This document shows positions 1 to 64,000 of a DNA stretch of 64,000 bases, in pieces. Every line of letters starts with the position of its first letter. Position 1 is the first letter of the stretch. Location of the stretch: NCBI RefSeq assembly GCF_004367585.1, contig NZ_CP038016.1, positions 1-64,000 of the forward strand, in the 5' to 3' direction. The notes beneath the pieces are model-generated. The model was not told the DNA's origin. It saw only the letters and a list, made by a program, of their open reading frames with translations, and did not search any database. This stretch comes from Paenisporosarcina antarctica. Lineage in GTDB: Bacteria; Bacillota; Bacilli; Bacillales_A; Planococcaceae. The translations under genes were made by a program, and so were the position numbers.

Positions 1-315
1 AAACAAATCTGTGAAGCCATCGGCATCGCGCGCAGTACGTTTACTGAAGTCGTCAAAAAATCGACTAAAATTATGATGAAAACAGAAGGAAAAGGGTGCC
101 AAGCACGAACGGGATTAACCTCAGTTGCGGTGCTTCTTCAGTGTGCACTTGCATTCAATCAAGCCCATCGGGCTATCTATACCGCTGCTCTACAATTGAT
201 GTTCAAGGAACGTGATAATACAGCAGCGATTACGTCATGTGAAAACATCGTCCAAAGCGTCCGTAAGTCAGGTAGGACAAGGGTTCCCGATCTATTTGGA
301 CTGAATTCATCCTAA
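1..315 (+). CDS. HTH-like protein, 5' end cut by window edge
   Basis: The frame is open from base 1 to a TAA at 313-315, giving about 104 residues, so the true start lies outside the window. The first residues (QICEAIGIARSTFTEVVKKS) look like a helix-turn-helix: a short helix, an IGIARST turn and a recognition helix. A more hydrophobic helical stretch follows (about residues 36-60), then a basic tail. I do not recognise the family. Internal ATG codons at 73 and 76 could be taken as starts, but they would cut off the HTH. Plasmid regulators often look like this, but no function is claimed. Confidence 0.5.
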   Translation, partial: KQICEAIGIARSTFTEVVKKSTKIMMKTEGKGCQARTGLTSVAVLLQCALAFNQAHRAIYTAALQLMFKERDNTAAITSCENIVQSVRKSGRTRVPDLFGLNSS

Positions 316-651
316 TTGTCCAGTCTGCCAATACATATCTGTATACATATGCTGTCCTGGTTAGTTCATGCCTAGGTTGTCTGGTTTGGCTGGTTATGCT
401 GGTTATGCAACGACCTTTCCATGCATATAGGGGAGCTGTATATTATACTGAAAGTAATTGCGTCCTCACAATTTCAAAAGCTTCTTTTGTTGACCTATAA
501 TCGGGGGAAGAAGTCACGGTCGAACAAGTGGGTAGAAATTGTTCGAGAAGTTTAAAGAGGCATCAATTAACGGTAGCTGGACCACTTTTGGTTCTAAAAA
601 TAATGACGCTACGATTTAATAAAAATAATCTTACCTAATGGATGTGATCTG
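316..651. other. Intergenic stretch without a gene
   Basis: No ORF with a ribosome binding site is visible. There is a short repeated phrase (GGTTATGCTGGTTATGC near 390-406) and no clear promoter. The sequence just ahead of the HipA-like start at 652 has only a weak Shine-Dalgarno-like GGATGTGATC. Confidence 0.4.
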
Positions 652-1458
652 ATGATTACCATCAAAATTCCACAAGAAGCTATTGCAATAGTCAGTACCT
701 CAAGTAAAGGCGATCAATCAAAATGGCGTATCGGTAATAAGTGGATAAAACAAAATGCAAGAGGTTACGAGGATATGGCAGAAATTCTCGCCGCTCTTAT
801 CTTAGAATGCTCGACATTTTCTAAATCAGAATATGTATCGTATTTTCCTTGTCAAATTGAATTACCAAACGGGGATCTTGTGCAAGGCTGTTATTCACTG
901 GATTTTCGGGGGACTAAACAGGAAGTCACGCTAGAACGTTTATTTGAAGCGAACTTTTCCTCGACAGACCAGATTTTAAACAATGCAGCTCTCTCTACTG
1001 AAGCAAAGTTCCGGGCATTAATGCAAAAAGTTCAAGAGTACACAGGAATAAACGTTTCAACTGAATTGACCCGTTTATTCGCGTTTGATGCGTTGATACT
1101 CAATGAGGATCGGCACACAAATAACATTCTCTTTTTATATGACCCGATCCAGAAAACGTGGGAGCTTGCACCCATTTTTGATCATGGACTTAGCCTTTTA
1201 TCGGATGTAAAAGACTATCCACTCGGGAAACCGTTAACAATATTAATGCGTATGGTAAAAGCAAAGCCATTAAACACCTCATTTTCGAAACAACTTGCTC
1301 TATATAAGGGAGAGCCTTTTATTAGGAAAGATGAACTGATTCGAAAGCTGGAATCCTCTTCCGTGGAGTTTGGCCGTGCGAAAAAAGTTCTTTATTCACA
1401 GATGCAAGATCCTAGACTTCAGCGTTTATTTAGTGAAGGAAGTGAAAGAAATGATTGA
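652..1458 (+). CDS. HipA-like kinase domain protein
   Basis: This 268-residue protein carries the C-terminal kinase signature of the HipA family: NEDRHTNN at residues 151-158 (catalytic Asp153, metal-binding Asn158) and PIFDHGLSLL at 174-183 (the DFG-like Asp177). HipA is a Ser/Thr kinase toxin that in E. coli phosphorylates glutamyl-tRNA synthetase and causes persistence. This protein is much shorter than HipA (about 440 aa) and lacks the usual N-terminal subdomain, like stand-alone HipA-C proteins of Firmicutes. It overlaps the next gene by 8 nt, so the two are translationally coupled. Whether it is a toxin and what it phosphorylates are inference; the kinase fold is well supported. Confidence 0.75.
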   Translation: MITIKIPQEAIAIVSTSSKGDQSKWRIGNKWIKQNARGYEDMAEILAALILECSTFSKSEYVSYFPCQIELPNGDLVQGCYSLDFRGTKQEVTLERLFEANFSSTDQILNNAALSTEAKFRALMQKVQEYTGINVSTELTRLFAFDALILNEDRHTNNILFLYDPIQKTWELAPIFDHGLSLLSDVKDYPLGKPLTILMRMVKAKPLNTSFSKQLALYKGEPFIRKDELIRKLESSSVEFGRAKKVLYSQMQDPRLQRLFSEGSERND

Positions 1459-1855
1459 TTATACAAAGTTTGATGTGATGTGGATGGATGAAGTGATTGC
1501 AACGGTTGATTTACGTCCCGCAAATGGTGGAACACCCTATGTCATTAACTATATAGTCGATTTTAATAAGCAATTTTCTCCTCAGATGGAGGGACATATT
1601 ACAGTAGATGAGTTGGAAAACTGGCTGAAGTGGCGTACATTCCCCTCTACACGTGTAAATGCGAAAGAGTTGCTTGAAGCAATAGGCATGCAAGCTTATA
1701 ACCGTTGGGGAATTGTCCATCATACGCATGGTGTCATGGCAGATGATGAGATTTGGCTGCGCTTTAAAGGTGAAACACTGACGCATAGAGATATATGTCT
1801 AAGAAAAGACCTGTACTATCCAAATAGTGATTCAGAGGAACAAGTAGGAATTTAG
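1451..1855 (+). CDS. Small partner protein of the HipA-like kinase
   Basis: This is a 134-residue protein starting at the ATG at 1451, with GAAGGAAGTGAAAG just upstream. A longer reading from 1370 has no ribosome binding site and sits fully inside the kinase gene. The start overlaps the kinase stop (ATGATTGA), so the pair forms an operon. Conserved-looking elements are RTFPSTRVNAKELL and the GIVHHTHGVMADDEIWLRF block. I have no domain name for it. Its place suggests it either restrains the kinase or is a substrate or modifier, as small proteins encoded beside HipA toxins do; no HTH is visible, unlike classical HipB. A terminator-like hairpin follows. Confidence 0.6.
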   Translation: MIDYTKFDVMWMDEVIATVDLRPANGGTPYVINYIVDFNKQFSPQMEGHITVDELENWLKWRTFPSTRVNAKELLEAIGMQAYNRWGIVHHTHGVMADDEIWLRFKGETLTHRDICLRKDLYYPNSDSEEQVGI

Positions 1856-1925
1856 GGTAACTACAATGGTCGTTAGATAAGACTATTATATTCCTGTTTC
1901 TTTTTAGAAAACCAATTATTTAAAT

Positions 1926-1939
1926 GCAACAATTGTTGC
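1926..1939. repeat. 14-bp palindrome GCAACAATTGTTGC, copy 1
   Basis: This perfect palindrome lies downstream of the HTH gene on the minus strand. A near-identical copy lies upstream of the same gene at 2650-2663. It is a candidate operator or site-specific recombination arm. Confidence 0.5.
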
Positions 1940-1984
1940 TTAATTATATTCAGGTATTTTTCACATAGATAATGAATATGGAAT

Positions 1985-2034
1985 GCGCCAGTGGTAAAGC
2001 TGATTGACTAGCTCTTTTCATTGGCGCTTTATTA
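1985..2034 (+). terminator. Hairpin after the HipA-like pair
   Basis: GCGCCA (1985-1990) pairs with TGGCGC (2022-2027), followed by TTTATTATT. It is a plausible rho-independent terminator for the 652-1855 operon. Confidence 0.5.
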
Positions 2035-2160
2035 TTAATTTAGTCTTTTGTTTTCTTCTTATATTGTCCTCGCAAGTAATCAATTACTGAGAATGTGATT
2101 TGCTCTTCAAGACTTCCGTACTGGAGGAAAAAATCCAATCGTTGTCCATTAAATCGGAAT

Positions 2161-2637
2161 TTATTGAGTAAAAAGGGGAACGCCAGGTTTAGCGTATCCT
2201 TTTTTGTGTGAGAGTATATTTTCTAACAAATAATCTCGTAGATTTTTATTATCAAGTCGTAAATGGTCTATGCATTCCTGGATAAATCGCTTCTTAAATT
2301 CGTAACGACCTTCCCAAATGTTACGGGAAGTGATTTGTTGCCACATCTTGATGCGTCCTTCTTCACGGTACCACTCGATGTCTCCAGTGCTGCCACTTGG
2401 GATTACTATTGGCAAAGGGTTCGTAGGCAAGTAAGGAGCTTCAGGTAGACGTTCTTTTATAAAGGCGTGTAAATCTTCTTCTTGAATGATCCACCCGTTC
2501 TTTTTGAGTCCTCCGCCTTTTTGGCCAATCAATTTCCCTTGCCTAAGCCATCGTTTGACACTTTCTTTATGGGATGTAATTTTATTGTGTTGGAGAATCA
2601 AAAATGCTTCGTCCACTGAATAAACGTTCACACGCAT
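2161..2637 (-). CDS. MerR/excisionase-like HTH protein, probably C-terminally truncated by frameshift
   Basis: The ORF gives a 158-residue product starting at ATG 2637, with a GGAGTGAATGCGTGTG context. Residues about 5-70 look like an excisionase/MerR-type winged HTH (SVDEAFLILQ, VKRWLRQGKLIG, GWIIQEEDLHAFI), so DNA binding is likely. After codon 144 the gene runs into a run of six A (minus strand, about 2196-2201). Removing one A opens the reading frame for about 54 more codons to a TAA at 2040-2042, encoding a well-formed tail ending in RGQYKKKTKD. The annotated stop at 2161 is therefore probably the result of a 1-bp insertion. Palindromes GCAACAATTGTT flank the gene on both sides and may be its binding sites. 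Confidence 0.6.
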   Translation of the reverse strand: MRVNVYSVDEAFLILQHNKITSHKESVKRWLRQGKLIGQKGGGLKKNGWIIQEEDLHAFIKERLPEAPYLPTNPLPIVIPSGSTGDIEWYREEGRIKMWQQITSRNIWEGRYEFKKRFIQECIDHLRLDNKNLRDYLLENILSHKKGYAKPGVPLFTQ

Positions 2638-2649
2638 TCACTCCGTTTC

Positions 2650-2663
2650 GCAACAATTGTTGT
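2650..2663. repeat. Palindrome GCAACAATTGTTGT, copy 2
   Basis: The core CAACAATTGTTG (2651-2662) is perfect. It sits 13 bp upstream of the HTH gene start, the expected place for an autorepressor site. The phrase CGTTTCGCAACAA covering its left arm recurs at 2750-2762. Confidence 0.5.
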
Positions 2664-2901
2664 ATTTAAACGATTAATATGAGATTGTCATCCCTAATGA
2701 TTTTTAGGTACATTCTTCTGTTGGATCTGGTTGAAAGTTTGTTATAACGCGTTTCGCAACAACCTACCATACATGAAATTAGTAAAAATATCGCACTTTT
2801 ACAAAAGATAAAGAAGACCGTCAGCTAGCAAAACACGTATTGAATAGTCATATCGATAACAAAACAACATGATTCATATGAAAGGCTAATTACTTTTTAC
2901 C

Positions 2902-2939
2902 TAAACCTACTCATTTAATTGGAAAATGAGTAGGTTTAT
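2902..2939 (+). terminator. Strong hairpin with T-rich tail
   Basis: AAACCTACTCATTT and its complement form a 14-bp stem with a short loop, followed by TTTATTTTAT. A second hairpin (AATATCATTTT/AAAATGATATT, about 2982-3009) lies just ahead of the Fic gene. The rest of 2638-3049 holds no gene. Confidence 0.5.
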
Positions 2940-3049
2940 TTTATAATGATTATATTCATTAATACATTCAAATGCATTAATGAATATCATTTTGTATAAA
3001 ATGATATTCTTTTGAATAGGATGATGAGTATATTCTGGAGGTGATTTAG

Positions 3050-4093
3050 ATGAGAAATTATCAATACGAAAATTTAACTCAATTAATGATGCCCATGAAA
3101 ACAGTGAATTTAATTGCAAAGATTAATGAATATAAAGGAAAACAGGAATTATATAAGAGGCAAGCACCGCAAATTTTAGACACGTTACGTGATGTTGCGG
3201 TTATACATTCGACGAAAGCTTCCAATGCAATTGAGGGAATTATTATTACGGATAGTCGTCTGATGAGCATTATGAAAAATGATACGGATTTACAGGATCG
3301 TTCTGAAGGGGAGATTGCTGGCTACCGGGATGTGTTGCAACTTATCCATGCTTCATTCGAAGCAATTCCTGTGAGGGAATCAGTAATTTTACAGCTACAC
3401 AAGGAAATGTATCGCTATATTTCGATTGATGGTGGTACGTGGAAAAATGCTGATAATGTGATTACCGAGACATTTTCTGATGGAGCAAAGAGAATTCGGT
3501 TTGAACCCGTTTCTGCTTTTAATACACCAAGAGCGATGGAACGAGTTTGCTTTGAATTTCGCGAAAGAATGAGTAAGCAAGATGTTGAGCCACTAATCTT
3601 ATTAAGTATATTTATTTTAGACTTTTTATCAATTCATCCGTTTAGTGAGGGAAATGGACGTATGGCAAGACTATTAACGCTATTACTTTTATATCAATTT
3701 GGATTCGAAGTCGGTCGTTATATTAGTTTGGAAAAAATTATTGAAGAATCAAAGGAAGAGTATTATGAAACGTTGCGAAAGTCATCAATTGGATGGCACG
3801 AAGGAACGAATGATATTTTTCCCTGGATAAATTATTTGCTAGGCACTTTTGTTGCCGCGTATAAAGATTTAGAATCGCGAGTTGGTGTGATTAAATCGCA
3901 AAAAGGTGGAAAAAGCCAACGTGTACATGTATTTATAGAAAAAAAGTTGGGATTCTTTACGAAATCTGATATCCGAAATGCATGTCCAGATGTAAGTGAA
4001 GCAACAATTAATCGTGTATTAAGTGAGCTTAAAAAGCAGCAACTAATCGAATCTGTTGGACTCGGTAGAAATGCAAAGTGGAAAAAGAAATAG
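3050..4093 (+). CDS. Fic family AMP-transferase, class II, with winged-helix tail
   Basis: This 347-residue protein has the full Fic core HPFSEGNGRMAR at residues 196-207: catalytic His196, the anion-binding GNGR loop and Arg207. Fic enzymes transfer AMP (or another nucleotide moiety) from a nucleotide to protein hydroxyls. SNAIEG at residues 58-63 matches the inhibitory (S/T)xxxE(G/N) helix, whose Glu62 would block ATP. In class II enzymes this helix lies N-terminal to the core in the same chain, so the protein should be self-inhibited. The last 55 residues (VSEATINRVLSELKKQQLIE) look like a winged helix. The start has an excellent site (TGGAGGTGATTTAG-ATG). Its target is unknown. Confidence 0.88.
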   Translation: MRNYQYENLTQLMMPMKTVNLIAKINEYKGKQELYKRQAPQILDTLRDVAVIHSTKASNAIEGIIITDSRLMSIMKNDTDLQDRSEGEIAGYRDVLQLIHASFEAIPVRESVILQLHKEMYRYISIDGGTWKNADNVITETFSDGAKRIRFEPVSAFNTPRAMERVCFEFRERMSKQDVEPLILLSIFILDFLSIHPFSEGNGRMARLLTLLLLYQFGFEVGRYISLEKIIEESKEEYYETLRKSSIGWHEGTNDIFPWINYLLGTFVAAYKDLESRVGVIKSQKGGKSQRVHVFIEKKLGFFTKSDIRNACPDVSEATINRVLSELKKQQLIESVGLGRNAKWKKK

Positions 4094-4100
4094 TCGCATA

Positions 4101-4286
4101 TAAATATATAGTATTAAAGGTAATGTAAGCAAAGGAAAACCCGAAGTAGATATTAATATTAAGATAGAAGGGAATGTCGGGGAAGTATTATGTGAAATTA
4201 CTCTTAGTGAACCAGAAACATTTGATGAGGTAGAGAAAATCACGGAAAAAGAAGTGGAAGAGACCGTTAATCAGACCGAAACTTAA
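4101..4286 (+). pseudogene. gerC-type germination lipoprotein fragment (3' end only)
   Basis: A start-less frame encodes GKPEVDINIKIEGNVGE and continues through LSEPETFDEVEKITEKEVEE to a TAA at 4284-4286. The alternating beta pattern followed by a helical tail is that of the last domain of Ger(x)C spore germinant-receptor lipoproteins. Only about 55 codons remain, with no start and no signal sequence, so it is a remnant. A gerB-type fragment follows at once, an order opposite to that of normal gerA-gerB-gerC operons. Confidence 0.55.
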
Positions 4287-4288
4287 TA

Positions 4289-4699
4289 GGCGGAATCGTC
4301 ATCATTATATTTTTGTGTGTTTCGGTATTAGGTGCTGAGAAAACTGCAAGAGAGATTTATCCAAGTTATGAATTGACCAAAAGGATAAATGACGGGGATT
4401 TTGTACAGCGTATAGAGGGGTTAATGGCTACCCTCTGGATGATCACCCTCTATATTAAGATGGCCCTTTATTTTTTCGCTTCGGTTTTAGGAATAGCACA
4501 AATTCTAAACCTGAAAGATTACCGGCCTTTAACATTACCGTTAGGATGGATTGCCGTTGTCCTTTCTCTCGTGGTTTATCCTTCTGTCTCATATCAACAA
4601 GAATGGGACGATACAACGGGTACTTCCTTTTCACTATCAATAGGATTATTTTTACCTCTTTTACTGGTAGTCGTATATGTCATACGAAAAAAACAATAA
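4289..4699 (+). pseudogene. gerB-type germination permease fragment (3' end only)
   Basis: The open frame runs from just after a TAG to a TAA at 4697-4699. The first in-frame start codon (GTG at 4313) has no ribosome binding site. The peptide has three or four membrane segments (TLWMITLYIKMALYFFASVL, LPLGWIAVVLSLVVYP, SIGLFLPLLLVVVYVI) and the LKDYRPLTLPLG loop typical of the C-terminal third of GerAB/GerKB-type permeases, which are about 360 aa when intact. It is a remnant of a spore germinant receptor and supports a spore-forming host lineage. Confidence 0.6.
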
Positions 4700-4731
4700 A
4701 AAAAGAAGACTGAAAGACCTAGGAAAGAAAA

Positions 4732-4875
4732 ATGCTAAAAGCCATTAGACGATGCATAACCAAGTATCATGATAGTAGGAATTTTAGTTTAGTGAAAAAT
4801 ATAAATGCCGTAATGATAATTTTTCTATTAGTTTTGTTTCTAATACAGCACATTCATGAACAGGTTATTGAATAG
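4732..4875 (+). CDS. Possible 47-residue membrane peptide
   Basis: ATG 4732 follows TAGGAAAGAAA. The product has a basic N-terminus (MLKAIRRCITKYHDSRN) and one hydrophobic helix (VMIIFLLVLFLI). It is too short for family assignment; it could equally be chance. Confidence 0.3.
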   Translation: MLKAIRRCITKYHDSRNFSLVKNINAVMIIFLLVLFLIQHIHEQVIE

Positions 4876-5101
4876 ACTTTATACTTTTTCTTCCTATTAA
4901 GATTTCGAGATATGTTTCTGATGTTTACATTTGTTCAATTTTGATTGTACACCAACCTTCTCTGTATTAAAAATCGTGAATTATAGAACAAAAAAAGGAA
5001 AAATCACGTCGTAATCCAGTCAACTCAACGATGTATTTTTAGTGAATAATGAATCAGATTGAGGTAATGAAGAAGAAGTGAGTGCCCGTCAGGATTTACT
5101 T

Positions 5102-5141
5102 GAAGGGCGTAACTTCCTAAACCTGGTGTTATGTCAACCTA
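5102..5141 (-). repeat. Dispersed GGTTGACATAAC repeat, copy A
   Basis: On the minus strand this reads TAGGTTGACATAACACC, five bases, then TAGGAAGTTACGCCCTTC. Related copies lie at 36077, 58182 and 58631. It is an intergenic repeat of unknown origin, possibly the end of an insertion sequence or MITE. Confidence 0.5.
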
Positions 5142-5165
5142 GGGTGTATACGTGATACATACCAG

Positions 5166-5522
5166 TTAAGCTAATACACCTCTTACAACATCTTTTAGTT
5201 CATAAATATCAAATGGTTTAGTCATGTAGTGCGTAGCACCTAATTCCATTGCTTCTTGAATAAGATTATCATCTACATACGCACTCATCATGACAATTGG
5301 AACATTTGGTAAGATTATTTTAATCCTTTTTAGAACTTCTAATCCATTCATGGAGGGGAGTTTTAAATCTAATAGGATTACATCTATTTTGACTTTCTGT
5401 ACAATTTCAAGCGCTTCTCTCCCACTAGCCGCAAGAAATGTAGCAAGACCATCTCTTTTAAATACCTCATCCAACAATAAACGAATCCCTTGTTGGTCAT
5501 CCACAATAAGAATATTTTTCAT
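5166..5522 (-). CDS. Spo0F-like stand-alone response regulator
   Basis: This is a 118-residue single receiver domain. The acidic pair Asp8-Asp9, phospho-acceptor Asp52 (ILLDLKLP), Ser80 and Lys102 (TKPFD) are all in place. The opening residues, the GIRLLLDEVF helix and the KPFDIYEL end closely resemble Bacillus Spo0F, the phosphotransfer protein between sporulation kinases and Spo0B. Spo0F is 124 aa, so the length fits. No output domain or partner gene is nearby. As the chromosome normally carries spo0F with ctsU/pyrG-region neighbours, this lone copy is probably a paralogue that could divert phosphate in the sporulation relay; that role is inference. Confidence 0.8.
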   Translation of the reverse strand: MKNILIVDDQQGIRLLLDEVFKRDGLATFLAASGREALEIVQKVKIDVILLDLKLPSMNGLEVLKRIKIILPNVPIVMMSAYVDDNLIQEAMELGATHYMTKPFDIYELKDVVRGVLA

Positions 5523-5767
5523 GTCAATGAACCTTTCTTAATCTTAATCAGAATGATTTTAAAATGTATTTTTTTTGAATTTTTAAGTAGCCCTATTATA
5601 CCATTTTATCTTATTTTCAGAAAAATACTATAATTATGTTAGGTGTAGTTGACATCTTGAGGATTTGATCATCCATTTCTTAGAACTCGCAAACGCTTAA
5701 AGGTCCCGAATTGAGTTTCGCCAAATATTTTTTAATCCTGATGTTATGTAACACGTTTGCGTTCCGG

Positions 5768-6083
5768 ATTTTAAGAGAAAATGTATTTGCTTCTTAATTT
5801 ATTAACGCGGTTTCTATATCTTGGATTTCAATGGTTACTAGCTGGATGGGGAAAAATTAGTGGTGGATTCGATGCAAAGTGGTTTTCTAGAAGGATCTGA
5901 AATAAAAGCAACAGGCGAACATTCAGCCGTTCAATCCTGGTGGGAAATATTTTTAAATGAACAAGCGATACCAAACGTTGAACTTTTTAAAATATTAGTT
6001 TCATGAGTGAATTTTTAGTAGGACTTGGACTTATATTAGGTGCGTTCACTACTTTTTCTGCACTATTGGGGGGACGGGGTTAA
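5768..6083 (+). pseudogene. Broken doxX-family membrane protein gene
   Basis: Three frames spliced together recover a DoxX-type protein: FLRENVFAS, then LLTRFLYLGFQWLLAGWGKI, then GFDAKWF, then LEGSEIKATGEHSAVQSWWE, PNVELFKILVS and SEFLVGLGLILGAFTTFSAL. The WLLAGWGKISGGF and EFLVGLGLILGAFT blocks are hallmarks of the family. At least three frameshifts and a premature end leave no functional product. Confidence 0.65.
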
Positions 6084-6210
6084 ATAAAGAGTTGTGACAA
6101 CGATAATTCTATTCAGAATAACTGATATTATAGATTGTTTGTGGCGATTTGATAAATGTATACTATGGTTCCATTTCATTTTTTTATCGGGATGCAAAAA
6201 AATAAAGGAA

Positions 6211-6246
6211 AAATGGCCATCTCTAATAGCGAGATGGCCATTTTTT
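6211..6246 (-). terminator. Terminator of the CAP-domain gene
   Basis: AATGGCCATCTC and GAGATGGCCATT form a perfect 12-bp stem with a 6-base loop. On the minus strand it is followed by TTTTTCC. It sits 10 bp after the stop of the gene at 6256. Confidence 0.8.
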
Positions 6247-6255
6247 CAAATTTCA

Positions 6256-6864
6256 TTATTTTTGAATAAATTGTTGTGTCCAGTAATGACCTTGTGCATC
6301 ATATCCAATTCCAATATGAGTGAAATTAGCGTTCATGATATTTTTGCGATGACCAGGGGAGTTCATCCATCCCTTTACAACTTCAGAAGCTGTTTTTTGA
6401 CCCATTGCAATATTTTCTGCAGCTGCACGGTAATCAATTCCAAGTGCTTTCATGCGATCGAATGGTGAGCCAAATGTCGGACTTGTATGTGAGAAATAAT
6501 TGTTTGTTCTCATATCTGTTGATTTTTCACGCGCTGCATTCATCAGTTTCGAATCTGCTGCAAGAGGTTTTAAACCAGATTTTGCACGCTCTTGATTCGT
6601 TAATGTTAGTACTTGTTGTTCAATCGATGAGATCGAACCTGATTGTTGTGATGCAGATGGTGTTGTTGGTTTTTCTGCTGCTGGTTGTGTATTTGTTGCC
6701 TGCTTATCTGCAACGGGTTTAGTTGTTTCTGTAGGTTTCTGTACTTGGGTAGCTGTTGTATTATATGTTGATTGAGTAGGACACGTTGCTGCTTCTGCTG
6801 TTGCTGCTTGTCCTAATGAGAAAAACAATGCTCCCATTGATAATGCTAGTAACCACTTCTTCAT
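6256..6864 (-). CDS. Secreted CAP (SCP/PR-1-like) domain protein, YkwD-like
   Basis: The start chosen is the ATG at 6864 because GAGGAGTGGATGAA precedes it; a longer reading from 6909 lacks such a site. The 202-residue protein has a signal peptide (MKKWLLALSMGALFFSLGQA), a Thr/Gln/Pro-rich linker (about 26-80) and a C-terminal CAP domain with the hallmark stretches LTNQERAKSGLKPL, YFSHTSPTFGSPFDRM, AAENIAMG, GWMNSPGHRKNIM and HYWTQQF. Bacillus YkwD-type proteins are secreted or spore-coat associated, with poorly known function. It is monocistronic with its own terminator. Confidence 0.85.
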   Translation of the reverse strand: MKKWLLALSMGALFFSLGQAATAEAATCPTQSTYNTTATQVQKPTETTKPVADKQATNTQPAAEKPTTPSASQQSGSISSIEQQVLTLTNQERAKSGLKPLAADSKLMNAAREKSTDMRTNNYFSHTSPTFGSPFDRMKALGIDYRAAAENIAMGQKTASEVVKGWMNSPGHRKNIMNANFTHIGIGYDAQGHYWTQQFIQK

Positions 6865-7250
6865 TTCATCCACTCCTCTGCCACTTAGTCTAGGGTTGAA
6901 ATCTCGCAAAATATTACCTATTCGTTACCAATGTCACCAATAAAAACTAAAAGGTATTCTCTCTGCACCTTCAAGACCTTATAAATTGCGTGGTTTTAGC
7001 TGAATTCCCATATATTTCATAGTAAACGGTATTGACTCTTTGAAAAACTTATTCATATAACTCTATTAATTGCGCTTTTAAGATGCGAATAAAGGGTCAA
7101 TCTTTCACCGTTTAAAATCAGAATGGCTATAGAAATCGTGAATAATTCGATTGGAACGTCTAGAATCGGCATGTAAGCGAACGCTAAATTACTCCATTTT
7201 GAGGGTAAATACTTCAACGTTAAATAGGTTATTACAATAGACTTACATAG
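6865..7250. other. Intergenic region, possible decayed minus-strand ORF
   Basis: A minus-strand frame at 7053-7265 encodes hydrophobic-looking sequence (IPIELFTISIAILIL-type), but it has no convincing start or ribosome binding site. I treat it as a possible remnant of a membrane protein. No promoter motif stands out. Confidence 0.25.
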
Positions 7251-7916
7251 ACGTCCGAAGAACAATCAGCTACACAGCAAGAAGAAACAGATGTAGAGCA
7301 AGTGTATCTGGATGGTTTGTTAGGGGATACCGAAAGCGTTATGACGGTGCTTGAAGAAAAAGAGTATGATCGTTTAGCTAAAGATGAAAAAGAGTTGTTG
7401 CAGCAACTCTGGATCGAACATGGATCCTATGAACAATACCTCGAAAAAGAAGAGCTTGCCGTCAGTCGATTAACCGAGTATATGACGAATCAAAATCTAC
7501 CGGATGAATTAGATCGATTGCAAAACATCTTGAACCGGTCAGATCCACATATTGATTTTGCGAAAGGGGTCCTTTCAAAAGAGTGGGACAACGTCCTTGC
7601 AAATCGAGAGGGGATTGACCTAACTGAAGATCGAAAAACACATATTGTAACAGCCTTTCTATCTATAGAAGATGTTGCAGCTGCTAAGGCCTTTGTGGGT
7701 GAAAAAGCACCAAAGAATGATGGATTGATGAATCGGGTATTAACAGCCGAGAAAAACCAAGTAGAGATGGCCACTTTAGAGGACGAAAAAGTAGGTCTTC
7801 AACAAACAATTGATGACAGTGAAGATAAAGGTAAAGTGACAGAAGCAAAAGAAAAGATGGTCGTCGTTCAAAGTGAATTGGATGCATTAAAAAGAATAAT
7901 GGACTGTGAGGTGTAA
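7251..7916 (+). pseudogene. N-terminally truncated coiled-coil protein, unknown
   Basis: The frame is open from a TAG at 7248-7250 to the TAA at 7914-7916. The first start candidates (GTG 7302) have no Shine-Dalgarno sequence, and the coding pattern continues upstream as SEEQSATQQEETDVEQ, so the 5' part appears missing. About 204-220 residues remain, highly charged and mostly helical, with heptad-like stretches near the C-terminus (KVTEAKEKMVVVQSELDALK). A lipoprotein or cell-wall-associated helical protein is possible, but I do not recognise it. The next gene follows 5 bp later, so the two may have formed an operon. Confidence 0.4.
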
Positions 7917-7921
7917 AGAGA

Positions 7922-8164
7922 TTGCAGACAAAACGAATTGCAAAAAATGGGCGAATCTTATTGCCTAGAGATATATTAGATCGTTTTCAATTAGATGATG
8001 GCGATCTGATTGATATTTCCTATAATGAAACACAAATCATGATTGAACCACATAATCAAACCTATTTGTGTGCGATTACAGGAAAGATTTCAAAAGAGGC
8101 AGTGAAGATTGGAGAGGCATGGATTAGTAAAGAGGGAATCAAGAAGTTAATGGAAAATATGTAA
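7922..8164 (+). CDS. AbrB/SpoVT-type transition-state regulator
   Basis: The start is TTG 7922, with GAGGTGTAAAGA spaced correctly ahead of it. The 80-residue protein opens with the swapped-hairpin beta domain KRIAKNGRILLPRDILDRF and GDLIDISYNETQIMIEP, the DNA-binding fold of AbrB/MazE/SpoVT proteins. The second half (CAITGKISKEA) matches the C-terminal multimerisation segment of AbrB-like proteins. B. subtilis AbrB (96 aa) represses post-exponential genes; plasmid homologues often regulate locally. The target here is unknown. A terminator follows. Confidence 0.82.
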   Translation: MQTKRIAKNGRILLPRDILDRFQLDDGDLIDISYNETQIMIEPHNQTYLCAITGKISKEAVKIGEAWISKEGIKKLMENM

Positions 8165-8169
8165 CAGTA

Positions 8170-8197
8170 AAGCCTGAAATTACTTCAGGCTTTTTAT
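8170..8197 (+). terminator. Terminator of the AbrB-like gene
   Basis: AAGCCTGAA/TTCAGGCTT stem, 5-base loop, then TTTTATT. Confidence 0.8.
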
Positions 8198-8251
8198 TAT
8201 GTAAGTATTTCAAATAATCAATCTATTAGATGAACTGTGATAATAAAAAAA

Positions 8252-8314
8252 TTGACAGTTAGATTTAAATAAGCTATAGTAATTCTATGGAATATCTATA
8301 GTAATTCTATAGAA
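8252..8314 (+). promoter_or_regulatory. Consensus promoter with direct-repeat operator
   Basis: TTGACA (8252-8257), a 17-bp spacer and TATAGT (8275-8280) form a near-perfect sigma-A promoter. CTATAGTAATTCTATGGAA (8274-8292) and CTATAGTAATTCTATAGAA (8296-8314) are direct repeats covering the -10 element and the start point, as expected for a repressor or activator site. They precede the gene at 8336. Confidence 0.65.
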
Positions 8315-8335
8315 AAATTAAAGGAGGAAAATATT

Positions 8336-8647
8336 ATGGCGAACACATTTTTTCCAGTAGTATCGACTATTGTAGAGGCAAGTACTGGTTATAATCAGTT
8401 GGGTAAAGATTATCATCCACAAAATACCGATTACAAAATTTCAATCGGGTATGAGATTACAGATGGAGACGATAATTGTTTGGTGCAAAAAGTGCAAATT
8501 CGTTATGATGGAAAGATAGTCGGGAGAAGAAGTGCATCATTTCCAATTAAGAGTAATGACTGGGAGAATGTAAAAGTTGCGATGGACAGGGTTGAAGCGT
8601 TTTATATCCAACAAACTAATAAGTCTCTGCGAAATTGTATTATTTAA
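8336..8647 (+). CDS. Hypothetical protein, 103 aa
   Basis: The ATG follows a strong AAAGGAGGAAAATATT site and a near-consensus promoter, so it is expressed. The protein is soluble, mostly beta (YKISIGYEITDG, VQKVQIRYDGKIVG), ending in a helix. I do not recognise it. The paired operator repeats upstream suggest tight control, perhaps by the AbrB-like protein encoded just before; that link is inference. Confidence 0.55.
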   Translation: MANTFFPVVSTIVEASTGYNQLGKDYHPQNTDYKISIGYEITDGDDNCLVQKVQIRYDGKIVGRRSASFPIKSNDWENVKVAMDRVEAFYIQQTNKSLRNCII

Positions 8648-8754
8648 CCTTAATGGATTACATGGATTATTCTTATGAATCTCCTGATTGAAAACAGCTT
8701 AAAATCTTTTTTCCATACCCCAAAATTCTTTGAAAACGCATATGGAGTCATGTT

Positions 8755-8967
8755 ATGTACGCCAAAATACAAGTGTCGGTGGTCAAAGATGTGTTGTTGA
8801 AAATACTCGATGGAAGAAAACCATTTAGAAAATTTAAAGATAAAGTGCAGATGATGGGTCTGGATGACAGTTGGTACAGCTATGAATACGCAAATAAATG
8901 GCTTTTACAGTAGTTAGAAGTAAATGGTGTGGAAATCAGTCGTATAACAACGAGTGATTTAAATTAA
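8755..8967 (+). pseudogene. UPF0158-like fragment with in-frame TAG
   Basis: From ATG 8755 the frame reads VLLKILDGRKPFRKFKDKV and DDSWYSYEYANKWLLQ to a TAG at 8911-8913, then continues in the same frame with LEVNGVEISRITTSDLN to a TAA at 8965-8967. The ILDGRKPFRKFKD and WY.YEY elements are those of UPF0158 proteins, whose usual C-terminal phrase of the WL-EENG-I type lies beyond the TAG. The family is normally longer at the N-terminus, so the piece is probably decayed on both sides. Confidence 0.45.
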
Positions 8968-8987
8968 TTAAATTTTTAAAAAATTGG

Positions 8988-9017
8988 TTGACAAGATAAT
9001 TCAGCTCTTGTAACATA
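8988..9017 (+). promoter_or_regulatory. Promoter of the SAM-riboswitch transcript
   Basis: TTGACA (8988-8993), 18-bp spacer, TAACAT (9012-9017). The riboswitch begins about 25 bp downstream. Confidence 0.6.
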
Positions 9018-9039
9018 TGGAACAATTCTATAAACAGTT

Positions 9040-9187
9040 TTCTTATCAAGAGAGGTGGAGGGACTGGCCCTTTGAAACCTCGGCAACAGACGTTATACGT
9101 ACTGTGCTAATTCCAACAAGCGATATGCTTGAAAGATAAGAAGAGAATTATGCCTGCGCATAATACAAACCTCTTCTTTTTTTCATG
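9040..9187 (+). promoter_or_regulatory. SAM-I (S-box) riboswitch with terminator
   Basis: The aptamer spans about 9042-9142. It has the P1 strands TCTTATCAAGAG and TGAAAGATAAGA, the conserved GAGGTGGAGGGACTGGCCC, the GAAACCTCGGCAACAG loop and GTGCTAATTCC. It is followed by a terminator (GAAGAG...CTCTTC, then seven T, about 9140-9183) that would be blocked by an antiterminator when SAM is low. This places the downstream monooxygenase and MetQ genes under methionine/SAM repression. Confidence 0.93.
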
Positions 9188-9248
9188 AAGAGTTTTTTTT
9201 GTTTTTCAGCATTTCTTAATCAACAATAAACTAAAAGGGGACAACAAA

Positions 9249-10643
9249 ATGGGCAAACAGATTATTTTAAATGCGTTTGAGATGAACAGTTCTATGCACA
9301 ATTCTCACGGACTTTGGAAACACCCTGAAAATAAGCGACAACGCGGTTATAAGGATTTAGATTATTGGATCAATCTTGCCAAACTGTTGGAGAAGGGAAA
9401 GTTTGACGCTGTCTTCTTCGCTGATGTGCTAGGGATTTATGATGTCTACCGCAATAGCAAAGAACCATCGATCCGAGATGGCTTATCAGTTCCATCCAAT
9501 GATCCGGCGTTGCTCGTTTCTGCTATGGCTAGTGTCACCGAAAATCTGGCATTCGCTATTACGGTCAGTACTACATATGAAGCACCTTTTGGCAATGCTC
9601 GACGTTTTTCAACGCTTGATCATTTGACGAAAGGAAGAATTGCCTGGAATGTCGTTACGTCTTATCTGCCGAATGCCGCTCGCAATTTCGGATTGCAGGA
9701 TATGATTAAGCACGATGAACGCTATGATATTGCCGATGAGTACCTGGATGTTTCATATAAACTTTGGGAACAGAGTTGGGAAGACGGCGCAGTCGTGGAG
9801 AATGTCGAGCAAAATACGCTGATTGATCCCGATAAAGTCCATGAAGTAAATCATGAAGGCACTTATTTTAAAGTAGAAGGCCCGCATTTGAGTGAGCCAT
9901 CTGTGCAACGGACGCCGGTAATTTACCAAGCAGGGACTTCAGAACGTGGTCGCGAGTTTGCAGCAAAACATGCCGAATGTGTTTTCGTTGGCGGTCCTAC
10001 GCCGGAACGTATTCGCTACTACGCCGATGATATTCGCAAACAGGCCAAAAAACATGGTCGTAACCCAGAAAATATTAAGATTATTTCCTTTCTCAGCGTG
10101 ATTGTGGCAGAAACGACTGAACAAGCTGAGCAGAAATTTGAAGAATATAATAGCTATTGGAGCACGGATGCAGCCAAGGCGCAATTTGGAGCAAGTGGTT
10201 ATGATATTGCTGAATTTGAAGAACAAGATCAGAATGAACCGTTCGAATACAAAACGAAAACGGAAGGTGGCCATTATAAAGCGGCGACACTGACTAAAGA
10301 TGCACCGAAACAGCAACAGACCGTTGGAGAAGTACTGAACCGTTTTGAATCACTTGATCGTAGTAGCTATATCGTCGGAAATCCACAACAAGTGGCCGAT
10401 GCAATTCAATACCAATTCGAACAATCGGGTGTGGATGGGTTCAACTTGAATCACTTGGTGACGCCTGGAGATTTAGAGGATTTTATTAACCTAGTGATCC
10501 CGATATTACAGGAACGCGGCCTTTATAAAAAAGAGTACCAGCAGGGAAGCTTACGGGAAAAGTTGTTCGCAAAAGGAAATAGCACATTGCCTGATGACCA
10601 TCCTGCTAGAAAATTTCGCAAAGTTCTCCATGAAAGTAAATAA
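9249..10643 (+). CDS. LLM-class flavin-dependent monooxygenase, NtaA/SnaA/DszA family
   Basis: This 464-residue protein belongs to the bacterial-luciferase-like family that uses reduced FMN supplied by a separate reductase. Recognisable parts are the N-terminal MNSSMHNSHGLWKHPEN and YWINLAKLLEKGKFDAVFFAD, the core TFEAPF-like YEAPFGNARRFSTLDHLT and GRIAWNVVTSYLPNAARNFG, the FMN-binding PVIYQAGTSERGREFAA, and a C-terminal DGFNLNHLVTPGDLEDF. Members oxidise nitrilotriacetate, dibenzothiophene sulfone, alkylsulfonates or S-substituted metabolites. The SAM riboswitch upstream and MetQ downstream point to release of sulfur from an organosulfur compound. The substrate cannot be read from sequence. 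A good AAAAGGGGACAACAA site precedes ATG 9249. Confidence 0.9.
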   Translation: MGKQIILNAFEMNSSMHNSHGLWKHPENKRQRGYKDLDYWINLAKLLEKGKFDAVFFADVLGIYDVYRNSKEPSIRDGLSVPSNDPALLVSAMASVTENLAFAITVSTTYEAPFGNARRFSTLDHLTKGRIAWNVVTSYLPNAARNFGLQDMIKHDERYDIADEYLDVSYKLWEQSWEDGAVVENVEQNTLIDPDKVHEVNHEGTYFKVEGPHLSEPSVQRTPVIYQAGTSERGREFAAKHAECVFVGGPTPERIRYYADDIRKQAKKHGRNPENIKIISFLSVIVAETTEQAEQKFEEYNSYWSTDAAKAQFGASGYDIAEFEEQDQNEPFEYKTKTEGGHYKAATLTKDAPKQQQTVGEVLNRFESLDRSSYIVGNPQQVADAIQYQFEQSGVDGFNLNHLVTPGDLEDFINLVIPILQERGLYKKEYQQGSLREKLFAKGNSTLPDDHPARKFRKVLHESK

Positions 10644-10729
10644 AGTAAAGATAAGATGATGAAAATTCCACTGTCACAAGATTTCAAAAACGTTACCAAT
10701 CAATAAAATTAACTATTGGAGGTCAAAAT

Positions 10730-11548
10730 ATGAAGAAAAGTTCCTTGGCATTTTTAGTCTTACTTGTCGTTGGTGTTTTATCTGCTTGTGGGTCGGATGA
10801 AGGCTCTGCTTCAAGCGATGTGAAGAAAGAGTTGACCATAGGAGCTACCATTCCTTACAGCGATATGTTGGAAAAAGCGGTTAAACCTATTCTTGAAGAA
10901 AAAGGATATACAGTTACTATCACAGAATTCACTGATTACATACAACCTAATATCGCGTTAGTAAATGGATCATTGGACGCAAATTTATTTCAGCATAAAG
11001 TGTATATGGACGCATTTGCGAAAGAAAACAATATGGAATTATCAAGTGTAATTACGGTGCCGACCGCGCCAATCGGAATCTATTCAACTAAATATAAATC
11101 ACTTGATGAAATTCAAGACGGTAGCGTTGTGGCTCTTGCTAATGATCCGACGAACCTGTCGCGTGGTCTTACTGTTTTGAAGGAAAATGGATTAATTGAA
11201 TTTAGTGAAGATGTTGATCCTCTTCGTGCATCTGAAAAGGATGTTACCAGCAATCCGAAAAATTTGGAATTCCAGCCGATAGAAGCAGCACAATTGCCGC
11301 GGGCTTTAGAATCTGTAGATCTTGCCGCCATTAATGGTAACTTTGCAATATCTGCGGGGCTTGATTTGACCACTGCGTTAGTACTTGATAAAATGCCAGC
11401 GGATATAGTCAACCGTGTTGTCGTTCAAACGAAAAATGTAGACGAAGAATATGTGCAAGATATTAAAGATGCGGTTGAATCAGAAGAGTTTAAGAAAGTA
11501 ATCGAAGAAGAGTTCCAAGGATTCCACCGCCCAGAATGGATGAAATAG
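10730..11548 (+). CDS. metQ: MetQ/NlpA-family methionine-binding lipoprotein
   Basis: This 272-residue ABC-transporter receptor starts with a lipoprotein signal (FLVLLVVGVLSAC, Cys20 as lipid anchor). The body carries MetQ family signatures: TIGATIPYSDMLE, YTVTITEFTDYIQPNIAL, DANLFQHKVYM, VALANDPTNLSRGL, LEFQPIEAAQLPRAL and VDLAAINGNFAISAGL. MetQ delivers methionine or related sulfur compounds (methionine sulfoxide, S-methyl cysteine) to MetNI. No metN or metI lies in the window, so it must share a transporter encoded elsewhere. It shares the S-box transcript with the monooxygenase (86-bp gap) and ends in a strong terminator. Confidence 0.88.
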   Translation: MKKSSLAFLVLLVVGVLSACGSDEGSASSDVKKELTIGATIPYSDMLEKAVKPILEEKGYTVTITEFTDYIQPNIALVNGSLDANLFQHKVYMDAFAKENNMELSSVITVPTAPIGIYSTKYKSLDEIQDGSVVALANDPTNLSRGLTVLKENGLIEFSEDVDPLRASEKDVTSNPKNLEFQPIEAAQLPRALESVDLAAINGNFAISAGLDLTTALVLDKMPADIVNRVVVQTKNVDEEYVQDIKDAVESEEFKKVIEEEFQGFHRPEWMK

Positions 11549-11590
11549 ACTAGATGGAGAGCCTTTGCACCGTCTAGGGATATATAAAAT

Positions 11591-11636
11591 AACACCTCCA
11601 ATCAGTAGTTTTGATGATTGGAGGTGTCTTTTTTTT
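11591..11636 (+). terminator. Terminator of the S-box operon
   Basis: ACACCTCCAATCA and TGATTGGAGGTGT form a 13-bp stem followed by CTTTTTTTTTT. Confidence 0.9.
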
Positions 11637-11975
11637 TTCAATATCAGAGACGTTGAAAAGAACTTGGTCGGTTTCCACCAAGCCGAAAAAGGGCAAGAAA
11701 AAAAGCACAGCCCAAAGGTTATTAATCGTAGATTTTTTTGAATGGTAAGCAGTTCTTCTTCTGATAAAATCTTCATTTTTCTCTCGGGTTCCTCAAAATT
11801 AAACATATTTGTTATTCTTCAAATATGTTTCAATGAGTTTTTTATATATAGGTGAAACTATTTTGATTTTTAACAAGTTCTTTCGCTATCAAATAAGGGA
11901 TCTATAAAATGAGATTACAATTACCATCCGTTCCACTAATGCTAAATATTTATTGGTCCTTATATAATCGGATAC

Positions 11976-12229
11976 TACTTACGTTCCAAATAGCGGTTGT
12001 TGTTCGAGACACTCCCCATCTTTCTGCCACAGCTTTAATTGGTATGCCTCCATCAATAAGATTTTTCATCATTTCAATATCTTTCAATCCGTATTTCTCG
12101 GGACGTCCACCAAGACGTCCCCTTGCCTAGCCGCCACTCTCCCTGCAGCAGAACGTTCTTGAATAAGATTTCGTTCAAACTCAGAAAATGCAGCAAAGAG
12201 ATGAAACATCAGTTGACCGGTAGCGTTGC
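11976..12229 (-). pseudogene. Serine resolvase remnant (C-terminal half)
   Basis: The minus strand encodes the second half of the resolvase found intact at 25652-26206, with high DNA identity (for example the AACGTTCTTG..TAAGATTTCGTTCAAACTCAG block). Compared with the intact copy it lacks one base near 12124-12130 (GCTTTAGC versus GCCTAGC) and a few bases near its 3' end, and it loses similarity at about 12229, so residues 1 to about 100, including the catalytic serine, are gone. It marks an old recombination scar at the left edge of the defence island, whose right edge carries the intact copy. Confidence 0.85.
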
Positions 12230-12574
12230 TTGGCATACAAAAATTATTGCAATTACGTCTAGTTCTTAGACGTAAAATAACCTCTAGTTTTCGGTTAAAT
12301 ATATAACGACAATAGGGGATTGTCTTGAATAAATAATTTTTGAAGTAAATTCTTCTGCTAGAATCGGTTTGAAATTTTGTTATATCGCGTTTTAGAAAGA
12401 TGATATAAAAAATAAGATTGTGGAAAACAGTTTCTATTGGGCAAAGTTTGATAATATTGGAAGTGTATCTTTAAGACAAATGAAAATTCGCGCAATCCTT
12501 ATATGCCTTTTGTTGAATATATGTTTGGAACAAGACTCTTCAAGGAAAAGCCGAAGCTATGGAGGTATAAGAAG
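12230..12574. other. Intergenic region with a diverged repeat shared with 2705-2760
   Basis: ATTCTTCTGCTAGAATC, GGTTTGAAATTTTGTTAT and ATCGCGTTTTAG (about 12341-12395) match ATTCTTCTGTTGGATC, GGTTGAAAGTTTGTTAT and AACGCGTTTCGC at 2711-2755. Because it lies upstream of the resolvase remnant, it could be an old res site. No gene is seen here before 12575. Confidence 0.4.
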
Positions 12575-13336
12575 ATGAGTGGTTTATCTGAATCAGTTTA
12601 CGAAAAAATAATAAAAAGTAAAAAACGTGTTCAAAATCACGGGGAAGTTTTCACACCAAAAAGAATTGTTAAGCAAATGCTTGACTTGCCTAACATTCGC
12701 GAATCATGTCAGAATTTAACTTCTACTTTTCTAGAACCAGCTGCAGGAGAAGGCGCCTTCCTAGTTGAAGTTTTGAATAGAAAAATGAAGATGGTAGTTA
12801 AGAATTACGGTGATGATTTAATACGGTATGAGAACTATTCGCTACTTGCATTGTCAACGTTGTATGGTGTTGAATTGCTTGAAGATAACGCTCAAAAATG
12901 CGCTATGAATATGTATCAAGTCTATTATGAAGCGTATAGGCACCAAGCAATAGAACATGGTGCAAAAGTGAAAAACAAGGTTTTAGACAGTGCGAAATTG
13001 ATTATCTCTAACAATATTGCCCAGGGGAACTTTCTAACTAAATTATCTGCTAATGGAAATCCTATCGTGTTTAGTGAGTGGCAACTTGTAAACTTTCGTA
13101 AAGACGCTAAGACAATTAAGATTCAACGCACTGAATACACGATTGAGGATATTCTTGATGGCACAGAAAAAGAAAGAGGAGAGCCTTCAACTCATTCAGT
13201 AAAAGTAGAGCAACTGCAGCTGTTTGACTTTTTTGATGATGAAGAAATTGCTGAAACAGTAGAAAAACGAATGAAATACGTTCCTGTAAAGATTACTGAT
13301 GTCTATAAGGAAGAAATGGAGGTAGTCCATGGATAA
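12575..13336 (+). CDS. DNA N6-adenine methyltransferase-like subunit of R-M system
   Basis: I place the start at ATG 12575 (MSGLSESVYEKI), preceded by TATGGAGGTATAAGAAG; the longer frame from 12503 lacks a site. The 253-residue product has GEVFTPKRIVKQMLDLP and the SAM-binding motif I FLEPAAGEGAFLVEVL, followed by YGVELLEDNAQKCAMNM. These are typical of class-gamma N6-adenine methyltransferases. The catalytic (D/N)PPY motif is absent; the equivalent position reads IISNNIAQGNFL. It overlaps the next gene by 8 nt. It probably acts with the large protein, which has NPPY but a degenerate motif I. Confidence 0.75.
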   Translation: MSGLSESVYEKIIKSKKRVQNHGEVFTPKRIVKQMLDLPNIRESCQNLTSTFLEPAAGEGAFLVEVLNRKMKMVVKNYGDDLIRYENYSLLALSTLYGVELLEDNAQKCAMNMYQVYYEAYRHQAIEHGAKVKNKVLDSAKLIISNNIAQGNFLTKLSANGNPIVFSEWQLVNFRKDAKTIKIQRTEYTIEDILDGTEKERGEPSTHSVKVEQLQLFDFFDDEEIAETVEKRMKYVPVKITDVYKEEMEVVHG

Positions 13337-16300
13337 AACATTAATTAAGCCTTATGAAGAATTGGACTTGAAGATATATGCCTACGCCTTGCCTGAAGTT
13401 CCTTCTCATGAAGGTTACATCAAAATCGGTGATACGAATAGACTAGTCAAAAAACGTATTTTTGAACAGGTTGGAACGGCAGGACTTAACCCAAATATTC
13501 TTTTTGAAAAGATTGCAAAGAAGTCTGATGGCACATGGTTTCACGATAAGTCGCTTCACCGTTTTCTCCAACAGAATGGGGTTCAGAAAAAAGATTTTAA
13601 TGGTCATGCAGACGAATGGTTCTTTTTTAATGGAACACCCGAAAAGGCAGAAATTTTAACGGACAAGTATATCAATCGTGATTATGATGTAATTCAAATT
13701 GATGAAGCTCACTTAGATTACTCACTTCGGAATGAACAAAGTAATGCTGTTCAGCTAACGCTTGATTATTACAATAGTGGACAAGAACCAAAGGAATTTC
13801 TTTGGAATGCAAAACCTCGCTTTGGGAAAACACTGACTTCTTACGATTTTGTGAGAAAAATCAATGCAACAAATGTACTGATCGTAACCAACAGACCTGC
13901 TATAGCGAACTCATGGTTTGATGAATTTAAGAAGTTCATTTCTTGGCAAGAAACAGGAATGAAATTTGTTTCTGAAACGGATTCATTGAAAGATAAGGCA
14001 TTATCTCGTAAGGATTTCAATGATTTTCTTAACTCTACTGACCATGAGAATCCTTCGCAAATCACCTTCATTTCACTTCAAGATTTGAAAGGTGCGAAAT
14101 TTGCAGGTGGTGGCTATGAAAAACTTGAATGGGTTGGTCAACTGAATTGGGATTTACTAATCATCGATGAAGCGCATGAGGGTGTTGATACCGCAAAAAC
14201 GGACGTGGCGTTCGATAAAATCAAACGGAACTTCACTATACACTTGTCAGGTACTCCTTTCAAAGCATTGGCAAACAACAAATTTAATGAAGACCAAGTT
14301 TTCAATTGGTCGTATGTCGATGAACAAGTATCAAAAACGGATTGGGATTACACAACTGGAAGTAATCCATACGAAAATCTACCAACACTAAACTTATTCA
14401 CTTATCAAATGAGTAAGATGATTGAGGACCGAGTGTCTAAAGGTTTAACGTTAGACGATGATAGTAATGTTGAGTTTGCTTTCGACTTGAACGAGTTCTT
14501 CAGAGTTAAAGAAGACGGCAAGTTTGAATATGAAGCAAGCGTGAAAAAATTCCTTGATAACCTATCTTCAGGTAAGTTTCCTTTTGCGACAGATGAACAC
14601 CGGGGCGAATTAAACCATACTTTTTGGCTTTTACCTCGTGTTAACTCTGCGAAAGCACTTGAAAAGTTGTTGAAATCACACCCTGTTTTTGGTGAGTATA
14701 AGATTGTACTAGCGGCTGGTGACGGAATAAGCGTTGACAAGGATCCAGACCTTGAAGAAGAAGGACAAGACTATAGCAAGAATGAGAAGAGTTTCGATAA
14801 GGTTAAAAAGGTTATTAATGGAAATAAAAAAACCATAACTTTATCCGTCGGTCAACTTACAACAGGTATTACAATTCCGGAATGGTCAGCGGTGCTTATG
14901 CTTAACAACATTAAATCGCCTAGTTTATATTTCCAAGCCGCTTTTCGTGCCCAAAACCCTTATGAGTTTGTTCAGAACGGTAAGCTTTATAGGAAAGAAA
15001 ACGCCTATATCTTCGATTTTGCACCAGAACGAACACTATTGCTCTTTGACGAATTCGCTAATAACTTATCAAGTGGCAGCTCAAAAACGAGTGAGGAACG
15101 CAAGAAGAAGATTAAGAAGCTATTAAACTTCTTCCCAGTTATTGGGGAAGATGATGAAGGTAATATGCATGAGTTGGATGCAACTGAAGTCTTAACTATC
15201 CCAACACATATCACTTCAACAGAGGTAGTAAAACGTGGGTTCATGAGTAACCTTTTATTTGCGAATATTGCAGGTATTTTTGGTGGAAATTCACCATTCA
15301 AGGAAATCCTAGATAAGATTAAGCCTGAAAAGAATAAGCGTTTGACAGACCGTAGAGAAGTCAACGTAACAACCCCATTGATTGATAATGATGGAAACGT
15401 TGATGTTCCTACAGACATTGTTATTAACCATACGAAAGATATTTTCGGAGACGCTATCTATAAGGTTATGGAAAAACCTGATATTCCTGAAATACCAGAA
15501 GTTACAACTATTACTACTGAAATCAAAGACACGCTAGATAACGGGTTCAGCAAGTTGAAAGAAACATTTAACTTGAATAAAACTCAAACGGATAAAGCAA
15601 AAAATGAAGTAACTTCAGCAATTAAAGACTTAGTTGAGAAAAATGTAGAAACGTATCACAGTCAAGTTCAAGTAATCGAACATGATTTTACGAAACAAAT
15701 TCAAAACGCCCAAGAAGCTGATGACCAAGTTAAAGTAGAGCAACTAAAAACGGAATTTGAACGGAAAAAGGTTGAAGTTAATCAAACATTCACTGAAAAC
15801 CTTAATACAGAAGTAAGTGCAACGGTTGAAACTGCAGTCGAAAAACAAATTGTCAAAGTGGAAGAGAAGAAGAAAAAGACTACTGAAGATGATGTTAGGG
15901 ATCACTTGCGTGGATTTGCTAGAACTATTCCTGCATTCCTTATGGCTTATGGTGATGATGATACGACTTTGGCTAGTTTTGAAGAAAACATTGATGAACC
16001 AACCTTTGAAGAATTAACAAGTATTACCGTTGAAGAGTTCAAAAAACTGCGTGATGGTTTTGACTATGTAGACGAAGATGGGAATAACCGTAAAGTGAGT
16101 GGTTTATTCAATGAAGTGGTGTTTGACGCTAGTATCAAAGAGTTCTTTAATACGAAGATTAGATTATCAAACTATTTTGACGAAACGCTTACCGAAGACA
16201 TATTCGACTACATTCCGCCACAACAAACAAACCAAATTTTCACTCCGAGAAGAGTTGTGAAGTTGATGGTTGATTTAATTGCAGAAAATAATCCTGATAT

Positions 16301-17642
16301 TTTTAGTAACTACAATGTTAAGTTCATTGATTTATATACGAAAAGTGGACTTTATATCATTGAAATCGTGAAACGCTTGAATGAAGGGTTGAAAGAACAA
16401 ATTCCAAATTCTGAAGAACGAATTAAGTGGATTCTTGAAAATCAAGTTTATGCGTGTGCACCAAGTAACATCATTTACAACATTGCTAAAAATTATATTT
16501 TTGCTGATTTCAAAGACTTTTCGAGCAAAAACATTGTTGAATGTGATTTAAACGATTATGCAAAATTTGATTATGCGAAAGAGAAATTACTAGAAGTTTT
16601 TGGAGATGAGAATTTGAAATTTGATGTAATTATTGGTAATCCACCATATCAAGAAATGGATGGTGGAGCGCAAGCAAGTGCTAGCCCAATCTATCACCAT
16701 TTTGTACGTTTGGCAAAAAAACTTAATCCAGAATTAGTTTCATTCATTATGCCGACACGTTGGTATGCAGGTGGGAAAGGCCTTGATGATTTCCGAGATG
16801 AAATGATAAACGATATTCATCTTCGAGTGCTTCACGACTGGTTAACTCCTGAAGATATTTTCCCTAATACTAATATTCGTGGTGGAGTATGTTACTTCTT
16901 GTGGGATAATAACTATGATAATAGTAAAAAACTTACACGAGTTGTTACTCACGAAAATAATATGGTTACTGATGATGTTTTTAGAGCAATGAAAATTGAA
17001 GGCGTTGATATTTTTGTTCGTGATGGAAAAGCAATTACTATTCTAAAGAAAGTTTTAGTTAACGAAAATATAAATACAATGCTCAATAATGTTTCATCAC
17101 GTAAGCCGTTTGGTATGGAAGGGTATTTTATTAAAGATAGTAAGTTCCGAAAAACGAATTCAGGATTGTCTGATCCAATTCTTTGTTACGGAAAAGGACA
17201 AATAGTAGGTTTTGTTGAAAGAAATGAAATTACAGTTCGCCCTCAATGGATTGATATTTGGAAAGTATATACGCCAAGGGCGAATAATGTTGGTACTGAA
17301 TTAAATGATGATAATTTGAACACTTTTGTTGGTGCGCCAAAAACAATTTGTACAGAATCATATCTTGTGATTGGGGGAGAGTTAGGGTTAGATGAAGTTT
17401 CGTGTAATAACATCTCAAAGTACCTTTCTACAAAATTTGCTAGATATCTTCATGGTTTAGCAAAGGGTAGTCAAGATGCAACTTCTAAAACATTTAAATT
17501 TGTTCCTACACAGAATTTCTATGATAATTCAGATGTTGATTGGTCTGTTTCAGTTCAAGAAGTGGGTAAACAATTGTATGAAAAATATGGGTTATCAGAT
17601 GAAGAAATGAACCATATTGAAAGAAGAATTAAAGCAATGTAA
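13329..17642 (+). CDS. Large restriction protein: T5orf172-like nuclease, SF2 helicase, Eco57I-type methyltransferase
   Basis: This protein has 1437 residues. Residues 25-110 (EGYIKIGDTNRLVKKRI, DGTWFHDKSLHRFL, DEWFFF) resemble the T5orf172/GIY-YIG-like nuclease fold. Residues 130-650 form a type I/III-style helicase: AKPRFGKT (161-168, Walker A), DEAH (280-283), SGTPFKA (307-313), and an LSVGQLTTGITIPEW block with FRAQNPY for the motif V-VI area. A coiled region follows (about 720-860). The C-terminal third contains IFTPRRVVKLMVDL, FIDLYTKSGLYIIEI (about 999, motif I-like) and NPPY (about 1104-1107, catalytic). It should modify and cut DNA with ATP-driven translocation, together with the subunit encoded upstream. 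The specificity is unknown. Confidence 0.82.
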   Translation: MDKTLIKPYEELDLKIYAYALPEVPSHEGYIKIGDTNRLVKKRIFEQVGTAGLNPNILFEKIAKKSDGTWFHDKSLHRFLQQNGVQKKDFNGHADEWFFFNGTPEKAEILTDKYINRDYDVIQIDEAHLDYSLRNEQSNAVQLTLDYYNSGQEPKEFLWNAKPRFGKTLTSYDFVRKINATNVLIVTNRPAIANSWFDEFKKFISWQETGMKFVSETDSLKDKALSRKDFNDFLNSTDHENPSQITFISLQDLKGAKFAGGGYEKLEWVGQLNWDLLIIDEAHEGVDTAKTDVAFDKIKRNFTIHLSGTPFKALANNKFNEDQVFNWSYVDEQVSKTDWDYTTGSNPYENLPTLNLFTYQMSKMIEDRVSKGLTLDDDSNVEFAFDLNEFFRVKEDGKFEYEASVKKFLDNLSSGKFPFATDEHRGELNHTFWLLPRVNSAKALEKLLKSHPVFGEYKIVLAAGDGISVDKDPDLEEEGQDYSKNEKSFDKVKKVINGNKKTITLSVGQLTTGITIPEWSAVLMLNNIKSPSLYFQAAFRAQNPYEFVQNGKLYRKENAYIFDFAPERTLLLFDEFANNLSSGSSKTSEERKKKIKKLLNFFPVIGEDDEGNMHELDATEVLTIPTHITSTEVVKRGFMSNLLFANIAGIFGGNSPFKEILDKIKPEKNKRLTDRREVNVTTPLIDNDGNVDVPTDIVINHTKDIFGDAIYKVMEKPDIPEIPEVTTITTEIKDTLDNGFSKLKETFNLNKTQTDKAKNEVTSAIKDLVEKNVETYHSQVQVIEHDFTKQIQNAQEADDQVKVEQLKTEFERKKVEVNQTFTENLNTEVSATVETAVEKQIVKVEEKKKKTTEDDVRDHLRGFARTIPAFLMAYGDDDTTLASFEENIDEPTFEELTSITVEEFKKLRDGFDYVDEDGNNRKVSGLFNEVVFDASIKEFFNTKIRLSNYFDETLTEDIFDYIPPQQTNQIFTPRRVVKLMVDLIAENNPDIFSNYNVKFIDLYTKSGLYIIEIVKRLNEGLKEQIPNSEERIKWILENQVYACAPSNIIYNIAKNYIFADFKDFSSKNIVECDLNDYAKFDYAKEKLLEVFGDENLKFDVIIGNPPYQEMDGGAQASASPIYHHFVRLAKKLNPELVSFIMPTRWYAGGKGLDDFRDEMINDIHLRVLHDWLTPEDIFPNTNIRGGVCYFLWDNNYDNSKKLTRVVTHENNMVTDDVFRAMKIEGVDIFVRDGKAITILKKVLVNENINTMLNNVSSRKPFGMEGYFIKDSKFRKTNSGLSDPILCYGKGQIVGFVERNEITVRPQWIDIWKVYTPRANNVGTELNDDNLNTFVGAPKTICTESYLVIGGELGLDEVSCNNISKYLSTKFARYLHGLAKGSQDATSKTFKFVPTQNFYDNSDVDWSVSVQEVGKQLYEKYGLSDEEMNHIERRIKAM

Positions 17643-17659
17643 TTTGCAATATGATGTAG

Positions 17660-17690
17660 AAGCACGTCAATTATGGCGTGCTTTTTTCTG
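17660..17690 (+). terminator. Terminator of the R-M operon
   Basis: AAGCACG/CGTGCTT stem followed by TTTTT. The rest of 17690-18044 is AT-rich with no gene seen. Confidence 0.6.
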
Positions 17691-18044
17691 TCTGCTTTTG
17701 TACTACAAATGAAAAAATGTTGAATTCATTATCATCCACATCGGAATTAAATTTCCTATTAAAATAGAAGTATGAAGAACAATATTACTTAAATCAAAGA
17801 TGTACGAGTGCTTGGACAAAAGAAGAGGTATTATTAAATCACCAAATTAGAAAGAAGATTATGACTGGTCGGCTTTAGATTAAACTTGCCCTTTAATTTA
17901 TTATTTGAATATTTTTTATTATTAAACAATTATATTCCAATTTAACCCACACTAATATAATATGTAGCTATATGTATCGAAGACAGTTTAATAAACATTG
18001 AAAAATTTTATTTTTTATGTTTTCCACAAAAAATATTTTGCAAA

Positions 18045-18275
18045 ATGATTCACAAGGTCATGGGTTTTGGGAGTGGAACAATATCAATAGGAGGAAATGT
18101 ATTTATTTATAATATTTCTACGAAAAAATTAAGTCAGTTAACACATTACGACGCAAAGATACAAATAACGAAATTGAAAATGAATGAAATTAAAAAGATA
18201 CATCTTAACGGAATAAAATATACTGATGATAATTATTCGTATTTTGAAGAGTTCTCAGATGAGATATCTCTGTAA
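18045..18275 (+). CDS. Possible small hypothetical protein
   Basis: This is a 76-residue ORF without a clear ribosome binding site. The middle (YNISTKKLSQLTHYDAKIQITKL split over 18110-18180) has a beta-propeller-like look, so it may be the tail of a decayed larger gene. Weak evidence. Confidence 0.25.
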   Translation: MIHKVMGFGSGTISIGGNVFIYNISTKKLSQLTHYDAKIQITKLKMNEIKKIHLNGIKYTDDNYSYFEEFSDEISL

Positions 18276-18483
18276 AAGATAAAATCAGAGAATGATTGGT
18301 AAGGCTACTTTACACTTCTCGGTAATTTGACTTTCATGACTTATGGTGGACTATTTTGGATCAATGTTTTTTGAAAAAGTTAATTAATTGATCTAAATGG
18401 TCTTTTGAAAGTTTAGTTTAAATCTAATTAGCGATAACCATCTTTATCACTAATTAGAAAGTGACATTTTAATAAATAAAAAA

Positions 18484-18527
18484 GACGACTCTAAATTCAA
18501 AATGTGAATTTAGAGCCGTTTTTTTAT
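18484..18527 (+). terminator. Strong hairpin terminator
   Basis: ACTCTAAATTCA and TGAATTTAGAG pair with a short loop, followed by CCGTTTTTTT. It isolates the following defence genes from upstream transcription. Confidence 0.7.
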
Positions 18528-18676
18528 ATCTAAATAAGGTTATTCTCATCTTGTTGTGATATTAACATATTAAAGATGAATTTTTCTTCAGTCTGTCCGT
18601 TGTAACAATGTGTTGTATAAATATTAGATTCTATTTAAAATGGAGGAAATAGTAAATTTAGGAAAGTTGGAATTCT

Positions 18677-21600
18677 GTGAAAATTGCACTAATACACATT
18701 AGCGATATACATTATCGTTCTAATAAAAACTATCTTGATGAAAAAATCCAAAAGCTTTCGGCTGCTATTAATTCGACACTCTACGGAATTGAAAAAACAT
18801 TTATTACTGTTTCCGGTGACATCGCATTTTCAGGGAAAAATGAAGAATTTGAACATGGTTTTGATTTAATTAGTGGAATTCTCGAATCCATTGGGAATCA
18901 ATTTAAGCAAGCGCCAGAAGTTATTATGATTGCCGGAAATCATGACTGCGACTTTAACACAGTTAAAAAATCGCGTGGAGTACTTATTAAGAATGAAGAT
19001 TTATTGACTGATGACGAATTAATCAGTGAGGTTTGTTTACCTTTAACTAATTATTTTGATTTTGAATCTTTATTTAATAGAAAAGAAGGCATGGAAACGC
19101 AAGACAACCTTTTTAAACAACATAAATTTGAGATTCATGGCAAGACTATTTTATTTAATTGCTTAAACACCGCATGGATCTCCCAGCTATACGAATCCCC
19201 AGGAGATATGCTATTTCCCATAAACCGGTACAAATCATACTTAGAGAATAAGTCAGACGTGTCTATTACCTTATTACATCATCCAACACACTGGCTAGAA
19301 CCAAATAACAAACGGCAAGTAGATAAAATTCTTCGGAGAAACAGTGACATAATCCTTTCAGGACATGAACACACTCAAACGAATACAATGATAACAGATT
19401 ATTCAGAAGGGCAAACTTTATATTTTGAGGGAAGTGCTCTTCAAACCGATATTCCAAATGAAAGTAGCTTTTCAATTATTAAAATTGATTTAGAAAGAGA
19501 CACTTTAACTAAAGAGGAATTTGCTTGGAACGGTAATATATATATAAAACAGGAAACTATGACGGATGTAGATATACCAAAAAGCGCTCCTTCTTTAGGC
19601 GAATTCCGTATCAAAGAAGAGTATTTAAATTACATAAATGATTTAGGAATTCCTTTAAAACACCCAACGTTAACATCAAATGTTAAATTAGATGATTTAT
19701 ATGTTTTCCCGGATGTGAAAATAATTAACTTTGAAGAAAAAAAAGGAATTGAAGATAAGATAAATATAAGCCTTAAAGAAATTTTAAATTGGCACAAGCA
19801 CAAGAAAGTATTATTGATAGGGAATGAGAATTTTGGAAAAACATCCTTCTGTAAGATTGCATATAACCATTTAATCAATAATGCTTATATACCAGTAAAG
19901 ATCGATGGTAAATCACTTAATGATGCGAAGCTCGAATCAATTATTAAATTGGTAAATCGTCATTTTCTTCATCAATATGATAAAGAAACAAGTGATGAAT
20001 TTGAGCAATTAGACAAAAATAAAGTTGTATTAATTATTGATGACTTTGATAATGCTCCGACAAATGCAAAGTTTCGAAATAATTTGATAAAAACACTCGA
20101 TGAATTATACCCAAATATATTGATTACAGGAAATGAAATTGTAAAATTCCACAAATTCCTTAGTAATGAGGATACAACGGGTTTTAATAATTATACTCGC
20201 TTAGAATTATTGCCTTTCGGACACAAGCTTCGAGGAGAGATGATAGAAAAGTGGAATAGAGCTGGAAGTCATTATACGTTGGATGAGGATATTTTAGTTA
20301 GAAATATTGATAAATGCGAAAAAGTTGTTTCAACTATAATTGGAAACAGTTTCGTTCCATCGTTACCATTCTTTATACTTATGATTTTACAAACCAGGGA
20401 ATCTGAGCAGTCCAATATATCAGAAAGTGCTTATGGCTATTATTATGAGTATTTAATAAGCCAATCTTTTATTAATATAAAACTTAAAAATGAAGATATT
20501 GATGCTTTTAATAATTATCTTTCGCATTTGGCATATCATTTTTTCTCCTTGAAAATTAATGAGATAAACAGACGAGACTTATTATCTTTTCACGAAAAAT
20601 ATTGTAGAACTTATGCCATTGCAATTGATTTTGGAGAATATGAAAGAAATTTAGATGGTGCAGGAATTCTAACGATCGTAGGAAATATACTTTCGTTTAA
20701 GTATAAGTATGTTTTTTACTATTTTGTTGCTAAATACTTCTCATTAAATATGGATAAACCAGAAGTATTGGAAAACGTAAAAGTTATGTGTAACAAATTA
20801 TACATTGAAGAATATTCAAATATAGTCATGTTTTTATCTCATCTATCCAAACATCCATTAATTCTAAACAGTGTATATGAGAGTGCCAGAACTATTTTGG
20901 AAGAATTTGAACCTTCCAGATTAGAAGAGGAAATAGCACCTTTTAATCAAATGATTGCTGAGATGCCAGATCTTGTATTTGACGAAAGTAAAGACAACTT
21001 ACAACACCGTAAAGAACGGGATATTGCTAAAGATGAGATTGAAAAAGCGAGACAAGAAATAGCATCAGACAGTCAAGAGTCCATGAGAGAAGATGGGAAT
21101 TTTGAAAGCTTCGATATTATATCGAAAATGAATTGGTCAACAAAAACTATAGAAATAATGGGACAGATTATGAGGAATTATTATGGCTCTACACCCGGGG
21201 ATCAGAAACTACTATTGGGGGAAGAGGCATATTTACTCAGCATGCGCTCCCTAAGTACATTTTTAACTACATTTGAGCAAAACAAAGAGCATCTTATTAG
21301 TGAAGTGGAAAGAATTATTTTCGAAAAAAATGTAGCAGGAACTGATAAAGCAGACTCACTTGCAAGAAATTTTGTTTTCAATCTCATGGCAGCAATATCT
21401 AATTTTTTCATAAGCAAAGTCACTAGTTCATTAGGATCAGTGAATCTATCAGAAACTTTTTCAATGATTTTAGAAAAAAATGATACAACTGCAATACGTC
21501 TAATCGACTTATCAATTAAATTTGAACATGGAAAACATATACCTTTCAAAGAAATTGAAGAGTTTATTGATACTTTATCTGCAACTTCTAATATTTTAGC

Positions 21601-21748
21601 AAGGCAAATTTTAGTGAATATAGCTGTTAATCATCTTTACATGTTCCCGGTCCATTTTTCTGATAGACAGCGTATTACAGAACTATTGTCCTTAAATAAA
21701 AAAACTCAACATAAAATCACTCATACTCAAAAAGATAAAAAACAATAA
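18677..21748 (+). CDS. Metallophosphoesterase-STAND NTPase fusion (probable defence protein)
   Basis: This is a 1023-residue protein. Residues 1-290 are a calcineurin-like phosphoesterase with all metal ligands: Asp10 and His12 (HISDIHY), Asp48 (SGDIAFSG), Asn88-His89-Asp90 (AGNHD), His201-His202 (LLHHPTHW) and His230/His232 (SGHEHTQ). Residues about 375-560 are a P-loop NTPase: GNENFGKTS (382-390) and the acidic VVLIIDDFD (450-458), resembling STAND/NACHT-type ATPases. The rest is long, helical and without recognised repeats, likely a sensor. A nuclease or phosphodiesterase effector fused to a STAND switch is a common anti-phage layout. The start is GTG 18677 with GGAAAGTTGG upstream. It heads a plus-strand cluster with the HEPN gene. 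Confidence 0.78.
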   Translation: MKIALIHISDIHYRSNKNYLDEKIQKLSAAINSTLYGIEKTFITVSGDIAFSGKNEEFEHGFDLISGILESIGNQFKQAPEVIMIAGNHDCDFNTVKKSRGVLIKNEDLLTDDELISEVCLPLTNYFDFESLFNRKEGMETQDNLFKQHKFEIHGKTILFNCLNTAWISQLYESPGDMLFPINRYKSYLENKSDVSITLLHHPTHWLEPNNKRQVDKILRRNSDIILSGHEHTQTNTMITDYSEGQTLYFEGSALQTDIPNESSFSIIKIDLERDTLTKEEFAWNGNIYIKQETMTDVDIPKSAPSLGEFRIKEEYLNYINDLGIPLKHPTLTSNVKLDDLYVFPDVKIINFEEKKGIEDKINISLKEILNWHKHKKVLLIGNENFGKTSFCKIAYNHLINNAYIPVKIDGKSLNDAKLESIIKLVNRHFLHQYDKETSDEFEQLDKNKVVLIIDDFDNAPTNAKFRNNLIKTLDELYPNILITGNEIVKFHKFLSNEDTTGFNNYTRLELLPFGHKLRGEMIEKWNRAGSHYTLDEDILVRNIDKCEKVVSTIIGNSFVPSLPFFILMILQTRESEQSNISESAYGYYYEYLISQSFINIKLKNEDIDAFNNYLSHLAYHFFSLKINEINRRDLLSFHEKYCRTYAIAIDFGEYERNLDGAGILTIVGNILSFKYKYVFYYFVAKYFSLNMDKPEVLENVKVMCNKLYIEEYSNIVMFLSHLSKHPLILNSVYESARTILEEFEPSRLEEEIAPFNQMIAEMPDLVFDESKDNLQHRKERDIAKDEIEKARQEIASDSQESMREDGNFESFDIISKMNWSTKTIEIMGQIMRNYYGSTPGDQKLLLGEEAYLLSMRSLSTFLTTFEQNKEHLISEVERIIFEKNVAGTDKADSLARNFVFNLMAAISNFFISKVTSSLGSVNLSETFSMILEKNDTTAIRLIDLSIKFEHGKHIPFKEIEEFIDTLSATSNILARQILVNIAVNHLYMFPVHFSDRQRITELLSLNKKTQHKITHTQKDKKQ

Positions 21749-21883
21749 CCCAGAAAAGTATATAAACAGGTTGATTTTAAAAGGGTTCTAATAGAGCTTC
21801 CGATTGATTTTTTAACTTGTAAATAAAATTTGCTAGTGCTCCATAATCAGACAATACGAGTTTTCATAAGAGGTGGTGCATTA

Positions 21884-23173
21884 ATGAAAATCCAATTTGA
21901 AGATTGGTCAACACAACAAGATTTTAGTTCCCGTACATCCGATTTGTTTAAAGAATCCATACTATGTTATCGATCACGGGCATATAAAGGGGCTTTGCTT
22001 TTTTCCTTTCTTTCCTTTCAAAATATCATAATGGAGAGAATTTTAAATGCAAAAATTCCTCCTACTGCATTGACATACGAAAAGAAATGGATCGAAATAA
22101 ATTCGAAGTTACGCGATGAGGATAAATCTGATGGACAAGTAATAGAATCAATAATTATGCAAAAACCTTTTGATATTTTCAATTTGTCTGAGGATACACG
22201 TAATCAGTATATTTATTGGAAAAACCGTAGAAATGACTGTGCTCACGGTAAAGAAAACAAAATCGATTATAGTCATATAGAAAGTTTTTGGTTATTTATT
22301 GAATCAAATTTAGAAAAATTCAACGTTAATGGTGGAGTTTCTCATCTAATTGAAAAGGTAAAGAATCATTTTGATATAACAAGAACTCCTAGCGATAAAA
22401 ATCCATCCTATTTAATAAAAATAATACCAGAAGTAATGATACCTTTGGAACTAAAGGATTTCTTAGAGACTACGTATGAAAATGTAATTAGTAAAAAAAC
22501 ATTCCATTATGACGATGCCAACGTTTTAACATTTTATAAAGAACTTTTAAATTTAAAGCAAGAATTTCTGCCCTATGTATTAAATTATTTTAAAGAAAAT
22601 AAAAGTTTGTTGATAAATTTATTAGCTATAGAGACTTCTTTAATTTATCAGTTTAAAACTGATCCAGTATTTATTCGAATGGTATGGAAGACGGAATTAA
22701 AAAATAGTTTTTCTCATTACAGAATAGTTGTTTCGCTTCTACGTTATAAATTAATTCCAAAGGATCAATTTGAAGAATTCGTTATTGCGATTACAGAAAA
22801 TAATAGTGACACATTTTTTGTTGATATATCAGCTGAAAACCAAGTAGAATTTAATGTTTTAAAAGAAAGCATTTTTTTGAAAACGGTTGGGGACATAGCT
22901 TTTCACTCGGATTTCCCTAAAATTAATTCATTTGATTGGGCAAGGGAAAATAAAAATTTGCTTTGTCATTATTTACGCATTTACAATTTTAATGAGGACG
23001 TTGTTAGAGCTCTTTATAGTACTTTTTCAAAACCAAATTACCCTTGGCAATTTGGTAAAACCTTAGTAGAATTATTTGAACAAGAGCCTGAACTATTTGA
23101 ATATTATACTATGATAGCTGATTTACATAGTATTGAAATACCATCATATTTTCAAAAACGATTAGGTATATAG
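21884..23173 (+). CDS. HEPN-domain protein, probable RNase effector
   Basis: The start chosen is ATG 21884 because AAGAGGTGGTGCATTA precedes it; a reading from 21830 has none. The protein is 429 residues. The N-terminal 150 residues are helical and contain WKNRRNDCAHGKENKIDYSH. R116-N-D-C-A-H121 matches the HEPN RX4-6H active motif of metal-independent RNases in toxin-antitoxin, Abi and CRISPR proteins. The C-terminal 250 residues are helical and unfamiliar. It follows the phosphoesterase-STAND gene by 135 bp on the same strand and may act with it. RNase activity is inferred from the motif only. Confidence 0.65.
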   Translation: MKIQFEDWSTQQDFSSRTSDLFKESILCYRSRAYKGALLFSFLSFQNIIMERILNAKIPPTALTYEKKWIEINSKLRDEDKSDGQVIESIIMQKPFDIFNLSEDTRNQYIYWKNRRNDCAHGKENKIDYSHIESFWLFIESNLEKFNVNGGVSHLIEKVKNHFDITRTPSDKNPSYLIKIIPEVMIPLELKDFLETTYENVISKKTFHYDDANVLTFYKELLNLKQEFLPYVLNYFKENKSLLINLLAIETSLIYQFKTDPVFIRMVWKTELKNSFSHYRIVVSLLRYKLIPKDQFEEFVIAITENNSDTFFVDISAENQVEFNVLKESIFLKTVGDIAFHSDFPKINSFDWARENKNLLCHYLRIYNFNEDVVRALYSTFSKPNYPWQFGKTLVELFEQEPELFEYYTMIADLHSIEIPSYFQKRLGI

Positions 23174-23221
23174 AAATTATTTATTCTAATTCCTTCATAA
23201 CTTTTTATAGGAGATGAATTT

Positions 23222-24016
23222 ATGGATAAGAAGAGTGAACTAATATTTATTGCGAAAAATTCGGGAGAGTATCTTCAAGTCACTGGGAAAACTCTTGATA
23301 AAAGATTAGAAAGCATTAATTTAGATGAAAAACATGAAGAAGAAATTATGAAAGAACACAGTTTTAAAGTGATTAGAGATAAAGGATTATCTTTATTTGG
23401 AGCTGTGGGAGATGTAATTTCTACTGTCCTTACTTGGAATGAAGAAGTAAATCAAAATATTACTGAAGCAAAGCAATTGATCTTACTTGAACAATACTTT
23501 AATAAAGTTGATGAACAAGCGAAAGGCGTTAAAATGCTTAGTGAACTTTTAAAAAACCCTCAAGGGAATACCCTGTTTAACAAAATACTAAGAATCATAG
23601 ATGATTCACCGCCAGATCCTGAATTAACGGAACATCTGTCGACTGTGCTAAAGAAAATAATAGAAGAAGGGAATTTTGAGGAATTATTTGAAAGACATAG
23701 ATATGCTTTAGGACAAATAGAAAGATTAACACCTCAAGCAATAACTATTATTGCAGACTATCAAAACTGGCCATCAATTCAATTAGGTACGTCTATATCT
23801 TTCGGACCTAAAATTAAGTCTGATTTCTATACAGAATTTACACAAGCATACAGCCAGTTAAAACACATTACAGATATTAATAAATTAAAAAGAATTCAAC
23901 ATTCTGTTGTTGAAATACAAAACATAGGATTGATGGAAGCTTATAATGCTGCGGATGGAAAAACACTGTGTCAATTAACTGATGTTGGAAGAGATCTTTT
24001 AGTATATATTGAATAG
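23222..24016 (+). CDS. Unknown helical protein in the defence cluster
   Basis: This 264-residue protein has a good ATAGGAGATGAATTT site. It is mostly helical and charged. A glycine-containing hydrophobic stretch lies at about residues 54-72 (DKGLSLFGAVGDVISTVLTW) and could insert into a membrane. The C-terminal part ends in LTPQAITIIADYQNWPS and TDVGRDLLVYIE, which resembles a winged-helix edge. No family is recognised. It lies 48 bp after the HEPN gene and 213 bp before the Pycsar pair, so it more likely belongs with the HEPN/STAND genes. Confidence 0.55.
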   Translation: MDKKSELIFIAKNSGEYLQVTGKTLDKRLESINLDEKHEEEIMKEHSFKVIRDKGLSLFGAVGDVISTVLTWNEEVNQNITEAKQLILLEQYFNKVDEQAKGVKMLSELLKNPQGNTLFNKILRIIDDSPPDPELTEHLSTVLKKIIEEGNFEELFERHRYALGQIERLTPQAITIIADYQNWPSIQLGTSISFGPKIKSDFYTEFTQAYSQLKHITDINKLKRIQHSVVEIQNIGLMEAYNAADGKTLCQLTDVGRDLLVYIE

Positions 24017-24229
24017 TAGTGCGTCTTGGACGATACTGTGTCATAAAAAGCAAGAAAGCTTTTCAATAGCTTAATTAGCTATGCGACGGTTTATTGTTGT
24101 GCCAATTCACGTAATTAAAAAAGTTCAAGTCCTAGTGCTGCTAACTAAAGTGCTGGATAAAATATTCATTTGAATTATATGAACTTTATTATATTATTAA
24201 CTAGTAATACTGGATAAATAAAGGAGATT

Positions 24230-24961
24230 ATGAAATTTATGACTGAATTAAGAAAAGGAAACGTCCCTATTCATAAATTAATAAAAGATGGAAAAATTCT
24301 AGAAAGTTTAATTTACAGCGATTTGAAGAAAAGTTTTTCAATTACTGATATACCCACTGAAAAAATCGGTACTTATGAAGATTTCCCGGCAGCAACAGTT
24401 GTTTTTGATTTATCAGGTTCTTCTCTTAGTATTAGAAATAGAGGAGCAAAAAAGTTTGCTGCAGAATCACAATACTTATTTAAAGGCATTACAGATATTA
24501 TTTATACTCACGACGGAATTATTGAAAAATTTCCTGGAGATGGAATAAGTATGCATTTCCCAGCTAAGAATTCCGAGAAGGATGACAGTGTTAATGCTGA
24601 AAGAGCTATCAAAAATGCATGTAAATCAATAATGATGATTGATTTGTTTCTAAGTACAAAAATGAATATGGATAGAAGTAAATATAGATTTTCTCTTTCA
24701 TATGGTGAAGATACGATAATTACAATTTTTGGTAGCTTGAAACATCAAGAGCTTATTTCTATAGGACATGCTGTAAATGTTGCTCATAAACTCGAGAAAA
24801 TTATTAAAAATGCAAATTGTTTTGTTGGGATGGATGAAATTTGTAAAGAAATTGCTGAAAGTAAATACGACTTTTCGTTTTCCGTATGCAAAACTCTGCC
24901 TATAGATCTCAAAAGAAATGAACATGGTAATCCTGAATTTTGGTATGGAGTGGTATATTAA
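24230..24961 (+). CDS. pycC: Pycsar nucleotide cyclase
   Basis: This 243-residue protein has the class III adenylate/guanylate cyclase core. VVFDLSGSS (residues 57-65) carries metal-binding Asp60, and FPGDGISMHFP (101-111) carries the second metal Asp104. SIGHAVNVAHKLEK resembles the dimer-interface helix of this fold. Pycsar cyclases make cCMP or cUMP on phage infection and switch on a linked effector. The downstream gene encodes exactly such an effector, a DUF5706 membrane protein, which makes the call firm. AAGGAG is only 3 bp from ATG 24230; a second in-frame ATG at 24239 is an alternative start. Confidence 0.87.
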   Translation: MKFMTELRKGNVPIHKLIKDGKILESLIYSDLKKSFSITDIPTEKIGTYEDFPAATVVFDLSGSSLSIRNRGAKKFAAESQYLFKGITDIIYTHDGIIEKFPGDGISMHFPAKNSEKDDSVNAERAIKNACKSIMMIDLFLSTKMNMDRSKYRFSLSYGEDTIITIFGSLKHQELISIGHAVNVAHKLEKIIKNANCFVGMDEICKEIAESKYDFSFSVCKTLPIDLKRNEHGNPEFWYGVVY

Positions 24962-24962
24962 T

Positions 24963-25463
24963 TTGAACCCAATAAGAGAAAATACGGAGCGTTTGTTCGA
25001 CTATCATAAACATAATTTAGTTTATATTGGGGATTATATTAAGTTTGCTGATGGGAAAGCTGGTGTAGCCTTAGGAGCTACTTTAGTTATGTTAGGATTC
25101 TTCGGAAAAGCAGCCAAGGAACAGGGGTTTAATAATCTGTCATTCAATCAGTTCGGATTATTATTAGGCTTAATTCCATTAGTTCTAGCTTGTTATTTTT
25201 TCATTTGGAGAGTTCTTTGGCCAAGATACACTACGGATTCCAATTTATATATGTCATGGGGAGGAATTGGATCATTCACGAGTAGTGATATATATGTAAA
25301 TTTTCTTGGAAGAGTTGTAGATGAAGATTTTTTGCGTGCTATGGGACGTCAAAATTATAGTCTAGCTCAAGTCTGTGTTAAAAAGTATAAGTATTTGAAA
25401 TTTGGATTTACCTGGTTAACAATAGGGATGATATTTGAGGGTGTATTTTGGTTTGTTGGTTAA
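24963..25463 (+). CDS. pycTM: Pycsar transmembrane effector (DUF5706)
   Basis: I choose TTG 24963 as start: GGAGTGG at the end of the cyclase gene is spaced 9 bp ahead, giving NPIRENTERLFDYHKHNL. Upstream ATG codons at 24918 and 24945 lack a site. The 166-residue protein has the DUF5706 signature YIGDYIKFADGKAGVALGA, two membrane helices near residues 35-52 and 67-88, and a hydrophobic C-terminal segment (FTWLTIGMIFEGVFWF). PycTM effectors are thought to damage the inner membrane once they bind the cyclase product. It starts 1 bp after the cyclase stop. Confidence 0.85.
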   Translation: MNPIRENTERLFDYHKHNLVYIGDYIKFADGKAGVALGATLVMLGFFGKAAKEQGFNNLSFNQFGLLLGLIPLVLACYFFIWRVLWPRYTTDSNLYMSWGGIGSFTSSDIYVNFLGRVVDEDFLRAMGRQNYSLAQVCVKKYKYLKFGFTWLTIGMIFEGVFWFVG

Positions 25464-25545
25464 TACGTACCAACTATAAATCACAGCGTATAATACAAAA
25501 TTCGTTAAATTTCCTTCACTTAAAATTACTTATTTACAGAACTTT

Positions 25546-25600
25546 AAACTATCTCGTAATTAATACTGGAGAAATTCAGGCTTTAATTATGAGATAGTTT
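25546..25600. terminator. Bidirectional terminator between Pycsar and resolvase
   Basis: AAACTATCTCGTAATTAA pairs with TTAATTATGAGATAGTTT over 18 bp. It serves the converging Pycsar and resolvase genes. Confidence 0.65.
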
Positions 25601-25651
25601 CTTCTATATATACAGGTGAAATTATAGAAACTATAGTGTTTCTTAATCAGA

Positions 25652-26206
25652 TCACTTACGTTCCAAGTAGCGGTAAATAGTTGTTCGAGAGACTCCCCAT
25701 CTGTTTGCCACATCTTTTATAGGTGTGCCTCCATCAATAAGAGCTTTCATCATTTCAATATCTTTCACTCCGCATTTCTCTGGACGCCCACCAAGTCGCC
25801 CCCGTGCTTTAGCTGCCACTCTTCCTGCAGCAGAACGTTCTTGAGTAAGATTTCGTTCAAACTCAGCAAATGCCGCAAAGAGATGAAACATCAGTTGTCC
25901 GGTAGCGTTGCCACGATCCATAGTGAGATTCTCTTGAAGACTGTGAAAACCAATGCTTTGGTTATTCAGATTGTTGACTATGTCAATCAAGTCTTGCATG
26001 TTTCGACCCAGACGATCTAATCGCCATACGACGATGGTATCTCCTTGACGAGCATATTTCAGCGCTTCTGCTAATCCAGGTCGCTGTTTTTTTGATCCAC
26101 TCATCTTATCGTGAAAAATTTTCACACATCCATATTGAGTAAGCGCATCTGTTTGCAAATCCAAGTTTTGTAAACCAGTTGAAACACGAGCATATCCAAT
26201 TAACAC
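25652..26206 (-). CDS. Serine recombinase (resolvase/invertase family)
   Basis: This 184-residue protein is of full family length. It has MLIGYARVSTGLQNLDLQ with catalytic Ser9, DKMSGSKKQRPGLAEAL, VVWRLDRLGRNMQDLI (the conserved R-LDRLGR motif) and FAEFERNLTQERSAAG, and a C-terminal Hin-like HTH (ALIDGGTPIKDVANRWGVSRTTIYRYL). Such enzymes resolve transposon cointegrates or plasmid multimers. No transposase accompanies it. A broken close copy lies at 11976-12229, so two related elements bracket the 12-26 kb defence block. Confidence 0.92.
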   Translation of the reverse strand: MLIGYARVSTGLQNLDLQTDALTQYGCVKIFHDKMSGSKKQRPGLAEALKYARQGDTIVVWRLDRLGRNMQDLIDIVNNLNNQSIGFHSLQENLTMDRGNATGQLMFHLFAAFAEFERNLTQERSAAGRVAAKARGRLGGRPEKCGVKDIEMMKALIDGGTPIKDVANRWGVSRTTIYRYLERK

Positions 26207-26497
26207 CAGTAATTCCTCATTTCCATTTTCATCCTATATTAATAGTAACATAAGATGATATGTTCATAGTTAATGAACATAGATTAATGGGCAGAGTTTT
26301 GTTGAACGTTATGAAACAAAAATGATGTTTTTTTATGCATTTTTGTCGTGTTCAGAAAAGGACGAGTTTTGTTACATCTCCTATTTATATTTAACATTCC
26401 ATACCTAAATAATTTAAGATAATAAATAAGTAAAAATATTACAATATATGATATTGTTATATAATAATAGAAAAAATATTATGTGGGGGTTATTGAA

Positions 26498-27547
26498 TTG
26501 AAAAAGTATTTAGTAGTTTTATTTGCTTTATTTTTAATCTTTAGTTTAGTTGCTTGTTCATCTGAAAGTTCGAAAACCTTAAAAGCAGAGGATCAGAATG
26601 AGGAAAAGAGTTCTGAGGACAAAGCAAAGGCAGAAGTAGAAGCCAAAGCAAAGGCAGAAGTAGAAGCCAAAGCGAAGGCAGAAGTAGAAGCCAAAGCGAA
26701 GGCAGAAGTAGAAGCCAAAGCGAAGGTAGAAGCAGAAGCTAAAGCGAAGGCAGAAGCAGAAGCCAAAGCAAAGGCAGAAGCCAAAGCAAAGGAAGAGTCA
26801 GAAGCTAAAGCAAAGGCAGAAGCACTGTTCTCAGGATACAAACTTATTGAAGTTGATGGTGGCGATTTGTCTGGATATCGTGAAACTAACGTCGTCGTTG
26901 ACATTGGTTACGGGGACCGTGAATATTGGGCATTTACTAATGAATATGGTCAACTAGTACGTGTCATTGCTGACGAAATCATTATACAAGATGACAGTAA
27001 CGAACCTGTCTTATCGTCTGGCAGATACTATTCTGATGAGGCAAAGGTTCCTGGCGTCGAAAGTGACGTTTTGGATGAAGGGCATATAGTTGCTGATTCT
27101 AACGGAGGGGTATCGAATGCTTATAATATTACCCCACAAAATAGTACGCTCAACCGACATGGCGATCAAGCTTATATGGAAAACGTGATCCGTAGCGCAG
27201 GTGGAGCCACTAATTTTGAAGCAATTATCACATATCCGAATACGGAAACGCAGATCCCTTCTAGTTATCAGTATACCTATACATTAATGGGTAACGAGAT
27301 CGTTGATACATTTGACAATGTGAACCCTGATGAAGTAAATACATCTCTCGGTTTAACAGAAAGTGAGCCTTCTGATTCAACTAGTTCAAACACAAACGGT
27401 GATATTTCTAGTGTTGATACAAACGGTAATGGCAAGGTGACGATTAAAGAAGCAAAAGACGCAGGTTTTAGTATGCCGATAACGAGTGACCATTGGTTAT
27501 ACGCATATATGCAAGATAATGATGGGGACGGTATGGTAGGTGAGTAA
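26498..27547 (+). CDS. Nuclease-like lipoprotein with repetitive stalk and EF-hand-like tail
   Basis: The start is TTG 26498, with ATGTGGGGGTT ahead; this places a lipoprotein signal first (KKYLVVLFALFLIFSLVAC). Residues about 45-110 are a repetitive KAEVEAKA stalk encoded by 24-bp tandem repeats. The body (about 115-260) has DEGHIVADSNGG and YNITPQNSTLNRHG, matching the beta-beta-alpha-Me (DRGH-N) core of DNA/RNA non-specific endonucleases, with His as general base. The tail has DTNGNGKVTIKE (EF-hand loop) and DNDGDGMVGE, which resembles the Excalibur calcium motif but lacks its cysteine. It is likely a surface-tethered nuclease; cleavage is inferred. Confidence 0.72.
   Translation: MKKYLVVLFALFLIFSLVACSSESSKTLKAEDQNEEKSSEDKAKAEVEAKAKAEVEAKAKAEVEAKAKAEVEAKAKVEAEAKAKAEAEAKAKAEAKAKEESEAKAKAEALFSGYKLIEVDGGDLSGYRETNVVVDIGYGDREYWAFTNEYGQLVRVIADEIIIQDDSNEPVLSSGRYYSDEAKVPGVESDVLDEGHIVADSNGGVSNAYNITPQNSTLNRHGDQAYMENVIRSAGGATNFEAIITYPNTETQIPSSYQYTYTLMGNEIVDTFDNVNPDEVNTSLGLTESEPSDSTSSNTNGDISSVDTNGNGKVTIKEAKDAGFSMPITSDHWLYAYMQDNDGDGMVGE
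26625..26825 (+). repeat. 24-bp tandem coding repeats
   Basis: About eight units of GCAGAAGTAGAAGCCAAAGC-type sequence encode the Ala/Lys/Glu helical stalk. Copy number should vary among strains by slippage. Confidence 0.85.
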
Positions 27548-27694
27548 GCCCCTAGAATTTTGAGGTAAAATAAACGAAAGATCATTTTTCTCGTTGGACG
27601 ATTTATAACAATTTGCGAATGAATGTCTGTACAGGAAAAACTGAAGTTAATGGTCATATTATCTAAATTTGTATGGTGAAAATATATTATTTTT

Positions 27695-27713
27695 CACTAA
27701 CGAGCAGTTTAGT
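27695..27713. repeat. Short dispersed repeat ACTAACG-GCAGTTTAGT, copy 1
   Basis: CACTAACGAGCAGTTTAGT is a short imperfect inverted repeat related to copies at 28630-28670, 29432-29453, 29522-29560 and 30161-30180. Confidence 0.5.
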
Positions 27714-27723
27714 AAAAAAAAAC

Positions 27724-27772
27724 AGAGAAAGACGAGATTGGATAATTATTTCCAATCTCATCTTTCTCTACA
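27724..27772 (+). terminator. Long hairpin
   Basis: AGAGAAAGACGAGATTGGA pairs with TCCAATCTCATCTTTCTCT (one mismatch). It separates the nuclease gene from the next unit. Confidence 0.6.
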
Positions 27773-27899
27773 GAATCATCAACCATTAACTTTAACATAG
27801 CCTTTTCCATTAAGGGATTTTAAACCTTTTATAGTTATCTTTACCTACGTCAATTATACTGAAATTGTATGGAAAATTTGTGTAGAGGAGATTATAAAA

Positions 27900-28532
27900 A
27901 TGAATATACTACAGATGCAACAGGAAGTATTAAAAATACTTGGGACTAATTATGCTGGCATCCCCGAATGTAAATCAATCTTACGTTCGTATCAAATGTC
28001 AAGAATAATGGATGAAGTCAACATAAGTGATGCAAAGGAGTTACAAGTATTTAAATTTATGAAGGAAGAATTTCATCCTACTCTTTTCGAAATGTTTGAC
28101 CAGGCTAAACCGAAAAGATTATCAAATCCAATGGTTGTCGGGAACATTTGTCACCACGTAGCTGTCTATGGAATTGACATACTTGAAAAAATTTATCCTG
28201 ATTGGGATTTTTATGTCCTGTCATTTCAACAGAACCCTTGGGGAGAACACTCAGTAATTTGGGCTTATACAGGAAGTGACTATAGAGTTATTGATTTAGA
28301 TCGAAAAGAATTGGGAGCTTTGTGGTGGTCAACTAATAAGCCTTTTACTCAGTATCCGAATGGTTTATACAGCAGTACAGTTCAAGTATTGGTACCTGTT
28401 ACTAAAGTGACAAAAAAAGCTTTCATTAATCAAAGATTCAAGGGAATCAATGGAACAGATGGTTTTATGGTCCCGACTCAAGTCATAAACCAACTCCGCA
28501 GTAAACTAAGTTTAAGCATAAGGGCATTATAA
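27900..28532 (+). CDS. Unknown protein with papain-like residue pattern
   Basis: This 210-residue soluble protein has TAGAGGAGATTATAAAA before the ATG. NICHHVAVYGIDIL, GEHSVIWAYTGSDYRVIDLD and the spacing between them recall the Cys-His-Asp triad of papain-like or transglutaminase-like folds: Cys in the first block, His in GEHS, Asp in VIDLD. That is a resemblance only. Single gene with its own terminator. Confidence 0.5.
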   Translation: MNILQMQQEVLKILGTNYAGIPECKSILRSYQMSRIMDEVNISDAKELQVFKFMKEEFHPTLFEMFDQAKPKRLSNPMVVGNICHHVAVYGIDILEKIYPDWDFYVLSFQQNPWGEHSVIWAYTGSDYRVIDLDRKELGALWWSTNKPFTQYPNGLYSSTVQVLVPVTKVTKKAFINQRFKGINGTDGFMVPTQVINQLRSKLSLSIRAL

Positions 28533-28545
28533 TTTGATTTTCAAA

Positions 28546-28572
28546 AAACTATCCCATTGGATAGTTTTTTCT
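28546..28572 (+). terminator. Terminator of 27900-28532
   Basis: AAACTATCC, a 3-base CAT loop and TGGATAGTTT (one base bulged), then TTTTCTTTTTT. Confidence 0.7.
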
Positions 28573-28629
28573 TTTTTAAAAAGGCTATGTTAAAGGCAAG
28601 GATTGATTTTTCGCGAGGTGGTATTGTTT

Positions 28630-28670
28630 GTGAAATGTTACACTTAAACTAACGCAGCAGGTTAGTTGAA
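28630..28670. repeat. Dispersed repeat, copy 2
   Basis: GTGAAATGTTACACTTAAAC then TAACGCAGCAGGTTAGTTGAA. The first half is identical to that of the copy at 29522. Confidence 0.6.
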
Positions 28671-28687
28671 GAAGAAAGATAGAAAAA

Positions 28688-28718
28688 AGAACCCGATTTC
28701 TTCAAGAAACCGGGTTCT
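28688..28718 (-). terminator. Terminator of the ArsR/membrane pair
   Basis: AGAACCCGATTTCTT pairs with AAGAAACCGGGTTCT; on the minus strand it is followed by TTTTTTCT. Confidence 0.75.
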
Positions 28719-28728
28719 GCTGTATTGT

Positions 28729-28974
28729 TTATTCTACTTCTTTTAGCAATTTTTCAATTCCCACTAATCGCTCATTTAAATCGTCCACTCTTTTTTGAAG
28801 TAGTGTTGTATTTTCACGCTCGAGCATCAGCTTTTCATTAGCTCTTAGTTCATAACGCTTTAATACTTTAGAAAGAATTAGCCAAGCAATTAGAGTAACT
28901 ACTAATAATGGTACCAAATCAATAAAAAAATTAAAAATTAAGCTTTGAATTAGTAAATCTGTTGTGTTATGCAT
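28729..28974 (-). CDS. Small membrane protein with coiled-coil tail
   Basis: This 81-residue protein has one membrane helix (about 15-37, FIDLVPLLVVTLIAWLIL) followed by a charged helix with leucine heptads (LLQKRVDDLNERLVGIEKLL). It is 16 bp downstream of an ArsR-type regulator and shares its terminator. Regulator/membrane protein pairs of this kind are common in Bacilli, and here the membrane protein probably modulates or is regulated by its partner. Function unknown. Confidence 0.6.
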   Translation of the reverse strand: MHNTTDLLIQSLIFNFFIDLVPLLVVTLIAWLILSKVLKRYELRANEKLMLERENTTLLQKRVDDLNERLVGIEKLLKEVE

Positions 28975-28990
28975 TAAATAATCCCCTTTA

Positions 28991-29311
28991 TTAGTTCTTC
29001 TTTTTTATGGTTAGAGTTGCTGAAAGTTGATGTACAATTTGTTCGTTCATTTCAAATTGAAATGAATTAAGAATGTAGTATTTAACCGCTTTGCCACTTT
29101 CTAAAATTTCCATATCACTCGAAACAATATTTGCCTCCTCTAATTTTTTTAAATGAAGGTACAGTAGTGGTCTACTTATGTCCAATTCTCTTGCAAGTTG
29201 GCTAACATATTGTTTTCCTTCAGATAGGACAGAAATAATTTTTAGCCTTTGTGGGTTAGATAAAGCCTCTAAAAAAGTAAGTAGTTGGTCTCCTGAATTA
29301 AAATGTATCAT
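28991..29311 (-). CDS. ArsR-type winged-helix regulator
   Basis: The 106-residue protein has the ArsR wHTH pattern: LTFLEALSNPQRLKIISVLSE, VSQLARELDISRPLLYLHLK (recognition helix) and the wing KKLEEANIVSSDMEILESGK. No metal-binding cysteine pair is visible, so it senses something other than the classical arsenic or cadmium. It leads a two-gene operon with the membrane protein. Confidence 0.75.
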   Translation of the reverse strand: MIHFNSGDQLLTFLEALSNPQRLKIISVLSEGKQYVSQLARELDISRPLLYLHLKKLEEANIVSSDMEILESGKAVKYYILNSFQFEMNEQIVHQLSATLTIKKKN

Positions 29312-29431
29312 ATGTAACTATTTTATTACAGGTTAAATCAGAAAGCAACCTTAATATTAGATAAAACCTAGACAGCTATGACTTATAATGTTAATTGGAT
29401 TACTAGTTACTTAGTTTTTTGAATTTTTAAA

Positions 29432-29453
29432 TTCAACTAACGGGTGCTTTAGC
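29432..29453. repeat. Dispersed repeat, copy 3
   Basis: TTCAACTAACGGGTGCTTTAGC, a variant with GGGTGC in the loop. Confidence 0.45.
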
Positions 29454-29521
29454 AAAATACGGCCATCATTTCGATGGTCTATTTTTATGTCCAAAACATT
29501 AAGTTGTTCTCAGATGTGCAT

Positions 29522-29560
29522 TGTGAAATGTTACACTTAAACTAAAGAGCAGTTTAGTTT
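29522..29560. repeat. Dispersed repeat, copy 4
   Basis: TGTGAAATGTTACACTTAAA then CTAAAGAGCAGTTTAGTTT. The AAACTAA...TTAGTTT arms can pair. Confidence 0.6.
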
Positions 29561-29603
29561 AATAGGGACAGTAACAAAACATCAAGAGATTGGAGTGTAT
29601 TGT

Positions 29604-30140
29604 TTGAAAAAGATTATGCCATTTATTATACTACTTACGTTTTTCTTAGGGGCTTGTAACAAAGATGAAGTGAAATCTGAAATATATAGTGGTCGTGATT
29701 TGTCCATTATAGTTATCGGTGATATTCCCGAAGTGAGAGAAGAAAATATTACATTTACTCAAAAATCATTAGAAGATATTGCTGGAGATGTAAAGAAGAC
29801 TTCAAATGAATTTGACGCAGTTTTTATTACACCTGCACATTTTTCTGAAGCTGATGACGACATATATGTGGAAACTTATCAAGGTCTAACAATTCCAACC
29901 TTTTTTATTGAATCCCTAAAAAGACATCTTCCTTTTGTGAATGAAAACCTAACATATGAAACTGCACTTGAAATTGAAGATGAAACCTCTTATGCAACTG
30001 GCTACCTAAATGGTGGAAGAGAACAAAATAAGACTGATGTTTGGCGATATGGTTTGCATAACGATGTGAAAAACGAAGTGAACATAAAAGATGTTTACAC
30101 GCGGATGTTTAAAACAATTAGTGACCAAGTCCATAAATAG
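29604..30140 (+). CDS. Hypothetical lipoprotein
   Basis: TTG 29604 is chosen, with TTGGAGTG before it. The product is 178 residues with a lipoprotein signal (KKIMPFIILLTFFLGAC). The mature part reads LSIIVIGDIPEVREENITF and AVFITPAHFSEADDD, an alpha/beta pattern without a known motif. Its family is not recognised. It is likely anchored to the outer face of the membrane. Confidence 0.55.
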   Translation: MKKIMPFIILLTFFLGACNKDEVKSEIYSGRDLSIIVIGDIPEVREENITFTQKSLEDIAGDVKKTSNEFDAVFITPAHFSEADDDIYVETYQGLTIPTFFIESLKRHLPFVNENLTYETALEIEDETSYATGYLNGGREQNKTDVWRYGLHNDVKNEVNIKDVYTRMFKTISDQVHK

Positions 30141-30160
30141 ACAACAGAAAGGTTTTCTTA

Positions 30161-30180
30161 TTAAACAAACGGGTGCGTTA
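30161..30180. repeat. Dispersed repeat, copy 5
   Basis: TTAAACAAACGGGTGCGTTA, a weaker copy. Confidence 0.4.
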
Positions 30181-30218
30181 CTTAAAGATTCGGATTCCGA
30201 AAATAAAAAACTTTAATG

Positions 30219-30250
30219 AGCCTTACTACGAGTCTAATGTAGTAAGGCTC
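30219..30250. terminator. Perfect 12-bp hairpin
   Basis: GAGCCTTACTAC and GTAGTAAGGCTC with an 8-base loop. There is no good T-tract on the plus strand; it lies between converging genes. Confidence 0.5.
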
Positions 30251-30287
30251 TAGTAGTATTAGAAGAAAATTAAATGACTGACTATAT

Positions 30288-30467
30288 TTACAAATGGAAA
30301 TCTAATGTGTGAAATGAGTTTCTTCTATTATATAAGTAGCTATAATAATTCTTCTTCATAAAAATGTCCCGTTCACTAAGTCCCAACTTGTTCATAGCCT
30401 CAGGCTGTCGACCTTCATCTTGATCCTCAATACCTACTCGTACGTATTCAAATTTTTCGTTATCCAT
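30288..30467 (-). CDS. Small hypothetical protein, 59 aa
   Basis: ATG 30467 follows GAGGTGTAAGAAA. The charged product (MDNEKFEYVRVGIEDQDEG... ) has no recognisable motif. The ribosome site is its main support. Confidence 0.4.
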   Translation of the reverse strand: MDNEKFEYVRVGIEDQDEGRQPEAMNKLGLSERDIFMKKNYYSYLYNRRNSFHTLDFHL

Positions 30468-30609
30468 TTTCTTACACCTCATTCAGAACTTCTTTCTATT
30501 CTTCTATCGAAAGCGTTCATAAAAGTGGGTGAAAAAAAGAGGACGTTCGAAAATGGTTTTTATAGTTTTACGAACTGTAAAAATCATAAATTATGAGTAA
30601 TATAAAACA

Positions 30610-30635
30610 GTTCGTAAAAGTGTACTTTTACGAAC
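30610..30635. promoter_or_regulatory. Perfect inverted repeat upstream of the Hachiman genes
   Basis: GTTCGTAAAAGT and ACTTTTACGAAC are separated by two bases. A related half-site TTTTACGAAC lies at about 30567-30576. It is located about 90 bp ahead of hamA, so it is a candidate operator for a dimeric regulator. Confidence 0.55.
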
Positions 30636-30726
30636 ACTTTGAAATAGATTAAACAGGCAAATTTTACAATAGAAGTATTTCATATGTAATAATAAACATA
30701 ATTACAATTGGAAGGAGAGAAAACTT

Positions 30727-31578
30727 TTGAATGATTCTTCAATAGAATTTGTGCATCTAAAACAACATCCAAAAGCTTGTCCTCTATTCAGTATTTGGCT
30801 GGAATCTAATGATAAATTTAGAAAAAATAGTGGTTCTTATAAAATTCATAGAACTTTAACTGTTAAAGAAGGAGTTAATAATCCGATTCCTGATTTAGCG
30901 GATATGATAAAAGAACACCATATTTTGCCCGAAAGGCTAGACTATTTAAAGAAGAAAAAATCGATTCTTAACAAATACGACTTTAGTGAGTTTGTTAAGA
31001 GTCAAAATTTACTTCCAACGGAACAAAAAACTCAAAGAGGGAATTTAGGAGAAATAATCCTGGGTGAATACTTAGAGCGAGTAACAGATAATGAAGTATT
31101 TATAAATAGACTTCGGTATAATCCTAACGTTGAACAGTCTATGAAGGGAGACGATATCTTACTATTAAATAAAGATAATCCTTTCTTAAAAGTTTATACT
31201 GGTGAATCTAAGTTTCGCACTACTCCATCTCAGAGTGCTGTAGAAGAATTAACCAAGGAATATGGAAAACAAATTACTCGGCCTCTATCGATAGGTTTCA
31301 CGACTAATTTACTGTATACAATGGGAAGATTTGAAGAGGCTGAGATGCTTGAGGAATTATCTTTTAAAATTGCTAAAGATGAAATCGACATTGTTAATAT
31401 TGGTCTATTAATAAGCAATCATAATGCTGCAAAACATATTGAGAGTCATCTGGTATCAAGTAATCCGAATTTCGCTGTAATTTCGATGAATATTAGAAAT
31501 CCAGATGCTTTTGCTGATCTCTGCTTTCAAACTGCTTTTCGATTGTTAGAAGGAGATGAAGATGAAGATGAAGAATAA
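30727..31578 (+). CDS. hamA: HamA, Hachiman nuclease-like subunit (DUF1837)
   Basis: TTG 30727 lies 8 bp after GGAAGGAGAG. The 283-residue protein shows a PD-(D/E)XK-type core: RGNLGEIILGEYL (Glu109), MKGDDILLL (Asp142/143) and TGESKFR (Glu160, Lys162). This pattern and the position beside a DExH helicase identify DUF1837/HamA of the Hachiman anti-phage system. HamA is held inactive on HamB and is released as a nuclease when HamB meets damaged or unusual DNA. The gene overlaps hamB. Confidence 0.85.
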   Translation: MNDSSIEFVHLKQHPKACPLFSIWLESNDKFRKNSGSYKIHRTLTVKEGVNNPIPDLADMIKEHHILPERLDYLKKKKSILNKYDFSEFVKSQNLLPTEQKTQRGNLGEIILGEYLERVTDNEVFINRLRYNPNVEQSMKGDDILLLNKDNPFLKVYTGESKFRTTPSQSAVEELTKEYGKQITRPLSIGFTTNLLYTMGRFEEAEMLEELSFKIAKDEIDIVNIGLLISNHNAAKHIESHLVSSNPNFAVISMNIRNPDAFADLCFQTAFRLLEGDEDEDEE

Positions 31579-34500
31579 AATCATTGAATCATACAATAAG
31601 TTCCATGAAGATGCATATTTTCAAAATTTAATAGCTCAATCTTATTCTCGCTCAACATTAAGAGATATTAATGAACCATTAGAGAATTACCCTAAATATG
31701 ATGACAAATTAGATATAAAGCTATTGATGTTAGTTCAATTATATCTAAATACGGCTTTTAAAATTTCAGGTATAAATGAAGATGAAGAATTAAGTAAAAT
31801 TAGAAATGATGCTTTTAAGATTTCTGCGGATCTTTTAAAAAATCTATATTATTATGGAGCGATTGCAGCAGAGAAAGAATATTATCTTTTAATATCATCT
31901 ATGACGTATTATGTTACAGGTGATTTTTCGAAGTCATTTGCTTTAATGAAAAATTTTAATCAGAAAAATAAAATTTCAAATATAATAAGTTTATTTTTGA
32001 AAAAAGATTATCAAAATTTATTTGTAGAGAGTGTTTCTTTTGAAGATGTTCTGGAAAAATTAGATAACGAGGAATTTGAACAAGATACCTTTGTGTATAT
32101 AAAAATTTTGACCGAAGCAATGAAAAATTACTTAAATTACCTAACTAGTGGAAATGAAAATTATATTAATAATGCTATTAATAATATTTCGGATTTGATT
32201 ATATTAGCAGAGATTGATAAAGATATTCTAGCTTGGTATATTTTTAAATTACTAAAATTACTTTTCGAAAAGTTTAATAAAGTTTCATTGTGGAATGTAT
32301 TACCACCTTTATTAGGCGAAAAAAATGATGTTATAGACAAATATATTTTAAGTAACTTATTTAATTTTCCAAGTATAGTTGAGTTATTCCAAATACAGAT
32401 ATCAGCAGTAAAAATTAGTATGAATGATTCAGGTGCCGTAATAGCTATACCTACAAGCAGTGGGAAAACAAAAATTGCAGAAATAAATATATTAAAGGCA
32501 ATGATTGAGGATCCAAACGCTATAATTTTATATCTTGCTCCATATAAATCTTTAGCTTATGAAATAGAGACATCTCTTGCAAAAAACTTAACAAAACTAA
32601 ATATCAATGTTTCTAACATGTATGGAGACGAAACAGAATCCCTATTTGATAATTTTTTGCAAGGAGATTCACAGGTACTGATTGTTACACCTGAGAAAGC
32701 AAAAATGATGTTACGTAACAATGAAGAAGTGAAAAGTCGAATTAAGTTAGTAATTCTTGATGAAGGTCATTTAATAGGTAAGGATCTACGGTTTACAAGA
32801 AATGAAATCTTTTATGAAGAACTAAAATATTATGTAGTTAAAATGCATGGCAAGTTTTTAGTTCTCTCAGCAGTTCTACCAAATACGGAGCATATTGCAA
32901 AATGGTTAAATGGAAATGAAGGATATGAGTATTCTTCTCTCGAATCAATGAATGAAAAAAGATTTGGTGTGTTAATTTATCAAAATAATAATGTCACTAT
33001 AAAATGGAGAGGGAAAAGTAACCCTTTCAACCATAATTTTGTAGATAGTATACCTGTTTCTAAAAAAAGAATAATGCCAAAAAATAAAAGAGAAGCAATT
33101 ATGCTAAGCGCAGTTAAATTTTCAAATTCTGGTAAAGTACTAATTTATTTAGCACGTAAAGATATGATAAAGGGTTATATAAATGATTATTCTATGATTC
33201 TAGATAACTTAGAAAATAACAATTGGGATAATGAAGTGGAATGGGAAAAGTATAAAATAGTTTTGAAAAATTACTATGGAGAAAATAGTGAATATGAGAA
33301 AGTCGCAGAAAAAGGTATTATTATTCATCATGCTTCATTACCAAATGATTTGCGGATGGCTACAGAAAGACTGCTTAGAAATTCAAATCCTAAAATTATT
33401 ATTGCTACATCAACTTTAGGCCAAGGAGTAAATATTGGTGTTTCTACGATACTAATTGGACACTATCGTCCAGCGAAGAATCTTATATCCAAGGGTGAAT
33501 TTAACAATATTATAGGAAGAGCAGGACGTTCATATACTGATATTGAGGGAAAAGTACTTTTTGCAATAGATGGAAGTCAAGGGAGAGGAAAAGTGAAATA
33601 TGAAGCTAAAATTTTTGAGGAATTTATAGATGGTCCTATTGAAAAAGTAGAAAGTGGAGTTTTTTTTGTTTTAAAAAAAATATATCAACTATCTCAAGAG
33701 GCTGATATAAATTTCGAAACTTTGTTAGAATTAATATCTAGTAATGAGAATTTTGAAAATGACACTAATCTGTATTTATTAGATGATACCCTTTTAGCCT
33801 TGTTAAATGAAGAAGATTTTAAGGTAGAAAGTTTAGAGAAAATCGTGACATCGAGTTTCTCATACTTACTTGCTAAAAATAAAGCAGAAGAATTTAATGA
33901 AGAGAAATTGAAGCAAATGATTCTAACGAGAGCTCGTTTTATAAAACGTACTTATCAGGATTCTGATAAAAAAGAATTATATTTAAAGTCCGGAATAGCA
34001 ATTTCATTTGTTAAATATCTAGAAAGCTTTCAAGATCTTTTAGAAAGTATATTAGTTAAAGAAAACTATCTAAATGAATTAGTCACATTATTAATTGATA
34101 TTTCAAACTCGGAATTAAATTTATACCGAAGTGGTAAGAATTCATTAAATGCAGACCAAATTATTTCATGGTTATCAGGAGATAGAGTAAAAGCAGAAAT
34201 ATTTACTAATTTTGATTGGGGAAAGCTTTATTATGAGTTACCTTTAGTGATTAATACATTCTCAAAAATATTATTAATGAATCAACGAGAAGACTTGAGT
34301 GTGAAACTATTAGAGTTAAATGAATGTATGAAGTATGGTTTGCCTAACATTGATGCTGTTAAGTTATATTTAATTGGAATAAATTCAAGGGAAGCAGCAA
34401 CAAAAATCTCAGAGAAGTATAGTAACACAATACCACTCTATGATAATCAGTTATCTCTTAAAATATTTATATTAAATGAATATGAAAATATCACAAAAGA

Positions 34501-34804
34501 ATTTAAAGATTACGAATTTCATCCAATTATAAACTCATGGTATGAAAGTCATTTAAATGCTAAGAACCTAGGAAATGAAGAAAAGTTATTAACTATAAGG
34601 GTATTAAATGTCCCTGATGAAATTAAAAAAATGAGAGTAATAAGTACCGGGAACAGATTTTATTTAATTTCAATAGACTTCCAATTTAAACTGCAAATCG
34701 GGAAGGAAGTTTTTTCGGAATATAAATATCTTATCAATGAGTTAATATATTACTTTGAGAGACGGGATCAAAATACGTTTATTTTAAAGAAGTTTATTAA
34801 ATGA
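31562..34804 (+). CDS. hamB: HamB, Hachiman DExH helicase
   Basis: Of three in-frame ATGs (31556, 31562, 31568), the second has the best spacing from AGAAGGAG, which lies inside hamA; the genes overlap. The protein has about 1080 residues: an unfamiliar helical N-terminal 290, then SF2 helicase motifs IPTSSGKTKIAEI (Walker A, about 296-308), YLAPYKSLAYE (Ia), VILDEGHLIG (about 397-406, DEGH box), LVLSAVLPN (III), STLGQGVNIG (V) and GRAGRSYTD (VI). This is the Ski2/HamB type of helicase. The C-terminal 400 residues are helical. It surveys DNA and controls HamA. Confidence 0.87.
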   Translation: MKMKNKIIESYNKFHEDAYFQNLIAQSYSRSTLRDINEPLENYPKYDDKLDIKLLMLVQLYLNTAFKISGINEDEELSKIRNDAFKISADLLKNLYYYGAIAAEKEYYLLISSMTYYVTGDFSKSFALMKNFNQKNKISNIISLFLKKDYQNLFVESVSFEDVLEKLDNEEFEQDTFVYIKILTEAMKNYLNYLTSGNENYINNAINNISDLIILAEIDKDILAWYIFKLLKLLFEKFNKVSLWNVLPPLLGEKNDVIDKYILSNLFNFPSIVELFQIQISAVKISMNDSGAVIAIPTSSGKTKIAEINILKAMIEDPNAIILYLAPYKSLAYEIETSLAKNLTKLNINVSNMYGDETESLFDNFLQGDSQVLIVTPEKAKMMLRNNEEVKSRIKLVILDEGHLIGKDLRFTRNEIFYEELKYYVVKMHGKFLVLSAVLPNTEHIAKWLNGNEGYEYSSLESMNEKRFGVLIYQNNNVTIKWRGKSNPFNHNFVDSIPVSKKRIMPKNKREAIMLSAVKFSNSGKVLIYLARKDMIKGYINDYSMILDNLENNNWDNEVEWEKYKIVLKNYYGENSEYEKVAEKGIIIHHASLPNDLRMATERLLRNSNPKIIIATSTLGQGVNIGVSTILIGHYRPAKNLISKGEFNNIIGRAGRSYTDIEGKVLFAIDGSQGRGKVKYEAKIFEEFIDGPIEKVESGVFFVLKKIYQLSQEADINFETLLELISSNENFENDTNLYLLDDTLLALLNEEDFKVESLEKIVTSSFSYLLAKNKAEEFNEEKLKQMILTRARFIKRTYQDSDKKELYLKSGIAISFVKYLESFQDLLESILVKENYLNELVTLLIDISNSELNLYRSGKNSLNADQIISWLSGDRVKAEIFTNFDWGKLYYELPLVINTFSKILLMNQREDLSVKLLELNECMKYGLPNIDAVKLYLIGINSREAATKISEKYSNTIPLYDNQLSLKIFILNEYENITKEFKDYEFHPIINSWYESHLNAKNLGNEEKLLTIRVLNVPDEIKKMRVISTGNRFYLISIDFQFKLQIGKEVFSEYKYLINELIYYFERRDQNTFILKKFIK

Positions 34805-34924
34805 AAGTTTACATTGCCATAATAGAATGATTTGAGAAATTCCTTTCTTGTTTCGTCACGATTGTAGCTTTTGAATAAAGTTTGATTAAAAAGTTCACCG
34901 TAGCCCCTATTTTATTGCAAATAA

Positions 34925-34966
34925 AAACCATCATTTTGAAAAAAGGATTGATCAAAATGATGGTTT
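34925..34966. terminator. Bidirectional terminator after hamB
   Basis: AAACCATCATTTTGA and TCAAAATGATGGTTT, 15-bp stem, between converging hamB and the GIY-YIG gene. Confidence 0.75.
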
Positions 34967-35005
34967 ATTTGAATTTAATTATCAATTTTTTATAATAAAG
35001 TTTGA

Positions 35006-35959
35006 TCACTTCTTATAATTGCTTTTTTTATTAGTTTTTTGATACTCTTTTATCCTATTAACAAAGTTACTGTGGAAATTTCTATTGTGCGGCAATACAA
35101 GTTCCAATGATAAAGTTCTAGTGTAATCCCACCTCTTCTTATCATTTTTAAGGGTTGAAAAAATTTCCGTTACTTTTATCTTATTCAATATTAAATTCGC
35201 AGCTGTTTCCTGATCATCATTATTGAAAGAAGATTTATTGATTACACGATTACCGTGTGTCCGATTATAACCACCATATTCAACTGATGCATTGTATGCA
35301 CTTATAGCATTACTCTCTAACTCGTCTAGCGTTGAAAATGATGTATTCTCTAAAGGGATTAAACTAATATTAAATTTGTTCCCTGAACGATAATCATCAT
35401 ATATTTCAGGAAGGTTGAATTCAACGGTTCCTTCATACCTTGCCTTATTTTCTGATGGATTTGTTACAAAGTGCTGATAAGCCCTTCCGAATACTCCTTT
35501 TGATTGTCCAATATAATAAATGTTTTTCAAACGATTATGTATGATATAAATACCAGCGAAATTCCTTATACTCCGACTCTCTCTTAAATTTTTATTTCCA
35601 AGCTCAATCAATTCTTTTGGAGTAAATTTTTTCATAATTTTTCTTAGAGAGTCTAAGTCTTTTCTTACAATTTCTTTATTTTCCTCTTGTTCAAATAGTG
35701 TTTTTTTTAGACGAACATAGGGTGGAGGTAGTTTAATAAGACCACCATAATCACAGCCATAATCCTCACTTATCTTCTTTAACCAATTAAGTTCTTCTTC
35801 TGTTAGCTTAGAATCAATATCATCACCACTAAAAACCTGCCTTATCCAATTAAGTTCATCTTCTGTTAGTGCTTTAACTGATAGTGCCACTGCTCTTTGA
35901 TAAGCGATTTCCTTTTCTGTGATTACCCGAAGAATTTCTAGGGACTTTTCATTGTCCAT
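35006..35959 (-). CDS. GIY-YIG nuclease-domain protein
   Basis: This protein has 317 residues. Residues 1-130 are helical, with a repeated LTEDELNWIRQ/LTEEELNWLKK phrase. The GIY-YIG domain begins at AGIYIIHNRLKNIYYIGQSK and continues with GRAYQHF and LDELESNAISAYNA, where the Glu of LESNAI is the expected metal ligand and Y-N follows. GIY-YIG domains cut DNA in homing, restriction and repair enzymes. It faces the Hachiman pair tail-to-tail and is probably another defence or repair gene. The ATG is preceded by GAGGTGACAAGAG. Confidence 0.75.
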   Translation of the reverse strand: MDNEKSLEILRVITEKEIAYQRAVALSVKALTEDELNWIRQVFSGDDIDSKLTEEELNWLKKISEDYGCDYGGLIKLPPPYVRLKKTLFEQEENKEIVRKDLDSLRKIMKKFTPKELIELGNKNLRESRSIRNFAGIYIIHNRLKNIYYIGQSKGVFGRAYQHFVTNPSENKARYEGTVEFNLPEIYDDYRSGNKFNISLIPLENTSFSTLDELESNAISAYNASVEYGGYNRTHGNRVINKSSFNNDDQETAANLILNKIKVTEIFSTLKNDKKRWDYTRTLSLELVLPHNRNFHSNFVNRIKEYQKTNKKSNYKK

Positions 35960-36076
35960 CTCTTGTCACCTCGCCTTTTTTGTTTATAAACCTAAGAATT
36001 ATTTCAAATCCTCATAATTCCCACAAGAAAGTTCTTCCTTTTAATAATCAAACTGAATTGTATTGGTTATTCAAAG

Positions 36077-36109
36077 TAGGTTGACATAACCACACGATTG
36101 GGAAGTTTT
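36077..36109 (+). repeat. Dispersed GGTTGACATAAC repeat, copy B
   Basis: TAGGTTGACATAACCACACG then ATTGGGAAGTTTT. The region 35960-36412 otherwise has no gene that I can support. Confidence 0.5.
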
Positions 36110-36412
36110 AAAAATAGGTTCATTATATCGTATGGTGTAAGACCCCCAAAATTTCTAAAAAAAAAAGACTGTCTATGACGGATACCTCTTCCTCATTCTG
36201 AATCCCTAACCTTAATTACACCTTCGATTTTTACATTGTTGAAAAAAAGTGGTTTATCTATATTTGATTTGATTTCAATCATTTGAAAACTCTGGTTAAT
36301 TCCTCTCATACTATTCCTCTTTTATTGTTTATTTGCTATATACCAAATTTGACCATCTACCAAATTGACCTTGCAACGCCTTATTTCCGAGTAGGAGACG
36401 GTCAATATAGGC

Positions 36413-36910
36413 TTAGATTGTTACTATTTGCTCTTTTGAATAAGGACTTCCTTGCTTATCCATCCAAGTTGTAGTGACTTTGAATTTATTAGGAGTTTCA
36501 AAATCTACTAGAACGTGCTCCTCAAAACTCTTTCCTGATTCAAGAAACTCATAAGGTACTTTGTCTCTCCTTACAACCTCTTCGCATTCTTCTGGAATGT
36601 TGAAGTTAACATTGTAGGCAGTAGCTTTACCAGAGTTCCAAACTTTCATTTTGTACTTGCCTTTGGAAATCCTGCCAATTCGAGCTTCGACACACGCCTT
36701 AGTCGCTTCTTCACGTTCCTTTTCTTTGTCTTCTAACTCATATTTCTTGAGTTTTTCTTCTACTTCTTTGAGTCTGTCTTGAACCTTATTGGCTTTTCTT
36801 GAATCCTTGTATGAAAGTATAGATAATCCAAGTGCTACTGCAGGAAAGCCATATTTGACAAGATCAATGAAGAAATCTTTAAATTGTAACCATAGTTCTA
36901 ATGAATTCAT
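36413..36910 (-). CDS. Membrane-anchored protein with coiled coil and beta domain
   Basis: This 165-residue protein has a short N-terminal region, one membrane helix (about 20-34, GFPAVALGLSILSY), a charged coiled coil (about 40-70) and a C-terminal beta-rich domain (ARIGRISKGKYKMKVWNSG, AYNVNFNIPEE). This layout is shared by small membrane-anchored proteins of phage and defence loci. It forms an operon with the zinc-ribbon protein upstream (8-bp gap). Function unknown. Confidence 0.55.
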   Translation of the reverse strand: MNSLELWLQFKDFFIDLVKYGFPAVALGLSILSYKDSRKANKVQDRLKEVEEKLKKYELEDKEKEREEATKACVEARIGRISKGKYKMKVWNSGKATAYNVNFNIPEECEEVVRRDKVPYEFLESGKSFEEHVLVDFETPNKFKVTTTWMDKQGSPYSKEQIVTI

Positions 36911-36918
36911 AATGCCTC

Positions 36919-37182
36919 CTATTTAAACTTTTTGAACATTTTTTTAATGTCTTTCTGTGCCTGCTTCATAATCTCATCTTTGAAGTCCCCAATGTTAGCG
37001 TTGATTATGTGGCTGTTCTCTTCCATGAGTTGTGCTTTTGTAGTAACTCGACCACAGTCAGAACACATTACTTCCGTTTCATCAAGAGCGTCCACCATAT
37101 CAATACTCTCATCAACAGTGGAGAACTGTTCATTACCACAGACACTACACTGCATACTAATGCTCATTTCCATATTCTTCAT
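36919..37182 (-). CDS. Small zinc-ribbon protein
   Basis: This 87-residue protein has two CxxC pairs (CSVCGNEQF and MCSDCGR), enough for one zinc ribbon, followed by a basic helical tail (KQAQKDIKKMFKKFK). It is first gene of a two-gene operon with the membrane-anchored protein. A nucleic-acid or protein-binding role is likely; no family name is assigned. GGGGGTTAGGACT precedes the ATG. Confidence 0.6.
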   Translation of the reverse strand: MKNMEMSISMQCSVCGNEQFSTVDESIDMVDALDETEVMCSDCGRVTTKAQLMEENSHIINANIGDFKDEIMKQAQKDIKKMFKKFK

Positions 37183-37583
37183 AGTCCTAACCCCCTAAAT
37201 AAATTATTACCATTTAATTCCCTTATAATTATATTCTATAACTTAAAGTAATTATTTCAAATTTTCAATAATTTTACAACCTCTTATTCAAGAATATGGG
37301 ACCTATTGTATAGAACTTTTATGTGCAAAAAATCATTTAAAATAAGTGCAAATTACCAACTAAAATGACACTGTACATGTTGCTACCGTAAGTATAGATT
37401 ATCCGGAAATTAATTAATTCTAGTAGATTTGGAATATATTAAGTGGTAAAATTGTCCATAGAAAGAGGCCGGGGTACCTAAAGTGCGATTAAAATTATCG
37501 TTGACGTACATATAAATTATTTTAATGCTAAAAAATTCATAAAACTTAAAAATACAATAATTATTAATGGAGGATGAGTGGAA
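37183..37583. other. AT-rich intergenic region
   Basis: It separates divergent genes and must contain two promoters, but none close to consensus is obvious. No gene is seen. Confidence 0.4.
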
Positions 37584-39002
37584 ATGAAAAGAAAAGCAAG
37601 CTACCTTTTATTTGCAATAATTACCTTACTTTATGGTTGTTCATCTGAATCTAAAATTAATTCAGTTCAAACATCTGACGAAGAATATAGAGAAATGTTT
37701 TTGAAATTAGTTAAAAGTGAAGATGAAGATTACTCAGTATCTAAAATTGAAAAGGGAATAAAACAACTTTTAGAATCAGAGAACGATGAAAGTGAAGCTT
37801 TGGTAAAACGGTATTATGAGAATCTCATTACTAAAAACGACTTTATTACACTTTTAAGTTTTACGGACGAGTTAGAAAACTTGGTGATTGATTCGAATAA
37901 ATTAGAAGAAAAGGCTTCTAATTTAAATAAATTTAAAATTGAAGTCGAAAAACTTAATACTTCAACTAGCGATATAGAAAGTAAAATTAAAGATGAGCAA
38001 GAAAGAATAACGGTGTTAACTGAAGATAGCTTGTCAATAAAAAAAACTATACCCTTAAATTCAGAAGGAAATGCATTTGACTATTATGGAATTGTTCATC
38101 AAAAGTTCGATGACAATACATATTCAGTAAGTAGAAGTTTTGGTTCCACTGGGGAAGAAGCAATTTTAATTACCACTGAAAGAGTCTTTAATAAACCTTC
38201 TGAAACTTTTAAGCTACTAGTTATACATGCAGGCACTGAGAATGTTAAGTTAGAAAATGGGTTTGAAGAAGAAGTTCCTTTAATTATGGAAGTTTCACAA
38301 GAATTAAATGAAAATATTAATAGTGTGTTAGATAATGATAAACTAATTGATGAATTACATATGGAAATCGAGGGACTTAAAAAGAACTTAGATTCAACTG
38401 TTAATTCACATTCAAAAACCAAAATTAAAAATTATTTTTGGGATTATTGGTCTTTAAGTAAAGAGGTAAAGGATAATGATAAACCCATAGTAGAGAATAG
38501 CTCACCGGGTTCAAATGATGTTGAAGAGAAAGATTTAAAGGATAATGAAAATAGGAGTCATGATTCTCTAGAAAATATTGATTTTAATCAGATATTTACT
38601 GGTACTATAGCTAGCGATATTTTTGTAGACGACCTTCAGACCAACAATTCACAAAAATCGCTTGATGAGTTGGGTTATATTTTGTTCCAACGCCCATCAT
38701 ATTTTCAAGTTGAACCAGAAGGCATGATTTTCGATTACACTGGGCATCTTTATGTTCATACGGATGATAATTGGGATGTTAAAGGAATTGCTTTATTAGA
38801 TCAAGAGGAGGATTTTTCTGAAGAACAGTATAAGATTATAAAATTTCTAATAGAATCAGTAGCTTCTGTAACTGAAAGTAAAGATACCTTAAATCACATG
38901 GAATCATTAAAGAATGGTGGAATAATTAGTATTAGTGGATTTGAAGGATCTATTCATAGGGTAGATGGTATTAACTATTTTACTTTAAAGTATAAAAAAT
39001 AG
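37584..39002 (+). CDS. Hypothetical lipoprotein with helical N-half
   Basis: ATG 37584 is preferred over GTG 37578 because GGAGG is better spaced. The 472-residue product has a lipobox (LLFAIITLLYGC) and a long charged helical region up to about residue 150 (LEKASNLNKFKIEVEKL type). A middle beta part follows (YYGIVHQKFDDNTYSVSRSF), then an acidic linker and a C-terminal domain with FEGSIHRVDGINYFTLKYK. The mid-part alternates like extracellular binding domains. The family is not recognised. Terminator at 39043. Confidence 0.6.
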   Translation: MKRKASYLLFAIITLLYGCSSESKINSVQTSDEEYREMFLKLVKSEDEDYSVSKIEKGIKQLLESENDESEALVKRYYENLITKNDFITLLSFTDELENLVIDSNKLEEKASNLNKFKIEVEKLNTSTSDIESKIKDEQERITVLTEDSLSIKKTIPLNSEGNAFDYYGIVHQKFDDNTYSVSRSFGSTGEEAILITTERVFNKPSETFKLLVIHAGTENVKLENGFEEEVPLIMEVSQELNENINSVLDNDKLIDELHMEIEGLKKNLDSTVNSHSKTKIKNYFWDYWSLSKEVKDNDKPIVENSSPGSNDVEEKDLKDNENRSHDSLENIDFNQIFTGTIASDIFVDDLQTNNSQKSLDELGYILFQRPSYFQVEPEGMIFDYTGHLYVHTDDNWDVKGIALLDQEEDFSEEQYKIIKFLIESVASVTESKDTLNHMESLKNGGIISISGFEGSIHRVDGINYFTLKYKK

Positions 39003-39042
39003 AGAACTAAGTTAAATATCATAGTATTAAATGCCAGTTTAA

Positions 39043-39080
39043 AAAGCTGATTTCCAAAACTGGAGTCAGCTTTTTATTTT
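39043..39080 (+). terminator. Terminator of the lipoprotein gene
   Basis: AAAGCTGA/TCAGCTTT stem followed by TTATTTTAT. Confidence 0.7.
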
Positions 39081-39221
39081 ATAATTTTACAACTGAACTT
39101 TTATAATTCCGGAATAATTGCACTAAGGCTTTTGAAATTACAAATGTTCTTAATTAGTTGAACTTTTATCTACAGTGGACATCTTTTATAAGATAAAAAA
39201 ACATCACATCTCCACACTGTT

Positions 39222-41372
39222 TCAAGTATGAGAAAGATTCAATTCCTTTTCCACCTCTGACACGACATCCTCTAGTTCTTTCCTTTTCCGTACCTGGTCA
39301 GTTTCATTTCTCCAGGTAAATTTTCCTTCCTTGAAGGAAATGTTCCAGCCCAATTTTGCAACTCCTATATACTTTTCACCATCACGTCCCAGCGAATGAT
39401 AGTAATCAGATTCAATATTTTTCTCTTGTAACGCTGCGTATAACGCATAGCTATAATACTCTTGGCAGTAGCCATTAGTCGCACTATGCTCTAATAGAAG
39501 TATTTTATGCTCATCGTTATAACGAATAAATCGTTTTGAACCACATGTCTCATTTAAAATAAGTGGATATTGTATGAAATATCGACGCCAATCTTTAACA
39601 TCAGATTTCTCAATAATACTTTGTAAGCTTACCTCGATATTATTCTTATCTAATACATCGAACAACTCCTTCAGATAGCACGCATTCTCCTCTCGCATCA
39701 GTCGTTTCCAACTAATATCACGGTCAAAGCCCTCCGTTAAGAAACTATAGTTTCTTCCCTTCATTAATGTATAGTCGCCAAACGTTAATAAAGTACGCGT
39801 AAAAAGATTTATATCGACATTCAGTTTTTCCAATCCAAAGATAGCAATCGAACGTTCATAGTAAAACATGAACTGTTCTTGAGTAGTTACATGTGCTTCG
39901 TCAGCCCAATTAGTAATTTCTTTCACAGATGTTACACCTGCAAAGTCGAGCAAAAATCCGATATCCCCATTGAAATATGGATAATCCTCTGCTTTTTCAA
40001 GTAATGACTTCCAGCCGGCATGGGATAACATTAGTTGTGCCTTTTTCTTCTCCTGTTCAAGTTGAGCCCCGTAGAATCCTTGGAGCTTCGTTGTAGGCTC
40101 CGCTAAATATTTGTAGAAGTCATCTACATACGGTACAAGTTGTTGGATAGCTCGCGCTGAATTCACATATTCCGTAACAGAGTTATAAAGTGTATTTTCC
40201 GTTACATTGCGAATAAATCGTATCCAAGTAATCAAAGCCTTCGTATCGATGACTGCATCTTGCGAAACATAGGACTTGAATGCAAATAATCGTAGACGCT
40301 CAGAGTATGTAATTTCTGTAGACATAGAACGACGCACCAATTGTTCTCCATCTATAATGGTCTTTGGTATATGCTCATGTTCCTTCGCAATGAATGCATC
40401 CACTGTTTTTTCCATACCGGATAACCAGGCTGTAGCGTCTAACTGTGCCTTTGAAATCTCTTCAAAGCTAACCGTATGTTCTCGACTGACAAGCATAGAT
40501 ACCAATTCATTATTGGCTTTATCAAGTGCAAGTTGATTTGTTACGATAACCTGAATTAGCTGCAAATATGCCTGATCATATGACTGCTTTTGGTATGTCC
40601 AGAAGAAATCAGCCCATTGATTATCCATTTTATATAGCAACTGTGTTGAAAAAGTACTTGTAATTTTATTTTGCTTCACTAGTTGCTCCAAATATGCCTG
40701 TAACTTCGCTTTGAAGTATTCAAACGGTGTTAATGGCTTGCCTCTCGCATTCATTTTAATATAAAGCGTATCCTCTAGCTGGAACGACTTTAAATCAATG
40801 AACTTGAACTGGATAGGGCATTCATTCGTCAACGTGTCATACAACGCATCCTCATACAAATTATGTATCGCATCGAGCATTACAAGCATTGCCTTCACAG
40901 TCGGATCATACATCCACGTTTCAAAGAAATTCGAAGAATTTTGAATTTCCTCGCTAATTGTTTCCTTATCGAAATCAAGGTCTTCTAGCTGCATAAGTAA
41001 ACGACAAAATGCTTTACTACTGCTGCGCGTTTCGTAGGAGAAACTTGCTAAATTACCCCGAGCTTCAGCCATTCTTCCTTCGCGCATTGCACTATACCAA
41101 TGCAAAAGATACAGTGTGGTTAAGCGTTGCTGACCGTCTAAAGGTGCAAACACACCTTGTGCATTTACCGTTCCATAAATGAAATCCAACTCAATCGTAT
41201 TCTTCGTTTTAAGGCTCTTAAATAATACATTTAAAAAGCTCTCACGTACCTGCTGAACATCCTTTGTTTGGCGCCCCTGCACATAATCACGCTGGATAAT
41301 CGGAATCTCAATTCGTTCAATTTTCTCGACTTGAATAAGTTCCCAAAATGTAAATGTCTTTGCTTCGGTCAT
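39222..41372 (-). CDS. DUF262 protein (ParB/Srx-like nuclease or NTPase domain)
   Basis: This 716-residue protein has the DUF262 signature at its N-terminus: IEIPIIQRDYVQGR and APLDGQQRLTTLYLLHW (about residues 20-95). DUF262 is the GmrS-like half of type IV GmrSD enzymes that recognise modified phage DNA, with NTPase activity tied to the DGQQR motif. The remaining 600 residues include a GKPLTPFEYFKAKL block but no clear DUF1524 HNH motif. It overlaps the upstream DUF262/DUF1524 gene by 4 nt, so the two are coupled and probably form a complex. Confidence 0.75.
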   Translation of the reverse strand: MTEAKTFTFWELIQVEKIERIEIPIIQRDYVQGRQTKDVQQVRESFLNVLFKSLKTKNTIELDFIYGTVNAQGVFAPLDGQQRLTTLYLLHWYSAMREGRMAEARGNLASFSYETRSSSKAFCRLLMQLEDLDFDKETISEEIQNSSNFFETWMYDPTVKAMLVMLDAIHNLYEDALYDTLTNECPIQFKFIDLKSFQLEDTLYIKMNARGKPLTPFEYFKAKLQAYLEQLVKQNKITSTFSTQLLYKMDNQWADFFWTYQKQSYDQAYLQLIQVIVTNQLALDKANNELVSMLVSREHTVSFEEISKAQLDATAWLSGMEKTVDAFIAKEHEHIPKTIIDGEQLVRRSMSTEITYSERLRLFAFKSYVSQDAVIDTKALITWIRFIRNVTENTLYNSVTEYVNSARAIQQLVPYVDDFYKYLAEPTTKLQGFYGAQLEQEKKKAQLMLSHAGWKSLLEKAEDYPYFNGDIGFLLDFAGVTSVKEITNWADEAHVTTQEQFMFYYERSIAIFGLEKLNVDINLFTRTLLTFGDYTLMKGRNYSFLTEGFDRDISWKRLMREENACYLKELFDVLDKNNIEVSLQSIIEKSDVKDWRRYFIQYPLILNETCGSKRFIRYNDEHKILLLEHSATNGYCQEYYSYALYAALQEKNIESDYYHSLGRDGEKYIGVAKLGWNISFKEGKFTWRNETDQVRKRKELEDVVSEVEKELNLSHT

Positions 41373-43090
41373 GCTTGCACACTCTCCTTCACATTTGGTA
41401 ACACGGTCCTAAGTGTCTCAACAAGTGCATTTACATAATGCTCCCGGTCGCTCTTACCCCAGTAATTCATTTGTGTCACATCAGGATTGTAGTATTTTAA
41501 GAAGACGTTTCTCGTGCATACTGGAATATAAACACCCGTTTTATCACGCTCAATTAGGATTTGGCGTTTTTTAGGAAAAATCGCATTTTTATACGAGCGG
41601 TTCGTGCTAGCATCAAGTAACGTCAGATTCGAAATACTGTTCGTCTCATCGTCTCCAAATTCGTCTAATGTACGTTCAAATAATTCTTCAAATAGCTCCT
41701 TATCATAGGCTGCTAGAAATGATTCAATAGCTTTACAAAGCTCAACATCTTCCACATGAGGAAGTGCTTCTTTCAAGAACTGGCACTGTGCATCCTGTTT
41801 TTGTGGCATCTCAGATTTCACCGCATGAATATGCTCGATATCCCATTTTTCCTTCTTGTAACGTTCAAAGTGAAAGCGCTGGTTCGATAACGCATCGTTT
41901 TGTAGCGTCAAGATATTAAAAAGTAGAAGCACTTTGCGTAACTGTTTTTTATCCTCATATGTTAATCCTGCAACATCCACATCATCAAAGGAGTTACGAA
42001 TAATTCCCTTTAATATCTCAACAAAGGCATCTTTCTTCACATTGTTGGACTCCAGAATGATGCTATCCATCGACACATTCGTTGCACGCAGGTACCCAAT
42101 GTAATGATAAAGCTCTCGATTTTGAGACCACTCGGTCACCTTCATATAGAGCCGGTGAATATCCAGCCAAATTGATTCAATGATGTCATAATTTGATTTA
42201 CCCTCTTCTGACTGTTTCTGCATCCAATCATTAAACACATGGAAGGTATAGTAAGGAGTATTCTTTTGCACGCTCGTTTTATAATGAGTGACCACCAGCT
42301 CAAATAACCACTCAATGCGGTTCTGATAATCCTTATCCGTATCATTTTGTAAGAAGTACCATAGCTCATCATCTTGTAAGGCATATTCAATACGATCCCA
42401 TTCATTGGCAATCTCAATTTGCTTTAGGCGTACAACATCCTCGTCATTATCATGACGACTTAAATGATTCTTGCTCAAGAATAACGCTTTAATCAACTCG
42501 GCATTCGTAAGTGGAATTTTTCCAATATTGATACGCGAGAAAATATCAATCACATCATACGAATCATCAACCTTGTACCAAAGCACTTTCACTTGCTCAC
42601 GTAATCTCTGCGCTATATACATGACAGCCTGAGGTTTATGCTCTGCAAACCACGTCTGAATCATTTCATAGGCTTCAAACATATGATGAAAATCTATGTT
42701 ATTATCCTTCAAGACCTCGGAGGCAGATATATCCGCTAAGAAATCTGAACTCTTTGGACGGGTCTCATAATAAATTGAAAAAGTATGATCCACTAAGAAT
42801 GGAATCTGTTTCTTTATGTACTGCAACAGAATTGAAATTGTTGTTAAACGCTGTTGACCATCAATTACTTCCCAAGAGTCTTCATTCTTCTTCACTATAA
42901 TCGGCTGAAGCCAATACACATCATCTTTTGCTGGATCCTGCTCATGAAACTCCCACAAATCATCCAATAACTCCCTAACCTGTAACTTTGTCCAACGATA
43001 TCCACGCTGATATGAAGGAATATAAAACTTTTCCTCGGACTCCATTAAATCTTGAATTGTTTTTTCTTGTAGAACTGTCTCCAATACCAT
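41369..43090 (-). CDS. DUF262-DUF1524 protein, GmrSD-like type IV restriction
   Basis: This protein has about 573 residues. The N-terminal part has FYIPSYQRGYRWTKLQVREL and VIDGQQRLTTISILLQYI (DUF262). Near residue 420, KEKWDIEHIHAVKS is the His-Glu-His DUF1524 HNH-type nuclease signature. The late ISNLTLLDASTNRSYKN with FPKKRQILIE completes the HNH-like fold, where the Asn is usual. This full GmrSD layout predicts cleavage of hypermodified phage DNA. ATG 43090 is used; GTG 43093 and TTG 43084 are alternatives because GGAG lies close to the ATG. Confidence 0.8.
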   Translation of the reverse strand: MVLETVLQEKTIQDLMESEEKFYIPSYQRGYRWTKLQVRELLDDLWEFHEQDPAKDDVYWLQPIIVKKNEDSWEVIDGQQRLTTISILLQYIKKQIPFLVDHTFSIYYETRPKSSDFLADISASEVLKDNNIDFHHMFEAYEMIQTWFAEHKPQAVMYIAQRLREQVKVLWYKVDDSYDVIDIFSRINIGKIPLTNAELIKALFLSKNHLSRHDNDEDVVRLKQIEIANEWDRIEYALQDDELWYFLQNDTDKDYQNRIEWLFELVVTHYKTSVQKNTPYYTFHVFNDWMQKQSEEGKSNYDIIESIWLDIHRLYMKVTEWSQNRELYHYIGYLRATNVSMDSIILESNNVKKDAFVEILKGIIRNSFDDVDVAGLTYEDKKQLRKVLLLFNILTLQNDALSNQRFHFERYKKEKWDIEHIHAVKSEMPQKQDAQCQFLKEALPHVEDVELCKAIESFLAAYDKELFEELFERTLDEFGDDETNSISNLTLLDASTNRSYKNAIFPKKRQILIERDKTGVYIPVCTRNVFLKYYNPDVTQMNYWGKSDREHYVNALVETLRTVLPNVKESVQA

Positions 43091-43128
43091 CACTCCATTT
43101 AATAGAATTATATTTTAATAAAGCATGT

Positions 43129-45816
43129 TTAGGGTGTGCTAGTCACTAACTCAACCTTTAGAGTGCTCGTGCAATATGGATAATTACTACACCCGTAGAA
43201 GGAACCGTACTTCCCTTTTCTTCTATGCATATATCCCTTACAGTTTGGACAGATAACTTGGTCTTTGATAAGAGTAAGGTCTTTAAAAGACTGAGTACAG
43301 TTGGGAAAGTTGGTACAGCCTATAAAATTTTGATTGCTCGTTTTATTTTCACGGATAATCAAAGTCCCTGTTTTGCAATGTGAACATTTTGGATATTGGC
43401 GAATCGATTCTTCGTTGGTTACTACTTGGAAAGGAATACGTAGTTCTTTAACGAGCTCCTCCACGAAAATGGATGAGTTTTGCTGCGGTGCAATTAAGTA
43501 CGATTTATTTCTTGTGCGTGTAATTGCGACGTAGAAAAGTCTTCTTTCTTCTGCAAAAGGAAAATCATCTGAATCTGTTAATACATAACTCAAGATAGAA
43601 TCGTCAGAAATTTTATTAGGAAAACCAGAAGTCTTATTTTCTAAATTAATAACAATGACGTTATCGGCTTCCAATCCTTTAGAACGATGGACAGTTAAAA
43701 ATTCAATAGCCATTTTGGGGTGTTTCTTGTATTGAATGATGGTTTTTGTTTCTATCTGACGTGTTGTAAATAAATGATTTTCGAGTTGTTCGATTCTGTT
43801 TAAATCGTAATTATTTCTTCCTAATATTAATACGGTTGAGTTTTCACCGTGATGGTTTAAAATGTCTTGCAATGCTTTTTCAAAAGCCAAAGAAAAGTTC
43901 TTATCGAATCCGTAAATTACAATGGGTTGCTCTAAGAACTTCGGTGACGTCAGTCGCTTCTTAAACTGATTTTTATTTTCCATAACAAAACTTCCTGCAG
44001 TGTTGACCAAATCTTGCGAGTTGCGATAGGTTTTTTCGATTTTTAATTGTTTAGTAAATCCAAAAAATCGTTCAAAATCTATAAAAAGTTGCAAATCACT
44101 TCCTGCAAAGCGATAGATTGATTGCCAATCATCCCCAACGCACATGATTTTAGCTTGAGTACGATCTCTTAATGCTTTAATCAATTTGAATCGGGAAAAG
44201 GAGATGTCTTGATACTCATCTACTATAATGTACTTATACATTGGGTGTTTAACTTGGTTTTGCTCAATGAGCGAAGTTGCCTCGTTTATCATATCGGCAA
44301 AATCAATAGCCTCGGATACTTTTAATTCAGCTTGGTAATATGTGAAAATAGATTCAATAATCGAAAGTAACAAGAGATTTCGATCTTTCATAAATAAGTG
44401 TGCCTCGTTTTTAAGTATTTCGGATCGAATTCCTTTAAAATCATCTGCTGTATTGCCCATGGATTTAAATAAGCCAATAAAGGTTTGAATCAGTTTAATA
44501 ATTTCCCCAAAGTCACGATCTTTCTCTTTTTGTGTTATATATATCTGTTTATAGATATCTTGTAGATTGCGAGGTTGAATTTTCACGCCATTTTTCTTTA
44601 ATAAAGACTCAAGCTTGTAAAGTAAAACACCATTTTTATTGTAATATGAATAGGTTTCTAATAATTTTGTTTGGTTAGATGCATGGAATTCACGTTTCCA
44701 TTTCATACCTTCTAAATACTTATCTTCTTCAATAGAAGACAACCAGGGGGTTCGGTTATTTTCAGATATCCCAAAATGCTCAAGATATATATCGTATTCA
44801 AGCAAATAAAAGTCTGGTTGATAGCGTTTTCGGTAAGGATCTGGGCTTGGGTAAGGGTAAATCTTTTCATATTCATATTCAATTCCGTTTAGATATAAAA
44901 AATTGGCGATTATGACTTCTTCAATGCTTTTTACTTCTTCTCCTGCAATTGTGAACTTATCTTGCTTTAAAGCATTAATATCTTTTTCAAACTTTGACTT
45001 AATAGTCTCTAAGCTTGTAGTTTTTTGATGAGTATATAAATCTCCTAAGTTATCATAGTCCTCATAGTCCTGTGGAACGTTAATGTAATAACTAAAGAAA
45101 TGTATAACTTTACCCATTAATATTGGATTGGTTAGAATCTCACGCTCAAAGAAATCAAGTATATTTTTTCTAAGCTGATCACTTACGTTTGGGTGTTGTT
45201 CACGTTTTTGTGTAATCATCCGAAGACCTAATTTATGAAAGGTCATAGATTCAACGGGAATATTCATTTTGATTTTAATTCTGTCTTCCATTTCTGTTGC
45301 TGCTTTTTTCGTATAAGTTAAGAGTAAAATCTCATCGGGTGAAACCTTTTTTTGTTCCACTAAGTACTTTACTTTTCCTGCAATTGTCAACGTTTTTCCA
45401 CTTCCTGCACCCGCAAGAATTAAATTATTTGATTCATCTATCACGACAGCTTTTCTCTGCTGATCATCAAGGGACTTTCCATCTATATTGGAGAAGAAAG
45501 AATCGTTTTGCTTTAGTTCTCTTTGAACATATTCTTTATTCCATTTCACAATGCGTTTATCTAGGTGAGAATATACTTGATTAAACTGATTCAAGGTGTT
45601 ACTTGAAGAGTTTTTAATACAAGACTCATAGAATACTTTGTATTTCATCATTATTTCTTTTCTCGATGTGTCTGTAAAATATTCTTTTTTTCGATTTTCA
45701 ATTTCCTGTAAAAAGCTTAATGCAATTGGTATTTGTTTTTTTAACCGTTTCTTTTTAATTAGACTAATAAAGAGATAGCCTATTAAGATAGTAAATACTA
45801 GTAAAAATATCTCCAT
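43129..45816 (-). CDS. UvrD-like (helicase IV type) helicase with zinc ribbons and N-terminal membrane segment
   Basis: This 895-residue protein has a hydrophobic N-terminus (FLLVFTILIGYLFISLI, 4-20) that should anchor it. SF1 motifs follow: Q motif DDQQRKAV, LAGAGSGKT (134-142), TYTKKAATEM, IIVDEYQDIS, GDDWQSIYRFAGSD, EKTYRNSQDLV, TVHRSKGLEADNVIVIN and YVAITRTRN. The insertion around 270-400 includes a YLEHFG block, as in helicase IV. The end has two C4 zinc ribbons (CSHC..CTNFPNC and CPNC..CSNYPYC) like those of topoisomerase I. It lies 36 bp upstream of the DUF262 pair on the same strand, so it may load or process their DNA substrate. Confidence 0.82.
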   Translation of the reverse strand: MEIFLLVFTILIGYLFISLIKKKRLKKQIPIALSFLQEIENRKKEYFTDTSRKEIMMKYKVFYESCIKNSSSNTLNQFNQVYSHLDKRIVKWNKEYVQRELKQNDSFFSNIDGKSLDDQQRKAVVIDESNNLILAGAGSGKTLTIAGKVKYLVEQKKVSPDEILLLTYTKKAATEMEDRIKIKMNIPVESMTFHKLGLRMITQKREQHPNVSDQLRKNILDFFEREILTNPILMGKVIHFFSYYINVPQDYEDYDNLGDLYTHQKTTSLETIKSKFEKDINALKQDKFTIAGEEVKSIEEVIIANFLYLNGIEYEYEKIYPYPSPDPYRKRYQPDFYLLEYDIYLEHFGISENNRTPWLSSIEEDKYLEGMKWKREFHASNQTKLLETYSYYNKNGVLLYKLESLLKKNGVKIQPRNLQDIYKQIYITQKEKDRDFGEIIKLIQTFIGLFKSMGNTADDFKGIRSEILKNEAHLFMKDRNLLLLSIIESIFTYYQAELKVSEAIDFADMINEATSLIEQNQVKHPMYKYIIVDEYQDISFSRFKLIKALRDRTQAKIMCVGDDWQSIYRFAGSDLQLFIDFERFFGFTKQLKIEKTYRNSQDLVNTAGSFVMENKNQFKKRLTSPKFLEQPIVIYGFDKNFSLAFEKALQDILNHHGENSTVLILGRNNYDLNRIEQLENHLFTTRQIETKTIIQYKKHPKMAIEFLTVHRSKGLEADNVIVINLENKTSGFPNKISDDSILSYVLTDSDDFPFAEERRLFYVAITRTRNKSYLIAPQQNSSIFVEELVKELRIPFQVVTNEESIRQYPKCSHCKTGTLIIRENKTSNQNFIGCTNFPNCTQSFKDLTLIKDQVICPNCKGYMHRRKGKYGSFYGCSNYPYCTSTLKVELVTSTP

Positions 45817-45899
45817 TGTCCATCTCCCGAAAAATATGTAATTTAGTTTATTATATAATCTACTTATAAGTGAAATTACTCAAAATATTCCAATATTAA

Positions 45900-45917
45900 T
45901 GTGATAATATTATCACA
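45900..45917. promoter_or_regulatory. 18-bp perfect palindrome upstream of the helicase operon
   Basis: TGTGATAATATTATCACA lies 84 bp upstream of the helicase start, a candidate operator of the three-gene minus-strand operon. Confidence 0.5.
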
Positions 45918-46068
45918 ATACTCCCTCATTGTGGAAATATAAAATTTAATATCTAGAGAGTAATGTAGTAGTTTATAAAGTTCAGATAAATAAAAAATGG
46001 TTTCTTTTTGAGTGACAAAAAACTAAGATAGAATGGATAATTAATTGAAACACTAAGGTACAAATGAA

Positions 46069-46106
46069 AAATGCCTTACATCTTTTAAAAAGGTGCAAGG
46101 CATTTA
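46069..46106 (-). terminator. Hairpin terminator after the broken small gene
   Basis: AAATGCCTT pairs with AAGGCATTT; on the minus strand it ends in TTTTTCATTT. Confidence 0.6.
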
Positions 46107-46134
46107 ACTATAGGTTAAACATTCATGAGTTTGA

Positions 46135-46327
46135 CTACTTGGCAGCTTCTTCTCTATACTCAACGCTCTTTAAAAATTCCCCTACTCGTTCTTGTGATTC
46201 TTCAAGTGAGGTCGGATTTGCACTTCATATTTTTCTAGCAAGGTAAACAACTTCCCATCAATTTCTTTTCCTTCATTTGAAACTCTTTTCGTACTTGTTT
46301 CAGTGCGTCTTTTGGCTGAAATGGCAT
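46135..46327 (-). pseudogene. Frameshifted small gene
   Basis: ATG 46327 has a strong GAGGAGGATTTTTATC site and starts MPFQPKDALKQVRKEFQMKE. Continuity then needs two frame changes: KEIDGKLFTLLEKYEVQI in the second frame, and SLEESQERVGEFLKSVEY followed by REEAAK in the third, to a TAG at 46135-46137. The reconstructed 63-residue helical protein is no longer made intact. Family not recognised. Confidence 0.6.
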
Positions 46328-46373
46328 GATAAAAATCCTCCTCAAAACTTGCTTGGCGTTTTATTATCTTAGT

Positions 46374-46769
46374 TTATGACTTATACAAGTTGATCTTGAT
46401 CAACTCTATTAGTTGATCAATCTCATCTTTCTTATGAATTTTAATATCCGGTACATTTACATCTTTGCCTAAATCAAATCCCTTTTTCTGTAAAAGTTCG
46501 CGATTCAAAATACTATTAAAAATCACAACATGAATATGGTCATGGTTTCGTCTAGGGGCAGCAGATAATAAGCGCTTTTTTGGTTTACTGGAAAAGTAAT
46601 AATTAAGAACCCCATATCCCTTATTTGGTGATGGGTGTTCACTTATTAATTTAGCAATTTCATCTTGTATTAAACGTTCCTCTAAATACTCCATCAATAT
46701 TTCAGAATTTTTTGTTGCCTGATAAATCTTTTTTGTTTCAGAAGAATTCCAACGGATGTTATATAGCAT
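46374..46769 (-). CDS. Partner protein of the GIY-YIG/winged-helix protein
   Basis: This 131-residue protein has its ATG overlapping the stop of the upstream gene by one base, so the genes are coupled. It is basic and partly helical (EYLEERLIQDEIAKLISEH) with a beta hairpin around NYYFSSKPKKRLLSAAPRR and a HIHVVIFNSILNRELLQKKG stretch. No family is recognised. The tight coupling suggests that it acts with the nuclease. Confidence 0.5.
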   Translation of the reverse strand: MLYNIRWNSSETKKIYQATKNSEILMEYLEERLIQDEIAKLISEHPSPNKGYGVLNYYFSSKPKKRLLSAAPRRNHDHIHVVIFNSILNRELLQKKGFDLGKDVNVPDIKIHKKDEIDQLIELIKINLYKS

Positions 46770-47548
46770 TAATTTGTACCTCCAATTAATTTATACAAGC
46801 CTCTTCCGATTCTTTCAAAATCATTATAAACAACGGCATGATGTTTAGCGGCATTTATACAACATTTCGATACAATGTGAGTTCGAATAGTTGATTCTGA
46901 GTATGTAGATTTCCCTTGTCGCATAGTATCAATTACTTCTCGAACTATAAACTCGTTACTCCCCTTCTCTTGTATGATGTGGCGAACTGCCGATAATATT
47001 TCATCCCTGCAAGTTAGACTTTTCTTTGGTAGGGTAGATATGAAATTATTTGAGTTTGTGCTTCTGTTCGTATGCGTCAAGTTTCTTTTCCCCCTAGAAA
47101 TATTCCAAATTGGTTTTAGCTTCATGATTAATTCTCTTTCAACTTCAAACCTATTATTCGTTTCGTAAAAGTAAATCTTAACTTTTTCGTTAGCAACTTC
47201 ATAGATTTTATTATTGATTCTACAATTAGTCGATTGTCCACCAATAAAACAGTTTCTAGGTGAAATATTTCCATAACCTGAATTAAATCGTTTCGATAGA
47301 TTCTCACATTCCCCCAGATATGTAATATCATCATTTATCTTTAGTAGATAAACGCCTTCTTTTATAGACTTTGTGGAAATCGTGAAACTGCAAAATGGAC
47401 CTTGCCCATACTGATGTAAGGCAAGACTTTCATTATTATTAAACATATTTTGAGGAAAAAATGTTTGAATTTCATCATGAGAATTTTTCTTTGGTGTTAT
47501 AAAACAAATAAAGTTAAAGCTAAAATCACTGATTTGTATAGTATCCAC
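46769..47548 (-). CDS. GIY-YIG nuclease fused to winged helix
   Basis: The protein has 259 residues. The N-terminal 170 contain the GIY-YIG pattern GVYLLKINDDITYLGECENL then SKRFNSGYGNISPRNC, a C-G rich loop (GGQSTNCRINN) and a VERELIMKLKPIWNISRG end with the conserved Glu and Asn. The C-terminal 75 residues (SAVRHIIQEKGSNEFIVREV, YSESTIRTHIVSKCC, RIGRGLYKLIG) are a winged-helix module. Such fusions occur as stand-alone restriction-like nucleases, the winged helix giving sequence binding. It is likely another defence or repair nuclease. Confidence 0.72.
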   Translation of the reverse strand: MDTIQISDFSFNFICFITPKKNSHDEIQTFFPQNMFNNNESLALHQYGQGPFCSFTISTKSIKEGVYLLKINDDITYLGECENLSKRFNSGYGNISPRNCFIGGQSTNCRINNKIYEVANEKVKIYFYETNNRFEVERELIMKLKPIWNISRGKRNLTHTNRSTNSNNFISTLPKKSLTCRDEILSAVRHIIQEKGSNEFIVREVIDTMRQGKSTYSESTIRTHIVSKCCINAAKHHAVVYNDFERIGRGLYKLIGGTN

Positions 47549-47752
47549 TTAATTTCCCTCCTAAAATTGAATATTCTATCTTAGTCAATTCAGAGTAGCA
47601 CATCCAAATTAATACAGATAGGTATCGGAGTGTTGTGTTTGATTGCTGTGTGTGTACCATTATCGCTTTATAATGTTCTTCTCGCAGGAAAAGGAATAAA
47701 CAATAACCTACAATTTAACAGTGTATATTTTCTTGTTTTAGTACTACAATAA

Positions 47753-47764
47753 GAACAAGTGTTC
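47753..47764 (+). promoter_or_regulatory. LexA (SOS) box of uvrX
   Basis: GAACAAGTGTTC fits the Bacillus LexA/DinR consensus (GAAC, RNRY, GTTC). It is located 18 bp before the polymerase start, so the gene should be induced by DNA damage. Confidence 0.8.
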
Positions 47765-47781
47765 TTGAAGGAGGGATTAAA

Positions 47782-49035
47782 ATGTATGAAAATATGCCAA
47801 ATAAGCAGGTTGCCTGTATAGATATGAAAAGCTTCTACGCCAGCTGCGCGGCTGCTGATCAAGGTTTAGACGTGTTGAAAACACCTATTGCTGTAGTCGG
47901 TAACTTGGAGCGAAAAGGGAGTATCGTTTTAGCTGCATCTCCACTGATGAAGAAAATGGGCGTCAAAACAGGGACTAGACTATATGAAATTCCTGATCAC
48001 CCATCTAATGTGTTAATTGAACCCAAAATGGATTTTTTCGTTCGTATTTCAATGGAAATTGCCCGATTACTGGGTGAATATGTACCGAAAGAAGCGATTC
48101 ACGTCTATTCAATCGACGAAATATTTTTTGATTTAAAAGGGACTGAGCATATTTGGGGACCTATAGAAACCACAATTAAACGAATACAAGATGAATTAAT
48201 GGAATTGTTTCAACTTCCTTCAGCGGTTGGTATGGGACCCAACATGTTAATGAGTAAATTGGCTTTGGATTTAGAGGCGAAAAAAACAGGGTTTGCAAAA
48301 TGGGAATTTCAAGACGTGCCAACCAAACTATGGCCAATTAGTCCTCTTAGTGACATGTGGGGAATCGGCTCACGTACTGAAAAGACGTTGAATTCCATGG
48401 GAATTTTCTCTGTAGGCGATTTAGCACATACGGATTTGAACGTGTTGGAAGAAAAGTTCGGCATTATGGGGAATCAACTGTATCATCACGCATGGGGAAT
48501 TGACTTGTCTGAAATGGGTGCACCACTTATCGAAGGTCAGGTTAGTTATGGAAAAGGACAAATTTTATATCGGGATTACAACACAAAAAAGGATGTAATG
48601 GCTGTAGTTCTTGAAATGTGTGAAGATATTGCTCGTCGTACACGTGAAGCTGGCAAAGCAGGACGTACAGTCAGTCTGAGTATTGGGTACAGCAAAGACG
48701 CTTTTGGCGGTGGTTTTAGTCGTTCACGATCCATAGTTGAAGGGACGAACGATACGATGAAGATTTATCGTGTGTGTAATGAACTCTTTGATGAATTTTA
48801 TGACGGACGCCCTACACGTCAAATATCTGTGTCCATTTCAAAATTAGAAGATGAAAACAGCATGCAACTTAGCCTTTTTGAAGCCAATAAGTGGCGTAAC
48901 CGGAAATTAGGATCTGCGATGGATGCGATTCGAAGTAAATATGGTTCCACTGCACTATTAAGGGCTGTATCCTACACAGATGCAGGTACAGCACGCCAAC
49001 GAGATAAATTAATTGGCGGTCATAAAGCAGAATAA
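47782..49035 (+). CDS. uvrX: Y-family DNA polymerase, UvrX-like
   Basis: This 417-residue polymerase belongs to the UmuC/DinB superfamily and does error-prone bypass of lesions. Catalytic residues are visible: Asp14 (ACIDMKSFYASC), and Asp112-Glu113 (YSIDEIFFDL). The Leu-rich AVGMGPNMLMSKLALDLEAK and the HhH block LSDMWGIGSRTEKTLNSMGI follow. The C-terminal QLSLF (in MQLSLFEA) is a canonical beta-clamp binding peptide. A LexA box and GAAGGAGGGATT precede ATG 47782. The UvrX type is common on Bacillus plasmids and SPbeta-like phages, where it usually has a small YolD-like partner; none is seen. Its 3' half is duplicated at 54387. Confidence 0.9.
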   Translation: MYENMPNKQVACIDMKSFYASCAAADQGLDVLKTPIAVVGNLERKGSIVLAASPLMKKMGVKTGTRLYEIPDHPSNVLIEPKMDFFVRISMEIARLLGEYVPKEAIHVYSIDEIFFDLKGTEHIWGPIETTIKRIQDELMELFQLPSAVGMGPNMLMSKLALDLEAKKTGFAKWEFQDVPTKLWPISPLSDMWGIGSRTEKTLNSMGIFSVGDLAHTDLNVLEEKFGIMGNQLYHHAWGIDLSEMGAPLIEGQVSYGKGQILYRDYNTKKDVMAVVLEMCEDIARRTREAGKAGRTVSLSIGYSKDAFGGGFSRSRSIVEGTNDTMKIYRVCNELFDEFYDGRPTRQISVSISKLEDENSMQLSLFEANKWRNRKLGSAMDAIRSKYGSTALLRAVSYTDAGTARQRDKLIGGHKAE

Positions 49036-49098
49036 AATCATTGCAACTAAATCTTACTGCGTTTGTTAAGTATCGATAATGAAGATAAACGGAATAAA

Positions 49099-49139
49099 AA
49101 AACACCTTCAGCATAAATTTGCAGAAGGCGTATTTTTTC
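49099..49139 (+). terminator. Terminator-like hairpin after uvrX
   Basis: CACCTTCAGC and GCAGAAGGCG can pair with small bulges, then TATTTTTTC. A variant follows the duplicated remnant at about 54800-54840. Confidence 0.5.
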
Positions 49140-49227
49140 AATCTAAGTAAATATGGATTTTCTGAGGGTTTATTACTCTTCTATTCACAAACACAAAATT
49201 CTCATATGCGGCGTACTACTTCTCAAT

Positions 49228-51132
49228 TTAGTCACTGTGTTTATACTTTTTCAATAACATCGAACTGCCACTACTCCAACTAGTGGTTGAAACCTTTTGT
49301 ATAAGAATTGCTAGTATTACTCCTGCTATAGCAAACATATCTGTTTTCCATCCGTCATCAAGTAATAATAGAGAAGTGACTACTAGAAATACCCTTGGTA
49401 TAGCTTTCCATCTCATCAATAGGTATCCCTCGATTCCTGCAACGAGACAACAAACGCCTAGTATTGCTGTGAAAATAGCTATTACAATACTTGCAGTGCT
49501 TCCTTGTAATAATAAGCTAGGTGAAAAAACGAATATAAAAGGAATAATATACGCTAATATTCCTAACCTGAAAGCAGTAATACCAGTTTTGTTTGGATCG
49601 GACTTTGCAATTGCTGCAGCTGCATAAGCTGTAATTGCAACAGGTGGTGTTAACGCTGCTATTGTTGAGAAGAAGAACAAGAACATATGAGCACCAATAG
49701 GCGTTACCCCTAAATCAACTAAAGGAGGAACAACAATTGCGACTAAAATAATATAGACAGCAGTAGGTGGCATGCCGAATCCCAAAACTATAGTAATAAG
49801 CATTGTTAGTAGTAATGCAAGAAGTACGTTTCCTTGTGATAGATCAACCAAAGCAAAAGAAATTTTTGCCCCAATACCACTTATTGAAATAACGCCAACA
49901 ATAATTCCTGCGCTAGCACATGCCGCAGCAATTGAAATCACTTCATTTGAACCATTTTCAAGTGCCTGTAAAATACTTTTCAAGGTAGGCTTTGTTATCG
50001 TTTTATAGAAGGCTATAATAATTGAGACAATAATTGACCAAAAAGCTGCTTTCATTGGACTCCAGCCGATTAAGATCATTATTATTAGAAATAATAATGG
50101 AAGAGCGAGATGTCCTCTAGTCTTCATAACATCTTTTACTTTAGGTAATTGAGATTTCTCCATACCAACAATGCCCTGTTTCACTGCCAATGAATCGACA
50201 TTTAACAATAGAGCAACATAAAATAGAAAAGCTGGTATTATTGCCACCGCAGCAATTTCCATATACGGTACACCTAAATATTCAGCCATAATAAAAGCAC
50301 CAGCCCCCATGATTGGAGGTGTAATCATTCCGCCTGTTGACGCAACAGCTTCGATTGCCCCTGCCTGACGGCCATTAAATCCAACCTTCTTCATTAAGGG
50401 AATTGTAAAAGTACCGGTAGTTGCTACATTTGCAACTGGAGATCCCGAGAGCATTCCCATTAAGCCACTTGAAACAACAGCGGTTTTTGCTGGTCCTCCT
50501 CTAAATCTACCAGTAAGTGCATAGGAAATATCAATGAACCACTGTCCCCCACCGAATTTTTCCAAAAATGATCCAAATAAAACAAAAACAATAATGAAAG
50601 TGGCTGAGATACCTAATGGAATACCAAATATTCCCTCCGTAGTAAAGTATAAGAAATTAGATAATCTCTCTAAGGTAACCCCACTATGTGCCGTAATTCC
50701 TGGGAAATAGGGTCCGTATATTGCATATGCCAGGAAAAAAAGCGTCACCATTGTTAATGCATTCCCCGTTTTTCTTCGTGTGGCTTCTAACACGATTACT
50801 ATCATAACAATGGCCATAACGAAATCCCAAACTGAACTAACTCCTAATCTGAGAGTTCGGTCTTCCCAGAACATTAATAGATAAACCCCACTAATTAATG
50901 CTCCTAAAATAAATATTAAATTCATTGAATAAAATATTTTTTTATATATAATATTTAAGCCTTCCTTAGGTTTATATAGAAGAAATAAACTAACGGACAG
51001 CAGCAACCAGTGAATTCCCCTTTGATCCATAGCCGAAAACAAGCCAAACCCAGCAGTATATAGTGCAATTAGAGCATTCAATATTAAAGTTCCTCTTCCA
51101 ACCGTAACAAGTAAGTCCTTTGGAAGTTTCAT
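49228..51132 (-). CDS. TRAP transporter fused permease (TAXI type)
   Basis: This 634-residue membrane protein fuses the small (DctQ-like, first four helices) and large (DctM-like) TRAP subunits, as in TAXI-TRAP systems. Signatures include GILSGSPVANVATTGTFTIP-like GMLSGSPVANVATTGTFTIP, GAIEAVASTGGMITPPIMGA and GFGMPPTAVYIILVAIVVPP in DctM. It imports an organic acid using a sodium or proton gradient, with the receptor encoded immediately upstream (1 nt apart). It is the last gene of the operon led by the DapA-family lyase. The substrate is unknown. Confidence 0.9.
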   Translation of the reverse strand: MKLPKDLLVTVGRGTLILNALIALYTAGFGLFSAMDQRGIHWLLLSVSLFLLYKPKEGLNIIYKKIFYSMNLIFILGALISGVYLLMFWEDRTLRLGVSSVWDFVMAIVMIVIVLEATRRKTGNALTMVTLFFLAYAIYGPYFPGITAHSGVTLERLSNFLYFTTEGIFGIPLGISATFIIVFVLFGSFLEKFGGGQWFIDISYALTGRFRGGPAKTAVVSSGLMGMLSGSPVANVATTGTFTIPLMKKVGFNGRQAGAIEAVASTGGMITPPIMGAGAFIMAEYLGVPYMEIAAVAIIPAFLFYVALLLNVDSLAVKQGIVGMEKSQLPKVKDVMKTRGHLALPLLFLIIMILIGWSPMKAAFWSIIVSIIIAFYKTITKPTLKSILQALENGSNEVISIAAACASAGIIVGVISISGIGAKISFALVDLSQGNVLLALLLTMLITIVLGFGMPPTAVYIILVAIVVPPLVDLGVTPIGAHMFLFFFSTIAALTPPVAITAYAAAAIAKSDPNKTGITAFRLGILAYIIPFIFVFSPSLLLQGSTASIVIAIFTAILGVCCLVAGIEGYLLMRWKAIPRVFLVVTSLLLLDDGWKTDMFAIAGVILAILIQKVSTTSWSSGSSMLLKKYKHSD

Positions 51133-52128
51133 TTATTTCAAAATCCCTTCTTCTTTGAAGTATTTCTCAGCACCTGGATGAAGAGGTATTGGCGCTGGTG
51201 TCCCTTGACTCTCAAGAGTAAGACCTACTGCTGAAGGATGTGATTTTTGAACTTTTTCAAGGTTTTCGAAAATTGCTTTCGTTAAATTGTAAATAAATTC
51301 CTCATTCAAATCTTTTCTTACAACCATCATATTTGTGAGGTAAACAGTTGTAATATCCTCTTTTGTTCCATACATATCGGATGGTAAATCAATTTGGTTA
51401 AGGTAACTAAATTTACTTAATAATTGCTCCATTTTTTCTGGTTCAATAGTGATTAATTTATACCCTTTAGTTGTTGCTGCAAGTTCTGTTATTGCCGGTG
51501 AAGGTGCTGCAGCTTGTATAATAACTGCATCAACGTTGTTGTCAGAAAGCATTGAAACGCCTTCGCTGTATGAAACATAAGTAGGTGTAATATCAGCAAT
51601 GGTTAAGTCGTACACACCGAGAAGGTCAGTCACTACGTTAATTGCTCCACCACCCGCTGGGCCAAGTACCACCTTTTTCCCTTTTAAATCTGCAATGGAA
51701 TTAATACCTGATGAGTCTAAAACCACTAATTGAAAAACACCCTGTGAAATTCCGTTGAATAATGTAGCTACATTTTCATTTTTTTGCTTAAATGGCTCCG
51801 TTCCATTATATCCGGCTACCGCCATAGGACTCTGTGTGATGGCAATATCGACTTCCTTACTTTGAATTAAAGATACATTCTCTAGTGCTCCTCCAGTCAC
51901 TTGGGCAGTGGCGGATAGATTTAATTGATTTCCTAAAATATCAGCAATAGCTATTCCAACAGGATAATATGCGCCACCTGTACCAGCTGTACCAATGTTC
52001 AAAAATTTAGGGGTTTCGTCTTTGTCTTCTTCTCCATTAGCAATTGGATCTGAAGAACTACAAGCAGTCAATAGGAAAGCCAACAATCCAACTCCTAAGA
52101 TAGAATAAAAATTTTTGTTCTTAAACAT
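51133..52128 (-). CDS. TAXI-family TRAP substrate-binding lipoprotein
   Basis: This 331-residue receptor starts with a lipoprotein signal (YSILGVGLLAFLLTACSSS). FLNIGTAGTGGAYYPVGIAI is the TAXI signature. DIAITQSPMAVAGYNG, GKKVVLGPAGGGAINVV and TTKGYKLITIEPEKM follow the family pattern. It captures an organic acid for the permease. The gene overlaps the stop of the LacI gene (8 nt), so all four genes are one operon. Confidence 0.88.
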   Translation of the reverse strand: MFKNKNFYSILGVGLLAFLLTACSSSDPIANGEEDKDETPKFLNIGTAGTGGAYYPVGIAIADILGNQLNLSATAQVTGGALENVSLIQSKEVDIAITQSPMAVAGYNGTEPFKQKNENVATLFNGISQGVFQLVVLDSSGINSIADLKGKKVVLGPAGGGAINVVTDLLGVYDLTIADITPTYVSYSEGVSMLSDNNVDAVIIQAAAPSPAITELAATTKGYKLITIEPEKMEQLLSKFSYLNQIDLPSDMYGTKEDITTVYLTNMMVVRKDLNEEFIYNLTKAIFENLEKVQKSHPSAVGLTLESQGTPAPIPLHPGAEKYFKEEGILK

Positions 52129-53155
52129 TCTTATATCCTCCTTTTATTGGTGTGCAATGACTTACTGAATTTCTCTGAACAAGTTGCATAGGATAAACTC
52201 TCTCTTTTTTTCGTATCGTTTTCCCTTCAATAAGAGAGATTAATATTTTAGCTGCTTCTTTACCGATACTTTTTAAATCAGTATGCATTGTAGTTAACTC
52301 TGGATTGGTAAATTCAGTTAGTGGAACATTTCCAAATCCTATGACTGATAAGTCATTCGGAACAGAAATATTATTCTTTACAGCTGCCTTTAACACACCA
52401 ATTGCTAAAAAGTCCGATGAACAAACCATAGCGGTGCAAGGGGTCGTGTTATTTGAAAAATAATTTTCGCATGCCTCGAAGCTACTAAACATCGTATATT
52501 CTTTTGCTTCAATGATGGATGTATTTCCTACAGTTATTCCCTCTTCTTCCATTGCTTTTAGGAAGCCTTCTCTACATCTCTGACTTTTTATCGAACTTTC
52601 TGGTCCATTTACTAAAACAATTTCTCGATGACCATACGATATGAGATGTTTAACAGCATCAAATACTCCTTGTTCATCATTTGGTCGAACAGTAGGAAAT
52701 GGAGAATCTTCTAAAAAACTTCCTATAATAACGGTAGGGATATTTGTAGTGTATAACCAATCTAGTAATTTATCTCCCTTCCTAGCCGCAAGAACAATTA
52801 TTCCATCAACTGAATGAGTATCGAATAATCTCTTTTGTTGAGAAAGAGTAAAGGAATGACTCATGTTAAAGTTCTGTGAATCTAAGACATTTGACACACC
52901 GTCTAATATTGTGGAAAAAAAGGGATTTCCTATAACAATATCGCTTGTTCGTGAAGAAACAATTCCAATATTGCCAGTTTTATTACTTGCAAGACTTCTT
53001 GCACTAATATTTGGACGATAACCCATGTTTTCAATGATCGATTGTACATATTTTATTGTTTCTTCACCAACACCTGGCTTACCAGAAATCACTCTAGATA
53101 CAGTAGCTGTAGAGACATTTGCTGCGATCGCTATATCCCTAATATTCACACTCAT
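52121..53155 (-). CDS. LacI-family transcriptional regulator
   Basis: This 344-residue regulator has an N-terminal HTH (NIRDIAIAANVSTATVSRVI then SGKPGVGEETIKYVQ), the hinge SARSLASNKTG, and a periplasmic-binding-protein-like domain (VNGPESSIKSQRCREGFLKA, TAMVCSSDFLAIGVLKA, LSVIGFGNVPLTEF, TTMHTDLKSIGKEAA). The TAAGCGCTTA palindromes upstream of the operon fit LacI-family operators, so it probably represses its own operon in the absence of the transported acid. Confidence 0.9.
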   Translation of the reverse strand: MSVNIRDIAIAANVSTATVSRVISGKPGVGEETIKYVQSIIENMGYRPNISARSLASNKTGNIGIVSSRTSDIVIGNPFFSTILDGVSNVLDSQNFNMSHSFTLSQQKRLFDTHSVDGIIVLAARKGDKLLDWLYTTNIPTVIIGSFLEDSPFPTVRPNDEQGVFDAVKHLISYGHREIVLVNGPESSIKSQRCREGFLKAMEEEGITVGNTSIIEAKEYTMFSSFEACENYFSNNTTPCTAMVCSSDFLAIGVLKAAVKNNISVPNDLSVIGFGNVPLTEFTNPELTTMHTDLKSIGKEAAKILISLIEGKTIRKKERVYPMQLVQRNSVSHCTPIKGGYKNV

Positions 53156-53215
53156 ATAAAACTTCCTTTAATTATGTGTATACCTCCCAACCGCAAGGGT
53201 GAGAGGCATCTATTA

Positions 53216-54157
53216 TTAGTATACTGTTTCTTTAACTAATCCAACTGATAATAGTCCGTTTCTGATTTCTTCTTTGTCTTGATCAGTAAGTGGGAGTACT
53301 GGTTTTCGTGCTAAGGCACTTGATATTAAACCGCGTTGGAACATTGCTTCTTTCATGCGTGCATGCGCAGTGGAAGAAGGTTCTCCCATTTTATAAACTG
53401 CATGTTTCAATTCGTAAATTTTATCATACACCTCACGAGCTTCTGGTAAGTCATTATTCTTTACTGCATTTACTAAATCAACGATTAGATTTGGCACAAA
53501 GCTTGCAAAACCAACTAAAGCTCCATCAATACCTTGTATTAGCGTTGGTAAGAGATATTCATCATGGCAAGTTAAGATGGAGACATCCGGTGCATTTTTC
53601 TTTAATGCTTTTACATCGAGTTCATACTGCCCCATATCACGGTTACCAATTTTTACTGCATCAACATTTGGAATGCTAACCATTTGCAAGATTTGTTCAG
53701 TGTTGTAAGTCGCTTTTGTCCATGTAGGGTACAGGTGAACGATAACTGAAATATCTACAGAAGCTGCAACATCCTTAAAGAATTCCACAGTTGAATCAGG
53801 TTGCATTCCGAAGCGTAGCCAAGAGTGTGGTGGCATTAATAGAATGCCTTCTCCTCCAGCTTCTTGAATAGCCTTTGCATGTTGTACGGCTTCAATTGTT
53901 CCTTCTGCAGATAATCCAGAGATTACTGGTATTTTACCTTTTAATTCATCAACAGCTATACGAACAGCTTCAGCTCTCTCATGTGGAAGCAAACTACTGA
54001 TTTCTCCAGTATGACCATTTACTACGATACCTTCTATGCCCTCATGCCCCGCAACCCAACTTACTAAACTACGAAAACTTTCTTCATCGATACTATAATC
54101 ATCCTTAAACGGTAGTAGTACTGCAGGATAAACACCTTGCCATTTTTTTTGAGTCAT
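53216..54157 (-). CDS. DapA-family class I aldolase/lyase
   Basis: This 313-residue protein has the DHDPS/N-acetylneuraminate lyase fold. Elements are GVYPAVLLPFKDD, GIVVNGHTGEISSLLPHER (the phosphate/pyruvate-binding GEISSL), HLYPT (Tyr143) and AVKIGNRD, where Lys169 should form the Schiff base with a 2-oxo acid. True DapA forms dihydrodipicolinate, but the operon with a TAXI transporter and LacI regulator, and the WLRF/YPTWTK changes around the active site, favour a catabolic 2-keto acid aldolase or dehydratase. The substrate is not deducible. First gene of the operon. Confidence 0.85.
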   Translation of the reverse strand: MTQKKWQGVYPAVLLPFKDDYSIDEESFRSLVSWVAGHEGIEGIVVNGHTGEISSLLPHERAEAVRIAVDELKGKIPVISGLSAEGTIEAVQHAKAIQEAGGEGILLMPPHSWLRFGMQPDSTVEFFKDVAASVDISVIVHLYPTWTKATYNTEQILQMVSIPNVDAVKIGNRDMGQYELDVKALKKNAPDVSILTCHDEYLLPTLIQGIDGALVGFASFVPNLIVDLVNAVKNNDLPEAREVYDKIYELKHAVYKMGEPSSTAHARMKEAMFQRGLISSALARKPVLPLTDQDKEEIRNGLLSVGLVKETVY

Positions 54158-54183
54158 TATCAGTCATCTCCCTGTTTTATATT

Positions 54184-54223
54184 TACGTAAGCGCTTTACG
54201 TAAGCGCTTACGTAAGTGCTTAC
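54184..54223 (-). promoter_or_regulatory. Triple overlapping LacI-type operator
   Basis: TTACGTAAGCGCTTACGTAA (54196-54215) is a perfect 20-bp palindrome. Imperfect copies ACGTAAGCGCTTTA (54184-54197) and GTAAGTGCTTAC (54212-54223) flank it. All lie 27-66 bp upstream of the DapA-family gene, the place for a repressor acting on the promoter. Confidence 0.8.
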
Positions 54224-54386
54224 AAATGGAATCTTAACACCTACATAAAATACTGTCAATTACTAATTTTCTAAATATTTAGTATAATTATATCTAATAC
54301 CTTTAGTCTTACGGTTTTCTAGGTTAATAAGTACATATAGGATATATTTGTTGAGTCATCTGACTCATTTCAACAAACTAAGTCTT

Positions 54387-54736
54387 GTAGTTCTTGAAAT
54401 GTGTGAAGTTATTGCTCGTCGTTCACGATCCATAGTTGAAGAGACTAACGTTACGATGAAGATTTATCGTGTGTGTAATGAACTCTTTGATGAATTTTAT
54501 GACGGACGCCCTACACGTCACATATCGGTATCCATCTCAAAATTAGAAGATGAAAACAGTATGCAACTGAGCATTTTTGAAGCCAATAAGTGGCGAAACT
54601 TGAAATTAGGATCCGCTATGGATGCGATTCGAAGTAAATATGGGGTTCCACTGCACTATTAAGGGCTGTATCCTATACGGACGCAGGTACAGCACGCCAA
54701 CGAGATAAATTAATTGGCGGTCATAAAGCAGAGTAA
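54387..54736 (+). pseudogene. Duplicated 3' fragment of uvrX
   Basis: It matches uvrX from GTAGTTCTTGAAATGTGTGA (48604) to the stop, and the similarity runs on through the downstream terminator region (to about 54846 versus 49145). It lacks an 84-bp stretch after GCTCGTCGT and has two extra G (TATGGGGTTCC versus TATGGTTCC), so it is broken. With uvrX it brackets the lyase/TRAP operon as a direct repeat of about 460 bp. Confidence 0.92.
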
Positions 54737-54846
54737 AATGCTAGTAACTAAATCATACTGAGTTTGTTAAGTATCGATAATGAAGATAAACGGTACAAAA
54801 AAACCTTCAGCATCAATAGGCAGAAGGCGTAATTTTTCAATCTAAA

Positions 54847-55192
54847 GTAAAAAACATAATAAGAAAACTGATTAGTTCATAAATTTAGTAAACCTTTCAT
54901 TAGTTCATTTCTGTATGTAGTTCCTCTTTTTGACTCGTTCCCTCGTCAAGAAAAGGACAGGAACTTATGGCATGTAGGCAAAGCCCTACAGTCCGTGGTT
55001 ATCGCCCTTTTTAGAGGGAAGCGACACGTTAGAGCTACTTGCTAAGCGTATTTTTCTTAGTTACCAGCACTCGTGCAGTCGCCAGTCAAAAATATTTATA
55101 TTTTGTCGAATTTCGTGAAGGATTTTAGTGAAAAAGAGCGAATATTGTAATAGGTTTAAATAACCATAAAATTAGGTGAAAGAAGGTTATGT
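54847..55192. other. Intergenic region with possible structured leader
   Basis: Between the uvrX remnant and the gene at 55193 lies GC-richer sequence (about 54930-55090) with short complementary stretches such as AAAGCCCTACAG and GCCCTTTTTAGAGGGAAGC. It resembles a leader RNA, but I cannot assign a family. Confidence 0.3.
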
Positions 55193-55507
55193 ATGCAAAG
55201 GTTAACGACGGTCGAGTTAGCGAAAAAAAGAATTATAGAACTCCAAGATTTTGTGTTTTTAGTGGAAAACTATGAAGTGATCACATTAGAGCAAAAAATC
55301 TTAAAGGAATATGCTTATTTCGGAAGCATGGTCAAAGTCGTTGAAAAAATTAACAAAGAATTTGGTCCTGATACAATTGATAAACCATTTATTTCTACCC
55401 TTTTACAAGCGAGACCTCAAGATGAATTACATAAGGTCTTAAAAACAAATTACTTATTTAAAACACGTCACGCAAGGAAGAAGAAAAGTGACCACCGACA
55501 CTACTGA
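55193..55507 (+). CDS. Small helical protein downstream of the uvrX remnant
   Basis: The 104-residue protein follows GTGAAAGAAGGTTAT. It is helical and charged (TVELAKKRIIELQDFVFLVE, LEQKILKEYAYFG), with a strongly basic end (FKTRHARKKKSDHRHY) fitting nucleic-acid contact. No family is recognised. A second small gene follows in the same orientation. Confidence 0.55.
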   Translation: MQRLTTVELAKKRIIELQDFVFLVENYEVITLEQKILKEYAYFGSMVKVVEKINKEFGPDTIDKPFISTLLQARPQDELHKVLKTNYLFKTRHARKKKSDHRHY

Positions 55508-55563
55508 ACTTACATAATCTTTTAGATTATTTCGAATGCTAAAATGATAAGGGAGGAAAACAA

Positions 55564-55905
55564 ATGAAGAAGAATGAGCGAGTTAGCATAATGATGCCGC
55601 CAGAATTTGAGAATACGATGGAGAATCTAATGACGATATTTAGCTCAACACAAGATCTAGGGATAACGGTTGCAGGGGAAGACATGTATCCGACGTCTAA
55701 ACATCCAATATTGAGACTATTTCTTATTGAGAAATTTGATCTTGGGTGGGCTTTTAAAGATGAACTACAAGCTTTTACATTTTTGAATTATGATGCTGCC
55801 CAATCTTTTTTAAAAAGGCTTCCTGATATGTCTGCATTTGAAATGCTCCTGATGATGAACGCTCAAGAAGATTCAAGTGAATCAGAAGTTGGATATCTTT
55901 CATAG
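55564..55905 (+). CDS. Small hypothetical protein, 113 aa
   Basis: The ATG follows an excellent AAGGGAGGAAAACAA site. The protein starts with ERVSIMMPPEFENTMENLMT and ends LPDMSAFEMLLMMNAQEDSS. It is acidic and mostly helical, with no recognised domain. It ends before a strong terminator. Confidence 0.55.
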   Translation: MKKNERVSIMMPPEFENTMENLMTIFSSTQDLGITVAGEDMYPTSKHPILRLFLIEKFDLGWAFKDELQAFTFLNYDAAQSFLKRLPDMSAFEMLLMMNAQEDSSESEVGYLS

Positions 55906-55956
55906 CATAGACAATTTTCACTTGCCTATTCCTGTGTGCGCACTTAGATAAGGCAA

Positions 55957-55996
55957 AAAATCGCAATCACACGATCGTATGGTTGCGATTTTAGTT
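55957..55996 (+). terminator. Terminator of the 55193-55905 unit
   Basis: AAAATCGCAA pairs with TTGCGATTTT, followed by AGTTTATATTT. The rest up to 56541 has no gene that I can support. Confidence 0.75.
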
Positions 55997-56541
55997 TATA
56001 TTTAGTTACTTATAGGTGTTTGTTAAACCCAAAATATAAACGTAATCACCTCAATAATATCAATTTATTTCTTGGTATTGATTGAGTAATACGTCGAGTT
56101 CTTGACTACATGCTACTACACTAGAGTGCGTTAACCCAAAATGCATCGCTCTATGGTACATAACTTTTTTTTTCAATATTATTTGCCCTAATAAGAACAT
56201 TTTACTGTGCATATTTTTTATCATACCCCTTTTTTAAAGTACAGTATTAGATCCATAGAACATATTACATCATTGGTCTTGTAAAAAATGTCGAATTGAG
56301 TAAAAGTGAAAAATAATTTAGATTTCTGTACTGGGGTATCGGTTATTCAACTAAGTAACCGTTAGCCAAAACAAGGAATAAGTTTACTACATTAATCTTT
56401 CCGTCCTTAAAACCTCAATTCACTCTCATCGGCATTCACATAGGTAAAGTCGTGGTGACAGAAGATAAGGAAAACTAGGGTTTTTCGCTCACTTTTTTAA
56501 AAAGATGTGATAATAGCTTATCAAAAATGTGTGGAAATAAC

Positions 56542-57462
56542 CTAGCCCTTTGCCAAGTTTTTTCTATCTGGAGAGGATGGCGGTTTTTCCATCCAACCAT
56601 TACTAATCATCATGTCCGCACCATCTTCCACATACAACCCGACCTCTGCAATTAAACGGGTATAGGCGGCCGCTAAATCTCTTCTTGGACTAGCGCCTAA
56701 TGAATTACCATAATAGCCTATACCTGCTGCATTAAGCGCAGCGACGTGGAACATCATGAGTTTATCTGAGAAAGGAGATACTTTTGAACGTGTTGGCGCG
56801 GCATCCGAAGTCATTGGTGTAACTAAATTGTCTTCACTTAAAATCTTCGATAATACTGAACAATGATGCTTCGAAATTTCTGCCCCTCTCACAAAATATT
56901 GACGGACACTTTTTGAGCTAGCTACTTGGCTAAACCCGGTTATTAATGAACTCCCTAGCACATTTCGTTGCAAATTAAAAAATAATGAGGAGATTTCAAT
57001 CGTTGTCAGTGGTCTTTCATCACCAACCCATCCAGCTAAAAAGTGTTGTTTTTGTACAAACTCAACCTGATCGGGATATGGTATATAAGGTGAACGAACC
57101 AAGACTCCTTTGTTTAACATAAGGTCGGTAGCACGATTATAAAGCTCTGCAGAAGAATACAAACATGAAGTATAAAAATCTCGGATGTCTTTTCTTGATG
57201 AATTAGGTAGTGCCACACTATAAGCGTTCAGCCCCATTGCCCCCATATTAGCCATATAATTCAACATGAAGACGTCTGTAAAAATTCTTGGTGCATTTAC
57301 ATTTACATCTTAAGCGTATTCTAAAATAGCTTTGATCTTGGGGTCCTCAACTGTATTTAATAAATACGAAATTGTACAAATCCCTAATGTATCGTTTTGA
57401 AATTGTACCCATAACAAGCCAATTTCAGAAGACGTCAATTTAGCATTATGATTATCCTCCAT
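56542..57462 (-). pseudogene. DUF3231 gene broken by internal deletion and stop
   Basis: The N-terminus begins at ATG 57462 behind AATGGAGGAATCTAT: LTSSEIGLLWVQFQNDTLG and ending ILEYA. An in-frame TAA follows directly, and the same frame continues DVNVNAPRIFTDVFMLNYMA through SYSVALPNSSRKDIRDFY-type sequence to 56542. Intact DUF3231 proteins (about 330 aa, two ferritin-like repeats, spore-associated in Bacilli) have some 40-50 residues between these points, so a deletion fused the parts and made the stop. The downstream part could still be translated from 57267, but is incomplete. Confidence 0.75.
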
Positions 57463-57996
57463 ATAGATTCCTCCATTAACTTTTATATCAATTATGTTCT
57501 CCATATGTAAGATATTTAATCATAAAGGACTTGTTTGTTAAGTTATGGGCCATTTTAGTTTAAATTTCATCCAGTTCTATTTTCTTTGAATTTATTAAGA
57601 ATGTTAGTGAAACAATGAGATAAGTGTAGGAAGAATTAATTTCATCGAAGGAGGAACCTTTTTGTGATTTTAAATCTTCTGACATCAAAACAGACACTTA
57701 CACCTATGTAACAAGACATAGGAGTTAATGAACACCCCATATTTACAGTGTTTTCTGAGGTCTGACACTTTCATTAATGTTCAAGAACTCGTTCAATAAT
57801 CTAAGTTCACTAACCTATACGAAACTAAGTATAGGTACACGAGTAAAAAACGCTAGCATTTTCTAACTCTTATTCATAAATAAAAAACGACATCTTTCGA
57901 CACTTGGAGGGAATCGCATATTTCCAGGTGTTTCATTCAAATTTTTCAGTTAATTTCGTCGAATTTGGATATGCTAAATCTAAAGGTGGTGTAGTC
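57463..57996. other. Intergenic region
   Basis: No gene with a ribosome site is seen; a GAAGGAGGAACCTTTTTGTG at about 57647-57666 is followed only by a very short frame. Mostly AT-rich. Confidence 0.35.
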
Positions 57997-58092
57997 ATGC
58001 AAGATGCTAAAAAAATAGTGGCTATGGTACTCGTGTTACCTCCGTTATTAGTAGTTGTTATCTTTGCGTTACTCTATTTCTTTATCGGTTGA
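57997..58092 (+). CDS. 31-residue membrane peptide
   Basis: ATG 57997 follows AAAGGTGGTGTAGTC. The product is MQDAKKIVAMVLVLPPLLVV followed by VIFALLYFFIG: a short polar start and one membrane helix. Similar tiny one-helix peptides are often encoded on Bacilli plasmids. Function unknown. Confidence 0.5.
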   Translation: MQDAKKIVAMVLVLPPLLVVVIFALLYFFIG

Positions 58093-58154
58093 TGTGTTCA
58101 TGTTTTATCCTTTCCTTCTTTTCTTTTGAAATCTGAAATAACCAATTTATTACT

Positions 58155-58224
58155 CAACCTATTTGTATGACATATACAAAATAGGTTGACATAACATCCG
58201 GATGAGGAAGTTGAATACTTCCTC
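58155..58224 (+). repeat. Dispersed GGTTGACATAAC repeat, copy C, within nested inverted repeats
   Basis: CAACCTATTTGTAT (58155-58168) pairs with ATACAAAATAGGTTG, and CGGATGAGGAAGT (58199-58211) pairs with ACTTCCTCATCCG. Between them is the shared TAGGTTGACATAAC element (58182-). Two adjacent hairpins thus build this copy. Confidence 0.55.
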
Positions 58225-58260
58225 ATCCGAGAAAAAAGTGTCGCAATTAGCTACATGTTT

Positions 58261-58440
58261 TTATGGTATGTTCGTCGAATTTACTGCTTGGTTTGTAGCT
58301 GCGTCTAACTTTGCACGTTCCTCGCTTTGGCTAGCAGGACCTCTTTTTGCTTCTTTGAAGCTTTTGCGAATGAAATAATCATAAGCAAATCCAAATACGA
58401 TTAATAAAGCGGAAATTCCTAAGATAATTAAAATGAACAA
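58261..58440 (-). CDS. Small membrane protein, 59 aa
   Basis: The start is TTG 58440 behind AAAAGGAGGTAAATGC; an ATG two bases earlier leads to a stop within six codons. The product has one membrane helix (FILIILGISALLIVFGFAYD) followed by a basic then acidic tail (YFIRKSFKEAKRGPASQSEE). Real by its ribosome site and typical composition, but of unknown role. Confidence 0.6.
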   Translation of the reverse strand: MFILIILGISALLIVFGFAYDYFIRKSFKEAKRGPASQSEERAKLDAATNQAVNSTNIP

Positions 58441-58630
58441 AGCATTTACCTCCTTTTAATGTATTTTCCACTTTAGATACATCATAATATTCTGAGTATT
58501 CTAACTCGTAATGATAGATTTACGTTCCTAATCAATTAATGTTTCAATTATTGTTTCTTTCAACTAAGCTGATCCATTCGTAAAATATCGATTCACTTAC
58601 GCAACTGGCATGCATCGCATATACACCCTC

Positions 58631-58666
58631 GGTTGACATAACCCCACGTCTAGGAAGTTAGCCCTC
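58631..58666 (+). repeat. Dispersed GGTTGACATAAC repeat, copy D
   Basis: GGTTGACATAACCCC, then ACGTC, then TAGGAAGTTAGCCCTC. It is the closest relative of copy A. The region 58441-58878 has no other feature that I can support. Confidence 0.55.
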
Positions 58667-58878
58667 ACACCCAATCCCTTGCAGACCCTCACTTTTTCTC
58701 TTTTTCACTCGCCCATCCTTTAGCAGATAACATATATCGTTGGATTGACGGCCTTTTGGGCTCTTCACTTTTCCCCTGGAATCAATAAATATCTATCCAA
58801 TCTTAACGAGTGATGATTTTAATAAGTATTACCAATTATTAGACATACTGTATAATCGACATAAAAGGGGTGCTGTAT

Positions 58879-59112
58879 TTGGGTGATTCTTTCTACGATA
58901 GATTACCGTTAGATTTAGTAGCAGGCTTTTTTTATCAAATACACAGAAACATAGATAAAGGCATTCTATCTGATGCCATGTACCAAGAGATCAAACTACT
59001 TGAACGTACAGCCAAAAGAAGAGGAATATCATTGGAAGACCTATATGAAAAAGGTTCACATCTAATTGACATCGAGATGGCAAAGCAAAAACGATACGAC
59101 GTTATCAAGTAA
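58879..59112 (+). CDS. Small hypothetical protein, 77 aa
   Basis: TTG 58879 lies 8 bp after AAAGGGG; GTG 58870 overlaps that site. The helical product (DRLPLDLVAGFFYQIHRNID, LERTAKRRGISLEDLYEKG) has no known motif, but is well formed and charged like plasmid-borne small proteins. Confidence 0.5.
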   Translation: MGDSFYDRLPLDLVAGFFYQIHRNIDKGILSDAMYQEIKLLERTAKRRGISLEDLYEKGSHLIDIEMAKQKRYDVIK

Positions 59113-59287
59113 AGATTTAATTCAAATTTCTCCGCATAATTCGTTAATTTGACCAATATAGTAGGAATACGGGTAGCATATGACGAGCGATAAGCTCATG
59201 GTACTCGTCGTCATAGACTAACGTTATTCACACGAAAATAAATATAAATCAACTGATCAAAACAATGTTTTTTCTCAACAAAAAAAG

Positions 59288-59327
59288 TAAACCGCCCCTG
59301 AGCCTAACCAGCAATTGGGTGGTTTAC
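59288..59327. terminator. Hairpin
   Basis: GTAAACCGCCC pairs with GGGTGGTTTAC (one wobble), then TTC. It could end transcription of the 58879 gene. Confidence 0.5.
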
Positions 59328-59668
59328 TTCTATTCATAACAGCTGATCGCCTTTGAAGCGATGCAAACCTTTTGGTGTTTCTGCACCATTCGGTCATTTA
59401 TATTATACTCTTTATAGGGATGTTTTGACAAAGTGAATGAATAGAATCAAATACTTAATCTTCGTTCAACAGCACATGTATTTATCTAAGTCCGGATGGT
59501 TGCGCATTGGATTTAGCTTTGACAAAAAATTTGCGTAATTATAAAGAATTTTGGTAGATGGAGACGGTATTCGATGCAATATAGAGCTGGGTTATGTGGA
59601 GAATTTATTATTGTTTGAACCGAAACCATTTACGTAGTGGATTGGGTTTTTCTTTTTGCTTTAAAAGA

Positions 59669-59680
59669 GAACATACGTTC
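59669..59680 (+). promoter_or_regulatory. Orphan LexA box
   Basis: GAACATACGTTC, followed by G, fits the Bacillus LexA consensus exactly. No intact gene follows it; the next 470 bp hold only a decayed ORF. Confidence 0.55.
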
Positions 59681-59939
59681 GTTAAATATCTTCCGAAGCC
59701 ACAGTTCGCGTAAGCGATCAGTGGACGAGTGATGAACGAAATCGCCCAGATGCACTGAAGGTTTCCATTTTATTTCGGAGAGCGCAAATCTTTTGTAATG
59801 TCTTCATAATTTAAGAAGACCTACTTATTACTTTTTCAAATCTCTATAATAAGTCAAATTTTCTATATCATAGAAGGAAGAAGAAAGATGGACGTTTCGA
59901 CATGCTATAATTTTCATTTTTTCACACCTGTATACCGTC

Positions 59940-60098
59940 CAAAGTGACAACAAGATATTAAAGAAACCATAAATCAACTAAAAAAAAGGTACCTATGAAA
60001 TTGAAGAACATCTTCACGACAAAATAAGAATTAAAGCTATATTGGAAAAGCGTACAGTTTCAGAAATCTTAAATTTAATACTTAAAAAGAACGTCTGA
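59940..60098 (+). pseudogene. Ribbon-helix-helix-like remnant
   Basis: Reading across a run of eight A (about 59981-59988), two frames join as DIKETINQLKK and TYEIEEHLHDKIRIKAILEK then RTVSEILNLILKKNV, ending at TGA 60096-60098. RIKAILEKRTVSEILN resembles the helical part of RHH proteins. No start is seen, so it is decayed. It precedes the intact RHH gene at 60154. Confidence 0.35.
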
Positions 60099-60153
60099 AC
60101 ATTTGAACTTTCTTATCAAAGGTTTATACTGATAAAAAGAAGGGATGTTGTTC

Positions 60154-60312
60154 ATGATGGATTCAAAAAAGACGAGTAAAAGAAAACGGTATTCATTTGA
60201 TTTAGATGCTGAACTAATGAAAGAAGTAAAAATCCAGTCAGTTATGCAAGAAAAAAATGTATATGAACTTGTAGAAAAAGCAATAAAAAAATACATGCTT
60301 GATTTGAAGTAA
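60154..60312 (+). CDS. Ribbon-helix-helix DNA-binding protein (CopG/ParG-like)
   Basis: The 52-residue product starts at ATG 60154 (or 60157), with AGAAGGGATGTTG before it. KRKRYSFDLDAELMKEVKIQ gives the basic beta strand and first helix, and MQEKNVYELVEKAIKKYML the second helix, the minimal RHH fold. Such proteins control plasmid copy number, partition or an antitoxin. It is the last credible gene before the repeat-rich end, which would suit binding of the repeats there; that link is inference. Confidence 0.65.
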   Translation: MMDSKKTSKRKRYSFDLDAELMKEVKIQSVMQEKNVYELVEKAIKKYMLDLK

Positions 60313-60445
60313 CTGGTGTGGTTTACAGTTGCTTCTTTTTTTGTCCATTTTTAAACCTGTTTAAATAATTTACGTCTATATTCAATCCCTTTAGTGTTGT
60401 TGGGTTAGAAACCAAAAAACTTAAACTAGAAAAGGTTCACTGAAG

Positions 60446-60645
60446 ATGATGGACGAATTAAAATTATTTAATTATGGAATGAAGTACGAACAGTTATGAA
60501 GGATGGGGAACCGTGGTTCATGGCAAAGAATGTATGTGATATTTTGGGATATTCTGATTCATAGCAGTGTAGACGACATAACGATGACTTATCGGTTTCT
60601 ATAAATAAGGGATGTGATTCAAGAAGCCTGATGACCTTTGTATAA
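60446..60645 (+). pseudogene. Phage antirepressor (BRO-N) remnant
   Basis: ATG 60446/60449 gives MDELKLFNYG. After one missing base the frame continues NEVRTVMKDGEPWFMAKNVC then DILGYSDS, a clear BRO-N domain start, to a TAG at 60554; more in-frame sequence follows to a TAA near 60645. BRO antirepressors are phage regulators of about 250 aa, so this is a fragment with a frameshift and a stop. Confidence 0.65.
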
Positions 60646-60952
60646 AGATTACTGGGTTTATTGAAATTCTAGGCAAATAAACCTCTAAATTGGTGCAACC
60701 TATCTCTAAAAGTGACAAATCAAAACTGTTACCTCTCGAATCAAAGTTGTAACCTATCTGGAGTAGGGAGCCGCACTTGAAGGTTGGGTCATTGATCCGC
60801 TGTATTCTTATGACGCACGAACTCTCCCAGATGCAACGCATCCCGGGACGTCCTACCAAGCCCTTCAAAGCACACGAAATCACCCCACTCAAGACCCCGA
60901 ATCGCACGGCGATTCAGGTCCGGCTAACAGACAGTGTACGCACAGAAATCCC

Positions 60953-61015
60953 GTGACCGGAGAGTGCAAACTCTCACAGGGAACGCTCCGGAATTCCGGT
61001 CACTTTACCGGAGCG
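60953..61015 (+). other. Interlocked stems (pseudoknot-like) in GC-rich region
   Basis: GTGACCGGA (60953-60961) pairs with TCCGGTCAC (60995-61003) around a small GAGT-GCAA-ACTC hairpin (60962-60973). CGCTCCGG (60984-60991) pairs with CCGGAGCG (61008-61015). The two long stems cross, so they form a pseudoknot or two alternative states. No protein is credible here. Confidence 0.6.
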
Positions 61016-61040
61016 CAGAATGACCAGTGGGTCGTTCCAG

Positions 61041-61208
61041 AGTGCAGGAGCAGCACTTCTATAACTAAGGAAGTTGCGTAGCAAACAGACGAATGAGCAC
61101 CCCGTAGGGGCAAGGGACGAGATGCGCAAGCATCACGGGACGCAGTGAGGGAGACGGTCAGCTATGCTGACTGACAGGGGCGCGTAGCGGACATGTCACA
61201 CGTCTCCC
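61041..61208 (+). other. Array of micro-hairpins within an outer stem
   Basis: Small hairpins with 3-7-base loops follow each other: AGTGC/GCACT, TTGC-GTA-GCAA, CCCC-GTA-GGGG, GATGC-GCAA-GCATC, GTCAGC-TAT-GCTGAC and CGC-GTA-GCG. The last two lie inside TGACA/TGTCA and, outside that, GGGAGACG (61149-61156)/CGTCTCCC (61201-61208). Regular nesting of this kind is what a structured RNA or a protein-binding single-strand origin would show. Confidence 0.6.
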
Positions 61209-61741
61209 TTATGCTCTTTACCCAGTACGTCTACCGAATATGTTCACCGCGTAAATCACACCGCGAAGTACCACCACGAAAGCATTTCTATCTACGCGGC
61301 GGAGAACTCAACCGAATATGTTACATACTCGACCTCATTTACGCCCCGGTACATCAACAATCACGGAATATGTCGACCCCGTTTTTCAAACAACACTGTA
61401 TGTCGGCATACTCGGGGCGTATTTCGCCGCGGTCTTCCAATCAATCACTCTCACGGCGGGTATCAGGGTCGACAGGTGGGTCAATAAACGGGGCGGTATG
61501 CGTAGCGATGGTTATCATCAAATTAACTGGGAAAGCTATCAGAAAATCAAGTTACCAATCAGCCCTCACGTAACCAATCATCAAGCACCAGGGCGAAAAC
61601 AGCGTGGACAACGCGGAGGGATTTCTCGCACGTAACACTCACTTGTACGTACACAGTACGAGGCATGCTGACTCTTAAATTATTCCCGACAAGGCGGCAG
61701 GATTCCGCGCTGCTTTTCGCTCAGGTCTTCTGGTTTTGACG

Positions 61742-61981
61742 TGGTGGCGAGCCTTGTAAGGCCTATATGAGCAACGCGAAACAGTCAATCAATGGCATAG
61801 CAAAGGCGCTGGTCCCACCGCGTAAAAAGCGCTGGTCTTGCTGCCCCGAGATCTGGCTTGACCTATTTTCTTCAACAAGCCTGGAAACGCTGTGGCGAGC
61901 CTTGGACGGCCTATCCGAGCGACAGCGAGACAGCTCAGAAATGGCAAGGGAAAGGCGCTGGTCCCACCGCGCTGAAAGGTC
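61742..61981 (+). repeat. Diverged direct repeat of about 95 bp
   Basis: GGTGGCGAGCCTTG, then GGCCTAT, and later AAAGGCGCTGGTCCCACCGC occur at 61742-61839 and again at 61888-61981. The 60646-62430 stretch holds no gene that I can support; frames that stay open there do so because of the high GC content. Confidence 0.6.
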
Positions 61982-61990
61982 TGAAACGCA

Positions 61991-62325
61991 ATGGCGACGT
62001 AGTGGCGACATCAGATGCACACGGACAAATCATACTAGATGTGCTATGCGATGCGCACAAAGGCGACGTAGTGGCGACATCAATTGCACATTAAGGCGAC
62101 AGCAAGGTGACACGGTGGCGACATCAGATGCACACGCGATAAATCACACTAGATGTGCTATGAGATGCGCACAAAGGCGACGTAGTGGCGACATCAATTG
62201 CACATAATGGCGACAGTAAGGCGACACGGTGGCGACATCAGATGCACACGCGATAAATCACACTAGATGTGCTATGAGATGCGCACAATGGCGACGTAGT
62301 GGCGACACCAAATGCACACGCGACG
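61991..62325 (+). repeat. 114-bp tandem repeat, nearly three copies
   Basis: GTGGCGACATCAGATGCACAC recurs at 62002, 62115 and 62229 (steps of 113 and 114). Within each unit a second GTGGCGACATCA copy (62071 onward) is followed by ATTGCACAT, and TAGATGTGCTATG is followed by a GATGCGCAC arm. Units differ by only a few bases. It looks like a partition or replication control site, or a recently amplified element. Confidence 0.85.
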
Positions 62326-62430
62326 AAATACGCCCCGATATCTAGTTCTCCAATCAATCACCCCGATCTGCTGGTCAAAAAAAAGACCTGGTACCCAAGA
62401 AAGGGCAACAGGTCTTAACTAATTAAGGTC

Positions 62431-62679
62431 TCAGCTTGAAAAGTCGAGACACCGCGCACTCCGGTGCATACAAGGTATTATCGGTAGCGTCGCTGCTGCC
62501 GATCCTCCCATAGTAAGGACACCTGCTACTCCATTTAAATCATTCAAAATAGAAAAGGTCTTTAAGATCGTAATCCCTGTGAAGCCAAATAATCCAGATT
62601 CACTATCTATTTTTTCATCCCTTTCATCCATATATTTATTGTCCTTTCTACTTTTGGCTAATATTTCATTTTTATTCAT
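62431..62679 (-). pseudogene. DUF6442-like gene, altered C-terminus
   Basis: ATG 62679 follows TATGAGGTGATAAGTT. The first 25 residues (MNKNEILAKSRKDNKYMDER) match the conserved start of DUF6442 proteins, which are small membrane proteins in Firmicutes. The rest (GLFGFTGITILKTFSILNDL, then a Cys/His-rich end) lacks the expected membrane helices in good register and runs into the GC-rich repeat region, so the 3' part is probably replaced or frameshifted. Confidence 0.5.
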
Positions 62680-62968
62680 AACTTATCACCTCATAAAATA
62701 CTGTAAATAAAACTTGTCAACTTTTAGTGTTATGTTCTAATTCAAAAACATAACTATAAATTACTTATTGTGATGAGTTTTTGATATATATGGATACCCC
62801 TGAATAAGTGAATGTCATGGGTGATTTCCCCTTTATATTCATGCGATTTCTCGGGGGGGCTATCGAAATTCAAGAGATGGTTTGGTTTTTTTAGTTATTC
62901 AACCAGTCACAAAAACAAGCAGTTGCGTGTAATTCTATGGTTTACCATTATTTCCCACTAGTTGAGGT

Positions 62969-63000
62969 CTTATATATATCTCTTAAGAGATATATATAAG
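62969..63000. repeat. Perfect 32-bp palindrome
   Basis: CTTATATATATCTCTT and its exact complement AAGAGATATATATAAG, with no spacer, centred on TTAA. It lies in an AT-rich island inside GC-rich DNA. It may extrude as a cruciform or be a dimer binding site. Confidence 0.75.
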
Positions 63001-63470
63001 GTTTGCGTATGACATTTCCGCCATTATTGGCTGTGACCGTCCCCCAAAGGGGGGGGGCGGAATCCTCGCTGCGGGTTGTCTCACTTACCAGGGCGATCCG
63101 CCCAGTAACTGATTGACGTTGTCGGCGGCAAACTCGTCCGACTCACGCAGATAATCGCCTGGGACATGCTGTAGGACGACGAAATAAGGCACTCAGGCAA
63201 CGTTCAGGCGCGCCTAACGCTTTTTATAAGGAATTCCACCAGAATTACGAGAACACTCTTAAAATGGACGACAGGGCGCAAATGACGGCAGAATCCGATG
63301 TTTACGCCCTGGTTGCTTCGGCGCAAGCGAGCCTAAGTATCACCCACCCACCGATTCTGGAGAATGTGCCTATTTTGGTTTATTTCGGAGACGACAGAGT
63401 GCATGAATGTATGGCACACGGGGCGAGTCACAAAATACAGCCGATGAGCGAATAAATCAACAAATTAATG
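63001..63470. other. Non-coding GC-rich stretch
   Basis: It contains CCCCCAAAGGGGGGGGG (63042-63059) and no ORF with a ribosome site; the open frame at 63264-63455 has neither a start signal nor protein-like composition. Confidence 0.35.
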
Positions 63471-63473
63471 AAA

Positions 63474-63846
63474 TGTACCTTTGTACCTCATTTTTTTCAA
63501 GAAACCTTATATGTGCGACACATATGACATATATTAGGTGCTATATTTCTAAATAAGTCTTTTCATTATAAAAGAAGGTACAAAGGTACAACATTCTGTG
63601 ACCCCTTGATACGACTGAATTTAGGTGTACCTATTTGTGAAAATAAAAAAGGAACAAGCAGGTACAAACGACCCCGGAAAGGTACAAACGTTAGATTTCT
63701 GTAAAATACTTCCAATAAGCCATTTTTTGTGGTTTTGGAAAATATGCTAATTTTGCCCCAAAAGTAGCGTTTTCGGAGTCAAAATAGGTACAAATCCGAC
63801 GCAAACAGGTACAAATCGTAGAAAGCAGGAACAATTTAGGTACAAA
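63474..63846. repeat. Iteron-like GGTACAAA repeats
   Basis: GGTACAAA or a one-mismatch form occurs at 63577, 63585 (GGTACAAC), 63661, 63681, 63787, 63808, 63828 (GGAACAAT) and 63839. An inverted copy TTTGTACC lies at 63480, with TGTACC just before it and GTGTACC at 63625. Spacings of 20, 21 and 20 bp (63661-63681, 63787-63808, 63808-63828) equal two helical turns. This is what Rep-binding iterons of a plasmid origin look like; no rep gene is inside the window. Confidence 0.65.
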
Positions 63847-64000
63847 AGTGAGCTGTAATTTCGAGGTAGCCGATTCCATGAAAAAAACACTTTTATTCAC
63901 TCAAAAAGAACCTGGTGGTTCCACTCCGGGAGACTCTCCCCTTTGAACCAGCTCACGACGACAATTACAGAAGACAATCCTTTAATGATAATCTGTGATG

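What the first reader, a model, noticed from the sequence alone, without database searches (positions are those of the whole stretch)
18677..24016. Possible undescribed defence operon: phosphoesterase-STAND, HEPN protein and an unknown helical protein
Three plus-strand genes follow each other with gaps of 135 and 48 bp. The first fuses a complete calcineurin-like phosphoesterase (all metal ligands present) to a P-loop NTPase and a long helical sensor. The second has a HEPN RX4H motif (R116-H121). The third has a hydrophobic segment but no known domain. From established knowledge, STAND NTPases and HEPN RNases are typical abortive-infection parts. I do not know a named system with this combination; that they act together is inference.
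Basis: partly seen in the sequence, partly recalled or inferred. Interest (0 to 1): 0.8.

Follow-up and report, generated by a model that had tools for sequence, protein, structure and literature searches.

The report
Neighbouring defence genes, not one operon
Three bacterial genes that look like a new three-part virus-defence system are most likely separate genes parked side by side on a defence-rich plasmid: one is a recently validated single-gene defence (DS-8), and the other two belong to uncharacterised families that some phages or prophages carry.

Summary
The three genes are present as described, with gaps of 135 and 48 bp, and the named residues check out. The 'undescribed three-gene operon' reading is not supported. 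Gene 1 (metallophosphoesterase-STAND) scores 1101 bits against NCBIfam DS8_antiphage, cut-off 790; DS-8 is a validated single-protein system (PMC13092281, section 7). Gene 2 is a probable HEPN ribonuclease with a C-terminal helical region: R116, A120, H121 and K123 are invariant in 49 aligned sequences. It matches no named family. Gene 3 belongs to phrog_15873, a phage family of unknown function. The genes were not found together elsewhere: 0 of 58 gene-2 loci hold gene 1 or 3, 0 of 25 gene-3 viral loci hold gene 1 or 2, and 0 of 10 loci with DS-8-type relatives hold gene 2 or 3. The contig is 75 kb with a ParA-like ORF, so plasmid-like, and also carries a probable Pycsar pair, Hachiman and a type IIG restriction enzyme. 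The interesting remainders are gene 2's family, and the DS-8 sensor half occurring fused to TIR instead of phosphoesterase, which suggests that the phosphoesterase is a swappable effector.

The parts
18677..21748 (+). DS-8 anti-phage protein: N-terminal metallophosphoesterase, STAND/NACHT-type P-loop NTPase (K388), C-terminal helical region
   Evidence: NCBIfam NF053861 1101.1 bits against cut-off 790; PADLOC PDC-S60 E 1e-124; Pfam Metallophos 5-233 and nSTAND_NTPase4 629-684; motifs
21884..23173 (+). probable HEPN ribonuclease (about residues 1-150) with C-terminal helical region (about 187-427); no named family
   Evidence: R116, A120, H121, K123 invariant in 49 aligned sequences; all-helical model, mean pLDDT 91.9; weak matches of single relatives to several HEPN models; sole PDB sequence match of the N-terminal profile 'Dandelion-hepn', E 0.12, not reaching the RX4H
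23222..24016 (+). phrog_15873 family protein of unknown function; helical with a winged-helix-like C-terminus in the model
   Evidence: PHROG match E 1.8e-42; model mean pLDDT 82.4, pTM 0.72; phage and prophage relatives
24230..24961 (+). neighbour, not part of the set: probable Pycsar cyclase PycC
   Evidence: PADLOC PycC E 1.6e-13; no Pfam cyclase match
24918..25463 (+). neighbour, not part of the set: Pycsar membrane effector PycTM
   Evidence: Pfam PycTM 30.2 bits against cut-off 27.2; PADLOC PycTM E 4.7e-25
18489..18515 (+). intrinsic-terminator-like hairpin upstream of DS-8
   Evidence: pattern scan; consensus match only, 5 such sites found in 17600-25700 against a mean of 2.5 in shuffles

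Best explanation
The three genes are separate defence or phage-cargo modules that accumulated next to each other on a plasmid-like defence island; they are not one three-component system. Gene 1 is DS-8. Its helical C-terminal part probably senses infection, the STAND ATPase probably oligomerises, and this switches on the N-terminal metallophosphoesterase, which destroys a phosphoester metabolite or signal and stops phage growth. Gene 2 probably acts alone as an abortive-infection RNase: a HEPN domain using R116 and H121, held in check by and coupled to its own helical C-terminal region. Gene 3 is probably a phage-derived protein that helps a prophage exclude competitors. Shown here: the genes, the family matches, the conserved residues and the absence of co-travel in the loci examined. 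Shown by others: that DS-8 defends and needs both domains. Inferred: oligomerisation and sensing, the RNase activity and self-restraint of gene 2, and any defence role for gene 3.
For: DS-8 assignment far above the curated cut-off; the paper's section 7 describes DS-8 as a single-protein system whose metallophosphatase and NACHT mutants lose defence. tblastn at E 1e-3: 0 of 58 gene-2 loci hold gene 1 or gene 3, and 0 of 25 gene-3 viral loci hold gene 1 or gene 2. Both flanks reach 3 kb or more in 46 of 58 and 21 of 25; the loci form 56 and 7 clusters at 90% identity. None of 10 loci with full, partial or weaker DS-8 relatives holds gene 2 or gene 3. Genome level: 0 of 31 gene-2- or gene-3-positive genomes have DS-8 over the cut-off. 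No neighbour family recurs in more than 7 of 58 gene-2 loci; the three commonest are, by my reading of their sequences, tyrosine recombinases (7), ArpU-like regulators (5) and serine recombinases (5). Gene-3 relatives lie between a transcription regulator and HNH/terminase genes in three annotated records.
Against: The three genes lie in one direction with short gaps and no + strand terminator-like site between them, so they may share a transcript, and a partnership unique to this plasmid is not excluded. One of 10 genomes with a DS-8-type protein also has gene 2, though there the DS-8 relative is weak (173 bits) and on another contig. The empty gene-3 result in those 10 genomes had no positive control in that call. 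Against gene 2 as phage cargo: no relative in 50,697 phage records; its viral relatives are the 8 IMG/VR loci.
Confidence: 0.86

Rival explanations
1. A genuine three-gene defence operon, newly assembled on this plasmid, in which DS-8 senses and the HEPN protein and gene 3 act as extra effectors or regulators.
For: Same strand, gaps of 135 and 48 bp, no + strand terminator-like site between them; similar low GC of 0.28-0.31.
Against: No second instance in the loci examined; DS-8 works alone; the neighbouring PycC has the same low GC, 0.30, so composition does not single out these three.
Confidence: 0.07
2. DS-8 with gene 2 or gene 3 as an accessory that tunes or restrains it.
For: Adjacency only.
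Against: No adjacent pair in the 10 DS-8-type loci or the gene-2 loci examined; no partner family recurs beside gene 2 in more than 7 of 58 loci.
Confidence: 0.05
3. Gene 2 and gene 3 are phage or host genes with no defence role.
For: Neither matches the defence library; gene 3's PHROG has no functional annotation; among 49 members of gene 2's alignment only isolated weak matches to defence families.
Against: Gene 2's family keeps a HEPN-like signature across distant bacteria, and some members lie beside phage genes or Abi-type genes; both genes sit here between DS-8 and a Pycsar pair.
Confidence: 0.2

Closest known systems
DS-8 (DefensePredictor system 8; NCBIfam NF053861; PADLOC PDC-S60)
   Same: Match over residues 7-1005, same domain order, conserved catalytic motifs
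   Different: The paper's DS-8 was tested against E. coli phages (I did not see its source strain); this one is from a Bacilli genome and untested
TIR-STAND proteins of Vibrio, Streptococcus and Lactococcus plasmids
   Same: Residues 311-1001 of gene 1, the NTPase and C-terminal part, match five of them at 24-28% identity
   Different: Annotated N-terminal TIR domain in place of the phosphoesterase
HEPN abortive-infection proteins (AbiV, AbiJ, RiboL-PSP-HEPN and others)
   Same: All-helical domain with an invariant R-X4-H; single relatives of gene 2 match such models weakly
   Different: Gene 2 itself matches none of them; has a C-terminal helical region; no recurrent partner
phrog_15873
   Same: Gene 3 matches over residues 1-240, E 1.8e-42
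   Different: Function of the family unknown; here on a plasmid-like contig among defence genes

Membership tests
DS-8 | Score above the curated equivalog cut-off | tested here: met
   1101.1 bits against 790
DS-8 | N-terminal metallophosphoesterase with metal-ligand motifs | tested here: met
   Pfam Metallophos E 4.4e-11; D10, H12, D48, GNHD, HH, GHEH also in 5 of 5 other homologues over the cut-off
DS-8 | NACHT/STAND P-loop NTPase | tested here: met
   nSTAND_NTPase4 E 6.1e-15 (NACHT itself only E 0.015, below cut-off); P-loop K388 conserved
DS-8 | Single-gene system | tested here: met
   No gene-2 or gene-3 relative beside 10 DS-8-type loci; described as a single-protein system. Other possible partners were not tested
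DS-8 | Protects against phage | not testable with these tools
   Shown for the paper's DS-8 protein, not for this one
HEPN ribonuclease (gene 2) | Conserved R-X4-6-H | tested here: met
   R116 and H121 invariant in 49 of 49 and 14 of 14 aligned sequences; 10 of 58 loci with short, open, long or fragmentary ORFs were left out of the 49
HEPN ribonuclease (gene 2) | Recognised by a HEPN profile | tested here: inconclusive
   No HEPN hit for the window protein; single or paired relatives hit RiboL-PSP-HEPN (4.5e-4), MAE_28990, DZIP3, AbiV and AbiJ-type models weakly, NCBIfam AbiV 5.1e-5 in 1 of 49
HEPN ribonuclease (gene 2) | HEPN fold | tested here: inconclusive
   Confident all-helical model, but Foldseek of the whole chain gave no match at E 0.001; the 50 listed are largely large helical assemblies, best E 0.024
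Abi_alpha / DUF4393 (gene 3) | Profile similarity | tested here: not met
   hhalign probability 0.5% against a shallow four-sequence Abi_alpha profile
New three-gene system | Conserved gene neighbourhood | tested here: not met
   0 of 58 and 0 of 25 loci; 0 of 10 DS-8-type loci

The most novel reading that the evidence does not exclude
Gene 2 founds an undescribed family of stand-alone, sometimes prophage-borne HEPN RNases with their own helical sensor, spread from Bacillota to Bacteroidota and beyond; and the DS-8 phosphoesterase is an effector module interchangeable with TIR on the same STAND sensor, so it acts by depleting a metabolite and not by clearing an immune signal.
Probability: 0.4. 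Interest if true: 0.55.

Novelty: new member of a known kind. Interest (0 to 1): 0.3.

Why it matters
It removes a false lead, a three-gene operon, while placing DS-8 in a plasmid-like island of a Bacilli genome. It points to two testable items. One is what the DS-8 phosphoesterase degrades, given that the same sensor half elsewhere carries a TIR domain. The other is an unnamed family with a HEPN signature that turns up in genomes of distant bacteria and in some prophages.

Tried and rejected
Rejected: a three-gene operon. Gene 3 as a membrane protein. Gene 3 as an Abi_alpha relative: profile comparison negative, but with a shallow four-sequence profile. Gene 2 as a PD-T7-5 relative: one of 49 members gave E 9.4e-4 (which one was not identified), and a search of 11 genomes, the own one and ten with gene-2 loci, gave only two short weak matches. 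Fold searches gave no match at E 0.001 or below for gene 3 (PDB best 0.27, many of the 50 listed being winged-helix regulators; viral library best 0.23) or gene 2 (PDB best 0.024). No PDB sequence match to gene 1 at E 0.1 by phmmer. Attempts to fetch AbiJ and AbiV members for comparison gave 0 of 200 and 1 of 200 genomes, too few to use. Rfam found nothing at gathering scores in 12000-36000 or 55000-64000. A single-sequence viral scan for gene 3 found no relative; the alignment-based scan did. No phage record in the INPHARED set matches gene 2. Paper searches: PDC-S60 gave 0 papers; Dandelion with HEPN gave 5, none looking related from title and abstract start; searches were seen as listings only, apart from the papers named in the report.

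Full report
Observation. The three + strand genes exist at 18677-21748, 21884-23173 (an upstream TTG at 21830 is also open) and 23222-24016. Ribosome-binding-like sequences precede genes 2 and 3, and the gaps are 135 and 48 bp. No + strand terminator-like site lies between the genes, and one lies at 18489-18515 before gene 1; these are consensus matches only.

Gene 1. It scores 1101 bits against NCBIfam NF053861, DS8_antiphage (cut-off 790), matches PADLOC PDC-S60 (E 1e-124), and carries Pfam Metallophos and nSTAND_NTPase4. I read section 7 of PMC13092281 and passages of the rest: DS-8 is a single-protein system, and mutations in the metallophosphatase or the NACHT domain abolish defence; its substrate is unknown. 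In the family of the window's host, 108 of 261 genomes have some match at E 0.001, most of the listed ones short and around the P-loop, and 6 of 261, own included, have one over the cut-off. The five others were aligned (51-53% identity for two, 28-31% for three) and keep the catalytic motifs.

An effector swap. Searching plasmids with gene 1 gave 24 records: 1 covering 88% of the query, 5 matching only from residue 311 onwards and annotated as TIR proteins (3 Vibrio, 1 Streptococcus, 1 Lactococcus), and 18 matching only N-terminal parts, at most 47% of the query. Two of the five TIR records were opened and show a TIR-annotated gene spanning the match. Calcineurin-type phosphoesterases as variable effectors in related conflict systems appear in passages that I saw of PMC7159879 and PMC8195603. 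I infer that the phosphoesterase is an effector and not a signal remover; the DS-8 paper speaks of a cyclic nucleotide still to be identified, one passage of PMC7159879 lists such enzymes as cyclic-nucleotide cleaving, and nothing here measures this.

Gene 2. It has no match at E 1 in Pfam, PADLOC or NCBIfam and none below E 0.4 in PHROGs. A scan of genome contigs gave 50 loci, whose titles include Bacillota, Bacteroidota, a Planctomycetota MAG, an Anaerolineales MAG and others (phylum names partly recalled); a viral scan gave 8. None was found in 50,697 phage records, and 21 plasmid records matched, 2 over at least 80% of the query. In 49 aligned sequences (the window plus 48 of the 58 loci; 10 with short, open, long or fragmentary ORFs left out) R116, A120, H121 and K123 are invariant. 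In an earlier set of 14 R116, N117, H121 and K123 are invariant but A120 is not: the Enterococcus relative has Val. The model is confident (mean pLDDT 91.9) and all-helical. The HEPN assignment rests on the motif plus scattered weak profile matches of single relatives; fold search did not confirm it. Gene 2 occurs in 4 of 151 relatives and 8 of 398 genomes of the class, own included.

Gene 3. It belongs to phrog_15873 (E 1.8e-42). It occurs in 1 of 151 relatives, own only, and in 3 of 398 class genomes, own included, one of them a weak partial match. Relatives lie in Lactobacillales phages and phage-like plasmids, between a transcription regulator and HNH or terminase genes in three opened records, in a fourth phage whose genes are all hypothetical, and in a genome of the class between what I read as tail and lysis genes (unannotated). 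The model (mean pLDDT 82.4 for the best of five, 61.0 for the lowest) has a winged-helix-like end, with only weak structural matches.

Do they travel together? tblastn of the three proteins and the two Pycsar proteins over the fetched loci found gene 1 or gene 3 in 0 of 58 gene-2 loci and gene 1 or gene 2 in 0 of 25 gene-3 loci; no Pycsar relative either (E 1e-3). Flanks of at least 3 kb on both sides are held for 46 of 58 and 21 of 25; at 90% identity the loci are 56 and 7 clusters, so the gene-3 sample is effectively small. In wider regions around 10 DS-8-type loci (5 over the cut-off, one of these at a contig end; 5 partial or weaker, one on a contig of only 5 kb), none had gene 2 or gene 3. 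Genome-wide, gene 2 occurs in 1 of 10 genomes with a DS-8-type protein, gene 3 in 0 of 10 (no positive control). DS-8 over the cut-off occurs in 0 of 31 genomes with gene 2 or gene 3 (10 from the genome searches, 21 of the 50 loci); two of the 31 have relatives of about 170 bits elsewhere. One of those two has the same place coordinates as the positive genome, so it is the same genome.

Context. The contig is 75,413 bases and has a ParA-like ORF, by my reading, near its end, so it is plasmid-like. Around the three genes are a type IIG restriction enzyme, a probable Pycsar pair and Hachiman. The most frequent neighbour families within 5 kb of gene 2 are, by my reading, recombinases and ArpU-like regulators, none in more than 7 of 58 loci. 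Among 96 flanking ORFs of 49 loci, Pfam finds phage XkdF protease in 4, integrase in 4, Mu F in 3, and single Abi-type and other genes.

Verdict. Three independent modules in a defence island, gene 1 already known. The host's family is inferred from one same-family genome whose contig matches in length and position a Metasolibacillus meyeri record.

Noticed in passing
24230-25463: Probable Pycsar pair (PycC and PycTM) directly after gene 3; the cyclase has no Pfam cyclase match and is seen only by PADLOC models.
   Followed up: partly
30727-34804: Hachiman-like HamA/HamB pair.
   Followed up: no
12503-17642: Methyltransferase plus a 1437-aa type IIG-like restriction-modification fusion with a weak T5orf172 match at its N-terminus.
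   Followed up: no
39222-45816 (minus strand): GmrSD_N protein, a second protein whose N-terminus matches HEC-06, Orf5 and SspE models, and a UvrD helicase matching GajB-type models with topoisomerase zinc ribbons; may be a further defence cluster.
   Followed up: partly
3050-4093: Fic-domain protein matching PADLOC SoFic, E 1e-36.
   Followed up: no
18045-18275: 76-aa ORF matching only the C-terminal half of PADLOC PDC-M58B and of DUF4652; may be a gene remnant.
   Followed up: no
26620-26822: Tandem array of a 24-base unit inside an ORF, encoding an Ala/Lys/Glu/Val-rich repeat after what looks like a lipoprotein signal.
   Followed up: no
60000-64000: G+C rises to 0.42-0.47 with no listed ORF above 146 aa; a 114-base unit repeats 2.8 times at 62002-62318; no Rfam match in 55000-64000.
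   Followed up: partly
L090 (Sporosarcina sp. E16_8) and G275: A genome with a gene-2 relative and, on another contig, a weaker metallophosphoesterase-STAND relative of about 1118 aa and 173 bits, below the DS-8 cut-off.
   Followed up: partly
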